DNA of 64,000 nucleotides from NCBI GenBank assembly GCA_017303935.1, contig JAFLBD010000003.1, forward strand, positions 372,001 to 436,000. The letters are read 5' to 3'. The notes under the pieces were generated by a model. It was not told the DNA's origin, searched no databases, and saw only the letters and a program-made list of their open reading frames with translations. Of this stretch, positions 1-64,000 are shown piece after piece; position 1 is the first letter of the stretch, and every line of letters starts with the position of its first letter. This stretch comes from Armatimonadota bacterium (GTDB taxonomy: Bacteria > Armatimonadota > Fimbriimonadia > Fimbriimonadales > Fimbriimonadaceae). Position numbers and translations under genes: made by a program.

Positions 1-410
1 GCTGCCACGCGCCCGATAGTCTCGCGGGCGCTCGCTCGCCCTCCACCCGATTCTGATGTCAGCCCGTACTTCTCTTCATAGGTGTAGTCCGCATGGCTGG
101 GGCGGTAGGCAGATTCGGTTTCCGAGTAATCCTTAGGCCGTGCATCAGTGTTTCGCACCATCAAAGCGATCGGTGTCCCGAGCGTGACCCCATCTTGATT
201 CAGTCCGCTGAGCACTTCGACCTGATCCAATTCGTTCCGCTGTGAGACGATTGAGCTTTGGCCAGGTCGGCGGCGATCGAGTTCATTCTGAACCTGGTGC
301 AAGTCTAACCGCATGCCAGGCAAGCAACCATCTATCACGACCCCGACCCCTGAACCATGACTTTCGCCAAAGGTCGAGATCGTGAACAGTTTTCCGAATG
401 AACTTCCCAT
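1..410 (-). CDS. aroC: Chorismate synthase, N-terminal part (runs off the left edge)
   Basis: Chorismate synthase makes chorismate from 5-enolpyruvylshikimate-3-phosphate, the last step of the shikimate pathway, and needs reduced FMN. The first about 136 residues are visible. They begin [19 protein letters not shown], the family N-terminal signature, followed by RRRPGQS, a [10 protein letters not shown] strand and the [10 protein letters not shown] segment that lines the active site. The start ATG is preceded by a good Shine-Dalgarno sequence (GGGAGGTAAGCG directly before it), unlike the leaderless genes elsewhere in the window. It is truncated only by the window edge. Confidence 0.94.
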
Positions 411-460
411 CGCTTACCTCCCCATTTTCCCCAAAAGCGGTGGAGGTTTGCGGGCGAAGT

Positions 461-1294
461 TCAGCGCATGGCGTCGAGTCGTCGCACCCGCTCTTCAATC
501 GGAGGGTGCGTGCTGAACAGCTTCGCGAACTGCTGCCCGCTCAACGGATTCACGATACACATGTGTGCCGCGGACTGAGGCATCGTGTGGTTCGGGATCA
601 TCTGCGCTCCTCGGTCAAGCTTCAGCAGGGCATTCCGAAGCCCATCGGGCCGACCACAAAGCTCCGCGCCCGTCTTGTCGGCTTCAAACTCTCGGGCTCG
701 ACTCACCGCGAACTGGATCATCATCGCGGCAATTGGTGCGATCAAACTCACCACGAGCAGCACGATCGGATTCGGACGGTCTTCATCCCCGCCGCTGAAG
801 AAGTTGGCAAACATCGCCATATTCGCGATGGCGCTGATCATGCCAGCGAGGCTGGCAACAATCGCGCTCGTGAGCGTATCCCGGTGCTTGATGTGTGCGA
901 TCTCGTGGGCAATCACCCCTTCGATTTCACTCTCATTCAAGATGTTGAGCAGTCCGTCATTGACCGCAACCACGCCGTGTTTTGGACTCCGTCCTGTGGC
1001 AAACGCGTTCGGTGAAGGATCGTTGACGACATAAAGCCTCGGCATCGGGATGTTCGCGCGTTCGGAGAGCCGACGGACCATCGAATACAACTCGGGAGCC
1101 TGGGATTCTGAAACGGGGTTCGCCCGAACCATCTTCAGAACGATTTTGTCGCTGAAGAAGAACGTCACCAAGTTCATCACCGCGCTAATCAGCGCCATGA
1201 CCATCAGTCCTGCCGAACCACCGACCGCGTTACCGACCGTGATCAACAAGGCGGTCATTCCCGCCATCAACAAAAAGACCTTGAAGTTGCTCAT
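461..1294 (-). CDS. htpX: HtpX-type membrane zinc metalloprotease
   Basis: Membrane M48 protease that removes misfolded membrane proteins. The 277-residue product has two N-terminal membrane segments, then the zinc motif HEIAH at about residue 130, a second pair of hydrophobic segments (about 140-165 and 175-200) and the downstream EFEAD motif that carries the third zinc ligand, ending with the THPPIEERVRRL signature. An in-frame ATG exists 18 nt upstream, but the chosen start has AGGAAT just before it and begins MSNFKVFLLM, as the family usually does. It lies immediately after a terminator closing the operon to its right, so it is probably transcribed alone. Confidence 0.93.
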   Translation of the reverse strand: MSNFKVFLLMAGMTALLITVGNAVGGSAGLMVMALISAVMNLVTFFFSDKIVLKMVRANPVSESQAPELYSMVRRLSERANIPMPRLYVVNDPSPNAFATGRSPKHGVVAVNDGLLNILNESEIEGVIAHEIAHIKHRDTLTSAIVASLAGMISAIANMAMFANFFSGGDEDRPNPIVLLVVSLIAPIAAMMIQFAVSRAREFEADKTGAELCGRPDGLRNALLKLDRGAQMIPNHTMPQSAAHMCIVNPLSGQQFAKLFSTHPPIEERVRRLDAMR

Positions 1295-1323
1295 ATTCCT
1301 GTTAGAAACCACGCTTCGAAGGT

Positions 1324-1365
1324 CAACAAAAAAGACCTTCGCCAGCGGTTGCTAGCGAAGGTCTT
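1324..1365 (-). terminator. Intrinsic terminator
   Basis: Perfect 11-bp stem (AAGACCTTCGC with GCGAAGGTCTT) and a 12-nt loop. Read on the minus strand it is followed by TTTTTTG. It ends the operon that finishes at 1505 and sits only about 30 nt before the htpX start. Confidence 0.82.
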
Positions 1366-1504
1366 GCGTTTATGGTCCAAACCGGCACGATCAAAATCGT
1401 AGCGTATTGTCGATTTGGTCCCCTAGAAGTCTAGGTGCTACTCCCCTTCGGAATATGGTTTCTGGACATTCAAACGCCGAAGCTATTTGAATAGTTCCCA
1501 ACCA

Positions 1505-2350
1505 CTAAGGCATTTTTGCATCGTCCATCGCGCGCCAAATTTCGGCCATATGCCGCAAGTGAACCGTGTGCGCTTGAGCATCTTGCCCGCCATAGTTCCA
1601 GAAATGCAGATGCCCAGCATCTAGTTGTTCCAGCAAGGGGTAATTCGGATCGGATGCCGCAGCTCCCGAAGTTGGCACGACGAACGATTGCCGAAGCTTC
1701 GCTCCCACCGCGCGCGCCACTTCCCAAGTCGACAGATAGCTGTTTGGCGTGATTCGGCTATTCGTCGCCACAAAGCTCACCCTTCCCGCCATCGCGTCCA
1801 GCGCATAAGGCAGCCATGGGTCAATGTTCGCAGGATCGGGAAGGCGAGTTTTTGCATCAAGGTATCCACCGTAAAACGAATCGCAAAGGAGCACACGGCG
1901 GATGAGCATCCGGTTGCCAGGTTGTTTCATCCACTCGCGAACCGCGCCATATCCCGCGCTAAAACTGGCGATTCGGATGCCTCGAACCTTGTAGCCAGGA
2001 ATCTTTGCCTCAACCGCACGCAACCAGTCCGGCAGAGCGCTCGTCGATATGAACGGCGCGGCATAAGTCGCCGAGCCTTCACCCAAAGCCAAGATCAATA
2101 GCGGTTCGTGCAAATTCGCCTTAAGATGTTCGCTGAGCGCATACCAGTTCGGTGAGTGAACGCTGATGCGCAGCAGCCCGGTTGTATCAGGACTATAGCC
2201 TTCTGGGATGAAAAGGTCGCCCTTCTTCCCGGCGACCTCGATTGGGATCAACCGATCCACCGGAGCAGTCTCGTCCTTCACAAACGTGACCCGATGCATC
2301 GTACATGGTTGTAGGTTCATGATCGTCGCTGCCGCGAGTGCCGTCAACAT
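1505..2350 (-). CDS. Exported alpha/beta-hydrolase-like protein
   Basis: A 281-residue protein with a short hydrophobic N-terminus. It carries a nucleophile-elbow-like SFSAGYG (about residue 128), a following LLCDSFYGG strand that could give the acid, and a late DAGHLHFW that could give the histidine, as expected for an alpha/beta-hydrolase triad. Substrate is unknown. Its start overlaps the stop of the amidohydrolase gene by 7 nt and is preceded by AGAGAAG, so it is the last gene of the operon reading down from 4882. Fold and triad are my reading of motifs, not a family match. Confidence 0.72.
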   Translation of the reverse strand: MLTALAAATIMNLQPCTMHRVTFVKDETAPVDRLIPIEVAGKKGDLFIPEGYSPDTTGLLRISVHSPNWYALSEHLKANLHEPLLILALGEGSATYAAPFISTSALPDWLRAVEAKIPGYKVRGIRIASFSAGYGAVREWMKQPGNRMLIRRVLLCDSFYGGYLDAKTRLPDPANIDPWLPYALDAMAGRVSFVATNSRITPNSYLSTWEVARAVGAKLRQSFVVPTSGAAASDPNYPLLEQLDAGHLHFWNYGGQDAQAHTVHLRHMAEIWRAMDDAKMP

Positions 2351-3888
2351 ATCTTCTCTCCCCCACGATACACCCCGGTGATCGACGCCGATTCATCCTT
2401 GAGCGGATTTTTGTCATACGTCACGAAATCTGCCAACTGGTACAGCTTCAATGAGCCGAGCTCGTCGCCGCAACGATCCGCATCTCGCCCGCGTTGGGTG
2501 TAGCAATCGAACGCCTCTGCAACGGACAGATTCTCGGAAGGGTCGAAGCCATCCGGCCGATTCGCCGCAGTACGAATTCCAATCCAAGGATCTCCCAACA
2601 CAATCGGTCGATCGCTGTTAAAGGCAAGGGGAATCCCGGCCGCTTTGACCGACCGAAACCGCTTGAGCTTGGCCGCCCGCTCCGCTCCGAGTTGAACCTG
2701 ATAAGCCTTGCCAAATCGGTGCAAGAATTCCGGTTGCATCGTCACAAAGCACCCTGTTTTACGAATTCGTTCGATTCGCTCGTCGGTGAGCATCATTGCG
2801 TGTTCGAGCCGGTGAATCGCTGGATCGGGGGTCATCTCGAAAGCTGTCAGAACTTCATCCACTGCTCGATCGCCGATGGCGTGAACCGCCACTCGGTACC
2901 CCGCTTTAGCCGCTTTGACCATCATCTGTTGCAGCTTCTCACGCGCGTAAATCAAGGTGCCGGATTCGGTGGCGGTTTGATCTTCGGCGGTCGAATAGCT
3001 GCCATAGATCGCTGCAGTCGCCGAACCGATCGCGCCATCGGCGAAGATCTTCAGGCCCGCGATCTGGCAACGATCAGGCTGCATCTGGCATGAAATCTCT
3101 TGGATCATATGCGGACGGAACCCGCGAGGGCCGAGCACCGCGCTCCATTGCATGTAGAGCGAAATCCGCAAGCCACTTTCCCGTTCGCTAGCCTGGTGAT
3201 AAGCCTCCAACTCCTTCAGCAAGTGCCAGCGGCCAGTCATCATGTCGGTCGCATGGGTGATGCCCAAGGATTGCATCGCCTTGCCCGCCGCAACGATCGC
3301 CTCCACCATCTCTTCGAGGCTCGGCTCCGGGGCGCGACTCGTGACGATCTCATGCGCGCGTTCCAGCAAAACACCGTCCAATCGTCCGCTCGAATCCCGC
3401 CGGTAGGTGCCACCAGCAGGATCGGATTCCGACTCCGAGATATTCGCCGCACGAAGGGCGGCAGAGTTCACGACGCTGGCGTGTCCGTTGACGTGCCGCA
3501 AAGAGATCGGAACGGTGTCCGAGAGTTTGTCGAGGTCTTCCCGAGTGAGGTGTTGCGCGCCATCGAACTTGGTTTGATCGTAATGAACCGCCTGCAACCA
3601 CTTCCCTGGCTCGATCCCTTTCAGCGCGTCGCTCACCATTTGGAGCACTTCATCAGGAGTCTTGCAATGCCCCAAGTTCAGCTTTTGCAGGTCCAGCCCG
3701 GTCGGCAGAATGTGGCAATGTGAATCGACAAACGCCGGTAGGACATAGGCGCCGTTCAAGTCCACCGAGTCCGGCACCGCCACCTCACCAGCAGCCAATT
3801 CCCGACTGATGATCTTGCCCTCTCCATTCAACAGCATCGCGCCGGGCGAGCCATCTGGGTTCAAAAAGTTATGAAATCTGCGGTGCAT
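2344..3888 (-). CDS. YtcJ-like metal-dependent amidohydrolase
   Basis: A 514-residue member of the amidohydrolase superfamily (Amidohydro_3/YtcJ type), which hydrolyses amide or ester bonds with a metal centre. Visible motifs in order: AFVDSHCHI (metal-binding HxH, H57/H59), LKIFADGAIGS with the lysine expected to be carboxylated, AVHAIGDRAVD, HRLEHAMM, and FNSDRPI for the catalytic aspartate. Length is typical. No signal peptide, so cytoplasmic. Its start lies 20 nt inside the preceding reductase-like gene, which implies translational coupling. Substrate cannot be inferred. Confidence 0.9.
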   Translation of the reverse strand: MHRRFHNFLNPDGSPGAMLLNGEGKIISRELAAGEVAVPDSVDLNGAYVLPAFVDSHCHILPTGLDLQKLNLGHCKTPDEVLQMVSDALKGIEPGKWLQAVHYDQTKFDGAQHLTREDLDKLSDTVPISLRHVNGHASVVNSAALRAANISESESDPAGGTYRRDSSGRLDGVLLERAHEIVTSRAPEPSLEEMVEAIVAAGKAMQSLGITHATDMMTGRWHLLKELEAYHQASERESGLRISLYMQWSAVLGPRGFRPHMIQEISCQMQPDRCQIAGLKIFADGAIGSATAAIYGSYSTAEDQTATESGTLIYAREKLQQMMVKAAKAGYRVAVHAIGDRAVDEVLTAFEMTPDPAIHRLEHAMMLTDERIERIRKTGCFVTMQPEFLHRFGKAYQVQLGAERAAKLKRFRSVKAAGIPLAFNSDRPIVLGDPWIGIRTAANRPDGFDPSENLSVAEAFDCYTQRGRDADRCGDELGSLKLYQLADFVTYDKNPLKDESASITGVYRGGEKIC

Positions 3889-4672
3889 ATGCTTTTTCGT
3901 CTAGCCATTGTTGATACCGTTGAATCTGGGCATCGGTGGCATTCTGTCCGCCCGGATGGGCCAAATTGTTGATTTCATGGATCGATCGCACCCCCACAAG
4001 CGCGGTTCCGAGCTCGAGTGCGGCGTTCACGGTTCCGCGCGCAAAACCATCTGGGTCATCGTCGGCGTCAAAGAACGGTTTGCCCGCCCCCCAATTCAGC
4101 AGATGAGTTTGGACCACGCCGACTCGCCGGTCGTGTGCCAGCCGCGCCAAGGCCTGAAAGTCCTGTTGGTAGATCGGGTTCAATGGAGCGAGGACAACCT
4201 CAAAGGCGTCGTTGAACTGCCACATCGCCATCGCCGCCAAGAACGAGCCCCCAAAATACAGCCCGATATGCCGAATGGTTCCGTGCTGCTTGGCGAACTC
4301 CAAGGTTTGGAGCGCTCCGACAATCTGATGCTCTTCCCACGCCTTTCGGTAATCCAGAAAGAAGAAATCGAGGTGTTCGCGACCGACCGAACACAGAATC
4401 TGTAGCAACTCAGCCTGCAAGAGGTCGCTGGCGTGGTCTGAGTCGGTGGCGTTTTCCAGCGAGAGTCCGCCGCGAGCCATCAGCAGCGCATCGGTTCCAC
4501 GCATAGCGCCGCCCCACAGTCCAGGGCGTGAAGAGATGTCTAAGACGGTTTTTTGAGCCACTGCGTGCTGCACAAATTGGGGCAACCAACCTTCAGAGAT
4601 TTGGTGGGGTGGCATCAGGCTCAGCCAGAGCCGGGGGAATTCTAGATTGGTTCTGCCGAGAAGCCTGGACAT
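3869..4672 (-). CDS. Aldo/keto reductase-like protein, probably not a classic reductase
   Basis: A 267-residue protein with aldo/keto reductase architecture: an N-terminal LGRTNLEFPRLWLS strand, the LDFFFLDYRKAWEEH segment aligning with the usual 'D.YLLHRPD' region, a GTIRHIGLYFGG strand, and a late ALVGVRSIHEINN that matches the cofactor-binding part. It is shorter than usual (about 300). The catalytic tyrosine block is replaced by DISSRPGLWGG, so the Asp-Tyr-Lys-His tetrad looks incomplete. It sits between a small membrane protein and the amidohydrolase, overlapping the latter by 20 nt. Confidence 0.75.
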   Translation of the reverse strand: MSRLLGRTNLEFPRLWLSLMPPHQISEGWLPQFVQHAVAQKTVLDISSRPGLWGGAMRGTDALLMARGGLSLENATDSDHASDLLQAELLQILCSVGREHLDFFFLDYRKAWEEHQIVGALQTLEFAKQHGTIRHIGLYFGGSFLAAMAMWQFNDAFEVVLAPLNPIYQQDFQALARLAHDRRVGVVQTHLLNWGAGKPFFDADDDPDGFARGTVNAALELGTALVGVRSIHEINNLAHPGGQNATDAQIQRYQQWLDEKAYAPQIS

Positions 4673-4693
4673 GCAAACGGATTTAACCCGTTT

Positions 4694-4882
4694 TTAGATG
4701 CTTCGCTTTTCTGGGCGGATCAGTTCTCGCACCAGTCCGATGCCGGCGATCACTGCAACCATCATCAACAGCCCTGTTCGAATGTCCACCGTCGTCCCAA
4801 CCACGCCGAACGCCGATTCAGCCTTGGCAGAAGCGCAGAACGAAACGAGGACGATGAATGGGAGAACAGGAGATTTTTTCAT
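4694..4882 (-). CDS. Small exported or membrane protein (62 aa)
   Basis: Begins MKKSPVLPFIVLVSFCASAKA, a clear signal peptide with a probable cleavage after AKA, followed by a second hydrophobic stretch (GLLMMVAVIAGIGLV) and a basic tail RPEKR. Hydrophobic segment plus basic tail resembles a sorting anchor, but there is no PEP motif. It ends 21 nt before the reductase-like gene on the same strand, so it may head that operon. I do not recognise a family. Confidence 0.55.
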   Translation of the reverse strand: MKKSPVLPFIVLVSFCASAKAESAFGVVGTTVDIRTGLLMMVAVIAGIGLVRELIRPEKRSI

Positions 4883-4963
4883 TGCAGTGAGGTCTATGGG
4901 TGCAAATCCCGTGCCAATCTCCGTTCTGGTCCGGAGTTTGTGGTGAATGCCCCGGAAGTGTCA

Positions 4964-4969
4964 TATACT
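4964..4969 (+). promoter_or_regulatory. -10 box TATACT of a leaderless promoter
   Basis: TATACT ends 7 nt before the ATG at 4977. Transcription would start at or within 1-2 nt of the start codon. No convincing -35 at 16-18 nt. Confidence 0.55.
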
Positions 4970-4976
4970 GAAGGGG

Positions 4977-6092
4977 ATGGGCTTGGCGTTGAGGACGAGA
5001 TTTCTGGTAGTGGCGGGTGCGGTTGCACTCTGCTCCCGGTCTCATGCATTGACTTGGTCTATGCGTGAGGTGATTGCTCCAGGCGAGTCGCAACTCGTGT
5101 TTAGTGGCATTAACAACGCCGGACAGATTTCTGCGGAGGGCTGGGACACTAAGAACCTCTACCGAATCAATACTAACGGGCAGATCGAGACTGCTCCGCA
5201 AACACTTCACCAGCACACGAATTTCACGTCAGGTGGCATTAATGAGGCTGGCGATGTGGTTGTGTATGGAAATCCGCTTCAAGGATCTGGCCGTACTAAG
5301 GTCGGATATTGGACTCCAGGCGTGGGCATGACAGATCTCATGGTTCAAGACAATGGTCAAAACTATTGGTTTGAGTCATTCGCCATGAACAATGCCCACA
5401 CTGCTGTGGGTTGGGCAGAGTACATGGGTGCTGGTGGCTCAGGGGGCTCTGGGAATGCCATTTACTACTCACCGAATAGTAGTGCTTTGCTCGTTCCTGG
5501 GTATTGGGATGGTTACAACCTTGCCAGGGACATTGATGAGGCAGGAAACATCGTAGGCTGTGTCAATCTTGACCCGATTCTTTGGCGTGCCAATGGAACC
5601 TATGTGGACCTCACACAACCCAGCAGTTATGGTTCGGCAACAGCCATCAATTCAAGTGGACTGATCAGTGGAACACTGAACGATATCAACGGCAAACACT
5701 TAGCGATCTGGAATATATCAGGTCAACTGCTGCACAAGATCTACATTGGTGACCGAGTCAATAATCCCAACCCGTTGACAGAGAGTACCTACATGAATGA
5801 AAACGGTGATGTTGTGGTCACTGTGCTCAAGAATGGTGCATTGCGTCACTGTTTTTGGTCGGAGTCTACGGGGCTCCTAGACATCACCACGTTGTTCACC
5901 AACACAAGCGGTGGGCGGCTGAACATTATGGGGATCAACAACCGCAGGGAGATGATTGCAACCGGTTACTTTGGAAACGTCTACAAGCAAAACCTACTCC
6001 TCACTCCGGTGCCGGAGCCATCTGAAATGATCGTTCTCGGAGTTGGGTTGGTGGGCGTCGTTCTCCGGCGACGCAAGAGAAAAGCAGTCTGA
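4977..6092 (+). CDS. PEP-CTERM protein with HAF repeats
   Basis: A 371-residue exported protein. The N-terminus is a signal peptide (RTRFLVVAGAVALCSRSHA). The body consists of about seven short repeats of the form 'INNAGQISAEG', 'INEAGDVVVYG', 'IDEAGNIVG', 'INSSGLISG', matching the extracellular HAF repeat, which probably builds a beta-propeller. The C-terminus has the exosortase-type tripartite signal: VPEPSEMIVLG, a hydrophobic helix, then RRRKRK. The start at 4977 is preferred to an in-frame ATG at 4947 because TATACT lies 7 nt upstream of it and the signal peptide begins there. Confidence 0.86.
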   Translation: MGLALRTRFLVVAGAVALCSRSHALTWSMREVIAPGESQLVFSGINNAGQISAEGWDTKNLYRINTNGQIETAPQTLHQHTNFTSGGINEAGDVVVYGNPLQGSGRTKVGYWTPGVGMTDLMVQDNGQNYWFESFAMNNAHTAVGWAEYMGAGGSGGSGNAIYYSPNSSALLVPGYWDGYNLARDIDEAGNIVGCVNLDPILWRANGTYVDLTQPSSYGSATAINSSGLISGTLNDINGKHLAIWNISGQLLHKIYIGDRVNNPNPLTESTYMNENGDVVVTVLKNGALRHCFWSESTGLLDITTLFTNTSGGRLNIMGINNRREMIATGYFGNVYKQNLLLTPVPEPSEMIVLGVGLVGVVLRRRKRKAV

Positions 6093-6189
6093 TTAAGATC
6101 CAACATTCACGCCGTGACGACGCAACCCGTTGATTCGGCGTGGACCGTTCGGCCCGGGCAAAAGCCACTTCTGGTGAACAAAGAAAAGC

Positions 6190-6281
6190 TGGCGGAGCGG
6201 GAGGGATTCGAACCCTCGATACGATTAGAGCCGTATACGCGATTTCCAATCGCGCTCCTTCGACCACTCGGACACCACTCC
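6190..6281 (-). tRNA. tRNA-Ser (GGA)
   Basis: Minus strand folds as a class II tRNA of 92 nt including an encoded CCA. The acceptor GGAGTGG pairs with CCGCTCC, the anticodon loop contains GGA in a CGCGA/TCGCG stem, there is a long variable arm, and the T-arm has GGTTCGAATCC. It lies just downstream of nadE on the same strand. Confidence 0.94.
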
Positions 6282-6336
6282 TGACGCCGGACTTCATTGT
6301 GACCGATTCGGGCCGATTTTTTCACGGGCATCGTCG

Positions 6337-7218
6337 CTACCGATAGTCCACGGGCCGCAGATAGTACTCTCCGATCGCCGTGTCGCTCACCATCGCCACG
6401 GTCGGAAGTCGCCGCTTCCAATGCGTTCCGTCGAGCCGCTTTTCGACCAAATTGAGCGAGTGTTCGAGCACCCCCATCGCGAGCAACCGTTCCCGCGTGA
6501 ACCCCCGGATGATCAGGTTCAAAATCGAATCGGCTTCTTCGTATTTGAGCCCAAAGTCTCCCTCGTCGGTCTGACCTTTGATCAAGTCGGCGGTGGGTGG
6601 TTTGTCCACGATTGGGGCTGGCACTCCAAGCTCGCGAGCCAATGGCCAAACTTGCGACTTGAACAGATCGCCAAGCGGGTTGATCGGCGGGGCATCGTCC
6701 GCGTGCCAAGTGTAATAGCCGAATAAGCGCTCGGTCTTGTTCCCTGTTCCGAGCGGGAGCCCGCCGACCTTCATCGCCTGATCGAAGAGAATGGTCATGC
6801 GGCACCGCGCGCAGATGTTGCCGATGCGTTGTCCCGACATCTCTGGATCGGCGAGCAATCGGTACCCGTCCACCATCGCCGTGATCTCGATGGTCTCGCA
6901 GTTGATGCCGGTATCGTTGACCACCAATTCGGCATGGGTCAGGCTTTCGGGGGAACTGATCGCATAGGGCAACCGGATGGCATAGACGTTCTTTGGGCCG
7001 AACGCTTCCGCCGCCAAATAGGCGACGACCGCCGAATCCACTCCGCCAGAAAGCCCGAGCACGACTTTGCTGATTCCGCGCTGCCGAATGACTTCATCCT
7101 TTAGAAAGGCGACCAGCCAATCGCGCAACAATTTGTTGTTCAGTTGCAGTACCGAGGGGTCCAGGAGGTTGCGGCGCTCAGATCGGCAGATCGGGATCAC
7201 AACCCAATTTTCCCCCAT
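6337..7218 (-). CDS. nadE: NH3-dependent NAD+ synthetase
   Basis: Makes NAD+ from deamido-NAD+, ATP and ammonia. The 293-residue protein has the PP-loop SGGVDSA at about 58, the GTGNKTERLFGYYTWHADD block that binds deamido-NAD, NPLGDLFKSQVW, and VDKPPTADL, all diagnostic. There is no glutaminase domain, so ammonia must be supplied in trans. The chosen ATG has no obvious Shine-Dalgarno, and a GTG a few codons downstream is a possible alternative. tRNA-Ser follows 55 nt after the stop. Confidence 0.93.
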   Translation of the reverse strand: MGENWVVIPICRSERRNLLDPSVLQLNNKLLRDWLVAFLKDEVIRQRGISKVVLGLSGGVDSAVVAYLAAEAFGPKNVYAIRLPYAISSPESLTHAELVVNDTGINCETIEITAMVDGYRLLADPEMSGQRIGNICARCRMTILFDQAMKVGGLPLGTGNKTERLFGYYTWHADDAPPINPLGDLFKSQVWPLARELGVPAPIVDKPPTADLIKGQTDEGDFGLKYEEADSILNLIIRGFTRERLLAMGVLEHSLNLVEKRLDGTHWKRRLPTVAMVSDTAIGEYYLRPVDYR

Positions 7219-7334
7219 AATAGGTCTTTGGAACCAAGCAATTGTAGGACTTTGGACGCAATTCGTACATCCGGTGTATGCTACAAGAACATAAACGCGC
7301 CGAAACTACTCATAAGAGCGTTAGGAAATCTAGA

Positions 7335-7529
7335 ATGGACAACCTGTTGAAAATTGTCGTGATCGGTTTTCTCGGGATCATTGGAGCAATGGTCGCCATC
7401 CAGTTGGTCAAAGGACTGATTGGACTACTGATGCCACTCCTCGTGATTGGTGCCGCCGGGTACGTCGTGTACCGATTGGTCAAGCCAAAGTCTTCGCTGG
7501 GTGGACGCGGCGGCGGATACCTTCCCTAA
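7335..7529 (+). CDS. Small membrane protein (64 aa), hydrophobic helices and glycine-rich tail
   Basis: Starts MDNLLKIVVIGFLGIIGAMV after AGGAAA at 6-7 nt spacing, which decides the start over in-frame starts further upstream. It has two membrane-spanning stretches (about 4-24 and 28-48) and a short Gly-rich tail. No family is recognised. It is followed directly by a strong intrinsic terminator and so is a monocistronic unit. A TATGCT at about 7275 could be its -10. Confidence 0.6.
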   Translation: MDNLLKIVVIGFLGIIGAMVAIQLVKGLIGLLMPLLVIGAAGYVVYRLVKPKSSLGGRGGGYLP

Positions 7530-7556
7530 CCCACTTCTGTTCTAAGTCAGGCAAAC

Positions 7557-7593
7557 CGGCTTCCTAGTGCTCACTAGGGAGCCGTTCTTTTTT
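7557..7593 (+). terminator. Intrinsic terminator
   Basis: 13-bp stem (CGGCTTCCTAGTG with CACTAGGGAGCCG, one G-T pair), 2-nt loop, then TTCTTTTTT. Ends the small membrane protein transcript. Its T-run lies right next to the -10 of the acylase gene. Confidence 0.85.
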
Positions 7594-7595
7594 GG

Positions 7596-7601
7596 TAATG
7601 T
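7596..7601 (+). promoter_or_regulatory. Possible -10 box TAATGT of the acylase gene
   Basis: TAATGT ends 6 nt before the ATG at 7608. No Shine-Dalgarno lies between. The spacing matches the leaderless pattern of other genes here, but the box is a weaker match. Confidence 0.4.
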
Positions 7602-7607
7602 TGACGT

Positions 7608-9827
7608 ATGGTTCTGACGCTGCTCTCGGCATTAGTTTTGGCGGGCCCAACCGGCATCTCGCGCGATGAATACGGAGTTCCCACCGCGTACGGCGATACC
7701 GTCGAGGACGCGTACTTTCAGGCGGGTCGCGCGGTCGCGCAAGACCGGCTCTGGCAAATGGAAATGAGCCGCCGAATCGCTCGCGGGCAGATGTCCGAGG
7801 TGTTCGGGCCCGATTCTCTGGCTAGCGACCGCGACGCTTTGCGAATGGCGTACACCGAAAAAGAATATCAAGAGCAAATCAAGAAGCTTCCGAAGGACAT
7901 TCAACAGGGTTTCCAAGCCTACGCCGATGGGATCAACGCTTCCATCTCTGAGCGGACAAAGGCGGGCACGTTGCCCGGGGGTTACGCTCAAAATTCGTTC
8001 AGCCCGAGAACTTGGACCGCGATCGACAGCATGGCGATTTCGGTTCGATTGCTGCGCCTCTTCGGGACCGGTGGCGCGGGCGAAATCCGAAACCTCGCCT
8101 TGCTCAAGTATTTGCAAGGCAAGCTGAAGGGCGATCAAGCGCTGGATGTTGTAGACGATCTGGCCTGGTTCAACGAGCCTTCTGCTCCCACCACGCTCGC
8201 CGATGCCGACGACAAGCAAGCGAGCAACCACTTGGTTTTCGAAGCTCCGACCCGAGCCGTCACCCTGGCGCATTTGGCTTCCCTCCCCCAAAGTTCCCTA
8301 CTTGAACTAGCGGGTGCGGTCCGGATGGCCAGCAGCGACGATCAAAAGCTCCTGGCGCAAGACCATCAAGTCTTCTATAGAACGGGGTCTTATGCGGCTC
8401 TGGTCGCGCCGAAACGAGCGACAGACGGCAGCACGATTTTGATGAATGGCCCGCAGATGGGGCACTCGATTCCGAGTGTGGTCCACGAAATGACGATCCG
8501 CAGCGGCAATACCGAAGTCACTGGAATGGACGTGCCTGGAATCCCTGGCGTGCTGATCGGCTCGACCAGTGAGATCGCGTGGGGATTCACGAGCGGAGTG
8601 GCCGATATCGCCGATATCTTTGTCACCCCGCTTCAAGAAGGCGACGCCCAAAAATACGTCGTGGACGGCGCAGCTAAGCCGGTCCAACAGATCAAATTCA
8701 AGATCAACGTCAAGGGGCAGAATCCGGTCGAATTCGTGCAGGAACGCACCCAATACGGCCCGGTCATTCTCCGGTCGAATTCGGGCAAATGCCTTTATTC
8801 GCAGCGCAGCACTCAATGGATGCGCGAGTACGAATCGATGATCTTCATCAACCGACTGGCCTCCATGAGCACCCCGATCGGAGCATACGAAATCAGCAAG
8901 CGACACACTTCCAGCTTTAACTTTTTCTTTGCGACCAAGTCTGGTCAAATTGGTTGGCGGTATTGCGGGTTGGTGCCGTTGCGGTCGCCGAACGTGGATC
9001 CTCGCTTCCCGATCTTGGCGAGCAAGAAGAACGACTGGCTGGGCATGATCCCCGAAGACAAGATGCCGGCACAGTTGAACCCGCGCGAAGGGCTGATCAC
9101 CAACTGGAACAACAAGCCTGTGAGCTGGTGGCCGAACTGGGACACGCCAGCATGGGGCAAGTTCTTCCACGTGACCGAGTTGAACGCCGCTCTCAGCAAG
9201 CGCGACCTCAGCAAGGCGGACATCAAAAACGCGGTCAGCACGATCGCCAAGCGCGAAGACGGCTATTCACCAGATTTCATCGCCCTGCTGGAAAAGGGAA
9301 TCAAAGGTAAGTCGTTGACGAATGATCAAAAACGGATGGCCGATATGATCCTGAGTTACACGGGCGATCTGGAGCCAGGCAGCCCGAAACCTGTGGCGAT
9401 GGCGAAATACATGGAAGCGTTGCGAAACGTGATGGTTCTGCCGGTCACGGGCAACTTCATGAGCCAATCCACGTTCAACACGGTGACCCAGCCCTCATTC
9501 TTGATCCAGGCGATCAGTGGCAAGTCCAAGTTCGATTTCCTAAAGGGTGCCACGCCAGAACAAATGGCCTACAACGCCCTTGTAAATTTGACCGAAGCCA
9601 ACCCTGATCCTTCGGGTTGGAGCTACGTTCCTGGATCGATCCGCGTTACTGATCAGCCTTCGATTCCGTTCATCAATCGCGGAACATACATTCAGATTGT
9701 CAGCTATAAAGACGGCCGCCGCACCATGGAAACAGTGCTGAATCCAGGTGTGTCCGAAGCCGGTCCGTTTAGCCAGAACCAAGTGCCGCTAGCGCGAGAA
9801 TTTGGCTACAAATCGGTTCCTCGATGA
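7608..9827 (+). CDS. Penicillin acylase family protein (Ntn hydrolase)
   Basis: A 739-residue member of the S45 N-terminal nucleophile family, which hydrolyses amide bonds (beta-lactam side chains, acyl-homoserine lactones, other N-acyl amides) in the periplasm. It has a short signal peptide, then the alpha-subunit start GISRDEYGVPTAYGDTVEDA. The usual autocleavage and nucleophile site (canonical 'SNNWVVSGSRT') aligns with TGSYAALVAPKRATDG, which puts the nucleophile at Ser261 and gives a beta chain of about 479 residues. NGPQMGHSIPSVVHEM and NWNNKPVSWW are further family blocks. An unusual point is that N-W is replaced by Y-A after the serine. Confidence 0.92.
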   Translation: MVLTLLSALVLAGPTGISRDEYGVPTAYGDTVEDAYFQAGRAVAQDRLWQMEMSRRIARGQMSEVFGPDSLASDRDALRMAYTEKEYQEQIKKLPKDIQQGFQAYADGINASISERTKAGTLPGGYAQNSFSPRTWTAIDSMAISVRLLRLFGTGGAGEIRNLALLKYLQGKLKGDQALDVVDDLAWFNEPSAPTTLADADDKQASNHLVFEAPTRAVTLAHLASLPQSSLLELAGAVRMASSDDQKLLAQDHQVFYRTGSYAALVAPKRATDGSTILMNGPQMGHSIPSVVHEMTIRSGNTEVTGMDVPGIPGVLIGSTSEIAWGFTSGVADIADIFVTPLQEGDAQKYVVDGAAKPVQQIKFKINVKGQNPVEFVQERTQYGPVILRSNSGKCLYSQRSTQWMREYESMIFINRLASMSTPIGAYEISKRHTSSFNFFFATKSGQIGWRYCGLVPLRSPNVDPRFPILASKKNDWLGMIPEDKMPAQLNPREGLITNWNNKPVSWWPNWDTPAWGKFFHVTELNAALSKRDLSKADIKNAVSTIAKREDGYSPDFIALLEKGIKGKSLTNDQKRMADMILSYTGDLEPGSPKPVAMAKYMEALRNVMVLPVTGNFMSQSTFNTVTQPSFLIQAISGKSKFDFLKGATPEQMAYNALVNLTEANPDPSGWSYVPGSIRVTDQPSIPFINRGTYIQIVSYKDGRRTMETVLNPGVSEAGPFSQNQVPLAREFGYKSVPR

Positions 9828-9837
9828 TCGGGTCAAG

Positions 9838-9843
9838 TATAGT
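9838..9843 (+). promoter_or_regulatory. -10 box TATAGT before the lipoprotein gene
   Basis: TATAGT ends 9 nt before the ATG at 9853. The GTGGGG in the gap could serve as a weak ribosome site, so this start may be leaderless or carry a very short leader. Confidence 0.45.
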
Positions 9844-9852
9844 GTGGGGCAG

Positions 9853-10302
9853 ATGAAGAAATTTTCACTTGGTTGTTTTGCGATTGCTGCGCTTGCTGTG
9901 GTGGGATGCCAAAAGTCCGACCCGATCGTGGGTAAATGGGTTCTGGACGGCAAATCCGCCAATCCGATGATCACCGCTCAGTCGATGACCTTCAACGCGG
10001 ACGGTACGTTCAGCACGAGCTCGACGATCGGCGGCACAGACAATCGATCGATGACCAGCAATGACAAGGGAAAATGGTCATGGGATGCTGACAAGAAGCT
10101 GAAGTTGAATTACGAGGACATCGTGTTCGAATTCAAGGGATTGGACGAAAAGACCAAATCCATGATCGAAACCCAGATGAAATCTGGTAAAGCCGCAATC
10201 ATCAAAGAGATGAACGGCAAGGGCCCGTTGGAAGTCAAATTCGAAGGCGAAGGGATGTCGATCATCGATCCATCCGGCACGATGAAGTTCAAGCGCGGCT
10301 AA
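9853..10302 (+). CDS. Lipocalin-like lipoprotein (149 aa)
   Basis: The signal peptide ends in the lipobox VVGC (Cys at about 19), so the product is a lipid-anchored envelope protein. The mature part begins SDPIVGKWVLDG and continues with MTFNADGTFS and GKWSWDADKKLKLNY. This alternation of GxW and FxxDGTF is typical of small lipocalin-like beta-barrel lipoproteins. The ligand is unknown. The start at 9853 follows the acylase stop by 25 nt and is set by the signal peptide. A strong terminator follows. Confidence 0.8.
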   Translation: MKKFSLGCFAIAALAVVGCQKSDPIVGKWVLDGKSANPMITAQSMTFNADGTFSTSSTIGGTDNRSMTSNDKGKWSWDADKKLKLNYEDIVFEFKGLDEKTKSMIETQMKSGKAAIIKEMNGKGPLEVKFEGEGMSIIDPSGTMKFKRG

Positions 10303-10322
10303 ACTCGGCTCGGTTCAGATTG

Positions 10323-10362
10323 AATGTGGCAGGTGGATTTCCACTTGCCACATTTTCGTTTT
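10323..10362 (+). terminator. Intrinsic terminator
   Basis: 15-bp stem (AATGTGGCAGGTGGA with TCCACTTGCCACATT, one G-T pair), 2-nt loop, then TTCGTTTTC. Ends the acylase/lipoprotein unit. Confidence 0.87.
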
Positions 10363-10484
10363 CTTTGTTCTGCCACGATTCCGGCTGCGCTGACGCTGGA
10401 TTTTGATCTGTACTTCCCTTCCCGCCTCTCCGGTCATTTGGTTTTAGCGGGTTTTGTCGCGCGGGGTAAACTCTATCTTCGCGT

Positions 10485-10561
10485 GCTCCCGTCGTCTAGC
10501 GGTTCAGGACATCGCCCTCTCACGGCGAAGATCGCGGGTTCGAATCCCGTCGGGAGTACCA
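10485..10561 (+). tRNA. tRNA-Glu (CTC)
   Basis: Acceptor GCTCCCG pairs with CGGGAGT (first pair G-U). The anticodon stem TCGCC/GGCGA encloses loop CTCTCAC with anticodon CTC, and the T-arm GGGTTCGAATCCC is intact. The gene encodes CCA. It stands at the left border of the accessory region. Its T-arm sequence recurs in inverted orientation at 10617-10630. Confidence 0.95.
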
Positions 10562-10570
10562 GCACGCTCT

Positions 10571-10630
10571 AGGTTCAAAACGCGATTTTCCGTAGGTTCA
10601 AAATTGGAACAAACCTGACGGGATTCGAAC
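10571..10630 (+). repeat. att-like repeat R1 (about 60 bp)
   Basis: Starts AGGTTCAAAACG and ends GACGGGATTCGAAC. It is about 80% identical in sequence and order to 19279-19332 (R2). The last 14 nt are the reverse complement of the tRNA-Glu T-arm at 10538-10551. On the minus strand it reads as a tRNA T-arm followed by an acceptor-like stretch and a TTCCA end. Confidence 0.65.
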
Positions 10631-10665
10631 TTCGGCGTCCCCGCTGACTCGGATCCTCAGTCCGG
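10606..10665 (-). pseudogene. tRNA-Leu(GAG)-like 3' half remnant
   Basis: The minus strand carries CGGACTGAGGATCCG, a 4-bp stem with a 7-nt loop containing anticodon GAG after T33. A variable-arm-length segment and GTTCGAATCCCGTC follow, in tRNA-Leu order and spacing. The 5' half is missing and the T-stem 5' side no longer pairs, so it is not a functional tRNA. The stop codon of the cupredoxin gene falls in the anticodon loop. Likely an attachment-site scar. Confidence 0.5.
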
Positions 10666-11037
10666 AGACGACTGTTTCACCACTACTTTCCCCCGGTACA
10701 TGTTCATGGGGCACGCGAATGCGATTTCGCCAGTCTTTGCCGGAGTGAACTTAAAGGTAACAGACTGGCCCTGTTTGACGGATTGCTTCATCTTCAAGCT
10801 CTTGAACTCAATGGTTGAGCCGCAGCCGATCTTTGCGCCACCTTTGAAGGTGATGGCGACGGGCACACCCTTTTTGACGGAGATCACAGAAGGGGAGTAT
10901 TTGCCGTTTGCGACCATGACGGTCACGGATTGAACACCTTTGACCGTCTTCGCAGAAACGGTCGCCGCGTCATGTTGAAACGCGAGGGCGGGGCTCATCA
11001 AAGCGGCAACGGCGAGGAGAGATGTACTGTTTTTCAT
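10657..11037 (-). CDS. Exported cupredoxin-like copper protein
   Basis: A 126-residue protein with a signal peptide (LLAVAALMSPALAFQ), then a beta-sandwich of cupredoxin type. Likely ligands are the Cys of KIGCGSTIEF, and the Cys and Met residues of FACPMNMYRG near the C-terminus. It probably binds Cu(I) or Ag(I) in the periplasm and hands it to the pump. It is closely related to the C-terminal domain of the adaptor encoded at 14480-16837 (same ACPM.M.IG/YRG ending). It overlaps the RND pump gene by 4 bp (ATGA) and is the last gene of the operon. Confidence 0.85.
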   Translation of the reverse strand: MKNSTSLLAVAALMSPALAFQHDAATVSAKTVKGVQSVTVMVANGKYSPSVISVKKGVPVAITFKGGAKIGCGSTIEFKSLKMKQSVKQGQSVTFKFTPAKTGEIAFACPMNMYRGKVVVKQSSPD

Positions 11038-14000
11038 GGGTTTTCTTCCTTACGAGGTTCGTGGTCCTGAGGGACGGAGGAATGGAGCGGGTCATGCTCG
11101 GTAACGGGCCAAGACCACTCCCGGTTGAGGAAGGTCCTGTTCACCCAGACGACAAAGTCGTCCACATAAGTGTGCATGATCGGGATGTCGAAGAGGGACA
11201 GAATCGTGCCAACGATAAGCCCGCCGATGACCGCTGTCGCCAGGGGCTGATAGGCGTCCAGTCCAGTTTTCGGCGCGAGGGCGACAGGGAGCATGACAAG
11301 AAGCGTGATGCCTGCCGTCATCAGAATCGGGCGAAGCCGGTCGGGGCACGCAGTCCGAATTGCCTCATCCCGTGGAACACCTTGGTCGCGGTATTTCATG
11401 ATCAGGTCGATCAGGAGGACCGCGGTTGTGATGTCCATGCCAGTCAGAACGATGATCCCGAGAATTGACACCGTTGAGAACGACTGATGGGCGATGAAGA
11501 GCGCGACGAAGACACCCGCCAGCTCAAGAGGGAGCGAGGCAATCATCTGCAGCGGTTGCAGGAACCCTCTGAACTGAACCACCAGGACGAGATACATCAT
11601 TGCGATGGAGAGCCCCAGCCCCTGTATCAGGCGTCGGAAACTATCCATCATCTGGGTCATGTCGCCGCGCATTTCCATGCCGTAGCCTGGAGGAAAGTTG
11701 ACAGGCTCGATCCCGAGCTTCTTGTTTCCCCCATAGGCATTTGCGACGAGGTTCATCACCACGTCCATGCTCGGAAGACTCCCGATTCGGTAGTAACCCG
11801 TAACGCCAATGACCCGCCGCAGGCCATCGTGCTCGATGACCGTCGGAGCCACCTTGGGGACGATCTCCGCGACGGACTTCAGCGGGATTTGCCTGCCGTC
11901 TGAAGTCGAAATATAGATCGACTCCAAATCCTGCTGGGTGGCGCTTGTAGCCTTATCGTAGCGGACAAGGATGGTGTCTTGACGGATGTTCGGCAAGCGG
12001 TAGTACTCGCTCGTCAAGCCGCCCCGCATCGCATAGTAAGCTTGCTGGGCGATCTGGTCGGGACTGAGACCCACCTCCTGTGCCTTTTGAAGATTCACCT
12101 CGATACGGTAATCGGGAACCCCCATGGCCCAGGTGCGCGAGGGCTGAAACAGTTCGGGCATTTTCTCGGCTACTGCTTGAACCTGAGTGCCCAGCTTATC
12201 CAGAACCGCCATGTCTTGACCGTAGATGTTCACATGGATTGGTGCCGCGGAAGTAGCCATCACGTCGGACCCCATTTCCTTGATCTGGAACCTGCGAACC
12301 CCTGGAACGGTCTGAAGCGTTTCCTTTTGGATCGCGTCAATGACTTTGAAGATGTCGTTCTTGCGCCGGTCCTTGTCGCTGAACGTGAGCATAAACGCGG
12401 CTCCGTTCACAGCGGGCATCTGATAGCCCGTGAAGAACGGCGACCACGTTTCGAACATGGACTCGGCCCCAAGCTCAATGCTTGCTTTCTCCACTTCAGG
12501 ATGCTTCCTGATAATGTCCTCGATCTGCTTTACCGCTCGCTCCGTACCCGCATAGGATGTCCCCGGGTTCATTTCCAGAAACCCTGAAGCTTGTCCCGTA
12601 TCTGCGAGCGGCATCATTTCAGAGCCGAGGAAGTAATAGAAGGTGAAGCCGAGGATGAGAGTCGCAAGGACGCGGGTGAAGTTGGCGAACCGATGTTCAA
12701 GCAGCCACGAAATCAGCCTTCCGTACCCCTTTTCCATTCGGACAAGCCCACGTTGGAACGGATCGACCAACCGGTAGAGCAGGCCCAGAACAGGATGTTT
12801 ACGCTCCTCGTCTCGGACATCCTCGGGCCGAAGTAACTTGGCGCAGAGCAGTGCGGTCAACGTAAATGAAACCAACATCGAGGCGAGCAAACCGAAGATG
12901 AGCGGCCACACGAGCTCCACAAACATGAGTCCCACGATGCCTCCCGAGAAGATCAAGGGAAGGAGGGCGAGGACGATCATCAAAGTCGAGGCGATGACGG
13001 CGAGTCGCACCTCAGCGATGCCGTCGATGGTTGCTTGCTTGGGCGTTTTGCCCATACGAAGGTGTCGCTCAACGGCGTGGATGTCGATGATCGAATCATC
13101 GACCAGTCGGCCAATGCTCAAGAGAAGCCCAATGAGGGTTCCGCTATTGAACGTCATGCCAAACGGGACCATGAACAGCACGGCAATAGCCAGCGAGGTC
13201 GGAAGGGTGACCATGGCGATAAGTGTCCCGCGCCACTCGCCCAGGAAGAGGACGAGAGCGATTGCGGTCAGCATGATGGCAACAGCGAGCTCATGCCAGA
13301 CGTTCTCGAACAAGATATCGACGAAGTGGGCGTTGTCATAGGCCGTCTCAAACTTCAGGCCGGGGTTTTCCGATTCGAGCTGTTTGACCACTCGCATGAT
13401 GGCGGGGACAACTTGTGCGGAACTGGCTCCGGGGTTCTGAATAACGCTGACTTCGATGGCGTCCTTAGACTCACCGGTCGTGTTATCCAAATACCTGTAT
13501 CCAGACCGCTTCTCCCAGTGGGAGTCTTCCACCCTGGCAACGTCGCGCACATAAATGACCTTGGGGGTGTTCGGTGCTGGAGCCGCTCGGGGGGCTGGTG
13601 CGCTGCCGGAATCGGCCCCGCCCCCCATAGCCATCCCGCCTCCAGCTGGGGTTGCGGCCCTCGGCTGAATCCCGACGGTCGAGATCGGGTAATCCAGCAC
13701 ATCTTGGGCGCTTGCCGCGCGGGTATCGACGCGCACGATGCCCTCGCGCTCGCCGCTGGTGACCGTGCCCCCAGAGGCACTGACATTGGCCCGATCGATG
13801 GCGTTGCGTACGTCCAGGATGGAAAGTCCGTAAGAAGCCAGCTTATCTCTGTCCACCACGACCTGGAGCTGTCGCCGGTATCCACCGAAGGGCACGACCG
13901 CATAGACGTCCTGGACGGTCTTGAGGCGTTGAACCACCGTGTTGTCGGCGTACTCTCGGACTTTCGCCATGTCCCAACCCAGCGTGGGATCGCCCCTCGC

Positions 14001-14483
14001 AGAAAGGGTCAGCACGGGCAGATTGAGCGGGTCTATGGGAATGACCCACGATGGCTTGAGGTTCGCGCCCGTAGACGGTAAGGTGGACTGCACGACATTC
14101 ATGAGTGCCTGAATGTCGGTCTGAGCCCTCTGCATATCCGTGCCATAAGGAAACTCCAGCGAGACAATGCTAAAGCCGTCCTGGGAGGTCGATCTAATGT
14201 AGTGCACACCCTTGACGTTGATGAGCTGCTCCTCAATGGGTTTTGAGATGTAAAGCTCCATCTCCTGCGCCGAGAGACCAGGCATCATGGTGACGACACC
14301 GACCATGGGGCTCTCTACGTAAGGCGCAAAGCGGCGCGGCATGTTCGAGATGGCGAGCCACGCAAGAGCCAGCACGGCCACATAGAACGCGATCACCGCA
14401 TAGGCATGCTCGATGGACCACTTATGGATCAGGTGGAGGGCATTGGGTTTGTGACCGTTCTCGGTGGAGTCCGACTTGCTCAC
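11034..14483 (-). CDS. RND-family efflux pump inner-membrane protein
   Basis: A 1149-residue proton-driven RND transporter forming a tripartite pump with the two genes upstream. The first membrane segment is at about 30-50, followed by a large periplasmic loop, then a cluster of segments with GRLVDDSIIDIHAVERH on TM4 carrying the proton-relay aspartates. The whole pattern repeats in the second half (GMDITTAVLLIDLIMKY). A Gly/Ala/Pro-rich insert sits at about 280-310. The start is the GTG overlapping the adaptor stop (GTGA, 4 bp). An ATG 39 nt upstream would intrude into the adaptor and is less likely. It is not a textbook heavy-metal type, as TM4 lacks the usual DAAVVMIEN. Metal export is inferred from the cupredoxins. 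Confidence 0.93.
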   Translation of the reverse strand: MSKSDSTENGHKPNALHLIHKWSIEHAYAVIAFYVAVLALAWLAISNMPRRFAPYVESPMVGVVTMMPGLSAQEMELYISKPIEEQLINVKGVHYIRSTSQDGFSIVSLEFPYGTDMQRAQTDIQALMNVVQSTLPSTGANLKPSWVIPIDPLNLPVLTLSARGDPTLGWDMAKVREYADNTVVQRLKTVQDVYAVVPFGGYRRQLQVVVDRDKLASYGLSILDVRNAIDRANVSASGGTVTSGEREGIVRVDTRAASAQDVLDYPISTVGIQPRAATPAGGGMAMGGGADSGSAPAPRAAPAPNTPKVIYVRDVARVEDSHWEKRSGYRYLDNTTGESKDAIEVSVIQNPGASSAQVVPAIMRVVKQLESENPGLKFETAYDNAHFVDILFENVWHELAVAIMLTAIALVLFLGEWRGTLIAMVTLPTSLAIAVLFMVPFGMTFNSGTLIGLLLSIGRLVDDSIIDIHAVERHLRMGKTPKQATIDGIAEVRLAVIASTLMIVLALLPLIFSGGIVGLMFVELVWPLIFGLLASMLVSFTLTALLCAKLLRPEDVRDEERKHPVLGLLYRLVDPFQRGLVRMEKGYGRLISWLLEHRFANFTRVLATLILGFTFYYFLGSEMMPLADTGQASGFLEMNPGTSYAGTERAVKQIEDIIRKHPEVEKASIELGAESMFETWSPFFTGYQMPAVNGAAFMLTFSDKDRRKNDIFKVIDAIQKETLQTVPGVRRFQIKEMGSDVMATSAAPIHVNIYGQDMAVLDKLGTQVQAVAEKMPELFQPSRTWAMGVPDYRIEVNLQKAQEVGLSPDQIAQQAYYAMRGGLTSEYYRLPNIRQDTILVRYDKATSATQQDLESIYISTSDGRQIPLKSVAEIVPKVAPTVIEHDGLRRVIGVTGYYRIGSLPSMDVVMNLVANAYGGNKKLGIEPVNFPPGYGMEMRGDMTQMMDSFRRLIQGLGLSIAMMYLVLVVQFRGFLQPLQMIASLPLELAGVFVALFIAHQSFSTVSILGIIVLTGMDITTAVLLIDLIMKYRDQGVPRDEAIRTACPDRLRPILMTAGITLLVMLPVALAPKTGLDAYQPLATAVIGGLIVGTILSLFDIPIMHTYVDDFVVWVNRTFLNREWSWPVTEHDPLHSSVPQDHEPRKEENP

Positions 14484-16837
14484 TTGACCACCGCCTGACC
14501 TATGAACATGTCCATCGGGCACGCAAACTTGATCTTTGTCCCGGCCTTCTGGGCAGGAATGTCGACCGTCACGGGCTTGTTCAGCACGGTCTCGGCTCTG
14601 AGTCCCAATTCGGGAAACTCCACGATGTCAGCGCACGTTTCTGCAACTCGACGCACAAAGACGAGTTTGGTCGGCCTACCTGCTGGAAGCTGCACTGTTT
14701 CGGGCGAGTAACCAGCTTCAGTGATCTCAATAGTCACCATGTCGTCGCTAGTCTTCACAGGCTCACTTGAGACTTGGACTTGCATGCCTTCCGTTAATCC
14801 AAACGGTGCCACGACGATCCGCTCTCCCTGCTTGAGCCCGGTTTTGACCGCGGCCTTGCCATGCGCCCATCCAAGGATTTCGACTTGCCGCAAAGTGGCG
14901 GAGAGTTTGCCGGGCGAGTCTGCCGCAACAACCCAAACCTTGCTCACCGTCTGACCGTTATGGGACTCGGTCACAACGGCGTCAGCAGGAATGACCAGGG
15001 CCGATGCAATCGAACCGACCGAAATTTCCAGGGAGACGAATTGCCCAGGACTAAACTGACGATTCTCGTTCGAGTAGACAGCTTCAACAACCCCCATTCG
15101 AGAGGACGGGTCCACCGATGGGGACACGCTGGTCACACTCATTACCAGGACTTGATCGTCCTGGCCGGCCCCACGCACCTGAACTTGGTCGCCAACCTTA
15201 ATCCTGGCAAGGTCTTGTTGGGAAACGTTTGCTTGAATGCGCACCGGTGAAACTTGTGCGACCTTCAGCACCGCCTGACCCGGAGCTACCACGACGCCCG
15301 GAGCGACCAACCGTTGGGTGACCACGCCATCGACATCTGCTCTCAGCTCAGAATAGCCTCTTTGCGTCGCCATGCCCCTCAGACTTGCGCTTGCCTCGGA
15401 GACAGCAGCCCGCGACTGACCGATTTTGGCTCGCGCGGATTGGACGCCCGATTGTGCGGTCTTGACCTGCGCAAGCTTGGCCCTATGGTTTGCTTCAGCC
15501 TTGGAAACCCGCGCATTGGCGGCAGAGACGTCCGCTTCGGCCCGGGTCAGTTCACTCTTTGCCCCGGATGCCATGGAACTTGCCTTGGAAAGCCTCTCCT
15601 TGGCCGAGGCGAATGCCGAGGCCGCCCTTTGGGACGCCGCGACGGCCTGTTGCCATTCATCTTTAGAAATGGCTCCTTTAGCATGGAGCAGGCGCATTCG
15701 TTCAAGTTCTTGGCTCTGATAGGTTTGGTCCGCGGTTGCCGCATCCAGCTCCGCGTGTGCGCCCCTCATTTCTGCGTTTGCGGCATCGACTGCCGCCGAC
15801 GATGAACTCCTGGACGCCCTCGCCGCGTCAAGCATTGAGCGTGCTTCGGAGACTTCCGTCTCCGCCATTGTGGCTTCAGCCCTCGACTGCTCCACCATAT
15901 TCAGTGCTTGCTGAAACTCAGCGTCCGCCACGCCGACCCCCTGGCTCGCGTTGTTCACTCCCGCCGCCTTTTCGGCGATCATCGGGTCGATCTGGCTCGT
16001 GTCGAGCCTGGCCAGAAGCTGACCCCGTTTCACCATGTCGCCGACGTACACGGGCATGGCCACGATTTTTCCGCCAACCCTTGGGACAACGTCCTGCTCG
16101 ACGAAACCTGAAACCTGGCCAGAATAGGTGACCGTCGCTGCAAAGGGCTCGGACTTTACCTCAGCGACCGCAACTGGCAGGGCTCCTTCCGGTGCGGGAG
16201 TGTTCATTTCCATCACCTGGGCCTCAAGTGGCGTCATCGCTCCTTCTCGGCGGAGATTTCGAACCGCCCACATGCCTCCGGCAAGGGCAAGCGCAAGCAA
16301 CGCGAGCGACATCCAAACGGACTTGCTCATAAGGCCGTGCATACTGAGTTTCTGCCCGGTCTTCCGCATCCGCCAGATGACCAGGGCAACAGCGGTGCCC
16401 ACCGCAAGAACAATCAGCCACGTTGAGCCGGAACCCGACGCACTGTCAGAAGACTGGCCCGTAGCAAGTTGAAAGATTGCCTGACCGCTCCCGGACGCGG
16501 CACTAATAGAGACCGTGACGTCGTACTGTCCAGCCATCGAGAAGACTGCCGGTACGCTGTAAGTGCCCGGTTCAGAACCGGCTGATGCAACTTCCTCTCG
16601 TTCGCCCATATTCATGCCAGGCATCTTGGCGAGGACCTTGATGGTAGCACCTGAAACTGGTTTTCCCTGCGAATCGGAAACCTTGAGACCGACTTTTGCC
16701 TTCCCTACGGGAACGATCAGGGGATCGGTGGTCAGCGAAATGCGGAACGGTCCTGCCATTCCCTCAAGAGCGAAACCCAAAGTCGCGAGGACAAGGAGCA
16801 GCATGACGATCAGCGTTCTCAGACTTTTGGTTTTCAT
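14480..16837 (-). CDS. Four-part periplasmic adaptor: YtkA/FixH-like domain, membrane helices, MFP core, cupredoxin
   Basis: A 785-residue adaptor linking the RND pump to the TolC-like channel. Order: signal/anchor (1-28); a YtkA/FixH-like beta domain (about 30-125) containing the Met-rich LAKMPGMNMGE; a Gly/Ser linker; two membrane helices (about 137-157 and 172-192); the biotinyl-lipoyl half-motif VVPRVGGKIVAMPVYVGD; a very long Ala/Ser-rich coiled-coil hairpin (about 290-470); the second lipoyl half and beta-barrel; and a C-terminal cupredoxin (about 700-785) ending ACPMDMFIGQ. Ordinary adaptors are about 400 residues. It overlaps both neighbours by 4 bp. Confidence 0.92.
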   Translation of the reverse strand: MKTKSLRTLIVMLLLVLATLGFALEGMAGPFRISLTTDPLIVPVGKAKVGLKVSDSQGKPVSGATIKVLAKMPGMNMGEREEVASAGSEPGTYSVPAVFSMAGQYDVTVSISAASGSGQAIFQLATGQSSDSASGSGSTWLIVLAVGTAVALVIWRMRKTGQKLSMHGLMSKSVWMSLALLALALAGGMWAVRNLRREGAMTPLEAQVMEMNTPAPEGALPVAVAEVKSEPFAATVTYSGQVSGFVEQDVVPRVGGKIVAMPVYVGDMVKRGQLLARLDTSQIDPMIAEKAAGVNNASQGVGVADAEFQQALNMVEQSRAEATMAETEVSEARSMLDAARASRSSSSAAVDAANAEMRGAHAELDAATADQTYQSQELERMRLLHAKGAISKDEWQQAVAASQRAASAFASAKERLSKASSMASGAKSELTRAEADVSAANARVSKAEANHRAKLAQVKTAQSGVQSARAKIGQSRAAVSEASASLRGMATQRGYSELRADVDGVVTQRLVAPGVVVAPGQAVLKVAQVSPVRIQANVSQQDLARIKVGDQVQVRGAGQDDQVLVMSVTSVSPSVDPSSRMGVVEAVYSNENRQFSPGQFVSLEISVGSIASALVIPADAVVTESHNGQTVSKVWVVAADSPGKLSATLRQVEILGWAHGKAAVKTGLKQGERIVVAPFGLTEGMQVQVSSEPVKTSDDMVTIEITEAGYSPETVQLPAGRPTKLVFVRRVAETCADIVEFPELGLRAETVLNKPVTVDIPAQKAGTKIKFACPMDMFIGQAVVK

Positions 16838-18111
16838 ATGTCTCCTCCCGTGGAGCGCGAAAGTCGGGCTAGGGCTGTCAGCACATCAAGCCGAGCTTTC
16901 GCCACGTCGGTTCGAGCCTGCGTAAGCAGCGACAGCCCGTCCAATTGCTCCAAAAGGATCGCCTTGCCCGCGTCCACTCGGAGTGCGATGATCTCATACG
17001 CGCTGGAGGCAGCTTCTGCGGCCGCTACCGCGGAACTAAGGTTTGCGGCTGCGGTTTCGTAGTCGAGCAGTGATTGTCTCACTTCCTTTTCGACCTGAAG
17101 TTTGGTAGCCGCGAGTTCGGCCTCGGCCTTGGCTCTCATCGACTTTGCTTGATCGATCCCGGAACGGATACGCCCCCCGTCGAAGAGTGGAACACTCACG
17201 GATAGCCCAAAGGTCACTCCGCCCATATCTCGGCGGTTCGTTGCGTCCGCCATGCCAGTCGCGTAGAGTCTTGGCTTGGCCAGCGCTTTTGCGGCCCGTA
17301 GTTCAGCCTCGGAAGCCTTGCTCCGGGCTGAAGCAGCTGCGACTGCGCCGCGGCTCGCCATAGCCGCGCTCACCAGATCCCCCACCGATAGGGTCTTCGT
17401 CTCGGGTTCCGAGACATTGTCGAGGTCGATCTCGGCGTCGAGCTTGCCCCCCATGAGTTGTAAGAGCTCAAGGTACGCCTTCTTTTCGGCGTTCGACGCG
17501 GTCTTAAGGTCACGCTCTGCACGCCTCATCTCGGCCTGCACGCGCAGGACCGACGCTTCGATCGTCTTGCCAGCTTCAAACCTGGCCTTTGTCGTATTCA
17601 GCATTTCGGCAAGCGCGTCGTAGTTAGCTTGTGCGGCGACAACTTCCTCGTGCATCGCTCTCACTTCAAAGTAGGCTTGACGAACAGAGGCTACCAACTC
17701 AGCCTCGGCTTCTTGGTAGTCCCCAGCTGCCGCCCGAGACTGCCACTTGGCCGAAGCGGCCATGGCTCTCACATCGTCTGCGAGAATGGGCAGCATCAGC
17801 ATGAGATTCACATCGCTGAACTGACCGGGAGGCACAAGCATCGATACCGCTGGCTCGGACTTTGGCACGGAGCCAAGGATGGATGTGTTGTTCCCTGTCG
17901 AAGCGAAGCCATTGATGGAGACTTGGGGACCGCCCATTGCTTTCGCCCCCCTTTCATTCGCTTGCGCTCCCAAAAATTCAGCCCGCGCACTCTTCAGGAC
18001 AGGACTGTTCGCTTTCGCGAACGATAGGGCGTCCTGAAGGTTCATCCTCCCGGATTGACCCATTGCGCCACTCGCCGAGAGGGCGAACACCAACAAACAC
18101 ATCGTTTTCAT
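16834..18111 (-). CDS. TolC-family outer membrane efflux protein
   Basis: A 425-residue outer membrane channel of the tripartite pump. It has a signal peptide (CLLVFALSASGAMGQ), then two copies of the family repeat, each starting with a helix like MNLQDALSFAKANSPVLKSARAE, followed by long Ala/Glu/Lys-rich helices and a short strand (GGVTFGLSVSVPLFDGG) characteristic of the beta-barrel part. It ends LARLSRSTGGDI. It overlaps the adaptor start by 4 bp (ATGA) and its own start overlaps the preceding gene by 4 bp. Confidence 0.91.
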   Translation of the reverse strand: MKTMCLLVFALSASGAMGQSGRMNLQDALSFAKANSPVLKSARAEFLGAQANERGAKAMGGPQVSINGFASTGNNTSILGSVPKSEPAVSMLVPPGQFSDVNLMLMLPILADDVRAMAASAKWQSRAAAGDYQEAEAELVASVRQAYFEVRAMHEEVVAAQANYDALAEMLNTTKARFEAGKTIEASVLRVQAEMRRAERDLKTASNAEKKAYLELLQLMGGKLDAEIDLDNVSEPETKTLSVGDLVSAAMASRGAVAAASARSKASEAELRAAKALAKPRLYATGMADATNRRDMGGVTFGLSVSVPLFDGGRIRSGIDQAKSMRAKAEAELAATKLQVEKEVRQSLLDYETAAANLSSAVAAAEAASSAYEIIALRVDAGKAILLEQLDGLSLLTQARTDVAKARLDVLTALARLSRSTGGDI

Positions 18112-18581
18112 CGCACCACCTTCTTCGCCTGTTCAGCGTCAAGGACTCTTAGAGCTCTGCCCCATGCGGCCTCCCGGGCAGCTTCGTATTGCCGAGACAG
18201 GTCTGAATACGAGCCAAGTTGTTCTTGAACTTGGTCGAGCCTGCCTTGGCGCGGCTGATAGCCACCCATTGCCTCCGTGAGTCCTGCTTTCACTATCTCC
18301 CAATCGCGGCTCAGAACGACCAACTTCTCCCGCTGATTCGCGCTGAGGGACAAGTTTGGCTGCCTCAGCAGGTCACCGGGAACCGGTTTGTGGAGCGGTT
18401 TTGTCGGCGACGGAAGATGGGACACTTTTTTCTTCTGCGCTGGAGTTGTCCAGGAACTGTAGCCGACAACAGCCAATGCTCCAAGAATCGAGACGATTGT
18501 GCCTGGCCCGAACAGCCTGGCTTTGCTATGGCATCCGCACCGAGCTGAGCCGCAGCTGCCTTTATGTTTGATTGAGAAAAT
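18108..18581 (-). CDS. CpxP/Spy-like metal-resistance protein, unusual start
   Basis: The C-terminal half has the LSANQREKLVVL motif (family LTxxQ) and helices ending LDAEQAKKVV, typical of periplasmic Spy/CpxP or metal_resist proteins. The start is a problem. TTG at 18476 would cut a hydrophobic helix (GTIVSILGALAVVGYSSW). The frame stays open upstream with no ATG or GTG. An ATT at 18581 preceded at 8 nt by GAGGTAAG gives a 157-residue protein with a Cys-rich head, KGSCGSARCGCHSK, before the helix. I chose ATT on spacing, so read the first 35 residues as tentative. It is first of the five 4-bp-coupled genes. Confidence 0.68.
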   Translation of the reverse strand: MFSIKHKGSCGSARCGCHSKARLFGPGTIVSILGALAVVGYSSWTTPAQKKKVSHLPSPTKPLHKPVPGDLLRQPNLSLSANQREKLVVLSRDWEIVKAGLTEAMGGYQPRQGRLDQVQEQLGSYSDLSRQYEAAREAAWGRALRVLDAEQAKKVVR

Positions 18582-18643
18582 GGTTCTTACCTCGCAATGT
18601 CGATCAGGGTCGCACGAAAGGACGCGCGACGTAATGTCGAAAC

Positions 18644-19081
18644 CTAGCGAGGGGGAGGCGCACGAAGGCCGTTAGCCCCAATATCGGGTGGGCGAATCCG
18701 TGGGACGACTAGATACGTTGGTCGTCGCGGCAAGACCTTGGAGCCCGCCGATGGCACGGTCACGCCATTTGGCAACGCGGCGACTGGAGCGTCAGTGACA
18801 GTCAGGGCCGAACATTTGTCGGTCTCGGGAGTTTGGGCCGCAGAGACCTGGCAATTAGACGCCTTCGAGGTCACCGTGTCCGAGTTCTTGTCCGAAGAGG
18901 TCTTCTCGCCTTGACAGCACGTGCAGTTCTTCTCCCCCGTGACCGGGCACGTTGCTGCGGATTCGACGCTTTTCGATGTTGGCGTATTCGGTCGTTCGGG
19001 GCAGAGGCACACAACCGAGCCGAAGCTCATCTGGGAGATGAACACCATGGTCGCCAACAGGATATGAGCGAAGAGCCTCAT
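18644..19081 (-). CDS. Exported Cys-rich protein heading the efflux operon
   Basis: About 145 residues: signal peptide MRLFAHILLATMVFISQMSFG, then VVCLCPE, a TCPVTGEKNCTCCQGEKTSS cluster and a later NCQV and DKCS. Seven to eight cysteines in a small exported protein suggest periplasmic metal binding. The C-terminus is Pro/Arg-rich and has no family I recognise. A GTG 18 nt upstream is in frame, but the signal peptide begins at the ATG. It lies about 60 nt before the CpxP-like gene and just after a 41-bp tandem repeat that may hold the operon control region. Confidence 0.6.
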   Translation of the reverse strand: MRLFAHILLATMVFISQMSFGSVVCLCPERPNTPTSKSVESAATCPVTGEKNCTCCQGEKTSSDKNSDTVTSKASNCQVSAAQTPETDKCSALTVTDAPVAALPNGVTVPSAGSKVLPRRPTYLVVPRIRPPDIGANGLRAPPPR

Positions 19082-19103
19082 GCTTACCGATTCGCGCACG
19101 GAT

Positions 19104-19196
19104 ATGATGCGCCTATACAGATTATGACGTAAACACCAGGTCAGATGATGCGCCTATACAGATTATGACGTAAACACCAGGTCAGATGATGCACGC
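19104..19196 (+). repeat. 41-bp tandem repeat, 2.2 copies
   Basis: Two exact copies at 19104-19144 and 19145-19185, then 8-12 nt of a third. It lies immediately upstream of the Cys-rich gene that starts the efflux operon. Each unit contains CATAATCTGTATAGG when read toward the operon, so a duplicated operator or promoter is possible. Confidence 0.88.
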
Positions 19197-19240
19197 CCGC
19201 GACTGAGGGTGTCATTGTGGCCCCGTGACGCGCCTGCGGC

Positions 19241-19355
19241 AGTTCTAAGCGCGTCCACTTCGGTGTACCACCACCCGTCAGGTTCAAAACGGGATTTCTT
19301 GTAAAGTTCAAATTTGGCACCAACCAGACGGGATTCGTTACTCTTAGGTTCAAAG
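19241..19355 (+). repeat. att-like repeat R2 (composite arm)
   Basis: The first 30 nt (19241-19270) match 21963-21992 at 29 of 30 positions and contain an imperfect GTCCAC-TTCG-GTGTAC hairpin. The middle (19279-19338) matches R1 near tRNA-Glu. The end TAGGTTCAAA matches R3. The arm therefore shares parts with both other copies, as a junction between two accreted elements would. The 280 nt that follow up to 19633 hold nothing else I can support. Confidence 0.72.
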
Positions 19356-19633
19356 GCAAGCTGAACTAGTCTGCTAAGGTCTTTGTGGATGGCGATGATC
19401 CGAGCCCACTTGCTCAGGAGATTAATGGGCAGCTGAGAGTCAGGACAAGGTGATGGAAGGCGAGACCGCCTATGGTCGGCGGGTGGTTTGTGCTCGGTGT
19501 AACCGGCTTCTGGATCGCCAGACTGGAACGAATCTCCTGAGTCGCCCTGGCATAGTCGCCGCGGCTCTTAATCGTCCACTTGCTGAGTTGAGATACTACA
19601 GTTCAAACGAGGCTGTTTTACCTGCCCTAGTTC

Positions 19634-20581
19634 CTATCCAAAAAGACTCGCCTGCGGTAGTACGGCGCGAGTGTCACGCTCAATCGCGCTCACAAGTGTT
19701 TCCTGGAGTCGATGTGGCTTAATGATCCCGATGTTTGCCTGCTCCGCGATTAGCTGCCGTGCAAGATCATACTTCGGATTGTGCAGATCAGCGTCTTCGT
19801 CATAAATGACTGCTCTCGGTATTGAATACTTGCGCGCGGCTGCCATAGCATGGCGTGATCCGCTGTCTAAGCCGAGATCGTTCTTGGCGTAACTCGCTGC
19901 CAGAATGACAGCATCACTATACAAGGCCTGTAACCGATCTCTCTCGACATAGCGGCTACTTTGCTCGTTCCGCGACGTCGCTTCTTCGTAATATTCCGTG
20001 ATCAACAATCCACCATTCTCGACTATCTCTTCTGCGAGCGGAGCATTCGAGCGAGGCAAGATGCGGTCTATTGTGCCCGGAAGGATCGCGATTGTCTTTC
20101 CACCTGAATCGAGTGCTTGACGGTGCGCAACCGAATCGCAGCCTTGCGCCAATCCGCTCACGACTGTAATTCCAAGCGCTACCAGGGCCTTCACTACCTG
20201 TCTCTCCGCCGCAACCGTACTGTCGTCTGGATCGAGCAGGCCTACTGCGGCAACACTCTTATTGTGGTGTCCCAGCAGGGAAATGTCGCCTTTGTACACA
20301 AGGAAGGCTGGCCTTTCCGCTCCTCTCACATCTCCTCTTGGTAGTGGGAAGTCTTCGTCGCCAAGTGCCACAACGCCATCAGCAACGCTGGACCCTTCTA
20401 GGATTGATGCGACATCGGCTCTGGCAAGTGCCAGATCATCCTCGGAAAACTTACCCGCTGCTACGCTCAGGATAGGGTGGACGCCTTTCGTTCCGCTCAG
20501 CTTCTCTGCGACCCATGAGCGACCGATCCCACGAAGCCTGAGGACTGCCATTACATTGAGAGCGTTTTCTGTGTACTTCAT
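19634..20581 (-). CDS. DprA/Smf-like DNA-processing protein
   Basis: A 315-residue protein with a helix-hairpin-helix-like N-terminus (VLRLRGIGRSWVAEKL), then the DprA Rossmann fold: KSVAAVGLLDPDDST strand, GLAQGCDSVAHRQALDSGG, TIAILPGTIDRILPRSN, GGLLITEYYE and SGSRHAMAAARKYSIP. DprA binds single-stranded DNA and loads RecA in transformation. This short divergent copy lacks a recognisable C-terminal winged helix and may have another role. It is the last gene of a three-gene minus-strand cassette between att-like repeats R2 and R3. The first arginine-binding GxR position of standard DprA is altered to GLL. Confidence 0.88.
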   Translation of the reverse strand: MKYTENALNVMAVLRLRGIGRSWVAEKLSGTKGVHPILSVAAGKFSEDDLALARADVASILEGSSVADGVVALGDEDFPLPRGDVRGAERPAFLVYKGDISLLGHHNKSVAAVGLLDPDDSTVAAERQVVKALVALGITVVSGLAQGCDSVAHRQALDSGGKTIAILPGTIDRILPRSNAPLAEEIVENGGLLITEYYEEATSRNEQSSRYVERDRLQALYSDAVILAASYAKNDLGLDSGSRHAMAAARKYSIPRAVIYDEDADLHNPKYDLARQLIAEQANIGIIKPHRLQETLVSAIERDTRAVLPQASLFG

Positions 20582-20592
20582 GCTTCTTCCTT

Positions 20593-21210
20593 TTAACGCG
20601 TAACAGTCTTTCCTACCGCGTAAAATACCACTTGTGAGGCCCCAGCGTCTAACAACGCCTGGATTGCATCCTCGTCGATACAGACGCCTGGGGTATAGAT
20701 GTCATCGACCAAGACGATCCGCTTCTCAGCGATGTCGGGACTGAGGTGACAGGTCGCCTTTGTAATCCCGACGTATGGCGTGTGTCCGGATCCGCCGTAC
20801 CCGCTCTGATTCAAATGGGTTGTCACGGTGTCCGTATGTCTGGTTATCCAAAGTGTTCCATCAACAAACCCTACCCTCCGGACCGCCGACTGCACAGCTG
20901 CCCGGAAGTACTGTTGTTCGGGACGGTACATTCTCTCCGACTTTGCACGCGGCACGACGCATACTGCCCAGGTGTCAGGATGTTCAAAGAGGCCGAAGAA
21001 TGCGTCCAGGGCAGCTTCTAAGCTCTTTATGGCCCTCGAAAGATCATTGTCGTTTCTATTCCCAAAATCGTTCTTTAGCACATTGAGGTAGTCGGGATTG
21101 CCGGGATTGCCCATACGGACGTAGTCCACATGGTAATACCCTTTAATATCACGACTGACGAAGTTATTCCTACGAATCTCAAACTCTTTCAAAAGATCAC
21201 TCTCACGCAT
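20593..21210 (-). CDS. ComF-like phosphoribosyltransferase
   Basis: A 205-residue type I phosphoribosyltransferase. The PRPP-binding loop is clear in RIVLVDDIYTPGVCIDED (about 165-182), followed by the usual helix ALLDAGASQVVFYAVGKT. CVVPRAKSERMYRPEQQ gives the upstream strand and a ComF-like basic segment. ComF proteins act with DprA in DNA uptake, so pairing with the DprA-like gene 11 nt downstream is meaningful. The substrate base is unknown. It overlaps the HAD gene by 22 nt, indicating one transcript. Confidence 0.88.
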   Translation of the reverse strand: MRESDLLKEFEIRRNNFVSRDIKGYYHVDYVRMGNPGNPDYLNVLKNDFGNRNDNDLSRAIKSLEAALDAFFGLFEHPDTWAVCVVPRAKSERMYRPEQQYFRAAVQSAVRRVGFVDGTLWITRHTDTVTTHLNQSGYGGSGHTPYVGITKATCHLSPDIAEKRIVLVDDIYTPGVCIDEDAIQALLDAGASQVVFYAVGKTVTR

Positions 21211-21800
21211 CGACTTGGATGGATCCCTAGTTGCCTCGCGCTTCTGAGTTGGGCAAGATCATCCTCGAAAAGAACCACAGATCCAAAGTCAACGGCTCCT
21301 TCATCACGCAAGTCCAGGTATTTATTCCGGAGTATATCTTGATGCCCCGGTGGAGATGAGACAACACCGCCAAAAACTTCACTCAAATTGAAGTGTCCGA
21401 CCACGCTAGCCACACGTCCGGGTAGCCCTTGTGAGACGAGAGTGACGTTTGAGGGGGAATACTGGCCGCAGAACTCCAGTAAGCAGTGGTTCAGTTCGAG
21501 CAAGGGCAAGTACTCATCATACAGCGTCTCCTTGAGGCGCACAACCTCGACAACGTCACGATCCGTGAGGTTGGGCAGCAACGACCGGAGATTTGCGCGG
21601 GTGACACGAATAGTTGATTCGCGAAAATTACTCGCTAAACCTTTGACTCGATTTACTGCGTCAAAATAAGCACAGTTGTTCGCGGCTGTTGATTGTACGA
21701 GTGTTCCATCCAAATCACACAGGCACTTTGTAGCATCCCTGGGGATGTTAACCAGGTTTATTGGGCCGCCATCAAGAAGTTCGTACGAAGCCTGTCGCAT
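21189..21800 (-). CDS. HAD-superfamily hydrolase
   Basis: A 203-residue phosphatase of the haloacid dehalogenase superfamily. Motif I is CLCDLDGTLVQS (nucleophile and acid Asp), motif II is VTLVSQGLPG (Ser), and motif IV is VVLFEDDLAQL. A helical cap lies between I and II (about 45-110). It is the first gene of the cassette, overlapping the phosphoribosyltransferase by 22 nt. It may remove phosphate from a nucleotide or sugar phosphate handled by the partner enzyme, which is inference from gene order. Confidence 0.88.
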   Translation of the reverse strand: MRQASYELLDGGPINLVNIPRDATKCLCDLDGTLVQSTAANNCAYFDAVNRVKGLASNFRESTIRVTRANLRSLLPNLTDRDVVEVVRLKETLYDEYLPLLELNHCLLEFCGQYSPSNVTLVSQGLPGRVASVVGHFNLSEVFGGVVSSPPGHQDILRNKYLDLRDEGAVDFGSVVLFEDDLAQLRSARQLGIHPSRCVRVIF

Positions 21801-21962
21801 GGGTGCGTAGCGGACGGGAAGAAATCCTTAATGGTACGTATGGATAGCCGTCTGGCGAAGATTCTACCCTGGTGTCACGGTCGACAAGGCTCGCATTTTC
21901 GGAGTGTGTATAAATGAAGTGCTACCTAGTGGTGAATCCTGCTCAATGCCAACTGTCAGAAA

Positions 21963-22052
21963 AGTTCTAAGCGCGTACACTTCGGTGTACCAGCTCATTT
22001 TGAACCTGTTTGAACCGGTGTAGCCGAACGGGATTCGAACTCCTAGGTTCAA
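21963..22052 (+). repeat. att-like repeat R3
   Basis: The first 30 nt match 19241-19270 with one change and form a perfect hairpin GTACAC-TTCG-GTGTAC. The end has AACGGGATTCGAAC, the reverse complement of a tRNA T-arm, followed by TAGGTTCAAA as in R2. It bounds the DprA cassette on the right. The rest of 21801-22171 shows nothing else I can support. Confidence 0.72.
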
Positions 22053-22171
22053 ACCAGTGCTGACCGTAACTAATAGTCGGTAGCGTGAGCAAAGGGCCCG
22101 TACTGGAGTTTTGCGGCTTCGTGAGGGTCAGTTCTTTCGCGAACGAACAATCAATTAACAAACTTTCGGTG

Positions 22172-23275
22172 CTAGGTCACTGTGATTACGCGAAGGCGCT
22201 TGTCGATAGCCAGATACTCTAGCGACACAGTTAGCTTCACGTTCTCTTTCGTGTCAGGAGCCTCGATGTCCAATAGGATATTGAACTTGACGGTATTGTG
22301 CTCCTCAAGATAGGTCAGATTGTAAATGTAGTTGCTTTGTATGCGAGCTGCAATCATTTCTTCAATCAATTCTCTGGGGAAGCGCGCCAATCCTGCTTTC
22401 TTGAGCAGGCCGCTCTTCTTGGTGATGAGATAATCGTATTTCGCCGGTTCTAAATGGACATCGAAGAGCTTCAAATCCATTGGCATCGGACTTACGGCGT
22501 TTAGCGAGTGCGTCGTGTCCGATTCAAACCCTTTGAAGACCTCCCGCTCGATCTTATAGGAGAGTAGGGGGCCATAGAACATGGACTGGATACTCACCAA
22601 CGAATATCCGTTTTCCTCGAATGGGTAACCGGGCATGTTCACGTTCTCACCTATCGGATATTCCTCTTCGCCATGGTCAACGACTATGTGTCGCTTTGCC
22701 TTTATAAACGCGTTGCACAGTATCATGGACAAATAAGTCTTCATAATCGAGGGAACAGTGAGATCCATTGATCCCACATAGGGCTCGAAATCATCCAGTT
22801 CGGACCTGAAGTGAATAAACATCTCGTCGGAAAGGTTGTTTATGTAGACGAGAAAAAACTGGCTGCTATGCTTCCAGTCACAGTGGGCCCGCAGTTCGAC
22901 GTGCTTCTCGAAAAGCTTGAAGAGCATATCCTGCAGGTGATTGTCGCCGATGTAGTCCCCGGCGAGTACGCTATGTGTGCTCCGCCTGTCGAAGCAAGGA
23001 ATCAACCGCTCGAAGATTGGGTAGCCATACCACGAACTCTCCAACTTGGTCGAATCGAACACAAATACTGCTTCCCTCTTGCCGGGTTGCGGAATTAGTG
23101 CTTTCTTAAGTGACTCGTAGGGGACTCCCTTCGCAATGAGTGTCTCCTTAAGCTTTTTCACCAGCCAGTTGATCTCGCGATTCATCTGCTCATCTGTGAT
23201 GCGACCGTCACTCCGCAAAACATCGAACATGATGTTATCGCGACCATCCAGGGTAAAGATCGTTTGATCCGCCAT
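22172..23275 (-). CDS. Uncharacterised protein (367 aa)
   Basis: Not recognised. The protein is soluble, mixed alpha/beta, with no signal peptide or membrane helix. It starts MADQTIFTLDGRDNIMFDVL and contains charged stretches such as HIVVDHGEEEYPIGEN. An in-frame ATG at 23443 exists, but the added 56 residues look like translated spacer. It lies just outside repeat R3 and reads in the same direction as the DprA cassette, so it may be a separate cargo gene of the same accessory region. Low similarity to anything I know argues for lineage-specific or mobile origin. Confidence 0.68.
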   Translation of the reverse strand: MADQTIFTLDGRDNIMFDVLRSDGRITDEQMNREINWLVKKLKETLIAKGVPYESLKKALIPQPGKREAVFVFDSTKLESSWYGYPIFERLIPCFDRRSTHSVLAGDYIGDNHLQDMLFKLFEKHVELRAHCDWKHSSQFFLVYINNLSDEMFIHFRSELDDFEPYVGSMDLTVPSIMKTYLSMILCNAFIKAKRHIVVDHGEEEYPIGENVNMPGYPFEENGYSLVSIQSMFYGPLLSYKIEREVFKGFESDTTHSLNAVSPMPMDLKLFDVHLEPAKYDYLITKKSGLLKKAGLARFPRELIEEMIAARIQSNYIYNLTYLEEHNTVKFNILLDIEAPDTKENVKLTVSLEYLAIDKRLRVITVT

Positions 23276-23456
23276 GTCGCCAGATTTTGAACTAACGCCG
23301 CGCATAAACGCGAAGTCGCTCTGATGCTTGAGAATGGCTGGGCACCTTTGAGAACGAAATACTGAGTCTAGGGGATACTCGCACCAATGTGGAAGATGTA
23401 CTGGTGCAACCCTGATGCTCGCAGAAACAGGTCCTACGAGCATCAGGATCGAACGA

Positions 23457-25655
23457 CTACGGAGTGATGATTCCCGTTCCGGAGCCTGTCACGGTGCCGC
23501 CAGCAGCTCTTTGCACGGTGAACGTGTAGTTGAATGCGGTGCGGCCGTTCGACAACGGCGAGACGCTGGTCACCGTCAGGCTGCCCGAGTCGCCCATCGC
23601 GAACTGTCTGCTGTTCATGTCGTCTGGGTTGGCTTGATTGGTCGACAGGGTCAATTGGAACTTGCCAGGCGTGATCTGTTCTCCCGTGCCAACCTTCGTC
23701 CACGTTCCTGTCGTCACCGGCGCACCTTGGGTCAGCCCCATCGTGATCAGCGCGCCGATCGTCTGGTCCGTGTTGCCAATGTTCGAGCTAGTGAACAGGA
23801 TTTTCGCGAACTCCGAGACTACATCGTCGTATGACGAGCCTCCATCGAAGTATTGGTAGGTGCCGTTTGGCGGGGCTTTGGTAGGGTCCCAGCCTCCAGA
23901 AACGGTGAACGTCATGAACTGCTGACTGATCGCCACGTTCAGAGTCTTGGTGGCAATAACCTGTCCAGCTTGGTTCAAAACATCCAGTTTGATCACGTCA
24001 GTGCCAAGGTCTGGGGCGGATCGGTATTCAACCGTCGTTTGGGTCCGAGTGACCGTCGTGGTTCCGTTGACTCTGCCTCCGCCAGACACGATGGTCCATC
24101 GGAATCGCGAGTTGCTGGGGATCGTTCCGGTCGCAGCGACCGCAGTCAGAGTCCTAATCGTGTCCGGGGTCGTGATGGCGAGCTCGGGATTAATCGTTAC
24201 GGTAAATGGTTCCGGCTCTTGGTATTGGAAGCTGTTGCTGAACAGGTATCCCGAAGCGCTTGGCGCACCGATTGATCGCACCAAAAGAGTTCCAGACCTC
24301 GCCTCTGGCTTCTGCACCACGATGGAGGTTTCCGTCCAAGATAGAACCGTCAAGATCGACCCATTCAGAGTGACAGGCCCCTGCTCGGTGCCAAAATATC
24401 CTTCGATCGTGACCGTGTTTTCGGCAGTATTCACCGTGGTAGATCGGATCGAAGGAAGTAGAGTCTGGTTGGCTTGCGCTGCTCCAGCCGGTCGAACGAC
24501 AACGAAGTTCGCGAGCAGATTCCTCGTGTTTCGGCTTTGATTCATCCGGAGATCGCTACCGGGACGAAGCACTTTCAACCGGTCCACGAGTTCGCTGATC
24601 GTTAGGGGACCAGGAGGTGCCGCATCGACCGGTGCGGCCGCAAAGATTCCTAGGAGCCGATCGAACACAAATGCGGTCGTTTCGTTCGCGGTGATGTTGA
24701 GCGGGGAGCCAGACCAGCCAGCGTAGGCTGTGAGTCCAGCCACGCTATCTGCAAAGGCGCGTGCTGCTGGCTCGGCGGAATGGCAAGCATTGCTTAGCCA
24801 AAATGCGCCCGGACGGAAGCTCATCCCGCGTTCGCGCAAGTATGCTTGGCTCAAAGCAAAGAAGAACTTAGTATCAAAATCGTTTGGCCCTCGATACACT
24901 CGGATTCCCTTGATAATCATTCTGCCGTCGATCAGTTGCTGCGCATACTGGCGTTCTAATTCGGGCGTGCACTCTGTGGTCGTGCTGTAATACATCTGCG
25001 CCACGCCGGTTCGACTTTCATCAATGATCCCGTGACTCGAAACCATCAACAGATCCAAGTTCGAGAGGCCTGGTCCAGTATCAACCGTGAATTGTTGGAT
25101 TTGCGCTTCGAAGCCCTTATCCAGCAATTGAGTTTGTATCGGGCCAAGTGCAGGCGTTCCGGCACCCAAGAAACCACTGAGGATGACCGCTTTTTTCCCG
25201 GAGACCAAGTTCCGAGTTGTATGACTGCTGGCTTCTTCAAGAGCACTCGACAGGGCGGCAGGAGGCGGTGCTTGCTCCAGGCTATCGACCAGAATCACAA
25301 TCTTTCGCCCATCTTGGAACCACGCCACCGGCTGATTGGATGAATTCAGGCGAGCCACCACAACCTTTGGTTGAGTGCGCATCGCCGCCAAAACTTGGTT
25401 GGTGACATCCGGACCACTACCCGCATTTTGGAACGCGAGCGCGATAGCATCCGCCGCTGCATGAAACTCCGCATCTGTGACGCTTCCGTCAACAAATGGC
25501 GGGAGGCCAGAGCCTTCCCCGCTACCGCCACATCCAGCAGATAAGATCGCAACTGCTATAACGGTAACGGCCAATAGCCGCCGAAGCTTCTCTTTCAGCG
25601 TGGCTCCAAACGCGAACAAGGGTCTGACTCTCGTGTCCATGGTCGGATAAACCAT
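23457..25655 (-). CDS. Lipoprotein with caspase-like (His/Cys) domain and IPT/TIG domain
   Basis: A 732-residue exported lipoprotein (lipobox LSAGC, Cys42). Residues about 150-330 read as a caspase-fold (C11/C14/CHAT-like) peptidase: a strand ending LLMVSSHGIID with His208, and a strand GAFWLSNACHSAEPA with Cys291, in the order and context expected of the catalytic dyad. An IPT/TIG-like beta domain follows (about 400-480), then further beta-rich regions to a Gly/Thr-rich end. Two in-frame ATGs (25655 and 25640) are possible. It is divergent from the SARP-like regulator at 25760. Envelope-anchored proteolysis is inferred. Confidence 0.84.
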   Translation of the reverse strand: MVYPTMDTRVRPLFAFGATLKEKLRRLLAVTVIAVAILSAGCGGSGEGSGLPPFVDGSVTDAEFHAAADAIALAFQNAGSGPDVTNQVLAAMRTQPKVVVARLNSSNQPVAWFQDGRKIVILVDSLEQAPPPAALSSALEEASSHTTRNLVSGKKAVILSGFLGAGTPALGPIQTQLLDKGFEAQIQQFTVDTGPGLSNLDLLMVSSHGIIDESRTGVAQMYYSTTTECTPELERQYAQQLIDGRMIIKGIRVYRGPNDFDTKFFFALSQAYLRERGMSFRPGAFWLSNACHSAEPAARAFADSVAGLTAYAGWSGSPLNITANETTAFVFDRLLGIFAAAPVDAAPPGPLTISELVDRLKVLRPGSDLRMNQSRNTRNLLANFVVVRPAGAAQANQTLLPSIRSTTVNTAENTVTIEGYFGTEQGPVTLNGSILTVLSWTETSIVVQKPEARSGTLLVRSIGAPSASGYLFSNSFQYQEPEPFTVTINPELAITTPDTIRTLTAVAATGTIPSNSRFRWTIVSGGGRVNGTTTVTRTQTTVEYRSAPDLGTDVIKLDVLNQAGQVIATKTLNVAISQQFMTFTVSGGWDPTKAPPNGTYQYFDGGSSYDDVVSEFAKILFTSSNIGNTDQTIGALITMGLTQGAPVTTGTWTKVGTGEQITPGKFQLTLSTNQANPDDMNSRQFAMGDSGSLTVTSVSPLSNGRTAFNYTFTVQRAAGGTVTGSGTGIITP

Positions 25656-25732
25656 ACATGATGATCTGGTTTCGGACCGTTACAAGGTCTGTCCCATTCC
25701 ACAGTTTCGACTTCAAAATTGATTGATAGAGC

Positions 25733-25738
25733 TATAAT
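25733..25738 (+). promoter_or_regulatory. -10 box TATAAT of the SARP-like gene
   Basis: Consensus TATAAT, 21 nt before the ATG at 25760, in the 104-bp divergent spacer. CAGGTAG between them could be the ribosome site. The upstream TTCAAA at 15 nt is a poor -35, so an activator may be needed. Confidence 0.55.
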
Positions 25739-25759
25739 GTTGCGATTCAGGTAGCAACG

Positions 25760-27160
25760 ATGTGGCGTCTCAAAATCCGAGGTCGACTGCGACTGTTCTC
25801 CCCCAGCAACGAGCCGTGTTCGGGGCTAACTCAACCTGAATTGCTACTGCTAGCAGTGCTTGTAGACTCGCCTGGCGCGCTGACTTCCCGCGCAATTCTC
25901 GCCTCTATGATTTGGGAGGTTGATCGATGCCAAGATCCTCGCGCAAATCTCCGTGTAGCCCTGGCGCGGTTGAGGTCACGATTACCTTCTTTTTCATTTG
26001 TAGAAGATGGCGATTTACTCGGCATCACACCCGGTTGGCTGGATGTTGACTCTTCGGGCAGCGAGGAGTTGTATCACGGAAGCAACCAAAGCTGGGCGAG
26101 GTCAAAACGAGAGCAGGAGGCCGGCATTTCCCAGACCCCAGTCTTGATGGCAGAGGCATTGAATCTGGCGAATTCGACGCCGTCGGCTGCGGTTGAATTT
26201 CTAGTTGAGAATGAGCGTGAATGGGAGTTCTTGCCATGGCACCTTGTTCATCCTGTCTTGAAGACCGCCTTGGGTTCCTCCGCCGGCCAAAAGTCTGCGA
26301 TCCGCAAAACGCTCTTCGCCATCGAGCGGCACATCGGAACCGTTCAAGGTTCGGATGTAGGTGGAGACGGATTGTTGGCTCGCTTCTGTCGCGAAGCCTA
26401 CGCAGAAGGCGATTGGATTCGGGCAAGCAAAGCTCTGAGGTCACTGATGGTTTGCGCTTCAGCCCGCGGAGATTTTCGAGACGCAACGTATTGGAGTACC
26501 GAAGGAGAGAGGCTTGCTTCGCGCATTATGGACCCCTATACTAAAGCGGGGCTGCTCGGGAATTGCGCCATTGTCAGGATCGACGCAATGGATTTTCGTG
26601 TGGGCATCAGACTCCTAGAGGAGAGTGCTGACGCCTACGCTCGCGCCGGGCATCCAAACGGACATGCCGCTCTCACAACAATTCGAAGTCGAGCGCTCGC
26701 TCTTGCCGGGAAGGTCAAGGAGGCGAGAGTCGCTTGGGAGATGGCGGGTGCTCACTATGCCTTGGATCCAGAGGACAGATTCGCGCCCTGGTACCAACTT
26801 ACCGAGGCTTTGATTTGCCGATCGGAATGTGACTATTCGGGAGCACGAGGAATTGCCGAAGGGCTCCTCGTTTCGGAGGGGTTCCGTCCCGGCATTAGCT
26901 TTGTTGCCGTTTGCGCCGAGACGATCGCTTCTGGAAGGGCCAGTCAAGGCGAACTCCGACATGCTGCCAGCTGGCTATGGTTTTCACGCGCCTGCCAGAA
27001 GGTAAACAATGGTGCGCCGAGCACACTCGAGCGTTGGATGTGGCGCGATATTCGGACGAAACTTGGATCAGAACTGACCTCCTCTGATTGCAGGGCATTG
27101 AGGCGTCGATCGGCTAGGCTCGCAGAGCTGCGATCGATCAATGTCGAATGCGGCGGATAA
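25760..27160 (+). CDS. SARP/AfsR-type transcriptional regulator with helical repeats
   Basis: A 466-residue protein. The N-terminal about 95 residues form an OmpR-like winged helix of the SARP type: LTQPELLLLAVLVDSPG, SRAILASMIWEV, NLRVALARLRSRLP, then the wing DGDLLGITPGWLDVD. The rest (about 140-440) is all-helical with TPR-like pairs such as AIVRIDAMDFRVGIRLLEES and ALALAGKVKEARVAWE. It has no receiver or ATPase domain. Its likely target is the divergent caspase-like lipoprotein gene or its own promoter. Confidence 0.85.
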   Translation: MWRLKIRGRLRLFSPSNEPCSGLTQPELLLLAVLVDSPGALTSRAILASMIWEVDRCQDPRANLRVALARLRSRLPSFSFVEDGDLLGITPGWLDVDSSGSEELYHGSNQSWARSKREQEAGISQTPVLMAEALNLANSTPSAAVEFLVENEREWEFLPWHLVHPVLKTALGSSAGQKSAIRKTLFAIERHIGTVQGSDVGGDGLLARFCREAYAEGDWIRASKALRSLMVCASARGDFRDATYWSTEGERLASRIMDPYTKAGLLGNCAIVRIDAMDFRVGIRLLEESADAYARAGHPNGHAALTTIRSRALALAGKVKEARVAWEMAGAHYALDPEDRFAPWYQLTEALICRSECDYSGARGIAEGLLVSEGFRPGISFVAVCAETIASGRASQGELRHAASWLWFSRACQKVNNGAPSTLERWMWRDIRTKLGSELTSSDCRALRRRSARLAELRSINVECGG

Positions 27161-27266
27161 TCACTTTATCTCTCGGTGTATCTGAGCAGAATCGCAAAGT
27201 GACGCTCATTTTCGAGTTGGAGCAGAGGACTCGCTGAGCCCCCTTACTCCATCTTACGCTTCTGCC

Positions 27267-28436
27267 TCAATCACGATAAGGATCGTAAACGTCCGCGCCG
27301 GCCATGGCGACGCCGATTGGCTTCAAAGTGTGGATGATCTTGATCGTTCCATCGTGATGATCCAACACTTCGTTCAGCCGCTTATAGCAATGCGGTGACT
27401 CATCGACACCAGCACCACGAAGTTCGACGCCAGCCTGACGGACCCAGTCGTCCATCATTTTTGGCGAGATCTTCCCGCCGATTCTGGTCTTCCCTTTCCG
27501 CTTTCCGGCTGCTTGGGTCCGGCTCATCACCCGCCCAGCGCCATGAATTGTGCTGTAAAGCGAGTCCAGTGCGTGCTCCGATTTCACTCCTTCGATGATC
27601 ACCGAATTTTCACCCATCGAGCCACCGACGAATCCCTTTTGACCAGGAAACGCCGGAGTTGCACCTTTTCGAACAACCCAATATTCGACACCGCCGTGGG
27701 TTTCTCGCCAGCAGAAATTGTGGTGGTTATGCACCTCTTCCACAATCTTCGCCTTCAAGATTCGCGCCACCTTGTCGCACACCCAATCCCGACCAGCATA
27801 GGCGTATTCGCCTGCTAGGTTCATGAGTTGCAGGTAGTCCTCACCCAACGCACTCTTCTCGTGTAGGATCACCGGTGGAACGTGCATTCCATCCGACCCG
27901 CCTCCCGCTTCAATGAAGTGCGACGCGATTGCGTGGCCCAGCCCTCGGGAGCCGAAATGAACTCCAACCCAAACGCGCTCCAATTCATCTACAAACAAGT
28001 CGACGTAGTGGTTTCCGCTTCCAACTGTTCCCAATTGGTTTCGGGCGGATTCCTTCTTGCTTTTTGCCGGATGCAGCTTCCAAGCATCGCGATCGAATAA
28101 CTCATGATCGACTTGGACCTGGTTGACTTGGCCGATACCAAACGAAATCTTCGAAAAGATGTCGTCCATGATCCGCTTGATGTGCGTTCGGACTTCTCGT
28201 GCCGGGATGTCGAGGCGCACCGCCTTGTTCCCACAGGCGATGTCATAGCCGACACCACTCGGGGATAAGTGCTCACGGTATGCAGCCACGCCGCCAATCG
28301 GCATCGAGTAACCCACGTGATGGTCCGCCATCAAGGCAACTTTTTCGGCGCCAAAATCAGCGACCACCTTAATCTGCTTCAGGGCATCTTCCAAAATCGG
28401 TGCGCCCCATACTGGAATATCTTGTACTTTGTTCAT
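27267..28436 (-). CDS. rtcB: RtcB-type RNA ligase
   Basis: Joins RNA 2',3'-cyclic phosphate or 3'-phosphate ends to 5'-OH ends using GTP and Mn2+. It is 389 residues. Motifs: MADHHVGYSMPIGGVAAY, GVGYDIACGN (metal-binding Asp and Cys), GTVGSGNHYVD, GVHFGSRGLGH, EVHNHHNFCW, and STIHGAGRVMSR with the histidine that carries GMP. A GTG 48 nt upstream is in frame, but the family begins near the chosen ATG. No archease gene is adjacent. The promoter must lie in the 90 nt between the start and the upstream terminator. Confidence 0.93.
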   Translation of the reverse strand: MNKVQDIPVWGAPILEDALKQIKVVADFGAEKVALMADHHVGYSMPIGGVAAYREHLSPSGVGYDIACGNKAVRLDIPAREVRTHIKRIMDDIFSKISFGIGQVNQVQVDHELFDRDAWKLHPAKSKKESARNQLGTVGSGNHYVDLFVDELERVWVGVHFGSRGLGHAIASHFIEAGGGSDGMHVPPVILHEKSALGEDYLQLMNLAGEYAYAGRDWVCDKVARILKAKIVEEVHNHHNFCWRETHGGVEYWVVRKGATPAFPGQKGFVGGSMGENSVIIEGVKSEHALDSLYSTIHGAGRVMSRTQAAGKRKGKTRIGGKISPKMMDDWVRQAGVELRGAGVDESPHCYKRLNEVLDHHDGTIKIIHTLKPIGVAMAGADVYDPYRD

Positions 28437-28522
28437 CTGTTTTTTTGGGGTCGTTGGAGACGATTGAAAGAATCGAGATGACACTCGTCGACGGAATCCG
28501 CGCCTCTATTTCCATGATTCGG

Positions 28523-28565
28523 AAAACAAAAAACCGGTCCGAGTGCCATTACGCTCGGACCGGTT
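28523..28565 (-). terminator. Intrinsic terminator of the 33-codon gene
   Basis: Perfect 12-bp stem (AACCGGTCCGAG with CTCGGACCGGTT), 10-nt loop, then TTTTTTGTTTT on the minus strand. It lies upstream of rtcB and 28 nt after the stop of the small gene at 28593, so it ends that transcript. Confidence 0.88.
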
Positions 28566-28592
28566 CGTACTACTCAGTTTTGCTGAAATACT

Positions 28593-28694
28593 CTAGAACA
28601 GGTCCTCGCGTCGCATGGGGGTGAAAAACGCACTACCGCCACCCGATTTGCGATCGAGCGTGCTTGGGCGATTTATGGATATTGCGAGCGACAT
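28593..28694 (-). CDS. Tiny protein (33 aa) with own promoter and terminator
   Basis: Short frame from ATG (28694) to TAG (28593). It has AAGTAGGA with AGGA 8 nt before the ATG, a promoter (TTGCAA, 18 nt, TACGAT) upstream, and a textbook terminator 28 nt downstream, so all parts of a transcription unit are present. The product starts MSLAISINRPSTLDRK and ends SGGGSAFFTPMRREDLF. There is no signal peptide or membrane helix and no family I recognise. A leader peptide, small regulator or peptide precursor are all possible. Confidence 0.52.
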   Translation of the reverse strand: MSLAISINRPSTLDRKSGGGSAFFTPMRREDLF

Positions 28695-28729
28695 GGAATT
28701 GTTCCTACTTCCGAATTAACGGAAGCGGC

Positions 28730-28759
28730 ATCGTACCATAGGCTTGGCCCGCATTGCAA
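28730..28759 (-). promoter_or_regulatory. Promoter of the 33-codon gene
   Basis: -35 TTGCAA (28754-28759), 18-nt spacer, -10 TACGAT (28730-28735). Predicted start near 28723, giving a leader of about 28 nt with the AGGA ribosome site. Confidence 0.5.
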
Positions 28760-28904
28760 GAGAACCTGTTTTCTTGCACCCGAAAGACCTAATCATGTCC
28801 TTGCGCTTTCGCTCGGATTCAATTCGATGCACTGGTCGGGCGCACTCTCCCAGCAGAGATTCAGAAAGCATCGGTCGTTGAACGAGAAGCAAATTCTCAT
28901 TAAT

Positions 28905-28932
28905 TCATCAGCATATATCTAAATATCTCGAT
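28905..28932 (+). promoter_or_regulatory. Likely ArsR operator/promoter
   Basis: AT-rich block with repeated ATATCT units (CATATATCTAAATATCTCG) directly abutting the arsR ATG. It resembles autoregulatory ArsR sites, and a -10 inside it (TAAATA or TATCTC) would make the transcript leaderless or nearly so. Confidence 0.45.
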
Positions 28933-29334
28933 ATGTCGTGGTATACTTCGATTGTGGACTCACCCATCCAAATGTTCAAAGCCCTCGGTGACCCGACTCG
29001 GGCACGCATCTTTGAGTTTCTTTGCTCGAAGTGCAATCCGATCGCCCTTGATGAAAGCGGCGATGTTCGCCCGATTCAAGGAGTGACCGTGGGAGAAGTC
29101 TGTTGCCACGTCACGGGTAACGAGCAATTTAGCTCGACAGTCTCCTTTCACATCAAAGAGCTCCGCCTGGCTGGATTAATCCATGCCGAGAAAAGCGGGA
29201 AATTTATGGTGTGTTCTCTCAGAAAAGAGGCCATTGACGTGATGCGCGGGTATCTCGACAGCCAATCAGAAGCATGCACCGTTGCGTGCTCAGCCACCAG
29301 TCCACAAATTTCAACCAAGGAAGAAACCAAATGA
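28933..29334 (+). CDS. arsR: ArsR-family arsenic-responsive repressor
   Basis: A 133-residue winged-helix metalloregulator. It starts with the family segment MFKALGDPTRARIFEFLCS. The recognition helix lies in FSSTVSFHIKELRLAGLI and the wing in EKSGKFMVCSL. Cysteines in GEVCCHVTG near the metal site and a C-terminal ACTVACS pair are candidate arsenite ligands. It represses its own operon until As(III) binds. It overlaps arsD by 4 bp (ATGA). Confidence 0.92.
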   Translation: MSWYTSIVDSPIQMFKALGDPTRARIFEFLCSKCNPIALDESGDVRPIQGVTVGEVCCHVTGNEQFSSTVSFHIKELRLAGLIHAEKSGKFMVCSLRKEAIDVMRGYLDSQSEACTVACSATSPQISTKEETK

Positions 29335-29717
29335 AAGCTATTCAAATCTATGACCCTGCCATGTGCTGTTCCACTGGAGTTTGCGGACCAAGCGTCGACT
29401 CCAAACTTGTCAAGTTAGCCGCCGATGTTGCGTATCTGAAGAGCCAAGGTGTCACGGTCGAGCGATACAACCTCGCCCATCAGCCAGAAGCCTTCACAGC
29501 GAACCCACTGGTTCTTGCGGAAATGGGCGCCGAGGCAGAGAATCTTCCTCTCTTCATTGTCGAAGGACAAGTGATGGCAAAAGCGACCTATCCGAGCCGT
29601 TCAGAACTCTCACATTGGCTGAACATTGAGGCAAATGCGACCTCAGAGAAGACTAGTGTCGAGTTGCCCATGGCGTCTACCAAGTGCTGTGAATCTGAAG
29701 GTGAAAGGTGTTGCTGA
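29331..29717 (+). CDS. arsD: ArsD arsenic metallochaperone
   Basis: A 128-residue chaperone that passes As(III) or Sb(III) to the ArsA ATPase. It begins MKAIQIYDPAMCCSTGVCGP, with the three functional cysteines (CC....C) in the family positions. The thioredoxin-like fold is followed by NLPLFIVEGQVMAKATYPSR and a C-terminal KCCESEGERCC, the extra vicinal cysteine pairs found in many ArsD proteins. The start is fixed by the conserved N-terminus. The arsA start follows the stop by 1 nt. Confidence 0.93.
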   Translation: MKAIQIYDPAMCCSTGVCGPSVDSKLVKLAADVAYLKSQGVTVERYNLAHQPEAFTANPLVLAEMGAEAENLPLFIVEGQVMAKATYPSRSELSHWLNIEANATSEKTSVELPMASTKCCESEGERCC

Positions 29718-29718
29718 A

Positions 29719-31473
29719 ATGTGGGCCAACAACCTCAAATCGCGATACCTCTTCTTTACCGGCAAGGGAGGTGTCGGCAAGACTTCTCTCGCCTGTGCCA
29801 CGGCTTTAAGTCTGGCTCAATCCGGCAAGAAGACTCTCATCGTCAGCACTGATCCAGCAAGTAACCTTGACGAAGTGTTCGGCGTGCGCTTGGGTTCTGA
29901 GCCAACTCCGATTCCCGGAATTGAGGGACTGTTTGGCGCAAACCTAGACCCCGAGGCTGCTGCTGCCGCATATCGCGAGAAGGTCGTCGGTCCTTTCCGG
30001 GGCAAGTTGCCTGAAGCGGTCATCCGAAACATGGAGGAGCAATTCTCCGGAGCATGCACCACCGAGATCGCAGCCTTTGACGAATTCGTCCGGCTGATGG
30101 CAGACCAGGAAGCCACCGAATCATTCGACCACCTCGTCTTTGATACGGCTCCCACTGGGCACACCCTCCGACTTCTCAGTCTCCCCAATGCCTGGAGCGG
30201 ATATCTGAACACGACGACCGCCGAAGCGAGTTGCCTCGGCCCGCTCGCTGGGTTGAAAGATCAAAAGGAGCTTTACCGACAAGCGTTTGAACATTTGGCA
30301 GATGGCGATCTAACCACCGTGGTGTTGGTAGCTCGGCCAGAACGGGCTAGTTTGAAAGAAGCCGCCCGGACTCAGGGGGAACTGAGCGAACTCGGAATTA
30401 CCAATCTGTCTCTCTTAGTAAACGCGGTGTATCGAATCGACTCCACCGAAGATCCGATCGCCCAGCAGTATGCCGCCGTCGTGGAAGATGGACTGTCCTC
30501 AATGCCAACCAGCCTGAAGTCGATTCCTAGCACCGAGATTCCTCTCCTTTCGGGCAACGTTGTTGGAATCGAGGCACTTAGAGCGCTTTTGTCGGGGTCC
30601 CGCGAGGTTCCTACTTCTTCTCGATCACTCATTCCGCCACAGAGCAAGCTTTTATTCGAGCAGTTTGTCCGCGAACTTGAGCAGACTGGCAAGGGAGTCG
30701 TGATGACTATGGGCAAGGGCGGAGTCGGCAAGACACGAGTGGCCACTCGAATCGCTCAAGCGCTCGCAAGCCACGGACACTCCGTACTGCTCACCACCAC
30801 TGACCCAGCCGGAAACGTGATGGATGTTGCAACCGATTCACATGGAGATCTAATTGTTGAGCGAATCGACCCCGCGGCAGAGGTTGCCAAGTACACCGAA
30901 TCAGCACTTCAAAAGGCATCTCAAATGATGGATGACGACGCTCTGGCTCTTCTCAAAGAGGATCTACGCTCACCATGTACAGAAGAGATCGCAGTATTCA
31001 GAGCCTTTGCGGATGCGGTCGCTAAAGGCACTGACCGATTCGTCGTCATCGATACCGCACCGACTGGTCACACGATTCTGCTCATGGATGCGACCGAGTC
31101 GTATCATCGCGAAGTCGCCAGAACCCAAAGCGACGCACCCGAATCGGTCCGCGAACTCCTCCCTCGACTTCGCGACCCTGAATTCACGAAGGTTGTGCTC
31201 GTTGCCCTCCCAGAGCCAACTCCAGTCCATGAAGCCCAGCGATTGGAAGCGGATTTGCGACGGGCTGGCATAGAACCGTTTGGCTGGATCATCAACCGAT
31301 CGTTCATTGCCACAGGAGTTTCTGAGCCTATGCTTGCGGGAAAGGCGGCTCAGGAAGTTGGCCCTATCCAGGAAGTTCTGGATTCCGCGATTCGCGTCGT
31401 CATCGAACCCTGGACCTCGCCGCTCGAAAAGGCAGACCGACCACAGTCAGTCGCTCAGGACGTACTGGTATGA
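29719..31473 (+). CDS. arsA: ArsA arsenite-stimulated ATPase
   Basis: A 584-residue ATPase with two homologous halves joined by a linker. Each half has a P-loop GKGGVGKT (about residues 15 and 330) and the signature DTAPTGHT. Cysteines in GACTTE, ASCLG and SPCTEE match the three arsenite-binding cysteines of the family. It normally energises an ArsB or Acr3 permease, but none is encoded in this operon. It overlaps the phosphoesterase gene by 4 bp. Confidence 0.95.
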   Translation: MWANNLKSRYLFFTGKGGVGKTSLACATALSLAQSGKKTLIVSTDPASNLDEVFGVRLGSEPTPIPGIEGLFGANLDPEAAAAAYREKVVGPFRGKLPEAVIRNMEEQFSGACTTEIAAFDEFVRLMADQEATESFDHLVFDTAPTGHTLRLLSLPNAWSGYLNTTTAEASCLGPLAGLKDQKELYRQAFEHLADGDLTTVVLVARPERASLKEAARTQGELSELGITNLSLLVNAVYRIDSTEDPIAQQYAAVVEDGLSSMPTSLKSIPSTEIPLLSGNVVGIEALRALLSGSREVPTSSRSLIPPQSKLLFEQFVRELEQTGKGVVMTMGKGGVGKTRVATRIAQALASHGHSVLLTTTDPAGNVMDVATDSHGDLIVERIDPAAEVAKYTESALQKASQMMDDDALALLKEDLRSPCTEEIAVFRAFADAVAKGTDRFVVIDTAPTGHTILLMDATESYHREVARTQSDAPESVRELLPRLRDPEFTKVVLVALPEPTPVHEAQRLEADLRRAGIEPFGWIINRSFIATGVSEPMLAGKAAQEVGPIQEVLDSAIRVVIEPWTSPLEKADRPQSVAQDVLV

Positions 31474-32219
31474 CAAGACTCGCCATATTCTCCGACATAC
31501 ACGCCAACCTCCCATCAATGGAGGCCGTTAAAGCCTCCATTGATGGGGGTGGATACGACGGCGTTTATTGCCTCGGGGACCTCGGAGGGTATGCGAGCCA
31601 ACCGAATGAAGTTCAGGAGATCATCCAATCGATGGGATGCCCCACCATCTTGGGCAATTACGACGAAGGAGTCGGATTCAACAAAGATGATTGCGGGTGC
31701 CACTACATCAAGCCATTCGATATCGAAATGAGTAACATCTCATTTTCGTGGACCAGGTCAAATACATTGGACTCGAACAAGTCATGGCTGCGCGCTTTAC
31801 CCCGCGAAATTAGAATCGATGTGGAGGGGCGGCGAGTGCTTCTTTGCCACGGCTCTCCCCGTTCCAACACTGAATATCTCTTTGAGAACCGATCAGACGG
31901 CTTCCTGAGCCAGTTCACGTCCGGTAGCAAGGACGATGCCCATGCAGATGTCATCGTATTTGGCCACACCCACGTCCCATTCCACCGGGTTGTGAACAGC
32001 GTGCACTTCATCAACACTGGGTCCGTGGGTCGGCCCAAAGATGGTGACCCCAGAGCAGGATACGCGGTGATTTCATTTGATCGCGATAGCCTGTCTGTCG
32101 AACAAGTGCGTGTGGAATATGACGTCGAAATCGCCGCTGGCAGGCTGGTAGAAGCAGGTTTGCCAGAGTACTTCGCCGACTATCTTAGGTTTGCTGGGCA
32201 ACTCGATAGCAATACATAA
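31470..32219 (+). CDS. Calcineurin-like metallophosphoesterase of the ars operon
   Basis: A 249-residue YfcE/MJ0936-type phosphoesterase. Metal ligands are visible in FSDIHANL, CLGDLGGYA, LGNYDEGV, LLCHGSPRS and VFGHTHVPF. It is cytoplasmic. Its start overlaps arsA by 4 bp, so it belongs to the ars operon. A role in handling arsenylated or phosphorylated products is inference only. Its last about 39 residues recur as a decayed fragment at 46085-46204, so the window once had a second copy. Confidence 0.92.
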   Translation: MTRLAIFSDIHANLPSMEAVKASIDGGGYDGVYCLGDLGGYASQPNEVQEIIQSMGCPTILGNYDEGVGFNKDDCGCHYIKPFDIEMSNISFSWTRSNTLDSNKSWLRALPREIRIDVEGRRVLLCHGSPRSNTEYLFENRSDGFLSQFTSGSKDDAHADVIVFGHTHVPFHRVVNSVHFINTGSVGRPKDGDPRAGYAVISFDRDSLSVEQVRVEYDVEIAAGRLVEAGLPEYFADYLRFAGQLDSNT

Positions 32220-32240
32220 GCACTTGGAGTGACCGGATTA

Positions 32241-32268
32241 GGTTGCCAGCCCGAATGGGCTGGCAACC
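32241..32268. terminator. Strong hairpin after the ars operon (no T-run)
   Basis: Perfect 12-bp stem GGTTGCCAGCCC with GGGCTGGCAACC and loop GAAT, 22 nt after the phosphoesterase stop. No T-tract on either strand, so it may be a processing or stability hairpin. The remainder of 32220-32529 shows nothing else I can support. Confidence 0.55.
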
Positions 32269-32529
32269 ACCAATCTTCGGTGTAAGCATCTTCTCCATAC
32301 TGAATCTGACCCACTAGGGGTTCGTTGATCACACGGGCGGGCACTAGGCTCTTCGAACCCACTTGCTGCCCCCTTCCGCTGATCACTTCCGTCTCGCTCA
32401 CGATTGTAATAACTTCCCTACATTTGACTTTGTTCCTGTTAGTCTCTAATTTGTTAATCAATCTTGGCTTCGACAAAACCCCGATGTAAATCGCTACAAA
32501 CCGTTGATAGCAGAATCCACACCGTCCGA

Positions 32530-33966
32530 CTAACCTTGTTCCGATTCTGAGAGAGATTCGAGCATCTCGACCGCAAGACCACGTACGCTTTCATCTGGAT
32601 CATTTACCATTTTCTTAATTAGATCCAGATTCTCCATTCCGTATCCTATTGTTTCCAAGGCATAGTATCGTACCTTCTCTGAACTATGTTCCAGTAATGG
32701 CATTATGCGCATTCTCGACTCTTCAGGATGGCTAATCCTATACCCATGGCGCATCAATCCATACAGCGCGTTAAGTAAATAGTGCGGGCATGCATCCGGC
32801 TTTAAGAATCCTGCGACATTAGCAGTATCAAAAAAAACTTCCTCAAAAGCCATCGCATCTAATGCCATAGCCCTCACATCGTAAATCTGCCTCTTAATCA
32901 GAAAATCGTTTAGCTTTGAGTACTTTTCGTTTCCACCATCGAGCACTTCTAGCAGTAGTTGATGGGATTGAAACGTATCCATAGCCCCGAAACAATCAAG
33001 CAAGTTGCTAATGAATGTCCACCGCGTGGCATCACTCTCATCATCCACGGCCTGAAATTGGGATGCTTCGGACTCAAAGAGATCTTTGAGCTGTAAGAAT
33101 CCTTGAAAGTACCCTTTATTGGTGAATGCAACAACTGCTTGATTGCGAAGATTTATGTCTTCACCATGCAAGATTTCCTGCAAGAGCAATTCTGCATCCG
33201 ATTCCGTCAACGTCGCAATCCGTTGGAGAGCCATTTCTCGAACCTCAGGAGATTCATCGTTGACCATTTTCTCGATTAAGTCAAAATTGCTTCTATATCC
33301 GATCGTGTCTAATGCGTAGGAACGAACTCTCGGATTTTCATGTTCGAGCAGCGGCGCAATTCGACTCCTTGCGTCTATTGACCCTTCAATTTTAATGTAA
33401 TGCAGCATTATGCCGAAGAGAGCATTGCATAAGTAGTGATGATCTGCATCTGGCTCTAATAGACCAACTACAAATTCTGTATCGAAATACTCTTTTTCGT
33501 AAGCCATCGCATCAATAGAATGCGCTCTCATATTGCCCCACTGCCACTGAACTAGAGCCTCATTGAGCTTATTGTATTTCTCGTTTCCATTCTCAAACAC
33601 TTCCATCAGGAATTGATGAGATTGAAACGTATCTATAAATCCGAAACTCTCGAGCAGGTAGCGAATAAAATCTGCTCTCTCGAAATCGCTATCGTCACCG
33701 ATGACCTGAAATTGCGTCGCCTCGGTTTCGAATAGCCTCCTTAGTTGTACAAAGCCCCGTTTGTATCTGCGGTTATTGAATGCAAACACGGCTTGGAGAC
33801 GCTGTTTTGAGTCTTCTCCGTGCAAGATTTCCTGCAAGAGCACTCCTGCATCAGATCCTTTCTGCGGATATTTCTTCCGAAGTTTTTCAATGAGTTCAGA
33901 TTCCTGTTTAGCGATTGACGCTGCTAAGGCCATAGAATTCGTTGACGGCTTACATTGTCCTTGCAT
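32530..33966 (-). CDS. HEAT-repeat protein with a full internal duplication
   Basis: A 478-residue all-helical protein. Residues about 43-260 and 261-478 are two copies of the same unit. Both contain LLQEILHGED, a TFQSHQ(F/L)L(M/L)EV segment, NEKY(N/S)KLN, and PLLEH....VR.YALDTIGY followed by a final KMVND(E/D)SPEVRE-type HEAT hairpin. HEAT proteins usually scaffold protein contacts. No signal peptide. The gene and its flanks are more AT-rich than the surroundings. A second in-frame ATG 33 nt in is possible. Function unknown. Confidence 0.87.
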   Translation of the reverse strand: MQGQCKPSTNSMALAASIAKQESELIEKLRKKYPQKGSDAGVLLQEILHGEDSKQRLQAVFAFNNRRYKRGFVQLRRLFETEATQFQVIGDDSDFERADFIRYLLESFGFIDTFQSHQFLMEVFENGNEKYNKLNEALVQWQWGNMRAHSIDAMAYEKEYFDTEFVVGLLEPDADHHYLCNALFGIMLHYIKIEGSIDARSRIAPLLEHENPRVRSYALDTIGYRSNFDLIEKMVNDESPEVREMALQRIATLTESDAELLLQEILHGEDINLRNQAVVAFTNKGYFQGFLQLKDLFESEASQFQAVDDESDATRWTFISNLLDCFGAMDTFQSHQLLLEVLDGGNEKYSKLNDFLIKRQIYDVRAMALDAMAFEEVFFDTANVAGFLKPDACPHYLLNALYGLMRHGYRISHPEESRMRIMPLLEHSSEKVRYYALETIGYGMENLDLIKKMVNDPDESVRGLAVEMLESLSESEQG

Positions 33967-34118
33967 TAGCTTGTTTGTCGAATTGGGATGAAAGAATGAA
34001 ATTCAAAATATTGAGCCACTAAGTAATGGGCAGCTTTGGCTACACAAGACGGCCGATACTTCTCGAACAATTGATTATCCAATATTACGCAGTTTATCCC
34101 TTCCTGACCAAATCCAGA

Positions 34119-34811
34119 TTACTCCAGCTTCGAGCGGAGGCGGAAGCCGAAGCCGCGGACAGTGGTGATCAAGTCAGTCCCGCCGGCCGCTTTGATCTTC
34201 GTGCGAATTCGGTAAACAAGCACGTCCAGTGAGTTGCTGGCGAACTCAGAATCGTAGCCCCAGACCACTCGGAAGAGCTGTTCGCGAGGCACAACCTGGT
34301 CGCGATGCTTGGCCAGATATGCCAGAACATCAAACTCAGTTTGGGTCAGAGAGACGACCTTCCCTTCCACCGAAATCTCGCGGATTTTGAGGTCGATTGA
34401 GATATTCCCGATCTTCAACTCTTGTGGATCGGAGTCGAATCCGCCCTTGCCAGATCGCCGCAAGAGCGCGTGGATTCGCGCTACCAATTCGTGAGGATCA
34501 AACGGCTTCGTCAGATAGTCGTCGGCTCCGATGGTGAGCCCGGTAACCTTGTCAATCGACTCTGCCCGGGAGCTGAGCATCAAGATCGGGAAATCATATT
34601 TCTCGCGAATTTTTCGGCACAGTTCGTTGCCGTCACCGTCCGGAAGGCTCAGGTCGAGAATGGCGAGATTTGGCTCACGAATCAAAATCTGCTCGTATCC
34701 TTCGGCGATGGTTGAAGCGCTGATCACCTTGAAGCCGTTCGCCAGGAGCAGGCGGCTCAGCGAACTAACCAAGAACGGATCGTCATCGACGATGAGAAGT
34801 TGCTTGTTCAT
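34119..34811 (-). CDS. OmpR-family response regulator
   Basis: A 230-residue regulator. The receiver domain (1-120) has the acidic pair DDD near residue 10, the phosphoacceptor Asp53 in AILDLSLPDG and Lys102 in YLTKPFDP. The C-terminal winged helix (about 130-230) has the LTQTEFDVLAYLAKH and VYRIRTKI helices and ends TTVRGFGFRL. It overlaps the start of no other gene but begins inside the stop of the kinase (ATGA, 4 bp), so kinase and regulator form a two-component pair. Targets are unknown. Confidence 0.95.
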   Translation of the reverse strand: MNKQLLIVDDDPFLVSSLSRLLLANGFKVISASTIAEGYEQILIREPNLAILDLSLPDGDGNELCRKIREKYDFPILMLSSRAESIDKVTGLTIGADDYLTKPFDPHELVARIHALLRRSGKGGFDSDPQELKIGNISIDLKIREISVEGKVVSLTQTEFDVLAYLAKHRDQVVPREQLFRVVWGYDSEFASNSLDVLVYRIRTKIKAAGGTDLITTVRGFGFRLRSKLE

Positions 34812-36388
34812 GGCAGTGGGAACCTGATCGTGAAAGTGGTGCCGTGGTCCGATGACGAAACTGCGATCGTGCCGCCGGACTCATTGACGATCTGCTGACA
34901 AGAATAGAGCCCGAGCCCAAACCCATCCGGCCGCGAACTTTGGAACGGTTTGAACGCATTTTGAACCTGTTCTGCTGGCATCCCTTTACCGGTATCGCTC
35001 ACTTCGATGATCGCCTGATCGTCTTCGGCCCGCCCAATAACCTTAATGATTCCGCCCGACTTGACGGCTTGGAGGGCATTCAGGCACAGGTTCATCAGGA
35101 GGTGTTCGATCCGGCTGGGGTCCGCTTCGATCTCCGGAAAATCGGGTGCGAAGTCGACGACGAGGTCGACCTTTGAAATCTGAAGATGTCGATGGAGGAG
35201 TTCGGCGACCTTGTGCATCGCATCCGAAAGCTCAATCTTTTGAGTCGAAATCTCCTTCGGTTTGGCGTATGAAAGCAGCCGAAGAGCAAGGACATTAAAC
35301 CGCTCCATGTGGACTCTGGCGCGATCCAACCGGTCAACTGCCGATTCGTAATCGCCGTCCAAATCCACGGTGATTGCGCTCACGATGTTTCGAATATCGT
35401 GGGCTATGCTCGCCGAGAGCGTGCCTGCCACAGCCAGCTTTTCGTTCTGAATCATCTGCTTTTGGGCGTGGGCGAGGTCTTGCTCCAACCTCGAAAGGTG
35501 CGATTCGCGCATGAGTTCCCCGCTGATCCGCATCCCCATCAGGCTGAGCAGACGCAGGTCATCGTCCCCTAAAATCTTGGTTTTGTGGTGATCGAGCACG
35601 CAGAGCGTCCCAAAAACCGTTCCATCAGACGACCTTAGCGGGACACCGGCGTACCGCGTGATTCCCAATTGCACCGGCATCATCGCGGCATAAACCGAGT
35701 TCTCCAGGGCGTTTTGGATGATGATCGGCCCGTCGTTTTCAAGGCAGAACTGGCAGAAAGATTGCCGCAGTTCATTGCCGGTTTCGTTGCTGACATCGAC
35801 TATCGCGCTGGCAATAGATTGAAACTTCATCCGCTCCCCTTCGAGGATCGAAAGGATGCAAGTGCTGTTATAGAATTCAGCCAAAGCCTGGACGATATGA
35901 TCGTAAACCTTGCGCGGATTCGGATCGAACTTAACGCTAAGACTTTGCAGCAATGAATCGATCTGGACGCGGTGATACCGCTTAGTGATATCGGCGAAGG
36001 TCCACAGTCTGGCGATCGGAACATGGTCGTCGCCCAAAATTGGGATCGTTTTCCGCTCCAATACTTGGTGCGGTTCCTGCAGAAACAGCAGGTCTTCTTG
36101 AACCGAAGTCGGGTCGTCATAAACCTGTTCGAGATTTGCCTGCCACGCACCAAAATCGATGATTCGCTTCTGAACCAAACCGCGCACAGTTTGCGGATTG
36201 TTTCGAATCGCCTCCACCATCGGAATCCCGAAAAGTTGCCCGAAACTATCGTTGACGACTAAGGTGTTATGCTTTAAATCGGTGAGCATGATCCCGACAT
36301 CCACCGCCCCCAAGATCGACTCCAAGATCGGATGTTCTCGGTCGAGAATCTCCTTTCGAAAGGCAAGGTTCGGGTTCAAGCCAGGCAT
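34808..36388 (-). CDS. Soluble PAS-GAF sensor histidine kinase
   Basis: A 526-residue kinase without membrane segments. It has a PAS domain (about 20-140), a GAF domain (about 155-290, with RYAGVPLRSSDGTVFGTLCV), a short coiled linker, the H-box SIAHDIRN with His330, and the ATP-binding domain with N-box LLMNLCLNALQAV, G1 DTGKGM and G2 GFGLGLY. It senses a cytoplasmic signal and phosphorylates the coupled OmpR-type regulator. The start has TAAACT 7 nt upstream, consistent with a leaderless message. Confidence 0.95.
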   Translation of the reverse strand: MPGLNPNLAFRKEILDREHPILESILGAVDVGIMLTDLKHNTLVVNDSFGQLFGIPMVEAIRNNPQTVRGLVQKRIIDFGAWQANLEQVYDDPTSVQEDLLFLQEPHQVLERKTIPILGDDHVPIARLWTFADITKRYHRVQIDSLLQSLSVKFDPNPRKVYDHIVQALAEFYNSTCILSILEGERMKFQSIASAIVDVSNETGNELRQSFCQFCLENDGPIIIQNALENSVYAAMMPVQLGITRYAGVPLRSSDGTVFGTLCVLDHHKTKILGDDDLRLLSLMGMRISGELMRESHLSRLEQDLAHAQKQMIQNEKLAVAGTLSASIAHDIRNIVSAITVDLDGDYESAVDRLDRARVHMERFNVLALRLLSYAKPKEISTQKIELSDAMHKVAELLHRHLQISKVDLVVDFAPDFPEIEADPSRIEHLLMNLCLNALQAVKSGGIIKVIGRAEDDQAIIEVSDTGKGMPAEQVQNAFKPFQSSRPDGFGLGLYSCQQIVNESGGTIAVSSSDHGTTFTIRFPLP

Positions 36389-36395
36389 AGCGTGT

Positions 36396-36401
36396 AGTTT
36401 A
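36396..36401 (-). promoter_or_regulatory. -10 box TAAACT of the kinase gene
   Basis: TAAACT ends 7 nt before the kinase ATG at 36388 and there is no Shine-Dalgarno. Spacing matches the leaderless set. Confidence 0.5.
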
Positions 36402-36598
36402 GCGCGATCAATTTCGATTGAAAAGAGCTAACGGAAGTCGTTAGCAATATTCCCGCCAATATGAATATGAGCCAAAAATTTCGGCCCAAACATGAACAGT
36501 TTATGACATGCCTGAACAGTCACTGAAAACCTTTGGGATCGCCAGGATTTCTTGTTAAGCTCCTGCTGTACTCCTGATTTTCAGGAAGGGAGAAAAGC

Positions 36599-37480
36599 AT
36601 GAAGATCAAAATCCTTCTTTTGTCTACAGTGACCATTGCGGCGGTTTCCGCGCAGGCCGTTGTCGTTTACGGACTTTCGACCCGAGACCAGCTCGTGTCA
36701 TTTGACTCGGCGACTCCAGGAATGCTCACGCAAGCGACATTCATCTCTGGATTGGCGTCCAACGAATCCCTCGTCGGGATCGATTTTCGCCCGGCGACCG
36801 GTCAGTTGTACGGCCTGGGATCGTTTGGCAGAATCTACACCTTGAATCAAAGCACCGGCGCAGCCACCTTTGTCGCCTCGCTTTTTAATTCAACGACGAT
36901 GGCGCCGATTATGCTCTCCGGAACGGAATTCGGAATCGACTTCAATCCGGTTCCAGACCGCCTCCGAGTCACCAGCAACCTCGGCCAGAATCTCCGAATC
37001 AACGTTGCGACCGGCGCGACGGTTGTCGACGGAACGCTCAACCAATCGTCTGGTTCGCCATACATCGTGGCTTCGGCGTACACCAATAGCTTCGCAGGAG
37101 CGACTTCGACAACGCTCTACAACATCGATTCGAATTCCGACATGCTCACGATCCAAAGCCCGCCAAACAACGGTTCGCAGGTGATGGTCGGCTCCCTCGG
37201 AATGGATGTGACCGCCCTGGCAGGTATGGACATCCTGACCGTGGGTTCGACCAACACGGCGTACGCCGCGCTCCAAGTTGCAGGGACGCAAGGATCGCGA
37301 TTCGCGATGATCAACCTCGCCACCGGCAGCGCATCGGCCATCGGAATGATCGGCGGCGAGCAGACCAGCGATTCGTTGGCAATCCGCGACATCGCAGTGA
37401 CTCCGGTTCCAGAACCAGCCACGATCTCCACGATCGCGGTCGGTATCGCGGCAATGCTGCGACGACGAAAGAAAAAGTAA
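36599..37480 (+). CDS. PEP-CTERM protein with DUF4394 domain
   Basis: A 293-residue exported protein. Signal peptide LLLSTVTIAAVSAQA, then the DUF4394 layout: VVYGLSTRDQLVSFDSATPG, GIDFRPATGQLYGLGS, GTEFGIDFNPVPDRLRVTS, NLRINVATGA, and a late FAMINLATG. This fold is predicted to be a beta-propeller. The C-terminus is a PEP-CTERM signal (VPEPATISTIAVGIAAML, then RRRKKK). Unlike most PEP-CTERM genes here it has a clear Shine-Dalgarno (AAGGGAG) 8 nt before the ATG and a terminator after it. Confidence 0.91.
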   Translation: MKIKILLLSTVTIAAVSAQAVVVYGLSTRDQLVSFDSATPGMLTQATFISGLASNESLVGIDFRPATGQLYGLGSFGRIYTLNQSTGAATFVASLFNSTTMAPIMLSGTEFGIDFNPVPDRLRVTSNLGQNLRINVATGATVVDGTLNQSSGSPYIVASAYTNSFAGATSTTLYNIDSNSDMLTIQSPPNNGSQVMVGSLGMDVTALAGMDILTVGSTNTAYAALQVAGTQGSRFAMINLATGSASAIGMIGGEQTSDSLAIRDIAVTPVPEPATISTIAVGIAAMLRRRKKK

Positions 37481-37500
37481 CCCAATTCCGTTGCTTCGTG

Positions 37501-37532
37501 AGGGGTTCAGCGTGCAGGCTGAACCCCTTTTT
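37501..37532 (+). terminator. Intrinsic terminator
   Basis: 11-bp stem AGGGGTTCAGC with GCTGAACCCCT, 6-nt loop, then TTTTTC. Ends the DUF4394 gene transcript. Confidence 0.88.
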
Positions 37533-37637
37533 CATGCATCGTCAAAGATCTCGAAGTGGCCTGTCGATTTCCGCGCTAGAATTTCGACACTCATTCAAGG
37601 ACGGCGTTCAGCCATCCACCAAACGAGAGACATCAAC

Positions 37638-37976
37638 ATGAAATTCTTTGTAGCGATCCACCGCCCCACCGACTACGACCATTCCGTCAACATCACGAAG
37701 GAAGTGATGGACGAGATCGACCGCGTGAATGAAGAGATGGTCAGCGCGGGCGTTCGCGTTTTTGTCGGCGGGCTGCGGTCGCCAAAAGAAGCGAATGCGA
37801 TTCACCGCGCAGAGGATGGCTCCCAAACGATTACCGATGGCCCGTTTCTAAATGCGGATGAGTACATCGATGGATTTTGGGTTCTGGACGTCGCGACTCC
37901 AGAAGAAGCTCTGGAATGGGGCAAGAAAGCCGCCGCAGCGTGTCGCGGCTCGGTCGAAGTTCGCCCGTTCCGTTGA
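37638..37976 (+). CDS. YCII/DGPF-domain protein
   Basis: A 112-residue dimeric alpha/beta protein of the YCII-related (PhnB/DGPF) family, seen in many bacteria next to ECF sigma factors. It starts MKFFVAIHRPTDYDH, has the family signature TITDGPFLNADEYIDGFWVLD and ends RGSVEVRPF. The start is fixed by the conserved N-terminus. No sigma-factor partner is adjacent. Enzymatic role is not established for this family. Confidence 0.92.
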   Translation: MKFFVAIHRPTDYDHSVNITKEVMDEIDRVNEEMVSAGVRVFVGGLRSPKEANAIHRAEDGSQTITDGPFLNADEYIDGFWVLDVATPEEALEWGKKAAAACRGSVEVRPFR

Positions 37977-38109
37977 TCGGCGCGATCCAGCAACGATCAT
38001 AGGCAAAAACCGCGCCATAAGACGCAAGCATCCCCGACCGGAACTCCACCCTACGAAATGAAATTGAAGGTGGGCCGATCGGGAATGTGAGCCTGGCAAA
38101 AAACGATTC

Positions 38110-39057
38110 TTATGCCTTGCGGCGGCGGCGGAGCAACGCCGCAACGCCGATGCCCAACGCGGCCATCGTTCCAGGCTCCGGAGCAACCACGTTCGCCCCA
38201 ACCCAGCGCGAAGTCGGCACCGAGACATCACTTGTCGTATAAGACGAGTACACAGTCCCCACCGCGCTCACCCCGGTAATCCGCGTCAAGCTAGGCGTGG
38301 TCGAGTCACGGCCCACCACCCAATAGCCATCGTGCGCGCGCATAATGCTGACGGTGGCCGTGGTCGCATAACCGGTCAAAGTTTGACTCGAAGTGACACT
38401 GGTGGACAGGGTGTTCAAATTAACAGTAAGTAGCTGAACCGTCAGATTCCCGCCATTAAAAAAGCCGTATCTTAAGGTCGAGAAGTTGACATTTGTGGAC
38501 ATCAGCGTCATCGCGCTGGCGTTGTTAATGATCGCCGTCGAAGCCAGAGTCGTGCTGACCAACGCTGAGGTCGCATCATTTCGTACCCTCAAAATCACGT
38601 TCGGAGTAGAGTCGATCACCATCATCGCCAGTCGATCCGTCGCCAGAGAAAGGCCAGAAAGCATCGTCGGGCCTGCAGGCGCGAAGGCGTTGATGGCGCT
38701 CATGCTGGAATTGTAGGTGTAGAAAGTCGTGCTAAACGTCTCCACAAACCGCGACCCATCGAGGTTAGAAGTCGTCAGGCCCACCGGGAACGCAGACGAT
38801 CCAATCATCGTGCCCGTGTTGTAATCAAACCGATAGTTCGCATTCCCCGTCAAATAAGCCTCGCCAGAAGTGCTGCTCAGGTTTACCGAATGCCAAGGGG
38901 TCGGGTTGCCAGTGGCAAAGCTCCCCAGCCGAACGCGGTTCACCGGGTCATACCGTGTCACGCCCCCGTTTGTATCCGGCAAGAGCATCATATCAAAGCT
39001 GGCATGCGCGGCAGTCGTAGCCACGATCAAACTCGCCAAAGCAAAAAGGCATTTCAT
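38110..39057 (-). CDS. PEP-CTERM protein, ASFDLML paralogue family (copy 1)
   Basis: A 315-residue exported protein of the paralogous family spread over 38-62 kb. The signal peptide ends ATTAAHA and the mature start is SFDMMLLPDTNGGVTRYDP followed by NRVRLGSF. The body is rich in Ser/Thr/Asn strands and probably a propeller. The C-terminus is VAPEPGTMAALGIGVAALL then RRRRKA. It is most like the copy at 60356-61342 (similar RITGVSAVG..SSYTTS end region). The start at 39057 is preferred to an ATG at 39126 because TATACT lies 7 nt before it. Confidence 0.88.
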   Translation of the reverse strand: MKCLFALASLIVATTAAHASFDMMLLPDTNGGVTRYDPVNRVRLGSFATGNPTPWHSVNLSSTSGEAYLTGNANYRFDYNTGTMIGSSAFPVGLTTSNLDGSRFVETFSTTFYTYNSSMSAINAFAPAGPTMLSGLSLATDRLAMMVIDSTPNVILRVRNDATSALVSTTLASTAIINNASAMTLMSTNVNFSTLRYGFFNGGNLTVQLLTVNLNTLSTSVTSSQTLTGYATTATVSIMRAHDGYWVVGRDSTTPSLTRITGVSAVGTVYSSYTTSDVSVPTSRWVGANVVAPEPGTMAALGIGVAALLRRRRKA

Positions 39058-39064
39058 CCCCCAC

Positions 39065-39070
39065 AGTATA
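39065..39070 (-). promoter_or_regulatory. -10 box TATACT, leaderless start
   Basis: TATACT ends 7 nt before the ATG at 39057. The G-rich gap (GTGGGGG) is too close to act as a normal Shine-Dalgarno. Confidence 0.6.
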
Positions 39071-39168
39071 AGGGAAAAATTCGCGAACTGGGATACCTGA
39101 ATTTGGGAATTGCCCCTGTTCCCCACCTTCCGCGACTAGAATAAAGAACCCATGAGCGACGAAGCGAA

Positions 39169-40467
39169 CTATTCTGGGGCTTCAGAGTCAAGACCTGAAA
39201 GACTATCTACGTAATCGGATGGACGCATGACCCCTTGATCGACATCCTCAATTTGCTTATCCTTTCTACTTCGAATCAACTCAGTGTGCACGGTCGCCAC
39301 CATATTCTGTCGTTTGTTCCGCATCCGAATGGTCGGATCAACCAATGCTAGCTGTCGATTTACTTCTTCTGCTATCGCATGATCCAATTCCTTTTTGGTT
39401 CTTGAGCTCACATTCGCATGACTGTAGAAATATGTCCAACCTCTGATATACCGATCAATTTTAAGTAATTTTTTCAAGAACAATGTTTCGCTATGGGCAC
39501 CTCGTTCAGTCGCGGAAATCTCACCGAGAGAAGAAAGATGGGCCTTGAACTTATCAACTTTCGGAGTTGGAATTCGGGAACATCCGTTACGAAAGAAATA
39601 TCCTACGAAGGTGAAGCCGTTTGCCGGTTCGATTTGTTCGTATTTAGAGTCACCACTTTTATGGAAGGGCAGTTTGAGATCAGACAAAACGCCAAATATT
39701 GAGGATTCCGCATCTCGAGCCTCGGCTTCAGTCTTGGTCAAAACCACTACGTCGTCGACGTACCTGAACGCATTAAATGACTCGGCAACGCGATCCACAT
39801 CCGACAGGTACACGTTCGCAATCAGCGGCGAAAGCGGGCTACCTTGGACAATTCCAGATTTATCGGACCAATACTTTTCAATTTCCTCAGCCGTTGCGCT
39901 CATCGGCTTCCGATCAACAGGGGTAAATAGTGCCCGGTCGAGGAGGAACTTTGTGTTCGGGCAGAGCTCCAGGCCCTCCAGCTTTTCAGATAGAATCGTC
40001 CGATCGATAGAGCCGAAGCAGTTCTTAATATCGGTTCCGAAACCGAATTTGCACTCTCTGTGCGCTGCGGAAATCCCTGTTACACATGCGGCATGATTCG
40101 CGACAACCTTGTTACCAGAATTACGATACCTCGGCTTACAATAACTTACTCTACTGTTTACGGCATTCTCTGCTCTGGCTTGCACTAATTCAAGCAAAAG
40201 AGAATGTACAACGTAGTCCATGCCATTGAGGATAGTTATTCCTCGAGTTCCACCGCCGAATTTGTTCAGCAACACTCCGCGATAACGAAACTTGTAATCT
40301 CCCTCTAACACTAATTTGGAAGTAAGCTCAACTTGGTCATGAAATTCCGACCTAATAAACTGTGCAGATCGTCTCACCAAGTTCCCCTTGGCGGCAGATC
40401 TGGAAATAAATCGGAATGCCGCGTCGGCTACGGATTTTCGTGAGAACTGTTGCTCAAAGGTCTTCAT
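39169..40467 (-). CDS. Reverse transcriptase, group II intron-like, without intron RNA
   Basis: A 432-residue RNA-directed DNA polymerase. Blocks: GGGTRGITILNGMDYVVHSL (RT2), GFGTDIKNCFGSID with Asp146, GIVQGSPLSPLIANVYLSDVD (RT4, 208-214 QGSPLSP), the catalytic FRYVDDVVVL (236-239) and FTFVGYFF. A thumb-like YIRGWTYFYSHANVS follows. There is no endonuclease domain, and I find no domain V or VI intron RNA around it, so it is more likely a domesticated or defence-type RT than an active intron. A stop (TGA) of an upstream open frame overlaps its ATG as ATGA. Confidence 0.91.
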   Translation of the reverse strand: MKTFEQQFSRKSVADAAFRFISRSAAKGNLVRRSAQFIRSEFHDQVELTSKLVLEGDYKFRYRGVLLNKFGGGTRGITILNGMDYVVHSLLLELVQARAENAVNSRVSYCKPRYRNSGNKVVANHAACVTGISAAHRECKFGFGTDIKNCFGSIDRTILSEKLEGLELCPNTKFLLDRALFTPVDRKPMSATAEEIEKYWSDKSGIVQGSPLSPLIANVYLSDVDRVAESFNAFRYVDDVVVLTKTEAEARDAESSIFGVLSDLKLPFHKSGDSKYEQIEPANGFTFVGYFFRNGCSRIPTPKVDKFKAHLSSLGEISATERGAHSETLFLKKLLKIDRYIRGWTYFYSHANVSSRTKKELDHAIAEEVNRQLALVDPTIRMRNKRQNMVATVHTELIRSRKDKQIEDVDQGVMRPSDYVDSLSGLDSEAPE

Positions 40468-41167
40468 AAGATTGAAGGCATAAGCGACCTCATGCCTTCT
40501 TCAGATAGGAGAGACAACAATTCAACGAATTCCTGCCTCTCGCTATAAGAGTCAACTTTCAGCTGACGTCCCAGTTGTCGATTCGAATCCTCGATTCTAT
40601 CTGACGCTTCTACGCATCATCAAGTTTCTCAAATTCCAGTATTTACATGTATTCTTTCGAATACGAATGCAAGCCTGAGACATTATTGTCACCGAATGGC
40701 AACCGCAATGCCTGAACTTACGAGTTTTGCTATTAATATGTCTTTTTTCATTTCATCTCGATTTGGGATTAACCCATAATTGATTTTCGAAATTCGAAAC
40801 GACACCCACAAAACCAGGGCAATCGACCAGAATTACTTCGGGCCATTACCGTTGCTTGGAAGCATATGCTCCTCGCCCGGCACTGAAAATAGTACCAGGG
40901 AAACATATTGTTGTCAAGTTTTAACCAACATTTGCGACTTTTTGGCAATATTGGGCTCATGGTGTACAAATTGTTGTCGGTGCAAGTAGATTCCAATTAT
41001 CGCTCAAGGCCGATAAGCCTGATTTGTGTAATGCATGCGAAATGCTTGGCTTATGCCGAATCCCATGCCTTGTCGTAAGATTTTGAGCGTAGTCACTACG
41101 CACTTGCCGAAAGTCGCGGGAATGCAGTCCGAGTAGCACAGGGAATCGGCGCGGGGGTTTTGGGAGG
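40468..41167. other. Long spacer upstream of the reverse transcriptase
   Basis: About 700 bp without a supported gene. It is AT-rich at first and becomes GC-rich from about 41080. It includes a hairpin GAAGGCAT/ATGCCTTC just before the RT start and an open frame without a usual start codon at 40464-40616. A non-coding RNA partner for the RT could lie here, but I cannot show one. Confidence 0.4.
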
Positions 41168-41275
41168 ACGGCGGGCAACCTCTGGGCCGATTCCACCAAC
41201 CTTTTGGCCACGGCGGGCAACCTCTGGGCGGGTTCCACCAACCTTTTGGCCGAGGCGGGCAACATCGGGAGCGGG
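41168..41275 (+). repeat. 42-bp GC-rich tandem repeat, about 2.5 copies
   Basis: Copy 1 41168-41209 and copy 2 41210-41251 differ at two or three positions, and a diverged third copy starts at 41252. Each copy carries GGCGGGCAACCTCTGGGC and CCACCAACCTTTTGGCC. The 42-bp period keeps a frame open on the minus strand, but composition argues against coding. Confidence 0.85.
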
Positions 41276-41415
41276 ACACGGGGGTCGCGCGAGCGCCCAA
41301 ACAACCCCGGCAATCAGCGCAAAGCATGGCGCGCGGGCAGCGACAAACCAGTCGAGCGGCGCAGAGGGTGGCGCAACCCCTCCAAAAACCCCCGGAATCT
41401 GCCGAAAAATAGAAC

Positions 41416-42054
41416 GTGGAAGCGCAAGATTACATCCCTGGTTCGGATGCCGAACTGCGGGTTTGGCTCGAAAACTTTGTCAGCAAATGTGAGGCTTATG
41501 AGGCAGAGCTGGGGCTCGATGCCGAGACTTTGGCGCAGATTACAGACGCTTCGGCTGACTTTAGCACCAAGTTTTATAGCGTTAACGAATTGAAGGAAAC
41601 CCTGCGCGGCGCAGTGGCGGGCAAAGACGCTAGCCGAACTCAAGCCGTGGCCCTAATCCGCTCGCTTGCCAAACAATTTAAGGCAAAACCAAACCTCGAA
41701 CCACGCATTTTGAAATCGCTAAACATTACCGGAAGCGGCTCTGTTGGCCCGGTAATGGTTGTCACCGACTTAACGATTAGCGGAAATGATACTGGCGTGA
41801 ATACTCTTAAATGGAATCGCAACGATAACTCTTACGGAACGCAATTTATCATCGAATCTAGCCCGGATGGCACCTCTTTTTGGGAGCTGGTGGACGTGGT
41901 GACGCGCTCGGATTACAAGCACCAAAATCAGGTTCCTGGCGAGCGGAAGTTCTATCGCATTCGGAGCAAGCGTGCGGGCCAAACTTCGGCGGCTTGTGCG
42001 GCGGCGGTGGTGTATCCCCTCGGCGCCCCCTCCCCCCTCCCCCGCGCTGCGTAG
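41416..42054 (+). CDS. Helical N-domain plus FN3-like protein (paralogue of 62550-63185)
   Basis: A 212-residue protein from a GTG start. Residues 10-100 form a helical domain (WLENFVSKCEAYEAELGLD...LAQI), and residues about 110-200 form a fibronectin type III-like domain (NDTGVNTLKWNRNDNSYG...FYRIRSKRAG). It has no signal peptide. It aligns over its whole length with the minus-strand gene at 62550, so the pair flanks the main PEP-CTERM cluster in inverted orientation. The GTG is the first start in frame and lacks a good ribosome site. Function unknown. Confidence 0.74.
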   Translation: MEAQDYIPGSDAELRVWLENFVSKCEAYEAELGLDAETLAQITDASADFSTKFYSVNELKETLRGAVAGKDASRTQAVALIRSLAKQFKAKPNLEPRILKSLNITGSGSVGPVMVVTDLTISGNDTGVNTLKWNRNDNSYGTQFIIESSPDGTSFWELVDVVTRSDYKHQNQVPGERKFYRIRSKRAGQTSAACAAAVVYPLGAPSPLPRAA

Positions 42055-42274
42055 CGGTTTGAGCATTTGCGGCCGCATGTAAGTTCGGAGCGGCTAAAGC
42101 GAGTTGCCGAACAGGCGATCGTGTATTTAATGCGCGGTGGGGGGCCTCTTCTCTAGCAAAGCACGGCGTCGGAGGATGCGCGTGTGTAGGAAATCTATTC
42201 GTGAAGACAAGCCGAAACGCGATTTGCAGCCCCGCCGGAGCCGGGGTTCGACGACTCCCAGCGGGGGGTGGGCG

Positions 42275-43822
42275 ATGAAGCATCTTCCCTTGTTCGCGGC
42301 TGCGCTGCTGGTTTCTTGCGCGGGCCTGGCCTCGGCGCGGACGATCTATGTGAGCCAAAGTGCCGCCGGATTGGGCAACGGCAACGACTGGGCGAACGCG
42401 TTTTCGAACCTGCATCAAGGGCTGGCCGCCGCCACGAATGGCGACGAAGTTCGCATTGGTCAGGGGACTTATCGGCCGGGGCTTCCGGGCGAGATCAATG
42501 CTTCGTTTGTCGTGCCGTCTGGGGTTCGGGTTCGCGGCGGATATAAGGGCTTCGGCGCGGACGCTGATCTTCGCAGCCGCGCGATTTATCCCACGATTTT
42601 AGATGGTGATCTGGGCGACGACGATTCTTGGGGCGACCCGTGGTGGAACGGGATGAACACCAATACGCCCAACAGCTATCACGTTTTGCAGATTGATTCT
42701 GCCGCGGCGGGCACGCTGCTGGAGGGGCTGACGGTGACCAGTGGCGGCGCGATTCAGACCGCTGGCGGCGCGGTGTTGGCGCAACAAAGCGAGCTTGAAA
42801 TTCGCGATTGCACTTTTGAGCGGTGCCTCGGCTATCAGGGCGCGGGCGCGGCGGTTTGTGTGATTGACGGCAGCCTTTTGATGACGAATTGCACCGTGCG
42901 CGAGAATTGGGGCCGGTTTGTCAACGGGGCTGGCGTCGCGGTGTCGGGGACGGCTGGCGCGACGGTGGACGGCTGTATGTTCTTTGACAATCACGGCGAA
43001 TCGGACTATTCGACCGGTTCCGGGGCGGGAATCGCTCTGGAAGGGACGACGCCCTCGACGATCAAGAATTCGCGGTTTATCGGCAATCAGACCTTCCCTT
43101 TCTTTTCTTCGATGCCGGATTTTGGCGGGGGTGTTTATTACTCCGGCGCGCCTCTTTCGATCGATCGGTGTACGTTTGAATCGAACACGGCGGTGAGTGG
43201 CGGCGGCGTTTATTCTTGGCGCGATCTGACCGTTTCGAACTGCTTGTTCCGGGGAAATAACGCGATTCCTGCTCCTGCTGCGGGCGGAAATGGCGGTGCG
43301 ATTGGCGTTTATTATTTCGGCGATTATTTGCTGAAAGTGGTGGGCTGCACCTTTGTGAAGAACAACGCGCACGAGACGGGCGGTGTTTATTATCACGGCT
43401 ATGCCACCTATCGCACCGATATTTCGAACTCGATCTTTTGGGGCAATACCGACGTGAACGGCACGGTTAGCCAAAGTAGCGTGAAGAAAGCTCGGTACAG
43501 CTGTATTCAAAACCTTTGGACGACCATTCCTGGCGAGGACGCGATCGATCCTTCTAAATTCCCGGGATGCGTGATCTCGAATCCGTCGTTTGTTCATTAC
43601 CCCGACGATTTGCACCTTGCGGTTTCGTCGCCTTGTGTGGATGCTGGCGAGAAGTCGAAGTTCAGCGCTGGGATGTACTTGGATCTTCAAAATCGTTCCC
43701 GGTTCTTTGATATTGTTTCGAAGCCGGATACAGGACTTGGTTCTCGCCCGTTGCCGGATATGGGCTGCTACGAGACGACGCTGAGATTGCAGATGGATCC
43801 TTCTGTGGCCTACGGCCCTTGA
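42275..43822 (+). CDS. Exported right-handed beta-helix protein (choice-of-anchor Q type)
   Basis: A 515-residue secreted protein: signal peptide HLPLFAAALLVSCAGLASA, then TIYVSQSAAGLGNGNDWANAF, the usual opening of this class. Many beta-helix rungs follow (for example RDCTFERCLG, TNCTVRENWG, DRCTFESNTAVSGGGVY, SNCLFRGNNA, VGCTFVKNNAHETGGVY). The end SSPCVDAGEKS...LPDMGCYE is the choice-of-anchor Q signature. Such proteins often bind or cleave polysaccharides. The start is set by the signal peptide and by GGGGGGTGG just upstream. The 220-bp GC-rich spacer before it (42055-42274) shows no other gene. Confidence 0.86.
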   Translation: MKHLPLFAAALLVSCAGLASARTIYVSQSAAGLGNGNDWANAFSNLHQGLAAATNGDEVRIGQGTYRPGLPGEINASFVVPSGVRVRGGYKGFGADADLRSRAIYPTILDGDLGDDDSWGDPWWNGMNTNTPNSYHVLQIDSAAAGTLLEGLTVTSGGAIQTAGGAVLAQQSELEIRDCTFERCLGYQGAGAAVCVIDGSLLMTNCTVRENWGRFVNGAGVAVSGTAGATVDGCMFFDNHGESDYSTGSGAGIALEGTTPSTIKNSRFIGNQTFPFFSSMPDFGGGVYYSGAPLSIDRCTFESNTAVSGGGVYSWRDLTVSNCLFRGNNAIPAPAAGGNGGAIGVYYFGDYLLKVVGCTFVKNNAHETGGVYYHGYATYRTDISNSIFWGNTDVNGTVSQSSVKKARYSCIQNLWTTIPGEDAIDPSKFPGCVISNPSFVHYPDDLHLAVSSPCVDAGEKSKFSAGMYLDLQNRSRFFDIVSKPDTGLGSRPLPDMGCYETTLRLQMDPSVAYGP

Positions 43823-43996
43823 TGCTCCGATTGTGCACGATTCTGCTAGTACGCCCACTCTAGGGGATGAGGGAGTTCGAGCCCACAATATTCGATGTGT
43901 AGCACTCGGCGATGGGATTGGTCGAAATCACCCACGACGCGAAGAACAATCGCATCCGCGCGAAATGATTTAGACTCGCCAGATTACAAAACCAAT

Positions 43997-44032
43997 AGCT
44001 GCTGGGGAGTATTGACTTGTACCCCAGCAGCT
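43997..44032 (-). terminator. Hairpin terminator for the minus-strand PEP-CTERM gene
   Basis: 11-bp stem AGCTGCTGGGG with CCCCAGCAGCT and a 14-nt loop, 23 nt after the stop at 44055. A short TTTT follows on the minus strand after ATTGG. The rest of 43823-44054 shows nothing else I can support. Confidence 0.65.
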
Positions 44033-44054
44033 TATTTCTAGCCAACAGAAAGAG

Positions 44055-44882
44055 CTAATACTTGCGCTTTCGACGAGTCACGACCAGCAATCCTAGACCA
44101 AGCGCGGCCAGGCTACCTGGTTCTGGAACGGCCAAAAATCCCGTGCCGGCGCCCTGAATTCCGGTCAAAGTAGCCTGCGTCGTGAACGCTCCATTCGACA
44201 TATTGAAATAACCAAGGCTCATCGTTCCGGCGGGGCTATCTCTTCGCATAGCGCCATATAGAACGCCTTCGTGGAACTCAATTCCATTGTTCGAAAACCC
44301 GAATCCAACCGCACCGACCAAAGTCGCCGTTCCTCCCGGTGCCCATCGATAAAGCCGATTGTTTGTGGCATCAGTCACATAGAATTGGCCATCAGCGGCA
44401 TTGAACGAAAGCCCACCACCACCAGCCGAAGAAATTCCGGTGTTGTAATTTGTCAGTGTGTTCCCGGTCGCTGCGTTGAAACGCATGACACGCAATGGAT
44501 TAATAGAGTCCTCGACTCCGTACATTTGTCCGTTTGCAAAAGTTAGCGAGCCGACGCCTTGGTCCAGTGAACCAATTTGAACCAGATTGGCAGCGCCAAA
44601 GGGATTATCCAATCGATAAAGCCCGTATCGACCGCTTACTGGATTTCTTCCACACGCAATAATGTCGCCTGCCGTCGCTCCTGCTAATGCAAATCCGCTC
44701 GGAAGAGTGGTCAATGATTGAATCTGTGCATTCATCGTCACTGAACCCAAAACCGCGCCTGTAGAGTCCGCACGATACAACTTGTCTCCGTCCGTCGCGA
44801 GGAACTGGATCGTGGTCGCCGAACACGCGATCGACATTCCCATTCCAACCGAAAACAACCCAACTTTTAGTAGCCAATTCAT
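44055..44882 (-). CDS. PEP-CTERM protein, predicted beta-propeller
   Basis: A 275-residue exported protein. The signal peptide ends SIACSA, then TTIQFLATDGDKLYRADSTG and propeller-like blades (SLDQGVGSLTFANGQMYGVE, LSFNAADGQFYVTDATNNRLYRW, GIEFHEGVLYGAM). The C-terminal signal is VPEPGSLAALGLGLLVV then RRKRKY. It is not a member of the ASFDLML family. It has a normal ribosome site, GGAG 9 nt before the ATG, and TATACT at 44902-44907, so its leader is short (about 13 nt) but present. Confidence 0.88.
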   Translation of the reverse strand: MNWLLKVGLFSVGMGMSIACSATTIQFLATDGDKLYRADSTGAVLGSVTMNAQIQSLTTLPSGFALAGATAGDIIACGRNPVSGRYGLYRLDNPFGAANLVQIGSLDQGVGSLTFANGQMYGVEDSINPLRVMRFNAATGNTLTNYNTGISSAGGGGLSFNAADGQFYVTDATNNRLYRWAPGGTATLVGAVGFGFSNNGIEFHEGVLYGAMRRDSPAGTMSLGYFNMSNGAFTTQATLTGIQGAGTGFLAVPEPGSLAALGLGLLVVTRRKRKY

Positions 44883-45145
44883 AGAATAAATCTCCGTTAA
44901 CAGTATAAATATAATGACATTGTGGGTTCCTGAGCACAGCAAATTTGATTTTTAGCAAAATTACTGGCATCAATGCCTCAATATTGATGGGCTCGAACTG
45001 TTACGGCTAAGTGGTAGAGATGCCCCAGCCAAAGCCACAGCTTACGCCGGCGGCGGTCGCAGATTACCGGCGCAGAAAAAATAAGCAACATTTTTATTGC
45101 CTATTGTGTTATGATGGGTTTTAGCGTACCGCCACAGGATTCAAA

Positions 45146-45556
45146 ATGCAAGATTCTATCGAGCGCTCCATCGTGATCAATGCTCCCATTGACCGCGTCT
45201 TTCAGGGCGTGATTTCCGATTTTTTTAAGGCATGGGACGGGGAGCTGATCACTGACACTCACGGCCATTTTAACTTTGGCGAATGGGGCAAATCCAGCGT
45301 CCATTTGATCGCTTATCAACCGCCGAGTTATCTGGCGTATCGCTGGGTTCCTGGCACGATCTTTGAGGGCGATATTTATGAAAAGGGTTGCACTTTGGTG
45401 GAGTTTAGGCTCACCGAATCTGGCGGCGCGACCACCCTTGTGTTGAAGGAAAGCGGGTTTGCTTCGATTCCCGAAGAGCGCTACCGAGAGGCGATGGACA
45501 ACAACACCGCTGGATGGGACGAAGAAATCGCAAACTTTGCAAAGCTGTTTGAATAA
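45146..45556 (+). CDS. SRPBCC (AHSA1-type) domain protein
   Basis: A 136-residue START/Bet v1-like protein with a hydrophobic ligand cavity. It begins IERSIVINAPIDRVFQGV, contains FNFGEWGKSSVHLIAYQPPSYLAYRW and ends with the long helix YREAMDNNTAGWDEEIANFAKL. The ribosome site AGGA lies 6 nt before the ATG. It is followed after 0-3 nt by an ArsR-type regulator, a common pairing in which the two are co-transcribed and the regulator controls the SRPBCC gene. Confidence 0.92.
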   Translation: MQDSIERSIVINAPIDRVFQGVISDFFKAWDGELITDTHGHFNFGEWGKSSVHLIAYQPPSYLAYRWVPGTIFEGDIYEKGCTLVEFRLTESGGATTLVLKESGFASIPEERYREAMDNNTAGWDEEIANFAKLFE

Positions 45557-45559
45557 TTG

Positions 45560-45886
45560 ATGGCTTTGGCAGAAGTTTTTGGCGCGTTGGGCGATCCGGT
45601 CCGGCTGGAAATTGTTCAGCGGCTGGTCGCCCGCCGCCGCCAACGCATTTCGCAAGTCACCGATGGTTTGGGGCTCACTCGGCAGGGCGCGCGTCGACAG
45701 CTGCAGGTTCTTGCCGACGCCAAAGTGGTGGTCTTGGAACCCGAGGGCCGCGATGTTTGGGTGAACGTCAACATCGAGAGGTTGGACTACGCCCGGGAGT
45801 TCATCGCCAAGCTTGAAGCGGAATGGGACCTCCGCCTCGAAGCGCTCAAGCTTTCTCTTGAATCTGGGGAGGACTCGATTGGGTAG
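45560..45886 (+). CDS. ArsR-family regulator paired with the SRPBCC gene
   Basis: A 108-residue winged-helix regulator: VFGALGDPVRLEIVQRLVAR, recognition helix in LTRQGARRQLQVLADAKVV, wing EPEGRDVWVNVN. There are no cysteines in the metal-site positions, so it is not a metal sensor. It belongs to the subgroup linked to AHSA1-like proteins. A TTG codon directly before the ATG could also start translation and would abut the upstream stop. Confidence 0.9.
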   Translation: MALAEVFGALGDPVRLEIVQRLVARRRQRISQVTDGLGLTRQGARRQLQVLADAKVVVLEPEGRDVWVNVNIERLDYAREFIAKLEAEWDLRLEALKLSLESGEDSIG

Positions 45887-45992
45887 TAGTTGCTGCCAAC
45901 TCTAACGATGGCAGCTCCGCAATTACGCGAACCATTTCGTCATGAGTGAATACCCCACGATAGAGCTCGAATCCATCTGCACAAAGGCTCAT
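45846..45992 (-). pseudogene. Fragment resembling the N-terminus of a PhyH-type dioxygenase
   Basis: A 48-codon minus-strand frame starting MSLCADGFELYRGVFTHDE and continuing MVRVIAELPSLELA. This resembles the opening of phytanoyl-CoA dioxygenase-like proteins ('DGF.V..GVLS.EE...L...L') but stops before any iron-binding residue. Its end overlaps the ArsR gene. Probably a decayed remnant. Confidence 0.35.
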
Positions 45993-46084
45993 TGCGCCAG
46001 TATGATCGAATGCTTTGGACAGTCGCGAAGTCAGGCTCGTAAATCATGTGATACGATCCGACAGCGTAGCGGTCGCTCAACTCG

Positions 46085-46204
46085 TCCGTCGAGCAAGTTC
46101 GACTAGAATATGATGAGGAATTGACGGCTCATCGCCTGATCCAAACGGGGGTGCCGGAGTATTTTGCCGTCTATTTACAATTCGGCGGAGCAATGGATTA
46201 TTGA
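46085..46204 (+). pseudogene. Decayed C-terminus of a metallophosphoesterase
   Basis: A 39-codon frame, SVEQVRLEYDEELTAHRLIQ then TGVPEYFAVYLQF, ending at TGA. It matches the last residues of the ars-operon phosphoesterase (SVEQVRVEYDVEIAAGRLVE, AGLPEYFADYLRF) at about two thirds of positions. The rest of the gene is absent upstream. 45993-46084 and 46205-46380 hold nothing else I can support. Confidence 0.75.
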
Positions 46205-46381
46205 TTGCGTGAGGACCTCACAATTCTCGATCTATATTTTAAGGTGTCCATCGATTTGGCGTCATGCAGTCAAGTATGGTGCAAGCAAGATGTTCAAAGC
46301 GATCTACCGCTGAGCAATCCGCTCCGAAGTTGTTTTCATCACACCAAACGATAGGATCTCAAATAAATCAAGCAATCCATT

Positions 46382-46409
46382 TTGCCCAGACGAAAACTTG
46401 CCGTATACT
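46382..46409 (+). promoter_or_regulatory. Leaderless promoter TTGCCC-16-TATACT
   Basis: -35 TTGCCC (46382-46387), 16-nt spacer, -10 TATACT (46404-46409), ending 6 nt before the ATG at 46416. No ribosome site fits in the gap. Confidence 0.65.
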
Positions 46410-46415
46410 CCTAGC

Positions 46416-47342
46416 ATGCGAATTGCATTTTTGGCTGCCGTCGCGGCATTATCCTGCGCCGCTTCCGCTTCTTTTGAACTTGTCATGGCGCTTGATTCAG
46501 ATAATCACACCGTTCACCGAATTGATGGTGAGCGCAATATTTACCTCGGCAATTTTGGGGCGAATCGTCTAGTCAACCCGAGTGCAATGGCCATCCAACA
46601 GTCAGCCAATAAAGCGCACGTGTACGATCCGTATCTTCGGTCCGTCGTCTCGTTCGACTACAACACCGGTGAAAAAGTCGGCGAAGCCGCCATGCCTAGC
46701 TATGGCTATGCAACTTTGGGCTTGGCGAATAATGGCGACTTTTTGGTAGGCGACTTCTTTTCGGCCTCAGCGCGGCGCTATTCACAAGGAGGGATTTTGT
46801 CAGCGATCTTTACGGCTCCCGCAGGTTCCACAGGAACTCGCGCCATGATGCAAGCGACGGATGGCAACTACTATGTCGCGTGGGCTGGAAGCAACGTCAT
46901 TACTCGGCATAACGCTAGCGGCACTCTTTTGGCCACCGTAACTTCAGCGAGTACTAGCATCGCCGACAGCCGACAAATGTTTATTCAAAACAGCCAGGTG
47001 GTTATTTCTGGGGGCAATTCTGGCAAGTATGTTCGCATGACTTACTCCAATACAACCAGTTGGGGACCAATGATAGAAACCTCTGTCAATACTTATGCTT
47101 ATGGGGTTTCTGCGGGTCACTTTAGCACCATCTATGCGAGCGGTTATTCGACATTAAATTCAGCGTCGGTCTACAGCTATTCGTTAACCACTGGCTACCA
47201 AACCAGCAGCTACACTGTTCCAGGTGCCGGCACAATTGTTGCATTGGGTACAGTTGTCGCCCCAGAACCACAAACAATCACCGGAATGCTCGCTGCAGGT
47301 CTTGTGGGTCTTATGGCTCGCCGAAAAAGACGAGCGAAATAA
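46416..47342 (+). CDS. PEP-CTERM protein, ASFDLML family (copy 2)
   Basis: A 308-residue exported protein. Signal peptide AAVAALSCAASA, mature start SFELVMALDSDNHTVHRIDG, then NIYLGNFGANRLVNPSAM, FDYNTGEKVGEAAMP and DGNYYVAWAGSNVITRHN. The C-terminal signal is VAPEPQTITGMLAAGLVGLM then RRKRRAK. It is a close duplicate of the gene at 53128-54048, with nearly identical first 60 mature residues. The start is fixed by the leaderless promoter and signal peptide, and a terminator follows. Confidence 0.89.
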   Translation: MRIAFLAAVAALSCAASASFELVMALDSDNHTVHRIDGERNIYLGNFGANRLVNPSAMAIQQSANKAHVYDPYLRSVVSFDYNTGEKVGEAAMPSYGYATLGLANNGDFLVGDFFSASARRYSQGGILSAIFTAPAGSTGTRAMMQATDGNYYVAWAGSNVITRHNASGTLLATVTSASTSIADSRQMFIQNSQVVISGGNSGKYVRMTYSNTTSWGPMIETSVNTYAYGVSAGHFSTIYASGYSTLNSASVYSYSLTTGYQTSSYTVPGAGTIVALGTVVAPEPQTITGMLAAGLVGLMARRKRRAK

Positions 47343-47358
47343 CCGGCCGCTACAATAA

Positions 47359-47403
47359 AAGAAATAGCCTGATCTGAGAATTATATCGATCAGGCTATTT
47401 CTT
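47359..47403 (+). terminator. Intrinsic terminator, 16-bp stem
   Basis: Perfect inverted repeat AAGAAATAGCCTGATC with GATCAGGCTATTTCTT and a 13-nt loop, 17 nt after the stop at 47342. The A-rich and T-rich arms make it work in both directions, so it may also end the converging gene at 47499. Confidence 0.85.
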
Positions 47404-47498
47404 GGCATCAAGACTTTGTTTTCTAGTCCCTACGCCCTTATTACATAAACAACAAAAGAAGTCTCTTCGCTCCGTATGGCTTTTGACTCAGAAATGCT

Positions 47499-48413
47499 TT
47501 AGGATCTTCTTCGGCGGCGGGAGAGTAATGCCGCTGCGCCAATTCCTAATGCCATCCAACTTCCCGGTTCTGGAGCGACCACAACCGCAATGTGTCCCGG
47601 AGTAGTGATTTGCGGCGCGTCAAATTGGAAACCAGAATTCAAATACGTATCCGTTTTTATAAACCTTGCACCTCCAGCAGTAGCCGTACCTAAGATGAAG
47701 TTCGAACCACCGTGCGCAAGGCCTACTCCCGTTGTCCCACTAAATCCGGCAAAAGTTAGGCTCCCAGCTCCTGAACCATAATCATAATAAATTCCACCCA
47801 CAGAAGTCGAAGTGTAGTAAATATCGTTGTAGTTATTTCCGGATGCAATGCCTTGAGCAAGACCGCCAGTCAAAGCCACCGCTGGTATGCCATAACTCGT
47901 GAACGTAGTGCCACCATTGGTAGACCGAAAAACTTGATTGGTACTGGAATCCGTGTATCGTATATCCGAACCATTCACGACCAGGTGCTTCACGAACGCA
48001 CCAAAAGTCCCTGTGGCAATCGTGGATGCTCCACCGGCTATAGAATTGATTGTGAAAATCCCGGATACTGTTCCCAGCGTATACGAAAAGTTGTTACCAC
48101 CAGCATATGTCAAAGTTGTCAACGTGTTGCCGGTAAACAATGTTCGTTTCAGCTCGCCAGTGTTGTAGTTGAAAATTCGGATAAATCCACCGGTTCCAAC
48201 CGCTAGCTCGTTCGCCGATTGATTCACCGCCATCACGGAACTCGCACCCACCCATCCAGAGGCGAACGAACCCAGATAGGTTCCGGAGTCGCCATCATAG
48301 CGGTGGACTTTTCCGTTTGAGCCTGTTCCCCGGTCCATCGCGAGAATCAGTTCGAAACTAGCCTGCGACATCGCCGCCACTCCGAAACACGCCAACAATG
48401 CAATTGACTTCAT
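47499..48413 (-). CDS. PEP-CTERM protein, ASFDLML family (copy 3)
   Basis: A 304-residue exported protein. Signal peptide ALLACFGVAAMSQA, mature start SFELILAMDRGTGSNGKVHR followed by YDGDSGTYLGSFASGW, then IRIFNYNTGELKRTLF and RYTDSSTNQVFRS. The C-terminal signal is VAPEPGSWMALGIGAAALL then SRRRRRS. The ATG has TATAAT 8 nt upstream and no ribosome site. Copies 3 and 5 (52105) share the DSGTYLG/DSGVYLG variant of the family motif. Confidence 0.89.
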   Translation of the reverse strand: MKSIALLACFGVAAMSQASFELILAMDRGTGSNGKVHRYDGDSGTYLGSFASGWVGASSVMAVNQSANELAVGTGGFIRIFNYNTGELKRTLFTGNTLTTLTYAGGNNFSYTLGTVSGIFTINSIAGGASTIATGTFGAFVKHLVVNGSDIRYTDSSTNQVFRSTNGGTTFTSYGIPAVALTGGLAQGIASGNNYNDIYYTSTSVGGIYYDYGSGAGSLTFAGFSGTTGVGLAHGGSNFILGTATAGGARFIKTDTYLNSGFQFDAPQITTPGHIAVVVAPEPGSWMALGIGAAALLSRRRRRS

Positions 48414-48421
48414 CGCTTTCT

Positions 48422-48427
48422 ATTATA
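48422..48427 (-). promoter_or_regulatory. -10 box TATAAT, leaderless start
   Basis: TATAAT ends 8 nt before the ATG at 48413. The preceding AAAAGTGGCT is identical to that before the -10 of the paralogue at 61342. The rest of 48428-48715 shows nothing else I can support. Confidence 0.65.
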
Positions 48428-48715
48428 AGCCACTTTTTGCGCTGTGGAAGGATTTGTGTTCGAATTCATTGACAGTCCACTCATGCCGCGTCCGTTTGCG
48501 TGAAAAACGTCTTGGGCAAACTTACGTGGTTTTTTTGGCATCCCCTTCTATCACAGCCGAAACTCGAGCGATAGCATGATGGATACTGTTAGCCCTCTCC
48601 TAGTTCAAATGCCCATAATTATGCGGGGATTAACTGAGGAAATTGCCTGCTGTGGAAATTCCGTGTATATTTTATTCGTCGAGCAAATTTGTTGCTTCGA
48701 ACGTGGGGATTTAAT

Positions 48716-49336
48716 ATGAAGGGTCTACTTGGTTTCGTTTTCGGAGTCGGTTTTGCAGGATTCGCGCACGCCAACCTCATTGTCAATGGTGGCTTCGAAC
48801 AAGGTGCTTGGGCACCTGGAGGAGATAACTCCATGCAACTGTTTGGAGGTTCTGGAGCAATAATGGGATGGTCAGTTACTGGTGACGAAATCGCTTGGAT
48901 CGGTTCGTCGAATCCTTATTTCGTTTCTCCATCTGAAGGTCAACGCTTTTTGGATCTTGCAGGCTATAACAATAACGGCTCGCCAGGTGGCATTCAACAA
49001 ACTTTTGCAACGACGATCGGCCAACAATATCTTTTGACATTCGATCATGGTGCAAGCAATCTCTATGGCGCCTCAAAGATAGTCGCTTCTGCGGCTGGTA
49101 CAACTCAATCTTGGACCCTGACTTCTGGGGCTACAAACTTGTGGGAAGGTCGTTCGATGGTTTTTACAGCAACCAGCACTTCGACGACGCTTTCGATTGC
49201 TGAGGATATTCAAAATGTGGGTGGATCCGTTTATCAAGGTGTGGACAACGTGAGTGTTGTTGCTGTTCCGGAGCCATCCACTATTCTTGCTCTTTCGCTT
49301 GGCGCAGTGGCGCTCCTTCGCCGTCGAAAGAAATAG
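48716..49336 (+). CDS. PEP-CTERM protein with DUF642-like domain
   Basis: A 206-residue exported protein. Signal peptide LLGFVFGVGFAGFAHA, then NLIVNGGFEQGAWAPGGDNS, AIMGWSVTGDEIAWIGSS, GQRFLDLAGYNNNGSPGGI, QYLLTFDHGASN and YQGVDNVSVVAVPEPS. This is the choice-of-anchor/DUF642 jelly-roll layout, a carbohydrate-binding-like fold. The tail is RRRKK. Unlike its neighbours it has a G-rich segment (GTGGGGAT) 5-10 nt before the ATG. A weak hairpin (GTGGGTGCA with TGCACCCAC) follows near 49357. Confidence 0.88.
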   Translation: MKGLLGFVFGVGFAGFAHANLIVNGGFEQGAWAPGGDNSMQLFGGSGAIMGWSVTGDEIAWIGSSNPYFVSPSEGQRFLDLAGYNNNGSPGGIQQTFATTIGQQYLLTFDHGASNLYGASKIVASAAGTTQSWTLTSGATNLWEGRSMVFTATSTSTTLSIAEDIQNVGGSVYQGVDNVSVVAVPEPSTILALSLGAVALLRRRKK

Positions 49337-49502
49337 TATTTGTCGAAAACTGGCGTTGTGGGTGCAGAAACTTTACTTGGTATTGCACCCACTTACTAAT
49401 TATGTTTACCTTTTGACTCTAAAGTTGGTTAACATGTAATATTCGTTTGTGAATAAAAACGAAGCATGTTGCACTCGCTTGTTCAGACGGAGTATTCCTA
49501 AA

Positions 49503-50459
49503 TCACTTTTTTCGGCGGCGGCGGGAGAGCAATGCTGCAACTCCTAATCCGAGAGCGATCATGGATCCTGGTTCTGGTGCGAGGACGATTGCCGCGTTGC
49601 GCGCACCACCTGCTATTCCAGAATATACGTTTGTGCGAATAACGTATCCAGCCGTATCCAATTCATTCACTCTTACGCCTGTGCTGTTGCTATCTGCTCC
49701 GATCGTATACAACCCCAAGTGGGATTTTGTAAAGTAATTAACCGAATTCTGCAGTGTAAATGATGAAGTAAACGAGCCTACAAGAAGAAGATCGTTACTT
49801 ACACTTGCCCCGTAGTTAAATCCAACGGTTGAACCGGCTGAATTACCGGTGTAGATGAAGTGGTACGGTGCGGAAGAAAGCACACCAATGCTAGAAACAT
49901 TTGCAGGAGTAATGGCATTGTTTACTGCCTCCGAAGTAGTCACCGCCGCAGAATTTCCAGTCCTGAGCATTCTTCGGAGAGAATGTCCTACAGTTGAATA
50001 ACCGATGAACGCGTTACTGCCAAGAGTGGATACTTTGTTGAGCACAACACCCAACGCGCTTGCATTGACGGCGTTAGTATCGAGATTGAAGATTCGTAGT
50101 TCGCCGTTACCATGCACGGACACGATTTCGTTTCCATTAGCTGACAATGCAAAATCATTAACCTGCGACCATCCGACATTGCGAATACTTTTCAATGTAC
50201 CTGTCGAATAGTTCCACGTTCGCAAATTGCCGTTGATATCCAGGGTGTACATTTCCCCACGTGCATAGCTCGCGGCCAAACCCATACTTTGTGGGCCGAT
50301 CTGAAATGATCCCAAATTGACATCATTTTCCGGGTCAATTCGATGGACGCGGTAAAAACCTCCAGCATCTGCTGTTGCGGCTTGCACCAACATGAGATCA
50401 AAACTAGCACTCGCACCGGCAGCCATCGCCGCGGCGGCAATCAAACCAATGAATCGCAT
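49503..50459 (-). CDS. PEP-CTERM protein, ASFDLML family (copy 4)
   Basis: A 318-residue exported protein. Signal peptide LIAAAAMAAGASA, mature start SFDLMLVQAATADAGGFYRV then HRIDPENDVNLGSFQIG, followed by LRTWNYSTGTLKSIRN and LRIFNLDTNAVNAS. The C-terminal signal is LAPEPGSMIALGLGVAALL then SRRRRKK. The start at 50459 is preferred over the ATG at 50555 because TATACT sits 7 nt before it. A decayed copy of its promoter and start lies at 51949-52000. Confidence 0.88.
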   Translation of the reverse strand: MRFIGLIAAAAMAAGASASFDLMLVQAATADAGGFYRVHRIDPENDVNLGSFQIGPQSMGLAASYARGEMYTLDINGNLRTWNYSTGTLKSIRNVGWSQVNDFALSANGNEIVSVHGNGELRIFNLDTNAVNASALGVVLNKVSTLGSNAFIGYSTVGHSLRRMLRTGNSAAVTTSEAVNNAITPANVSSIGVLSSAPYHFIYTGNSAGSTVGFNYGASVSNDLLLVGSFTSSFTLQNSVNYFTKSHLGLYTIGADSNSTGVRVNELDTAGYVIRTNVYSGIAGGARNAAIVLAPEPGSMIALGLGVAALLSRRRRKK

Positions 50460-50466
50460 CCCCTCT

Positions 50467-50472
50467 AGTATA
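50467..50472 (-). promoter_or_regulatory. -10 box TATACT, leaderless start
   Basis: TATACT ends 7 nt before the ATG at 50459, embedded in CCTCTATACTAGAGG, a near-palindrome. Confidence 0.6.
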
Positions 50473-50733
50473 GAGGAGGTTCTGCTGAATCTGGTAGGAT
50501 TTTCTATGTTAGTCCGAGAAATGTGTGCAAAATGGCTGAATTTCAGATCACTCATGCTAGTGTAGACACCTAAATTCTCTTTACTTTCGCACGGATTTTT
50601 TTAAGCGAATTGGGCGAGAACGGCTTCCACGCTTGTGGGCGTGTTAGCACTCTAGTGCTAAGTTTCCGCTCAGGCTGAAACATTGCGTTGCGACCAAGAA
50701 GGTAGACCCCGCGAATGTCAGCGCAGAAGTAGA

Positions 50734-51729
50734 CTATTGGGAGCGTTTCGCAAAGGGATCATTGTTTGAAATTGCCAAATCACCGTTCCAGATTTGGGTA
50801 GTTACACCACGATCGCTTTCGCTCTTGACATATTTTAGCGGTGCGTACCACGTGGTTCCATCCTCCGCAGTGAGAAGGATTTTAAACCTTGTTCTCTTGG
50901 TTAGAATTGGTCCCATTCGAACTTCGACGATTGATTTGTCTAGATCAAGTCGACTGAGGTGCCCAAAATTTGGCGAACTCAAATCATTAACGTTAGTCCC
51001 CCAGGAAAATTCAACTCTTCCCATCGGACCGACTATTGGTTTGGAAGCCGAGACCTCTCCGAGTTGGATTGGAAATGTTTGGTTCACGCGATTGTTTATT
51101 GCTACTTCCTGGATTTTATTGCTTACGAGGTCATATAGCGGATAGCGTTCTATCGCTTTTTCTACCATATCCCAAGTCTTCAGTTGCGTTGAATGACCTT
51201 CTATCGTTCCGATCTTTTCTAATATTGTCACACCATCCCTTACGATTTCTTGATAGACCTGTACATCCTTAGGAATACTCTTGGCCATATCATCTTTCTG
51301 CTTTTGCGATACCGGATTTCCTATTCTTTGATATTGCAGAGCTCTTTGAAGTTGGGAAAGTACTTCAGATCGATTACTATAAGGCAATTCTGCCTGCACA
51401 GAGACGCTAAGTTTATGGAGTGGGGTCTGTGTTCGATACTGTGCATATTCGTTTTTGTGAGCTAATTCAAGAGTCTCCCGGGCAGTTTCAGAAGCGACTC
51501 GTGCAGATTGCTCAGAGTTAATTTGATTCAACCAGTGATTGCTACCCAATAGGGCGATGCTACAAGCAGCGCAAATGATTGCAAGGCGTTCGGCCAATAC
51601 TCGCTTTTCGACCTGTCCGCCCGGTTTTGCATCTGATTGTCGAAAACCATATATCTGAATCCATACTCCCATTGTGATACAGACCGCATTCAGCACCAAC
51701 GTAGTCAAGACAAGCGCCTGTGAATTCAT
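50734..51729 (-). CDS. Uncharacterised membrane-anchored protein (331 aa)
   Basis: Two N-terminal membrane helices (LVLTTLVLNAVCITMGVWI, and LAIICAACSIALLGSNHWL) enclose a short basic loop. Then comes a long helical segment (QINSEQSARVASETARETLE and on) and a mixed C-terminal domain of about 200 residues with strands such as RVEFSWGTNVNDL and IVEVRMGPILTKRTRFKILL. I recognise no family. It lies between PEP-CTERM genes but has no PEP motif. The 180 bp upstream of the neighbour (50555-50733) shows no gene. Confidence 0.7.
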   Translation of the reverse strand: MNSQALVLTTLVLNAVCITMGVWIQIYGFRQSDAKPGGQVEKRVLAERLAIICAACSIALLGSNHWLNQINSEQSARVASETARETLELAHKNEYAQYRTQTPLHKLSVSVQAELPYSNRSEVLSQLQRALQYQRIGNPVSQKQKDDMAKSIPKDVQVYQEIVRDGVTILEKIGTIEGHSTQLKTWDMVEKAIERYPLYDLVSNKIQEVAINNRVNQTFPIQLGEVSASKPIVGPMGRVEFSWGTNVNDLSSPNFGHLSRLDLDKSIVEVRMGPILTKRTRFKILLTAEDGTTWYAPLKYVKSESDRGVTTQIWNGDLAISNNDPFAKRSQ

Positions 51730-51759
51730 TTTGCAATAACTAAGACGGCTATATTGATC

Positions 51760-51951
51760 GTGAGGTTTCGGTTGAATGGCTCGCAGAACTTTGGGCCAAC
51801 TTTTTGCTTCGAGAGCAGATGTGAAAAATATGCCCTAAAAATGACATATCTTGAGCACGCTGGACGAACAAGGCATCATCCGATCGATTCTACAGGAACA
51901 GTTTACGCTTGCAGTCAATGCTGCCGCAATAACCAAAACAGCTCATCGCAT
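51760..51951 (-). pseudogene. Decayed start of a PEP-CTERM family gene
   Basis: The minus strand at 51949-51951 has an ATG in the same sequence setting as the live start at 50457-50459. The following codons give M R stop, then AVLVIAAALTASVN, a broken signal peptide. The upstream 45 bp (to about 52000) are about 80% identical to 50461-50505, with the -10 changed from TATACT to TATTCT. Confidence 0.6.
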
Positions 51952-52104
51952 CCACTCTAGAATAGAGGAGGTTTGGCTGAATCGGGTAGAGATTTTGGAG
52001 GAATTCTGGAATATTTGAACGGAGAATCAGCATCCGCCGTTCAATACTCCTGCCGCCAATCACGCGATTTTGGCTCCACGTTGCGAGATCGGTTGCGCTG
52101 AAAT

Positions 52105-53040
52105 TTATCTCTTCCGGCGTCGATTCAGAAACGCGATTCCGAGCGCCAAGGCTGCAATGGTGCCAGGTTCTGGAGCAACGACGATCGCCATTTGCCGCAT
52201 TCCATTGGTCGAAATCTGTGGAGTGGGGATAGTCGTTGTCATGGAGTAAGAGTCTGTCACTTGCAGCAGCGGATTTCCTGATCCGTCCATTCCTGTGACA
52301 TACAACAAATTGCCGTGGCCAAAGCCATTGCCCATCGATTGCGTCATTCCACCATACGAGAATCCTGTAAGGCCATAAACCATGGTGGAATTTGTGTAGT
52401 TAAATTGATAGTGGCCGCCCAGGGTATCACTCCCGATTGCGAGTTTCCCACCGCGAGCAGTCATTTGCTGGTAGGAATTATTAAGTCTCTGCGTGTATAC
52501 TGCGGAGCTTAAAATGTAAGTTCCCGTGCCTCCGAACACGTCGATTCTTGCGTTGTTGGATGTCGATCCCACAACAGCGTCAGAAATATAAACTCTATCG
52601 TTTTCGTCCACCGCAATACCTGCAACAGTTCCTTGCAAACCGCCCGCAGACAAATTGTATGTATTTATGGTGGCACCAGTGGTGGAATTGATACGACTAA
52701 CAGATCCACCAGTCGACGTTAACAAATCGCCATTGGAGAACACACCTAATCCCACAGAAGTGATCCCATTCATTGAGTAAAGGTACTCCCCAGTGTTATA
52801 GTTGAAAGCCTTGATTGTAGAACTCTCTCCAACATAAAGCTTGTTCCGAGTCTGATCGAGTCCCATTGTGTACGCAGAACCGAGGGCGAATTGCCCAAAC
52901 TTGCCAAGATAGACTCCGGAATCGAGATCGTAGCGGTGGATACATCGCCCGACGTTGTCCGCGACCAAGGCCAGGGTAAAGGAGGCCTGCGCCACGCCAA
53001 CCAGAGAAACGGCCAAACAAGAAAGCAAAATTCGGTTCAT
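52105..53040 (-). CDS. PEP-CTERM protein, ASFDLML family (copy 5)
   Basis: A 311-residue exported protein. Signal peptide ILLSCLAVSLVGVAQA, mature start SFTLALVADNVGRCIHRYDL then DSGVYLGKFGQFALGSAYTM, KAFNYNTGEYLYSMNG and VAGIAVDENDRVYISDA. The C-terminal signal is VAPEPGTIAALALGIAFL then NRRRKR. TATAAC 9 nt upstream of the ATG is the only promoter element seen. It is divergent from copy 6, and the two starts are 87 bp apart. Confidence 0.88.
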   Translation of the reverse strand: MNRILLSCLAVSLVGVAQASFTLALVADNVGRCIHRYDLDSGVYLGKFGQFALGSAYTMGLDQTRNKLYVGESSTIKAFNYNTGEYLYSMNGITSVGLGVFSNGDLLTSTGGSVSRINSTTGATINTYNLSAGGLQGTVAGIAVDENDRVYISDAVVGSTSNNARIDVFGGTGTYILSSAVYTQRLNNSYQQMTARGGKLAIGSDTLGGHYQFNYTNSTMVYGLTGFSYGGMTQSMGNGFGHGNLLYVTGMDGSGNPLLQVTDSYSMTTTIPTPQISTNGMRQMAIVVAPEPGTIAALALGIAFLNRRRKR

Positions 53041-53049
53041 CTGGATACA

Positions 53050-53055
53050 GTTATA
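53050..53055 (-). promoter_or_regulatory. -10 box TATAAC, leaderless start
   Basis: TATAAC ends 9 nt before the ATG at 53040. It shares the short divergent spacer with the promoter of the gene at 53128. Confidence 0.5.
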
Positions 53056-53092
53056 TCCGATATTTGGCCAGAAACCAAATTTTGAATCTGAT

Positions 53093-53121
53093 TTTGAATT
53101 TGAACCGGACTACCGTATAAT
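53093..53121 (+). promoter_or_regulatory. Leaderless promoter TTGAAT-17-TATAAT
   Basis: -35 TTGAAT (53093-53098), 17-nt spacer, -10 TATAAT (53116-53121), ending 6 nt before the ATG at 53128. Confidence 0.72.
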
Positions 53122-53127
53122 TCTGGA

Positions 53128-54048
53128 ATGCGACTCGCTTTGGTTGTTCCTGTTTTGGCTTTTTCCTGCTTTGCCTCGGCTTCATTTGAACTCGTGATGG
53201 CGCTGGACTCCACCAATCATACGGTTCATCGGATTGATGGTGAGCGCAGCATATACCTCGGAAATTTTGGTGCGAATCGCCTGGTGAACCCTTGTGCGAT
53301 GGTCGTGCAGCAATCGGCAAATCGGGCGCATGTTTATGACCCGACCCAGAGGGCCGTCATCTCGTTTGACTACAACACAGGCGAAAAGGTCGGGGAAACC
53401 GCTATGCCGAATTTTAGTTACGCGACGCTCGCTTTGGGCACAAATGGCGACTTCTTGGTCGGTGACTTTTTCACCAATACAGCGCGACGTTATAACCAGG
53501 TAGGAACTCTGGTCGGCGTCTTCACTGCCCCAGCTGGCGCGATTGGCACCCGAGCCATGATGCAGGCAGCAGATGGCAACTACTACATTGCCTGGAGTGG
53601 CGCCAATGTCATCACCCGCCACAATGCTGCAGGCGCGATTTTGGCGACGGTGACCACCGCGAGCACTGCAGTTTCCGATTGCCGCCAGATGTTTGTCCAA
53701 AACGGAACGGTCGTCCTCTCTGGAGGAAGTAGTGGCAAATGGGTTCGTTCAACGTATTCTTCGTCAGCGTCTTGGGGCACTTTAACCGAGACAACTTTCA
53801 CACCATTCTCCTATGGCGTTTCGGGAGCACACTTTAATACCATTTATGCCGGTGGCTACCCCACCAGCGGCACCGTCCTACTCAACAGCTATTCTTTGAC
53901 TACTGGCGCCCAAATGAGTTCTTACACGATTCCAGGAGCATCAAATCTCGTAGCCCTAGGCACTGTGATAGCGCCAGAGCCGCAAACGTATCTCGCGATG
54001 CTGGTTGGCGGGCTCGGGATCCTTTCCCGCCGAAAACGCCGCGCCTAA
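53128..54048 (+). CDS. PEP-CTERM protein, ASFDLML family (copy 6)
   Basis: A 306-residue exported protein, near-duplicate of copy 2 (46416). Signal peptide LALVVPVLAFSCFASA, then SFELVMALDSTNHTVHRIDG, SIYLGNFGANRLVNPCAM, FDYNTGEKVGETAMP and DGNYYIAWSGANVITRHN. The C-terminal signal is IAPEPQTYLAMLVGGLGIL then SRRKRRA. The start is fixed by the promoter and the signal peptide. A small membrane protein gene begins 15 nt after its stop and may be co-transcribed. Confidence 0.89.
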   Translation: MRLALVVPVLAFSCFASASFELVMALDSTNHTVHRIDGERSIYLGNFGANRLVNPCAMVVQQSANRAHVYDPTQRAVISFDYNTGEKVGETAMPNFSYATLALGTNGDFLVGDFFTNTARRYNQVGTLVGVFTAPAGAIGTRAMMQAADGNYYIAWSGANVITRHNAAGAILATVTTASTAVSDCRQMFVQNGTVVLSGGSSGKWVRSTYSSSASWGTLTETTFTPFSYGVSGAHFNTIYAGGYPTSGTVLLNSYSLTTGAQMSSYTIPGASNLVALGTVIAPEPQTYLAMLVGGLGILSRRKRRA

Positions 54049-54063
54049 CTTGTCGTGGTTTAG

Positions 54064-54570
54064 ATGCTAAAGACAACCCTGTTCGTGCTGGGCTGCGGGC
54101 TGGCCGCGCTCTTGGTGATGCTGCTGTGGATAGCCATTACCATCGGCATGATCGGAAAAATCCAGGTCTTCCCGAGTTCCTATTCGAGTGCGTTTGGATA
54201 TGGAATTGCCGAGGGGGTGTTTTTGGCTTGCATGAACGCATTGGGCAAGTGGCCCCGATTGGGTTGGCGGCGAATCCTCATCGCAAACACACTCTTAAAA
54301 CTTGCGCTTCTCGGTTGGTTCATCGCGGTCGCGCTTATTCCAATGGTGCTGAATTCGTCCGGTCGAAAGTATCACTATGTGTACTTCGCGCCAGAACCCG
54401 GAGCGTGGCTTTGGCCGTCCCTCTTCGCCGCCCCCGTCGCGGTTTGGGTACTGGTGCTGCGGTGGTACTACAGAAAATTCCGCAGAAGCAATATTTTACG
54501 ATCGCGTACGCATTGCCCAGAGGTATACTGTCACTTGTCTGGCATCACATTGCGACAGTCCAGCAATTAG
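54064..54570 (+). CDS. Uncharacterised membrane protein (168 aa)
   Basis: Three to four membrane helices: TTLFVLGCGLAALLVMLLWI, a weaker one around YGIAEGVFLACMNAL, LANTLLKLALLGWFIAVALI-like, and WPSLFAAPVAVWVLVLRWYY. A basic tail follows. It has no family I recognise. It starts 15 nt after the PEP-CTERM gene, so it may be read through from it. The last about 25 residues may be a diverged extension. Confidence 0.58.
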   Translation: MLKTTLFVLGCGLAALLVMLLWIAITIGMIGKIQVFPSSYSSAFGYGIAEGVFLACMNALGKWPRLGWRRILIANTLLKLALLGWFIAVALIPMVLNSSGRKYHYVYFAPEPGAWLWPSLFAAPVAVWVLVLRWYYRKFRRSNILRSRTHCPEVYCHLSGITLRQSSN

Positions 54571-54626
54571 CGCAAAACCTGATTCACAGGATAGCTGACG
54601 TTTGAAGGAATGAATCAATTCTTATA

Positions 54627-55106
54627 ATGATACACGTTCGGGCAATTAGTTATATAGGGCTATTCGCGACCGGCATTATTATCGCTTTTTACATATACAT
54701 CTCAATGAACCGGACACTGACAGCGACTGAGTCTGCATTGTTTCAGGTTTTTTCTCTGGCTTTTTCTACTGGCACATCTTGGGCATTTGGAATGATTAGT
54801 TCTGAAAAAGCTGCTCAAATCCTAGTTAAGTCTCACGCAATCAAAGCCGTGCGCAGAATCGTTGACTTAGGACACCGGATCAGTAGACTTTCCAGCCAAA
54901 TAGAAAGTTGGCAGAATCAATACGATGTTACGCAGAAGGAAGCAATAATTTGTTTTGATATGGTCATCCAAGCGAACCAGAACTATATTATGGATGTTTC
55001 AAGCATTTTGGAGGATTGGAGAGACATTGTACCAGACGAAATTAAACGACTTGACGATGCGATCAAATTGGCATCAGAAAATCCCGTCATTGTGGAGGTT
55101 AATTAG
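54627..55106 (+). CDS. Uncharacterised membrane protein with helical domain (159 aa)
   Basis: One or two N-terminal membrane helices (ISYIGLFATGIIIAFYIYIS, and a weaker LFQVFSLAFSTGTSWAFGM) followed by an amphipathic helical domain (HAIKAVRRIVDLGHRISRLS, then VTQKEAIICFDMVIQANQ). No family is recognised. Its stop TAG shares one base with the GTG of the next gene, so the two are translationally coupled. AT-rich compared with flanking PEP-CTERM genes. Confidence 0.7.
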   Translation: MIHVRAISYIGLFATGIIIAFYIYISMNRTLTATESALFQVFSLAFSTGTSWAFGMISSEKAAQILVKSHAIKAVRRIVDLGHRISRLSSQIESWQNQYDVTQKEAIICFDMVIQANQNYIMDVSSILEDWRDIVPDEIKRLDDAIKLASENPVIVEVN

Positions 55107-55531
55107 TGATGAGAATTGAAGGGAAAGTCGCAAAGCTTATAAATTCGCGTGAACTAGTGATCAACCGCGGTCGCGCGGACGGAGTTACCATCGGAATGAT
55201 CTTTAAGATACTAGAGCCAGGACTAGAAACGATCAAAGATCCGGACTCGGGTGAAGTCTTAGGAGCCATTGAGAGAGAAAAGGTTCAGGTAAAAGTTGAT
55301 TTCGTCGACGAACGATTATGCGTCGCAAAGACATTTCGTTACTCTGAGACTAATATTGGAGGACGCGGGCTTGGCTCACTCCAGCTTTCTCAAATGTTTG
55401 ATCCACCGAAAATTGTGCGCAAATATGAGCAGTTGTCGATTGTTGATACTGAAAAGAAAGCTCTGAATGAAGCGACGAGTTATGTAAAGGTCGGTGATCC
55501 TGCAGTCCAGGCTATCTCTGAACTAGAGTGA
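55106..55531 (+). CDS. FlgT C-terminal-domain-like protein
   Basis: A 141-residue cytoplasmic protein resembling the beta-rich C-terminal domain of flagellar assembly protein FlgT: EGKVAKLINSRELVINRGRA, DGVTIGMIFKILEPG, IKDPDSGEVLGAIEREKVQV, and KVDFVDERLCVAKTF. Here it occurs alone, without signal peptide or flagellar neighbours, so its role is not flagellar by context. GTG at 55106 is 8 nt from GGAGG, and the ATG at 55109 is an alternative. It is coupled to the membrane protein upstream, with which it may form a small complex. Confidence 0.76.
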   Translation: MMRIEGKVAKLINSRELVINRGRADGVTIGMIFKILEPGLETIKDPDSGEVLGAIEREKVQVKVDFVDERLCVAKTFRYSETNIGGRGLGSLQLSQMFDPPKIVRKYEQLSIVDTEKKALNEATSYVKVGDPAVQAISELE

Positions 55532-55629
55532 AGAGGTCATTTCTCAATTCTTTAACCTATGCGCTACGGCTTGCAATGTTCGAAAGCAAGTTATCTCCTA
55601 GCTACGCACGCTAAAATTCCAAGATAACG

Positions 55630-56466
55630 ATGGATATTAACACTGAGAAACTTGATTCAGCCCATCGATTTATTGAATCAATTTATCGTATTTCGTTACA
55701 ATGGGAAGCAGGCCAAGCATCGGATTCTAGCTCAATGGCTGAAGACTGCATTTCACAAAGCGCTAAATATTTGCCCCTCAACTATTGCATGTCAATTCAA
55801 TGTCTGGTGTGTGCAGTAGACCATTTTTATGGAGCACTGAAAGCTTACAGCTTCCCTTCAAACGTGTACGCGGCATGCACATGCACTAGGGGATGCTTAG
55901 AGGCTTCGGCTTTAGCGATTTACTTCAGTGATACTAGTGTGAGTCCAATTCAGCGAATGGCGCGACAATACTCCTGGCGCATAAATGGACTATCACAAGC
56001 AACTTCTACGTTATTCGCTCTTGAAGACCGAGCCGGTGATGCTGAATTAGTACATGAGCGGATCGCGCAGATAACCGCAGAAGCTGCAAGCTTTGGGTTC
56101 CATTTTGATAAGGCGCTTGCCGCGAGTCCAGAACATCGACTACGAAAGATGAAAATTACTGAGCTTGTGAAATCCCAACTTAGAATGGAGGCAAATTACC
56201 GGATACTTAGCGCGGTTGCACACTCGCACAACTGGGCACTAATACAAGTGGGTATGAATATTAGTGGCGAAGGAGCTCAATCGTTTGGAAATCTTACTGT
56301 GAAGCCAGAATATTTTTCGTTTAATTTACGCACGTTAGTGAGGTCAATTGGGCTTGCGAACCTAACAGTTTCTCATTACCGCGATGCCGACACGCGAGTG
56401 ATTGTTAATTGCTTGGAACAAGCGACGCGCGCCGGGCTCCTCGTGGAAGCGGACCAATTCTGGTAG
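55630..56466 (+). CDS. Uncharacterised helical protein (278 aa)
   Basis: A soluble, mostly helical protein with Cys-rich stretch NVYAACTCTRGCLEASALAI near residues 78-98, and a conserved-looking MEANYRILSAVAHSHNWALI near 190. This recalls abortive or 'retired' nuclease-like helical families but is not a firm match to any. It has no signal peptide. It lies 100 bp after the FlgT-C-like gene on the same strand and has similar AT-rich composition, so the three genes from 54627 may be one acquired block. Confidence 0.68.
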   Translation: MDINTEKLDSAHRFIESIYRISLQWEAGQASDSSSMAEDCISQSAKYLPLNYCMSIQCLVCAVDHFYGALKAYSFPSNVYAACTCTRGCLEASALAIYFSDTSVSPIQRMARQYSWRINGLSQATSTLFALEDRAGDAELVHERIAQITAEAASFGFHFDKALAASPEHRLRKMKITELVKSQLRMEANYRILSAVAHSHNWALIQVGMNISGEGAQSFGNLTVKPEYFSFNLRTLVRSIGLANLTVSHYRDADTRVIVNCLEQATRAGLLVEADQFW

Positions 56467-56572
56467 GTTCGGAGCTAATAGAGCATAGTCGTCGACGTTG
56501 AGCACGTAATTGACAGTTTCTCGAATTGTGCCGACTAGATCTACTCATTTAAGTTCGCTAAGAGAATTCCGC

Positions 56573-58735
56573 TTAAACCTTCCCCGCGTTGATCCGCATC
56601 AGCTCACGCACCAGGAAGTCGATGTTGGTGAATGGGTCGCCGCCCGTGCGTTTCCACCGCACGCGGCCGGAGCTATCGATCAAGATCGTCGAGTGCAGTT
56701 CCATCTCTTCGAAGTCATCGTAGGAGGCGAACCGCCGCGCGGAGGCGTGGTTCTTGTCCGATAGGAAGGTCAGGTGCACGTCGCCCAGCGTCGAAGATTC
56801 CTTGAGCGACGCCGGCGAGGCGCTGCAAACCGCCAGCACCACCGCGTTTTGCGCCTTGAAATCGGCGATTCGATCGTTGATCGACTTGAGCTGCCCAACG
56901 CAATGCACGCACTCATCCCCCAAGAAGAAAACGAGCAGGACATTCTTGCCGGCGTAGTGCGACAGGTCCACCCGCTGACCGTTCACGTCGAGCACGTCTA
57001 GCTTGGGCGCCTTGAACGGTTGCCAGTTCATCGGGCCGAGCTTGTCCAAATCCTTCGGCCGGTAGACCCGCTCTGGGCGCGGAGTTTCGGCGATCGGCGT
57101 TGGATTGAGGTTCAACCTGCGAACTTCTTCCAGCCAGCGCAAATTCGGATCTGCCCCAGACCAGACGTATTCCAGCCGCCCTGCATAGTAGGTCGCTTTG
57201 GGGATGTTCCCTAGCGCGAAATAGGCTTGCGCCAATCCGGACAGCGTGAACCCGTCGTTCGGCTCTTCCTTGAGCGCGGTGTCGTAGCAGTCGATCGCCA
57301 TCAGGTATTCGCCGCGCATCCGAAAGTCGTCGCCGAGCAGCCGAATCATACGCCACGAATTGAATGGAGGATCACCGCCGATCATCTTGGCATCGATTTC
57401 GGCAGCCCCCTGCAAGAGCTTTTGGCCTTCTGCCACTCGGCCCTCGGACAAAGCGATCAACCCTTCGGCGACATCCAAGTTCGCCTTGGCGTCCGGATTT
57501 GCCATCCCACCGATCAATACGAATTGGGCCTTGGCTTGCTTGAGGCTGGCCTTTGCCTCCTCGATCTTGCCTTGACCATTCAGGGCGTGAGTCTCAGCAA
57601 CGGCGCGGATGAACTTCTCAAACGGGTCGCTTTTGACGTTCCACGGAATGACTCCTGGCGTCATGATCTCGTCCCAGCGCTCGAACTTGATCAGGGCTCG
57701 GACAAGAGCTCCGATGCCTTCGGTGAAGATGCCATAACCCTCTTCGGAGTTGAGCTCTGGATCACGCGGCGCAGACAGTAGATCGCGCGCTCCCTGGATC
57801 GATGCTTCCGCCATCCCGAGCTGTTCTTGGATGTAACAAAGGTAGTTGCGGTTGTGGGGGTAGTTCCAGGTTTCAAACGGAAGCGCGAGCCGGTCGTTCA
57901 TGTAGCGCAGTTCGGTCCGAGTGGCGGAATCCATCGAAATCGCGGCTTCGTGCCACATGCCGATCTTGCTGTAGATGTGGCCTGGCATGTGCAGGGCGTG
58001 CCCGATTCCTGGCGCGGCTTTGCCGTACATCTCGCAGCTCTTGATGGCGGGCTCTGCCTTCACTCCGTCCCAGTTGTGGATGCTTGCGTGATGCGCTCCA
58101 GGGTGCATCGGGTTCACCGCCAAAACTTGGTCGATGGTCGTCTGATTGACGGCCGGATCCTCTTTTCCTATACTGAAGAGAGCGAGTAGCGCCTTCGCTT
58201 CGATATCTTCGGGGAATTTGGCGACGATCTGCTTCATATTGGCGATCAGGACATCGCTTTGGTTTTCGGCGCGCTCTGAGATGGCTCTTTCCCACGCCTC
58301 GATGTACATTCTCTCTCGCTCGGTGACGTTGCCCTTGCGCTTGACAGCTTCCTTCAAGAACGCTCGGTAGCGATCGAAGTTCTTGTCATCCGCGCTGATG
58401 GTTCCGACCGTGAACCAGTTGAATCCGCATCGGGCGAGGCTCCAATACGCCATCGCGTTCTCGGGGTCTAGCTTGAGGCACCATCGGAACGATCGTTCGG
58501 CTTCCTCAAACCAGAACGAATGCAGCAACGCGTTGCCTTGGTTGAACCACTTTTGCACTTCACGGTCTGCGCAGGTGATCAAGAAAGGTGCCTTGCCGGT
58601 GCCTTCGATATCCCAGGGGCGTGTTCGCATCCCGGAATCGAATGCTGATCCGTGGCTGGAATGGCCGGGCTCGTCACTGGCCAACGCGCCAGTAGCCAGC
58701 AGCGCAAAAAGGATGGCAAGGATGCTTCGTCGCAT
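56573..58735 (-). CDS. Exported TPR protein with thioredoxin/redoxin domain
   Basis: A 720-residue exported protein. The signal peptide ends TGALASDEP. TPR-like helical hairpins cover about 60-540 (FNQGNALLHSFWFEEAERSF, NPMHPGAHHASIHNWDG, ALHMPGHIYSKIGMWHEAAI). A C-terminal AhpC/TSA-Redoxin domain (about 585-720) has DVNGQRVDLSHYAGKNVLLVF and the CxxC active site in GDECVHCVGQL. Envelope disulphide or peroxide chemistry is inferred. TATAGT lies 5 nt before the ATG. Confidence 0.91.
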   Translation of the reverse strand: MRRSILAILFALLATGALASDEPGHSSHGSAFDSGMRTRPWDIEGTGKAPFLITCADREVQKWFNQGNALLHSFWFEEAERSFRWCLKLDPENAMAYWSLARCGFNWFTVGTISADDKNFDRYRAFLKEAVKRKGNVTERERMYIEAWERAISERAENQSDVLIANMKQIVAKFPEDIEAKALLALFSIGKEDPAVNQTTIDQVLAVNPMHPGAHHASIHNWDGVKAEPAIKSCEMYGKAAPGIGHALHMPGHIYSKIGMWHEAAISMDSATRTELRYMNDRLALPFETWNYPHNRNYLCYIQEQLGMAEASIQGARDLLSAPRDPELNSEEGYGIFTEGIGALVRALIKFERWDEIMTPGVIPWNVKSDPFEKFIRAVAETHALNGQGKIEEAKASLKQAKAQFVLIGGMANPDAKANLDVAEGLIALSEGRVAEGQKLLQGAAEIDAKMIGGDPPFNSWRMIRLLGDDFRMRGEYLMAIDCYDTALKEEPNDGFTLSGLAQAYFALGNIPKATYYAGRLEYVWSGADPNLRWLEEVRRLNLNPTPIAETPRPERVYRPKDLDKLGPMNWQPFKAPKLDVLDVNGQRVDLSHYAGKNVLLVFFLGDECVHCVGQLKSINDRIADFKAQNAVVLAVCSASPASLKESSTLGDVHLTFLSDKNHASARRFASYDDFEEMELHSTILIDSSGRVRWKRTGGDPFTNIDFLVRELMRINAGKV

Positions 58736-58740
58736 TGCTG

Positions 58741-58746
58741 ACTATA
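58741..58746 (-). promoter_or_regulatory. -10 box TATAGT, leaderless start
   Basis: TATAGT ends 5 nt before the ATG at 58735, the shortest gap of the set, and no ribosome site is possible. Confidence 0.6.
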
Positions 58747-58775
58747 GCACGGTAAATCGCGGATTTAAGTTCATT

Positions 58776-58830
58776 GGATCAAAATAAGAGCCCGCAGTTT
58801 GTACACAACTGCGGGCTCTTATTTTGATCC
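58776..58830. repeat. Perfect 24-bp inverted repeat between divergent genes
   Basis: Arms 58776-58799 and 58807-58830 are exact reverse complements around a 7-nt loop. The AAAATAAGAG and CTCTTATTTT parts give the look of a bidirectional terminator, yet it lies between two gene starts, 11 nt before the ATG at 58842. Confidence 0.92.
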
Positions 58831-58841
58831 ATCATTGCTAG

Positions 58842-59267
58842 ATGCCCGTTCTCGGCGACATTCGCGACTACATCTCTTCTCTGCCGGAAGCAAAGAGCAA
58901 AGAGATCGAAGCACTTCACAGGCAGATGGTGCAAACCTATCCCGAGGCGAGACTCTGGTTTCTGGATGGCATGGATGAGAGTGGGAAAGTCGTCACCAAT
59001 CCGAACATCGGCTACGGACAATACACGATCCGGTATGCGGACGGTTCCGAGCGCGAGTTCTACAGAGTTGGCATCAGTGCTAATACGGCGGGGATCTCGG
59101 TATACATCATGGGCATTGAGGACAAAACATATTTGCTCAAGACCTTCGGCGAGGCGATCGGAGATGCCAAAGTCACGGGATACTGCATCAAATTCAAGTC
59201 AATTTCCAAGATCGATGAGTCCGTACTCTTCACCGCGATCAAGTTTGGGATGGACCGCGCGGAATAA
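58842..59267 (+). CDS. DUF1801-family protein
   Basis: A 141-residue alpha/beta protein of the YdhG/DUF1801 type: DIRDYISSLPEAKSKEIEAL, HRQMVQTYPEARLWFLDGMD, GYGQYTIRYADGSEREFYRV and the C-terminal YCIKFKSISKIDESVLFTAI. The fold binds an unknown small ligand or iron in some relatives, and no function is established. Its ATG directly follows the large inverted repeat, so any promoter must lie in or overlap that hairpin. Confidence 0.8.
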   Translation: MPVLGDIRDYISSLPEAKSKEIEALHRQMVQTYPEARLWFLDGMDESGKVVTNPNIGYGQYTIRYADGSEREFYRVGISANTAGISVYIMGIEDKTYLLKTFGEAIGDAKVTGYCIKFKSISKIDESVLFTAIKFGMDRAE

Positions 59268-59280
59268 ATCGCGGATTCAT

Positions 59281-59309
59281 TTGGAGAATCCGAATTTAGT
59301 TGTTATACT
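59281..59309 (+). promoter_or_regulatory. Leaderless promoter TTGGAG-17-TATACT
   Basis: -35 TTGGAG (59281-59286), 17-nt spacer, -10 TATACT (59304-59309), ending 6 nt before the GTG start at 59316. Confidence 0.68.
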
Positions 59310-59315
59310 GACAAC

Positions 59316-60299
59316 GTGATTCGCCATTCTATTCTTGCTTTTGCTCTGTTGGCAGCAGCTCATTCTCACGCCTCCTTCGATCTAATGCTGATCGGAAACA
59401 ATTCTGGGGGTGACTACAGGGTTTCCCGTTGGGACCCTATCAACAGAGTTAGTCTTGGTTCATTCGGGTCGGGGATCATCACTGCTCCGGTTGAGGACGT
59501 CGCGGTCGTTCCCGGATCAGATACGGCTTGGGTGATCTCGAATGGAGCTATCTATAAGTTCAGCTACAGTACGGGCGAATTTCAAGGTGCTTCCGGACAA
59601 ATGTATAGCACGGTTGCGTCAAACATCTCTTACGATTCTGGCGGAAACTTCTTCACCGTTGGAAGTGGCCAAGGTTCAGGACTTATCGGTCAGACAGTAT
59701 TTACGCAAAACCTAACTCTTGGTCCAGTTTTTTTCGGTGCAACATATTCAGCATCCGCACCCATGCGCCGTTCAGGAAGCTCGAATTACTATGCTTTCAC
59801 CCTCGAGGGTGTTTCACCGTATAACCTCTCTATAAGCACGTGGAATAGTTCCGGGACTTTCCTCACTGTTGCCTCGACCGGAATTGCGTGGACGAATTCG
59901 CCCTATGGCAATGGATTTCATGATGCTGCATTTTCTGGCACCAAGCTCTACGGCGTTCAATGGGATTCGGTAACAAACAACACCAAGCTGTGGTCCAGTG
60001 AAACCTCATCCGGCTTTGGAGCGACCCCAGTCGTCGTCACATCGCTTCATGGCTCTAATCCTGGTAACGTTAGGCGAAGCATGTCTGCTGGACACAACGG
60101 CATGCTTTGGGTAAGAACTGGGAACATTTACTCGAGCTATCTTCCTGGACTCGGCTCAGGTCCTTCCTACACCATGAATGCATTGGGTACACCTTCGGAA
60201 CTCACTGGAATGGCTGTTGTTGTGGCCCCAGAACCCGCTTCCCTCTTCGCCCTTTCCGCAGCTTTGGTCGGATTGCTCAAGCGCAGAAAAAGCAAGTAA
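59316..60299 (+). CDS. PEP-CTERM protein, ASFDLML family (copy 7), GTG start
   Basis: A 327-residue exported protein. Signal peptide SILAFALLAAAHSHA, mature start SFDLMLIGNNSGGDYRVSRW then DPINRVSLGSFGSG, IYKFSYSTGEFQGASG and YNLSISTWNSSGTF. The C-terminal signal is VAPEPASLFALSAALVGLL then KRRKSK. The GTG is in exactly the leaderless position relative to TATACT and begins the signal peptide, which makes it the start. A bidirectional terminator separates it from the converging copy 8. Confidence 0.88.
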   Translation: MIRHSILAFALLAAAHSHASFDLMLIGNNSGGDYRVSRWDPINRVSLGSFGSGIITAPVEDVAVVPGSDTAWVISNGAIYKFSYSTGEFQGASGQMYSTVASNISYDSGGNFFTVGSGQGSGLIGQTVFTQNLTLGPVFFGATYSASAPMRRSGSSNYYAFTLEGVSPYNLSISTWNSSGTFLTVASTGIAWTNSPYGNGFHDAAFSGTKLYGVQWDSVTNNTKLWSSETSSGFGATPVVVTSLHGSNPGNVRRSMSAGHNGMLWVRTGNIYSSYLPGLGSGPSYTMNALGTPSELTGMAVVVAPEPASLFALSAALVGLLKRRKSK

Positions 60300-60309
60300 A
60301 GCAACACTC

Positions 60310-60347
60310 AAGTCCTGCGGCAAATCCTAATCGCCGCAGGACTTTTA
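60310..60347. terminator. Bidirectional intrinsic terminator
   Basis: 12-bp stem AAGTCCTGCGGC with GCCGCAGGACTT and an 11-nt loop, T-rich on both exits, between the converging PEP-CTERM genes ending at 60299 and 60356. Confidence 0.83.
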
Positions 60348-60355
60348 TGTGCCTC

Positions 60356-61342
60356 TCAGTTCTTTCGTCGACGTCGCCCGATCAAAGCAGCCAGCCCAAC
60401 ACCTAGCGCAATCATCGGGCCAGGTTCAGGAGCGACCAAGTTTGTCATCCGCCAACTACCTGACGTGTGCGGCGAAAACGCGCTAGTAGTATATGAACTT
60501 ACCGAGACAAAGATCGGCGCAGAATCGAATTCCGTAATCCGCGCTGAGGTTGGAGTTGTGGCATCAGCACCCACGACGAACAAGCCTGTATGTCCCGCTA
60601 CCAGCCCCAAAGAAGTGTTGACATTGGCAGTACTATAATTGCCTAGAGTCTGGCCGGACGCATAGACCAACGAACTCCCCGTTACTTGCAAAGAAACCAA
60701 ACCATGGGAGACCGAGTTCGGGCGATAGGCCATCGTAAAGTATTCTGTACTCCCATATTGAACGCGGGTACCCATCCCAATTCCCGATGTCATCATGTTC
60801 GCCAAAGGAATAAAACCAACAAGAGAATTAATCGTTAGTCCACTATCATTGATTAAGTAGGCGCTCATTCCCGCGGCAGAATTTCCGTAAACGACCCAAC
60901 GATTTCCACTGACCGAAGTCATCCCCTGGACAGTAAATCCACCTGGCACTGACCAACTTGGGCCAGCAATAAGAAATCCAGAAGAAGGAGAGAGCGAATT
61001 GATATTCACGCTAAAATTCGTGTACGTCGCGACCTTTGATCCATCTAAATTATAAAGTAGCGTTGAAGTCGCGAAAGTGGGATTTGAAATACGCTCTCCC
61101 GTAAAGTTGTTCACCTGCATCCAGCCAGAGCTGTAGGCATAAAGGCCGTTCGGATTCGAAGAAATCGCAGTCACGCGATTACCATTCATCACATTCACCG
61201 TGCCGAGCGCGACCCGATTGATCGGGTCATACCGAACATATCCATTGCCCGAAGAATCCGGAACAATCATCAAATCGAATGAGGCATGAGCCGCCATCGA
61301 TGCCATAGCCAAGCTCACCACAGATATCAAGCGAAACTGCAT
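60356..61342 (-). CDS. PEP-CTERM protein, ASFDLML family (copy 8)
   Basis: A 328-residue exported protein. Signal peptide ISVVSLAMASMAAHA, mature start SFDLMIVPDSSGNGYVRYDP followed by INRVALGTVNVM, then LDGSKVATYTNFSVNINSLS and GHTGLFVVGADATTP. The C-terminal signal is VAPEPGPMIALGVGLAALI then GRRRRKN. It is closest to copy 1 at 38110 (both have SLSPSS/NAFAPA-like and 'VVGADATTPT.ARIT' stretches). The start at 61342 has TATACT 6 nt upstream. Confidence 0.88.
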   Translation of the reverse strand: MQFRLISVVSLAMASMAAHASFDLMIVPDSSGNGYVRYDPINRVALGTVNVMNGNRVTAISSNPNGLYAYSSGWMQVNNFTGERISNPTFATSTLLYNLDGSKVATYTNFSVNINSLSPSSGFLIAGPSWSVPGGFTVQGMTSVSGNRWVVYGNSAAGMSAYLINDSGLTINSLVGFIPLANMMTSGIGMGTRVQYGSTEYFTMAYRPNSVSHGLVSLQVTGSSLVYASGQTLGNYSTANVNTSLGLVAGHTGLFVVGADATTPTSARITEFDSAPIFVSVSSYTTSAFSPHTSGSWRMTNLVAPEPGPMIALGVGLAALIGRRRRKN

Positions 61343-61348
61343 GTCAAT

Positions 61349-61354
61349 AGTATA
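61349..61354 (-). promoter_or_regulatory. -10 box TATACT, leaderless start
   Basis: TATACT ends 6 nt before the ATG at 61342. AAAAGTGGCT directly before it is identical to the element before the -10 at 48422-48427. Confidence 0.65.
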
Positions 61355-61472
61355 AGCCACTTTTGGTTCAAATGAGGCACCGCACTCGAATTCAAGTGCA
61401 CTTAACACATCTCAAGCACCGAAGGAATAATGCCCTCTCGCAAATCCAAAGGACAAACCAGCCGCAGGAGCT

Positions 61473-61500
61473 TTGAATATCGCGGATCGTCCGCTATAAT
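61473..61500 (+). promoter_or_regulatory. Leaderless promoter TTGAAT-16-TATAAT
   Basis: -35 TTGAAT (61473-61478), 16-nt spacer, -10 TATAAT (61495-61500), ending 8 nt before the ATG at 61509. The gap GGGGGATC might offer weak ribosome contact. Confidence 0.7.
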
Positions 61501-61508
61501 GGGGGATC

Positions 61509-62444
61509 ATGTTTGCATTGAAATCCGCTTTGGCTGGTTGTGCTGCACTCGCCGCGAGTGCAGCTTTTGGCTCCTTCGACATGCTTCTGCAGGCCGATTC
61601 CGATACCACTCTCGGTGACCACATCGATCGATACGATCCAGTCAACCGGGTCTACCTAGGATCCTTCCCTGTTTTTGGCTCAGTTTTAGCCTTGGCCGGC
61701 TCTTCTGCTCGTGGGCTCGCTTTTGTAAGATCAAGTACTGCCAACGTAGACATTTTTAACTACAGCACCGGGGACTACATTCGCAATAGCCCGCTCGTCG
61801 GCACAAGCCTCGCACTCAATGAAGCGCAAGATAAACTATATTCAATCAGTGGAGGAACCCTCACAATATTAGACTTAAATACATTCTCTACTTCCTTCAT
61901 TACGCTGTCCGGTCAATCCACTAGCAGCGCTCTTTGTGCGAGTAAAACCGGAAGATTCATTGTCGCCGATGATACGTCAGCCACGATTCGATCTTATTCT
62001 AGTACTGGAGCATTTCTGTTCTCAACTACATACATAGGCTTTACTAATGTAAAGCAAATCGCGGAGAGAGCAAATTCAAATGCAATTTCTAATATCCGCT
62101 ACCAAATGGCAACTAACCTCACTACTAGTCTTGCGGGACTAAACGAAACAGTTAGCTCGGGGAGTTTTGGCACGAATTCAACTGCGATTACAGGATTCAC
62201 AAGCAACACGGGAATCGTCTCAGCACATGAAGGTGCTTACATAATTGGCGTCAAAACCGCTACTCCAACTTTTATTGCTGCGACGAAAATGTCCACAACG
62301 GGAAATCTTACATCCTCATTCAACCTTTCCCAAACCACTTCCCTCACTGGGCAATCCGCGATCGTTCTCGCCCCAGAACCGGGTGCATTCATCGCTCTAG
62401 GATTCGGCATTATTCCGCTACTCGTTAAACGCAAAAAGAAGTAA
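61509..62444 (+). CDS. PEP-CTERM protein, ASFDLML family (copy 9)
   Basis: A 311-residue exported protein. Signal peptide LAGCAALAASAAFG, mature start SFDMLLQADSDTTLGDHIDR followed by YDPVNRVYLGSFPVFG, VDIFNYSTGDYIRNSP and LTILDLNTFSTSFITLSG. The C-terminal signal is LAPEPGAFIALGFGIIPLL then VKRKKK. It gives the fullest version of the family motif (DRYDPVNRVYLGSF). Divergent from copy 8, with starts 166 bp apart. Confidence 0.89.
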   Translation: MFALKSALAGCAALAASAAFGSFDMLLQADSDTTLGDHIDRYDPVNRVYLGSFPVFGSVLALAGSSARGLAFVRSSTANVDIFNYSTGDYIRNSPLVGTSLALNEAQDKLYSISGGTLTILDLNTFSTSFITLSGQSTSSALCASKTGRFIVADDTSATIRSYSSTGAFLFSTTYIGFTNVKQIAERANSNAISNIRYQMATNLTTSLAGLNETVSSGSFGTNSTAITGFTSNTGIVSAHEGAYIIGVKTATPTFIAATKMSTTGNLTSSFNLSQTTSLTGQSAIVLAPEPGAFIALGFGIIPLLVKRKKK

Positions 62445-62477
62445 CACCGTTTCTTCCTGAACAGCAGATAACAGTAG

Positions 62478-62515
62478 GGGCCCTCATCCGGTGATTGTTC
62501 ACCGAATGAGGGCCC
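62478..62515. terminator. Large hairpin between converging genes
   Basis: 17-bp stem with one mismatch (GGGCCCTCATCCGGTGA with TCACCGAATGAGGGCCC) and a 4-nt loop TTGT, between stops at 62444 and 62550. No T-run, but position and stability fit a bidirectional transcription stop. Confidence 0.72.
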
Positions 62516-62549
62516 ACTATCTACCACATAACCAGAAGAAAGACGATAA

Positions 62550-63185
62550 TTATGCGGCGATGCTCAGAGAGTTCCCGCCGCTATTTGGATAAGCCGCAGC
62601 TGCCACGCTTGGAGCAGAGTTTGTGCCAGCTCGCGTGGAGATAATGCGGTACCAAGTCATCACACCAGGAGTCTGATTTTCGTGATCAAACTTCACCTTT
62701 GTGACGACACCAGCAAAGTTCCAGTTGCTCTGGCCATCGACGCGGTATTCCACAACAAATGTAGTGTTAGCCGAGTTTCCGTTGCGGTTCCAGGTGATTT
62801 TGTTCACGCCATCATCACAACCGGTTACGCTGACGCCAGTCACCGTGGTCACAGGCGAAGTAACAGCGTTAGAAACAATCTGAAGTTCGCTAAGGATTTC
62901 CGGCGAAACCGTTGGATTTGCCTTAAACTCCTTGGCATACTTTCGAGCAACTGCGTTTGCGGTTGTCTTAGCCGAGTTCTTGGCGGCAGTAGCACCCTTC
63001 AAAATAGCTTTCGCAGTACTTTGAGCAGTCAAATCCGTACTGAATCCGCTTGCAGCGCCATTGATTTCTGCGAGCTCTTCTGTGTCGAGGTCCAGTTCGG
63101 ACTCATACTTTTCGCAGGTCTCTGCGAAATTGTTTAACCATGCTTGCAAAGCAAGGTCATCTTGAGGCAAGAAATTGCTTGACAT
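62550..63185 (-). CDS. Helical N-domain plus FN3-like protein (paralogue of 41416-42054)
   Basis: A 211-residue protein. The N-terminal helical domain (LQAWLNNFAETCEKYESELD, LDTEELAEINGAASGFSTDL) is followed by Ala/Lys-rich helices (about 60-95) and an FN3-like beta domain (CDDGVNKITWNRNGNSANTT, FDHENQTPGVMTWYRIISTR). No signal peptide or PEP motif. It aligns along its full length with the gene at 41416. GGTGA lies 5 nt before the ATG. The role is unknown. The shared cysteine in the first helix pair is conserved between the copies. Confidence 0.78.
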   Translation of the reverse strand: MSSNFLPQDDLALQAWLNNFAETCEKYESELDLDTEELAEINGAASGFSTDLTAQSTAKAILKGATAAKNSAKTTANAVARKYAKEFKANPTVSPEILSELQIVSNAVTSPVTTVTGVSVTGCDDGVNKITWNRNGNSANTTFVVEYRVDGQSNWNFAGVVTKVKFDHENQTPGVMTWYRIISTRAGTNSAPSVAAAAYPNSGGNSLSIAA

Positions 63186-63246
63186 GTTTTCACCAACTAT
63201 TCCAGTTCAGGAATACAGCAAGTCTCGGTCATCGCTCACGAAATCT

Positions 63247-63468
63247 TTAGAATTTTCTTTGAATTGAACCTAAAATGCACCTATGATGCATGTAATCTAC
63301 GTCGCCACCATGATATTGTTCTCTATATTTCAAGAAACTCTCTTTTGATTTCAGCAATTTTTCTCTTACCATCAGCAATATTTCTTTGAATTGAACTGCT
63401 GTTTCTTCATATTTCAGGAACAATTCTTTTGAGAAATGCTGATGCAATTTAGAATTTTGCTTCCGCAA
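63247..63468 (-). CDS. Doubtful small coiled-coil protein (73 aa)
   Basis: A Lys/Glu/Leu-rich helix (SKELFLKYEETAVQFKEILL, then KSKESFLKYREQY) in a very AT-rich stretch. It would start at TTG, without a clear ribosome site. The underlying DNA has internal repetition (TTTCTTTGAATTGAAC occurs twice), so the frame may be a by-product of a repeat. Same strand as, and upstream of, the FN3 gene. Confidence 0.28.
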   Translation of the reverse strand: MRKQNSKLHQHFSKELFLKYEETAVQFKEILLMVREKLLKSKESFLKYREQYHGGDVDYMHHRCILGSIQRKF

Positions 63469-63590
63469 GTTTCATCTAGAATCAAATTTTTTATGATTTG
63501 GTGACTTATTTGATCTCGTGGTCGCCCGCAAATTGTTCTTGATTGAAGCAAAATGTTGGCCTTCCTCACCAAACGTCAAGGCCGGTTCGC

Positions 63591-63619
63591 TTGACTTCAT
63601 TTTCATCTATGGCTATAAT
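63591..63619 (+). promoter_or_regulatory. Leaderless promoter TTGACT-17-TATAAT
   Basis: -35 TTGACT (63591-63596), 17-nt spacer, consensus -10 TATAAT (63614-63619), ending 6 nt before the ATG at 63626. It is the best promoter of the set. Confidence 0.8.
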
Positions 63620-63625
63620 GCGCAC

Positions 63626-64000
63626 ATGAACTGGCGTCTAGCGTGCTTCATTGGCGTTTTGGCGAGTACGAGTATCTCGGCACACGCCGCTCCACCATCC
63701 ATAACTGGCCCCTCTCAACTCCCAATCGGCCAGAGCGGAACTTACACGATCTATCACAATCCAACAGGGACCGGATCTTTACCGGGATTTGAATATAGCC
63801 GCATCTGGATCACCAGTTCAAATTCGCAGCTCTATAGTAGCAATTGGATCACTTCAAATTCCTCAGCTCAAGGAACCCAAAGCTGGGCATACATACCCGC
63901 CGGTCAGAGACCAATTCCGGTGATTAACTATTCCGGTAGCGATCAGTACCTAGATTTAAACAACGACGGGTGGTTCAATGAGCTTGACTACGACGTGTTT
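63626..64000 (+). CDS. Exported protein with dockerin-like calcium motif (runs off the right edge)
   Basis: The first 125 residues are visible. Signal peptide LACFIGVLASTSISAHA, then a beta-rich domain (PPSITGPSQLPIGQSGTYTI, a PKD/Ig-like opening) and DLNNDGWFNELDYDVF at the edge. This last part matches the dockerin or EF-hand-like D.N.DG......D...F signature common near the ends of exported proteins in this group. Whether a PEP-CTERM signal follows is outside the window. The start is fixed by a consensus leaderless promoter. Confidence 0.78.
   Translation, partial: MNWRLACFIGVLASTSISAHAAPPSITGPSQLPIGQSGTYTIYHNPTGTGSLPGFEYSRIWITSSNSQLYSSNWITSNSSAQGTQSWAYIPAGQRPIPVINYSGSDQYLDLNNDGWFNELDYDVF

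Follow-up and report, generated by a model that had tools for sequence, protein, structure and literature searches.

Several described systems, each sharing features with the locus reported here, combine a DprA-like protein with a second enzyme. The closest is ShosTA (ShosA and ShosT in PADLOC; PDB entries 8zvb-8zvd and 9vzo), a toxin-antitoxin system of mobile DNA and patchy distribution, in which a DprA-like antitoxin lies directly behind a phosphoribosyltransferase (PRTase) toxin and the toxin contains both HAD and PRTase parts. Protection against the phages T7 and lambda has been described for a pair of DprA and PRTase genes in a P2-like prophage hotspot (PMC9122126). As a review summarizes the work (PMC12593503, citing Pu et al. 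2025), ShosT comprises a phosphoribosyl transferase and a pyrophosphatase and disturbs purine pools, ShosA is a DNA-binding antitoxin, and the T7 protein Gp0.7 is the trigger of ShosTA. In PsyrTA and RqlHI, a DprA-like antitoxin is paired with a RecQ-like helicase toxin, and the PRTase and DprA folds also meet in ComF and DprA of natural transformation. At a larger scale, tRNA-targeting islands, tycheposons, and P2/P4 defence hotspots gather their units behind a tRNA 3′ end or at another hotspot, with defence and adaptation cargo between border repeats; the features of tycheposons used in this comparison are general knowledge.

We analysed a 64,000-nucleotide stretch of an Armatimonadota genome (contig JAFLBD010000003.1, positions 372,001 to 436,000), referred to below as the window. 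Our data make it likely that a three-gene cassette in the window is a ShosTA-type anti-phage toxin-antitoxin system, with ShosT split into separate HAD and PRTase genes, and that this cassette is one unit of an integration hotspot at a tRNA-Glu(CTC) gene. The open reading frames lie on the minus strand in the order HAD, PRTase, DprA-like, tightly packed between two direct repeats, R2 and R3, just as the initial annotation had described them. The HAD phosphatase gene (203 aa; 21189-21800) comes first and overlaps the PRTase gene (205 aa; 20593-21210) by 22 nt; a gap of 11 nt separates the latter from the DprA-like gene (315 aa; 19634-20581), the presumed antitoxin gene shosA, so that the trio forms one tight operon. 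Scanning the cassette for promoters and terminators gave a chance-level result only. Directly behind R3 lies a 423-aa gene (22172-23443) without a convincing Pfam or PADLOC match.

The DprA-like product matched the Pfam family DNA_processg_A (1.6e-34) and the PADLOC profile ShosA (1e-47). The PADLOC profile PsyrA also matched it (9.7e-17), but unlike PsyrTA and RqlHI the cassette is without a RecQ-like helicase. Its top matches among PDB sequences were 8zva (named DprA, from the ShosTA series) and 9vzo (ShosA). Judged by these sequence matches, the gene is a predicted ShosA.

For the PRTase, the Pfam match was weak (0.0075, below the cut-off), the VDDIYT motif was conserved, and PADLOC assigned the protein to ShosT at 3.2e-7. 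A Foldseek search of its AlphaFold model (pLDDT 80) against the PDB placed the ShosT entries 8zvc, 8zvd, and 8zvb at ranks 1-3 (best E 2.1e-5), with ComF behind them (E 2.3e-3). A structural aligner gave Z 13.2 for ComF of Helicobacter pylori and Z 12.4 for ShosT, a tie, which means that the fold alone cannot choose between the two. The PRTase profile matched one fused ShosT with 68.6% probability over 43 columns; searches of the PRTase against phage records and of its profile against PDB sequences returned no match. The likeness to ShosT in sequence thus appears modest (3e-7), and the HMM, the Foldseek rank, and the gene context place the protein nearer to ShosT than to ComF, whereas the structural aligner ties both. 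Together, the PADLOC assignment, the Foldseek rank, and the adjoining gene indicate a ShosT-type PRTase toxin next to the predicted antitoxin.

The HAD protein likewise had a weak Pfam match (0.25, below the cut-off), and fold searches with its AlphaFold model (pLDDT 86.9) revealed a class IA phosphatase fold. The PRTase and HAD folds are therefore backed by AlphaFold models and fold searches despite the weak Pfam matches. The DxD motif of the HAD protein is intact, and its profile matched the N-terminal part of fused ShosT (E 3e-7); against the PDB, the model retrieved generic class IA HADs, with no ShosT among the matches listed. In the Pf phage PfAC02a, ShosT is annotated as a single HAD-PRTase protein followed by DprA, and a Psychrobacter plasmid shares this arrangement; Pfam confirmed both domains in these two proteins, and their HAD motif is intact. 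ShosT of P2-like phages is also a HAD-PRTase fusion, but its HAD part is without the motif, in contrast to the cassette, and the Salmonella phage SopEPhi has a PRTase-only form. Profile comparison ties the HAD and PRTase of the window to the two parts of fused ShosT. Because the two are one fused protein before DprA elsewhere and the profiles link them to its parts, we conclude that the window holds a split ShosT. Both toxin parts of ShosTA are present, though as two genes, and this separation, together with the modest sequence identity, distinguishes the cassette from the published system. On an IMG/VR contig (L105, 3390-7104), a HAD domain ends a longer protein, which is followed in turn by the PRTase and a tyrosine recombinase; that stretch yielded no DprA.

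By analogy with published ShosTA, the PRTase would act with PRPP, in agreement with the ribosyl-phosphate chemistry envisaged in the initial annotation, and the phosphatase step would be supplied by the separate HAD. The two enzymes together may disturb the purine nucleotide pool and cause DNA damage. A DNA-binding ShosA would hold the toxin in check until some event of the phage attack (in the published case, a T7 protein) upsets this balance, whereupon the infection would be halted. The split arrangement of HAD, PRTase, and DprA allows the two enzyme steps attributed to ShosT to be separated genetically.

Searching other genomes for the three-gene order, as the initial annotation had suggested, recovered the trio in several other phyla: in Synechocystis, Caldilineales, Sulfurimonas, a gammaproteobacterium, Veillonella, and Fusibacter. 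The Synechocystis trio lies on plasmid pSYLB near an Abi gene, and in Veillonella and Fusibacter the HAD sits behind DprA. Related DprA-PRTase pairs are carried by phages, and HAD remnants persist in an Acidobacteria locus (cut by the contig end) and in an Accumulibacter locus. Among 60 relatives, close homologues of the PRTase-DprA pair occurred only in G048, whose contig ends at the PRTase; the HAD was found in none. The coordinates of the G048 matches agree with those on contig RFHN01000090.1, so that G048 appears to be Armatimonadetes isolate J051, which falls in the same order as the window. This patchy distribution bears out the earlier description of a mobile-looking unit, and the cassette adds Armatimonadota to the known range of ShosTA. 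The empty site in related strains that had been proposed as a check was not found for exactly this unit; variation was seen at the level of the hotspot only.

The initial annotation had seen in these genes divergent forms of ComF and DprA and had proposed an undescribed defence or DNA-uptake module. As a competence module, a divergent DprA and ComF would handle incoming single-stranded DNA, aided by the phosphatase. The DprA fold is indeed real and the PRTase model aligns to ComF of H. pylori, but the HMM and Foldseek results favour ShosA and ShosT, and the HAD partner is known from ShosT fusions; we know of no HAD partner of ComF. Conserved chromosomal genes shared by relatives would mark a competence locus, whereas the pair is missing from 59 of the 60 relatives, the trio occurs on a plasmid, and related pairs occur on phages. 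A pair present in a single relative is not the fixed competence locus that the initial annotation had set against its own proposal, and the cassette differs from ComF/DprA of transformation as a variable, unit-borne operon with a HAD gene. We therefore regard an uptake module as very improbable; defence is the most likely role, and nothing points to transformation. A defence system of its own kind, apart from ShosTA, is somewhat less implausible but still unlikely. Here, the separate HAD would turn the product into something else, such as a dephosphorylated signal, with DprA serving as sensor instead of antitoxin. Such a system would account for a separate HAD with an intact DxD next to P2-type ShosT proteins without the motif, and for a split trio kept across phyla with the HAD in variable position. 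Yet the intact-motif fusions of PfAC02a and Psychrobacter agree with the cassette in domain order and in their DprA partner, and the review that cites Pu et al. assigns both activities to ShosT (PMC12593503). The module is not undescribed, since it matches the known ShosTA system, in split form.

The repeats R2 (19241-19270, plus strand) and R3 (21963-21992, plus strand) are 30-nt, attachment-site-like sequences that agree at 29 of 30 positions. They are the sole two copies in the 2.56-Mb genome, no further convincing copy was found right of 22 kb in the window, and shuffled windows gave 0 matches to the pair. Of the 113 genomes of the order, 19 had the same sequence, R, and 18 of these belong to the window's family; a reversed control pattern had no match, and viral contigs gave 0 matches to the R pattern. 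Each repeat is followed by a right arm on the plus strand. In the arm of R2 (19271-19340), GGTTCAAA-like boxes are accompanied by the tRNA T-arm core in inverted orientation (19327-19340), and the arm of R3 (21993-22040) carries the inverted core at 22027-22040; aligned over 77 nt, R3 and its arm share 82% identity with a copy of R and its arm in G072. Overall, the inverted core was found at about +33 or +55, positions that differ by about two helical turns, behind 19 of 23 sites, often with GGTTCAAA boxes, at a chance rate of 0.001 per site; the other 4 sites are without it. We rejected R as a strictly conserved hairpin, since a C in about half of the copies breaks the stem, and as an intrinsic terminator, given its weak fold (-6.5) and the missing T run. 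Rfam detected only the tRNA within 10000-23000. Just before R2, at 19104-19185, a 41-nt sequence is perfectly duplicated in tandem.

The framing of the cassette by R2 and R3 proved correct, and the two sites are members of a wider set whose first site is the 3′ end of tRNA-Glu; this set is found again in other genera. In the window, the tRNA-Glu(CTC) gene (10485-10561, plus strand) is the probable insertion target. In the attL-like arm to its right (10562-10630, plus strand), GGTTCAAA boxes lie at +10 and +33, and the inverted T-arm core spans 10617-10630; a unit with RND metal-type efflux genes (10632-19240; Pfam ACR_tran and OEP) fills the space up to R2. Elsewhere, R lies mostly 1-15 kb downstream of a tRNA-Glu gene, usually CTC, on the same strand (most cases with the tRNA on the same stretch). 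The distal R of G010 and of G005 is directly followed by a strong hairpin beginning with the CCA, and the empty tRNA-Glu of G087 itself runs into a similar hairpin, indicating that R stands at the former place of the tRNA end. Some distal R copies therefore look like attachment-site remnants, and the layouts of G010 and G087 present filled and empty border sites at a tRNA 3′ end, as in tRNA-targeting elements. Against this scheme, a terminator takes the place of the element's arm behind the tRNA of G029. The efflux unit, which comes immediately after the tRNA in the window, is found behind an R copy in the congener G001; this fits units moving as blocks. Several relatives have a gene matching window 58842-59267 within about 1.5-5 kb of the tRNA or the last R, whereas in the window it lies 48 kb from the tRNA, suggesting that most of the 10.6-58.8 kb region was probably accreted. 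The far-side gene order is also rearranged, with the genes at 56573-59267, which are close flanks of the hotspot in relatives, swapped relative to G004.

The hexamer GTACCA, common to the tRNA and R, is the probable crossover. Insertion would proceed by site-specific recombination within this sequence, which the tRNA 3′ end has in common with the element; it would leave the tRNA whole and place a copy of R, attR-like, at the far border. Neither PF00589 nor a local profile matched a tyrosine recombinase in any array checked. The earlier description of a unit without a recombinase holds in this sense for tyrosine recombinases, and a recombinase for the units may act in trans or have been lost. 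The hotspot thus differs from tRNA-targeting islands, tycheposons, and P2/P4 hotspots, which it otherwise resembles, in that no array checked has its own tyrosine integrase, R has its own conserved sequence and does not copy the tRNA exactly, and the right arm is fixed. As far as tyrosine recombinases are concerned, it is an unusual and apparently recombinase-less hotspot. One might instead read R2 and R3 as integron-type sites and the hotspot as a cassette array, given its small units, its conserved and in part hairpin-forming sites, and the lack of a recombinase within the array. The arrays, however, have tRNA-Glu at their start in place of intI and attI, none of them has a tyrosine recombinase match nearby, the units are multi-gene and reach about 10 kb, and the hairpin stem is broken by the C in about half of the R copies; a true integron is the least probable of the readings considered. 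A tentative reading, which we would put forward as conceivable though not as the probable one, is a family-wide Armatimonadota cassette platform that has no recombinase of its own. Small defence or metal-resistance units would accumulate behind tRNA-Glu and depend for their movement on a recombinase gene located elsewhere, making the platform an analogue of integrons that acts in trans and trades immune systems. Such a platform would use a private attachment site made up of the R core, the GTACCA crossover, the GGTTCAAA boxes, and the inverted T-arm core at about +33 or +55. The R sites raise a clear question, namely which recombinase moves the units.

Genes of known defence systems recur in the R-associated units of other genomes, and this neighbourhood speaks for the ShosTA unit acting in defence. 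We found a SPARTA-like TIR/pAgo in G029, PDC-M19A/B in G005 (G067 was assigned by close similarity of its ORFs), ThsB in G019, two ThsB-type TIR proteins in G101, and SIR2 in G075; metal or efflux genes were also among the cargo. R can hence serve as a simple 30-nt probe for defence cassettes in a poorly studied phylum, one that finds SPARTA-like, ThsB-type TIR, SIR2, and uncharacterised units. The SPARTA-like pair of G029, a TIR-APAZ and a short pAgo, occupies 13412-16332 of stretch L058, in an R-associated stretch behind tRNA-Glu, and is adjoined by an exact tRNA-Glu 3′ fragment at 13132. Some R-bounded units carry a large single-gene cargo (L065, 6877-8940; L064, 10831-14559; L034, 5815-7719) with no convincing Pfam or PADLOC match, and these are possible undescribed defence genes. 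In the window, ArsR/ArsA-type arsenic genes at 28904-32220, with no R in front of them here, are 78% identical in DNA to a G072 unit behind an R copy. Farther right, a reverse transcriptase with a weak match to group II intron maturases is encoded at 39169-40467.
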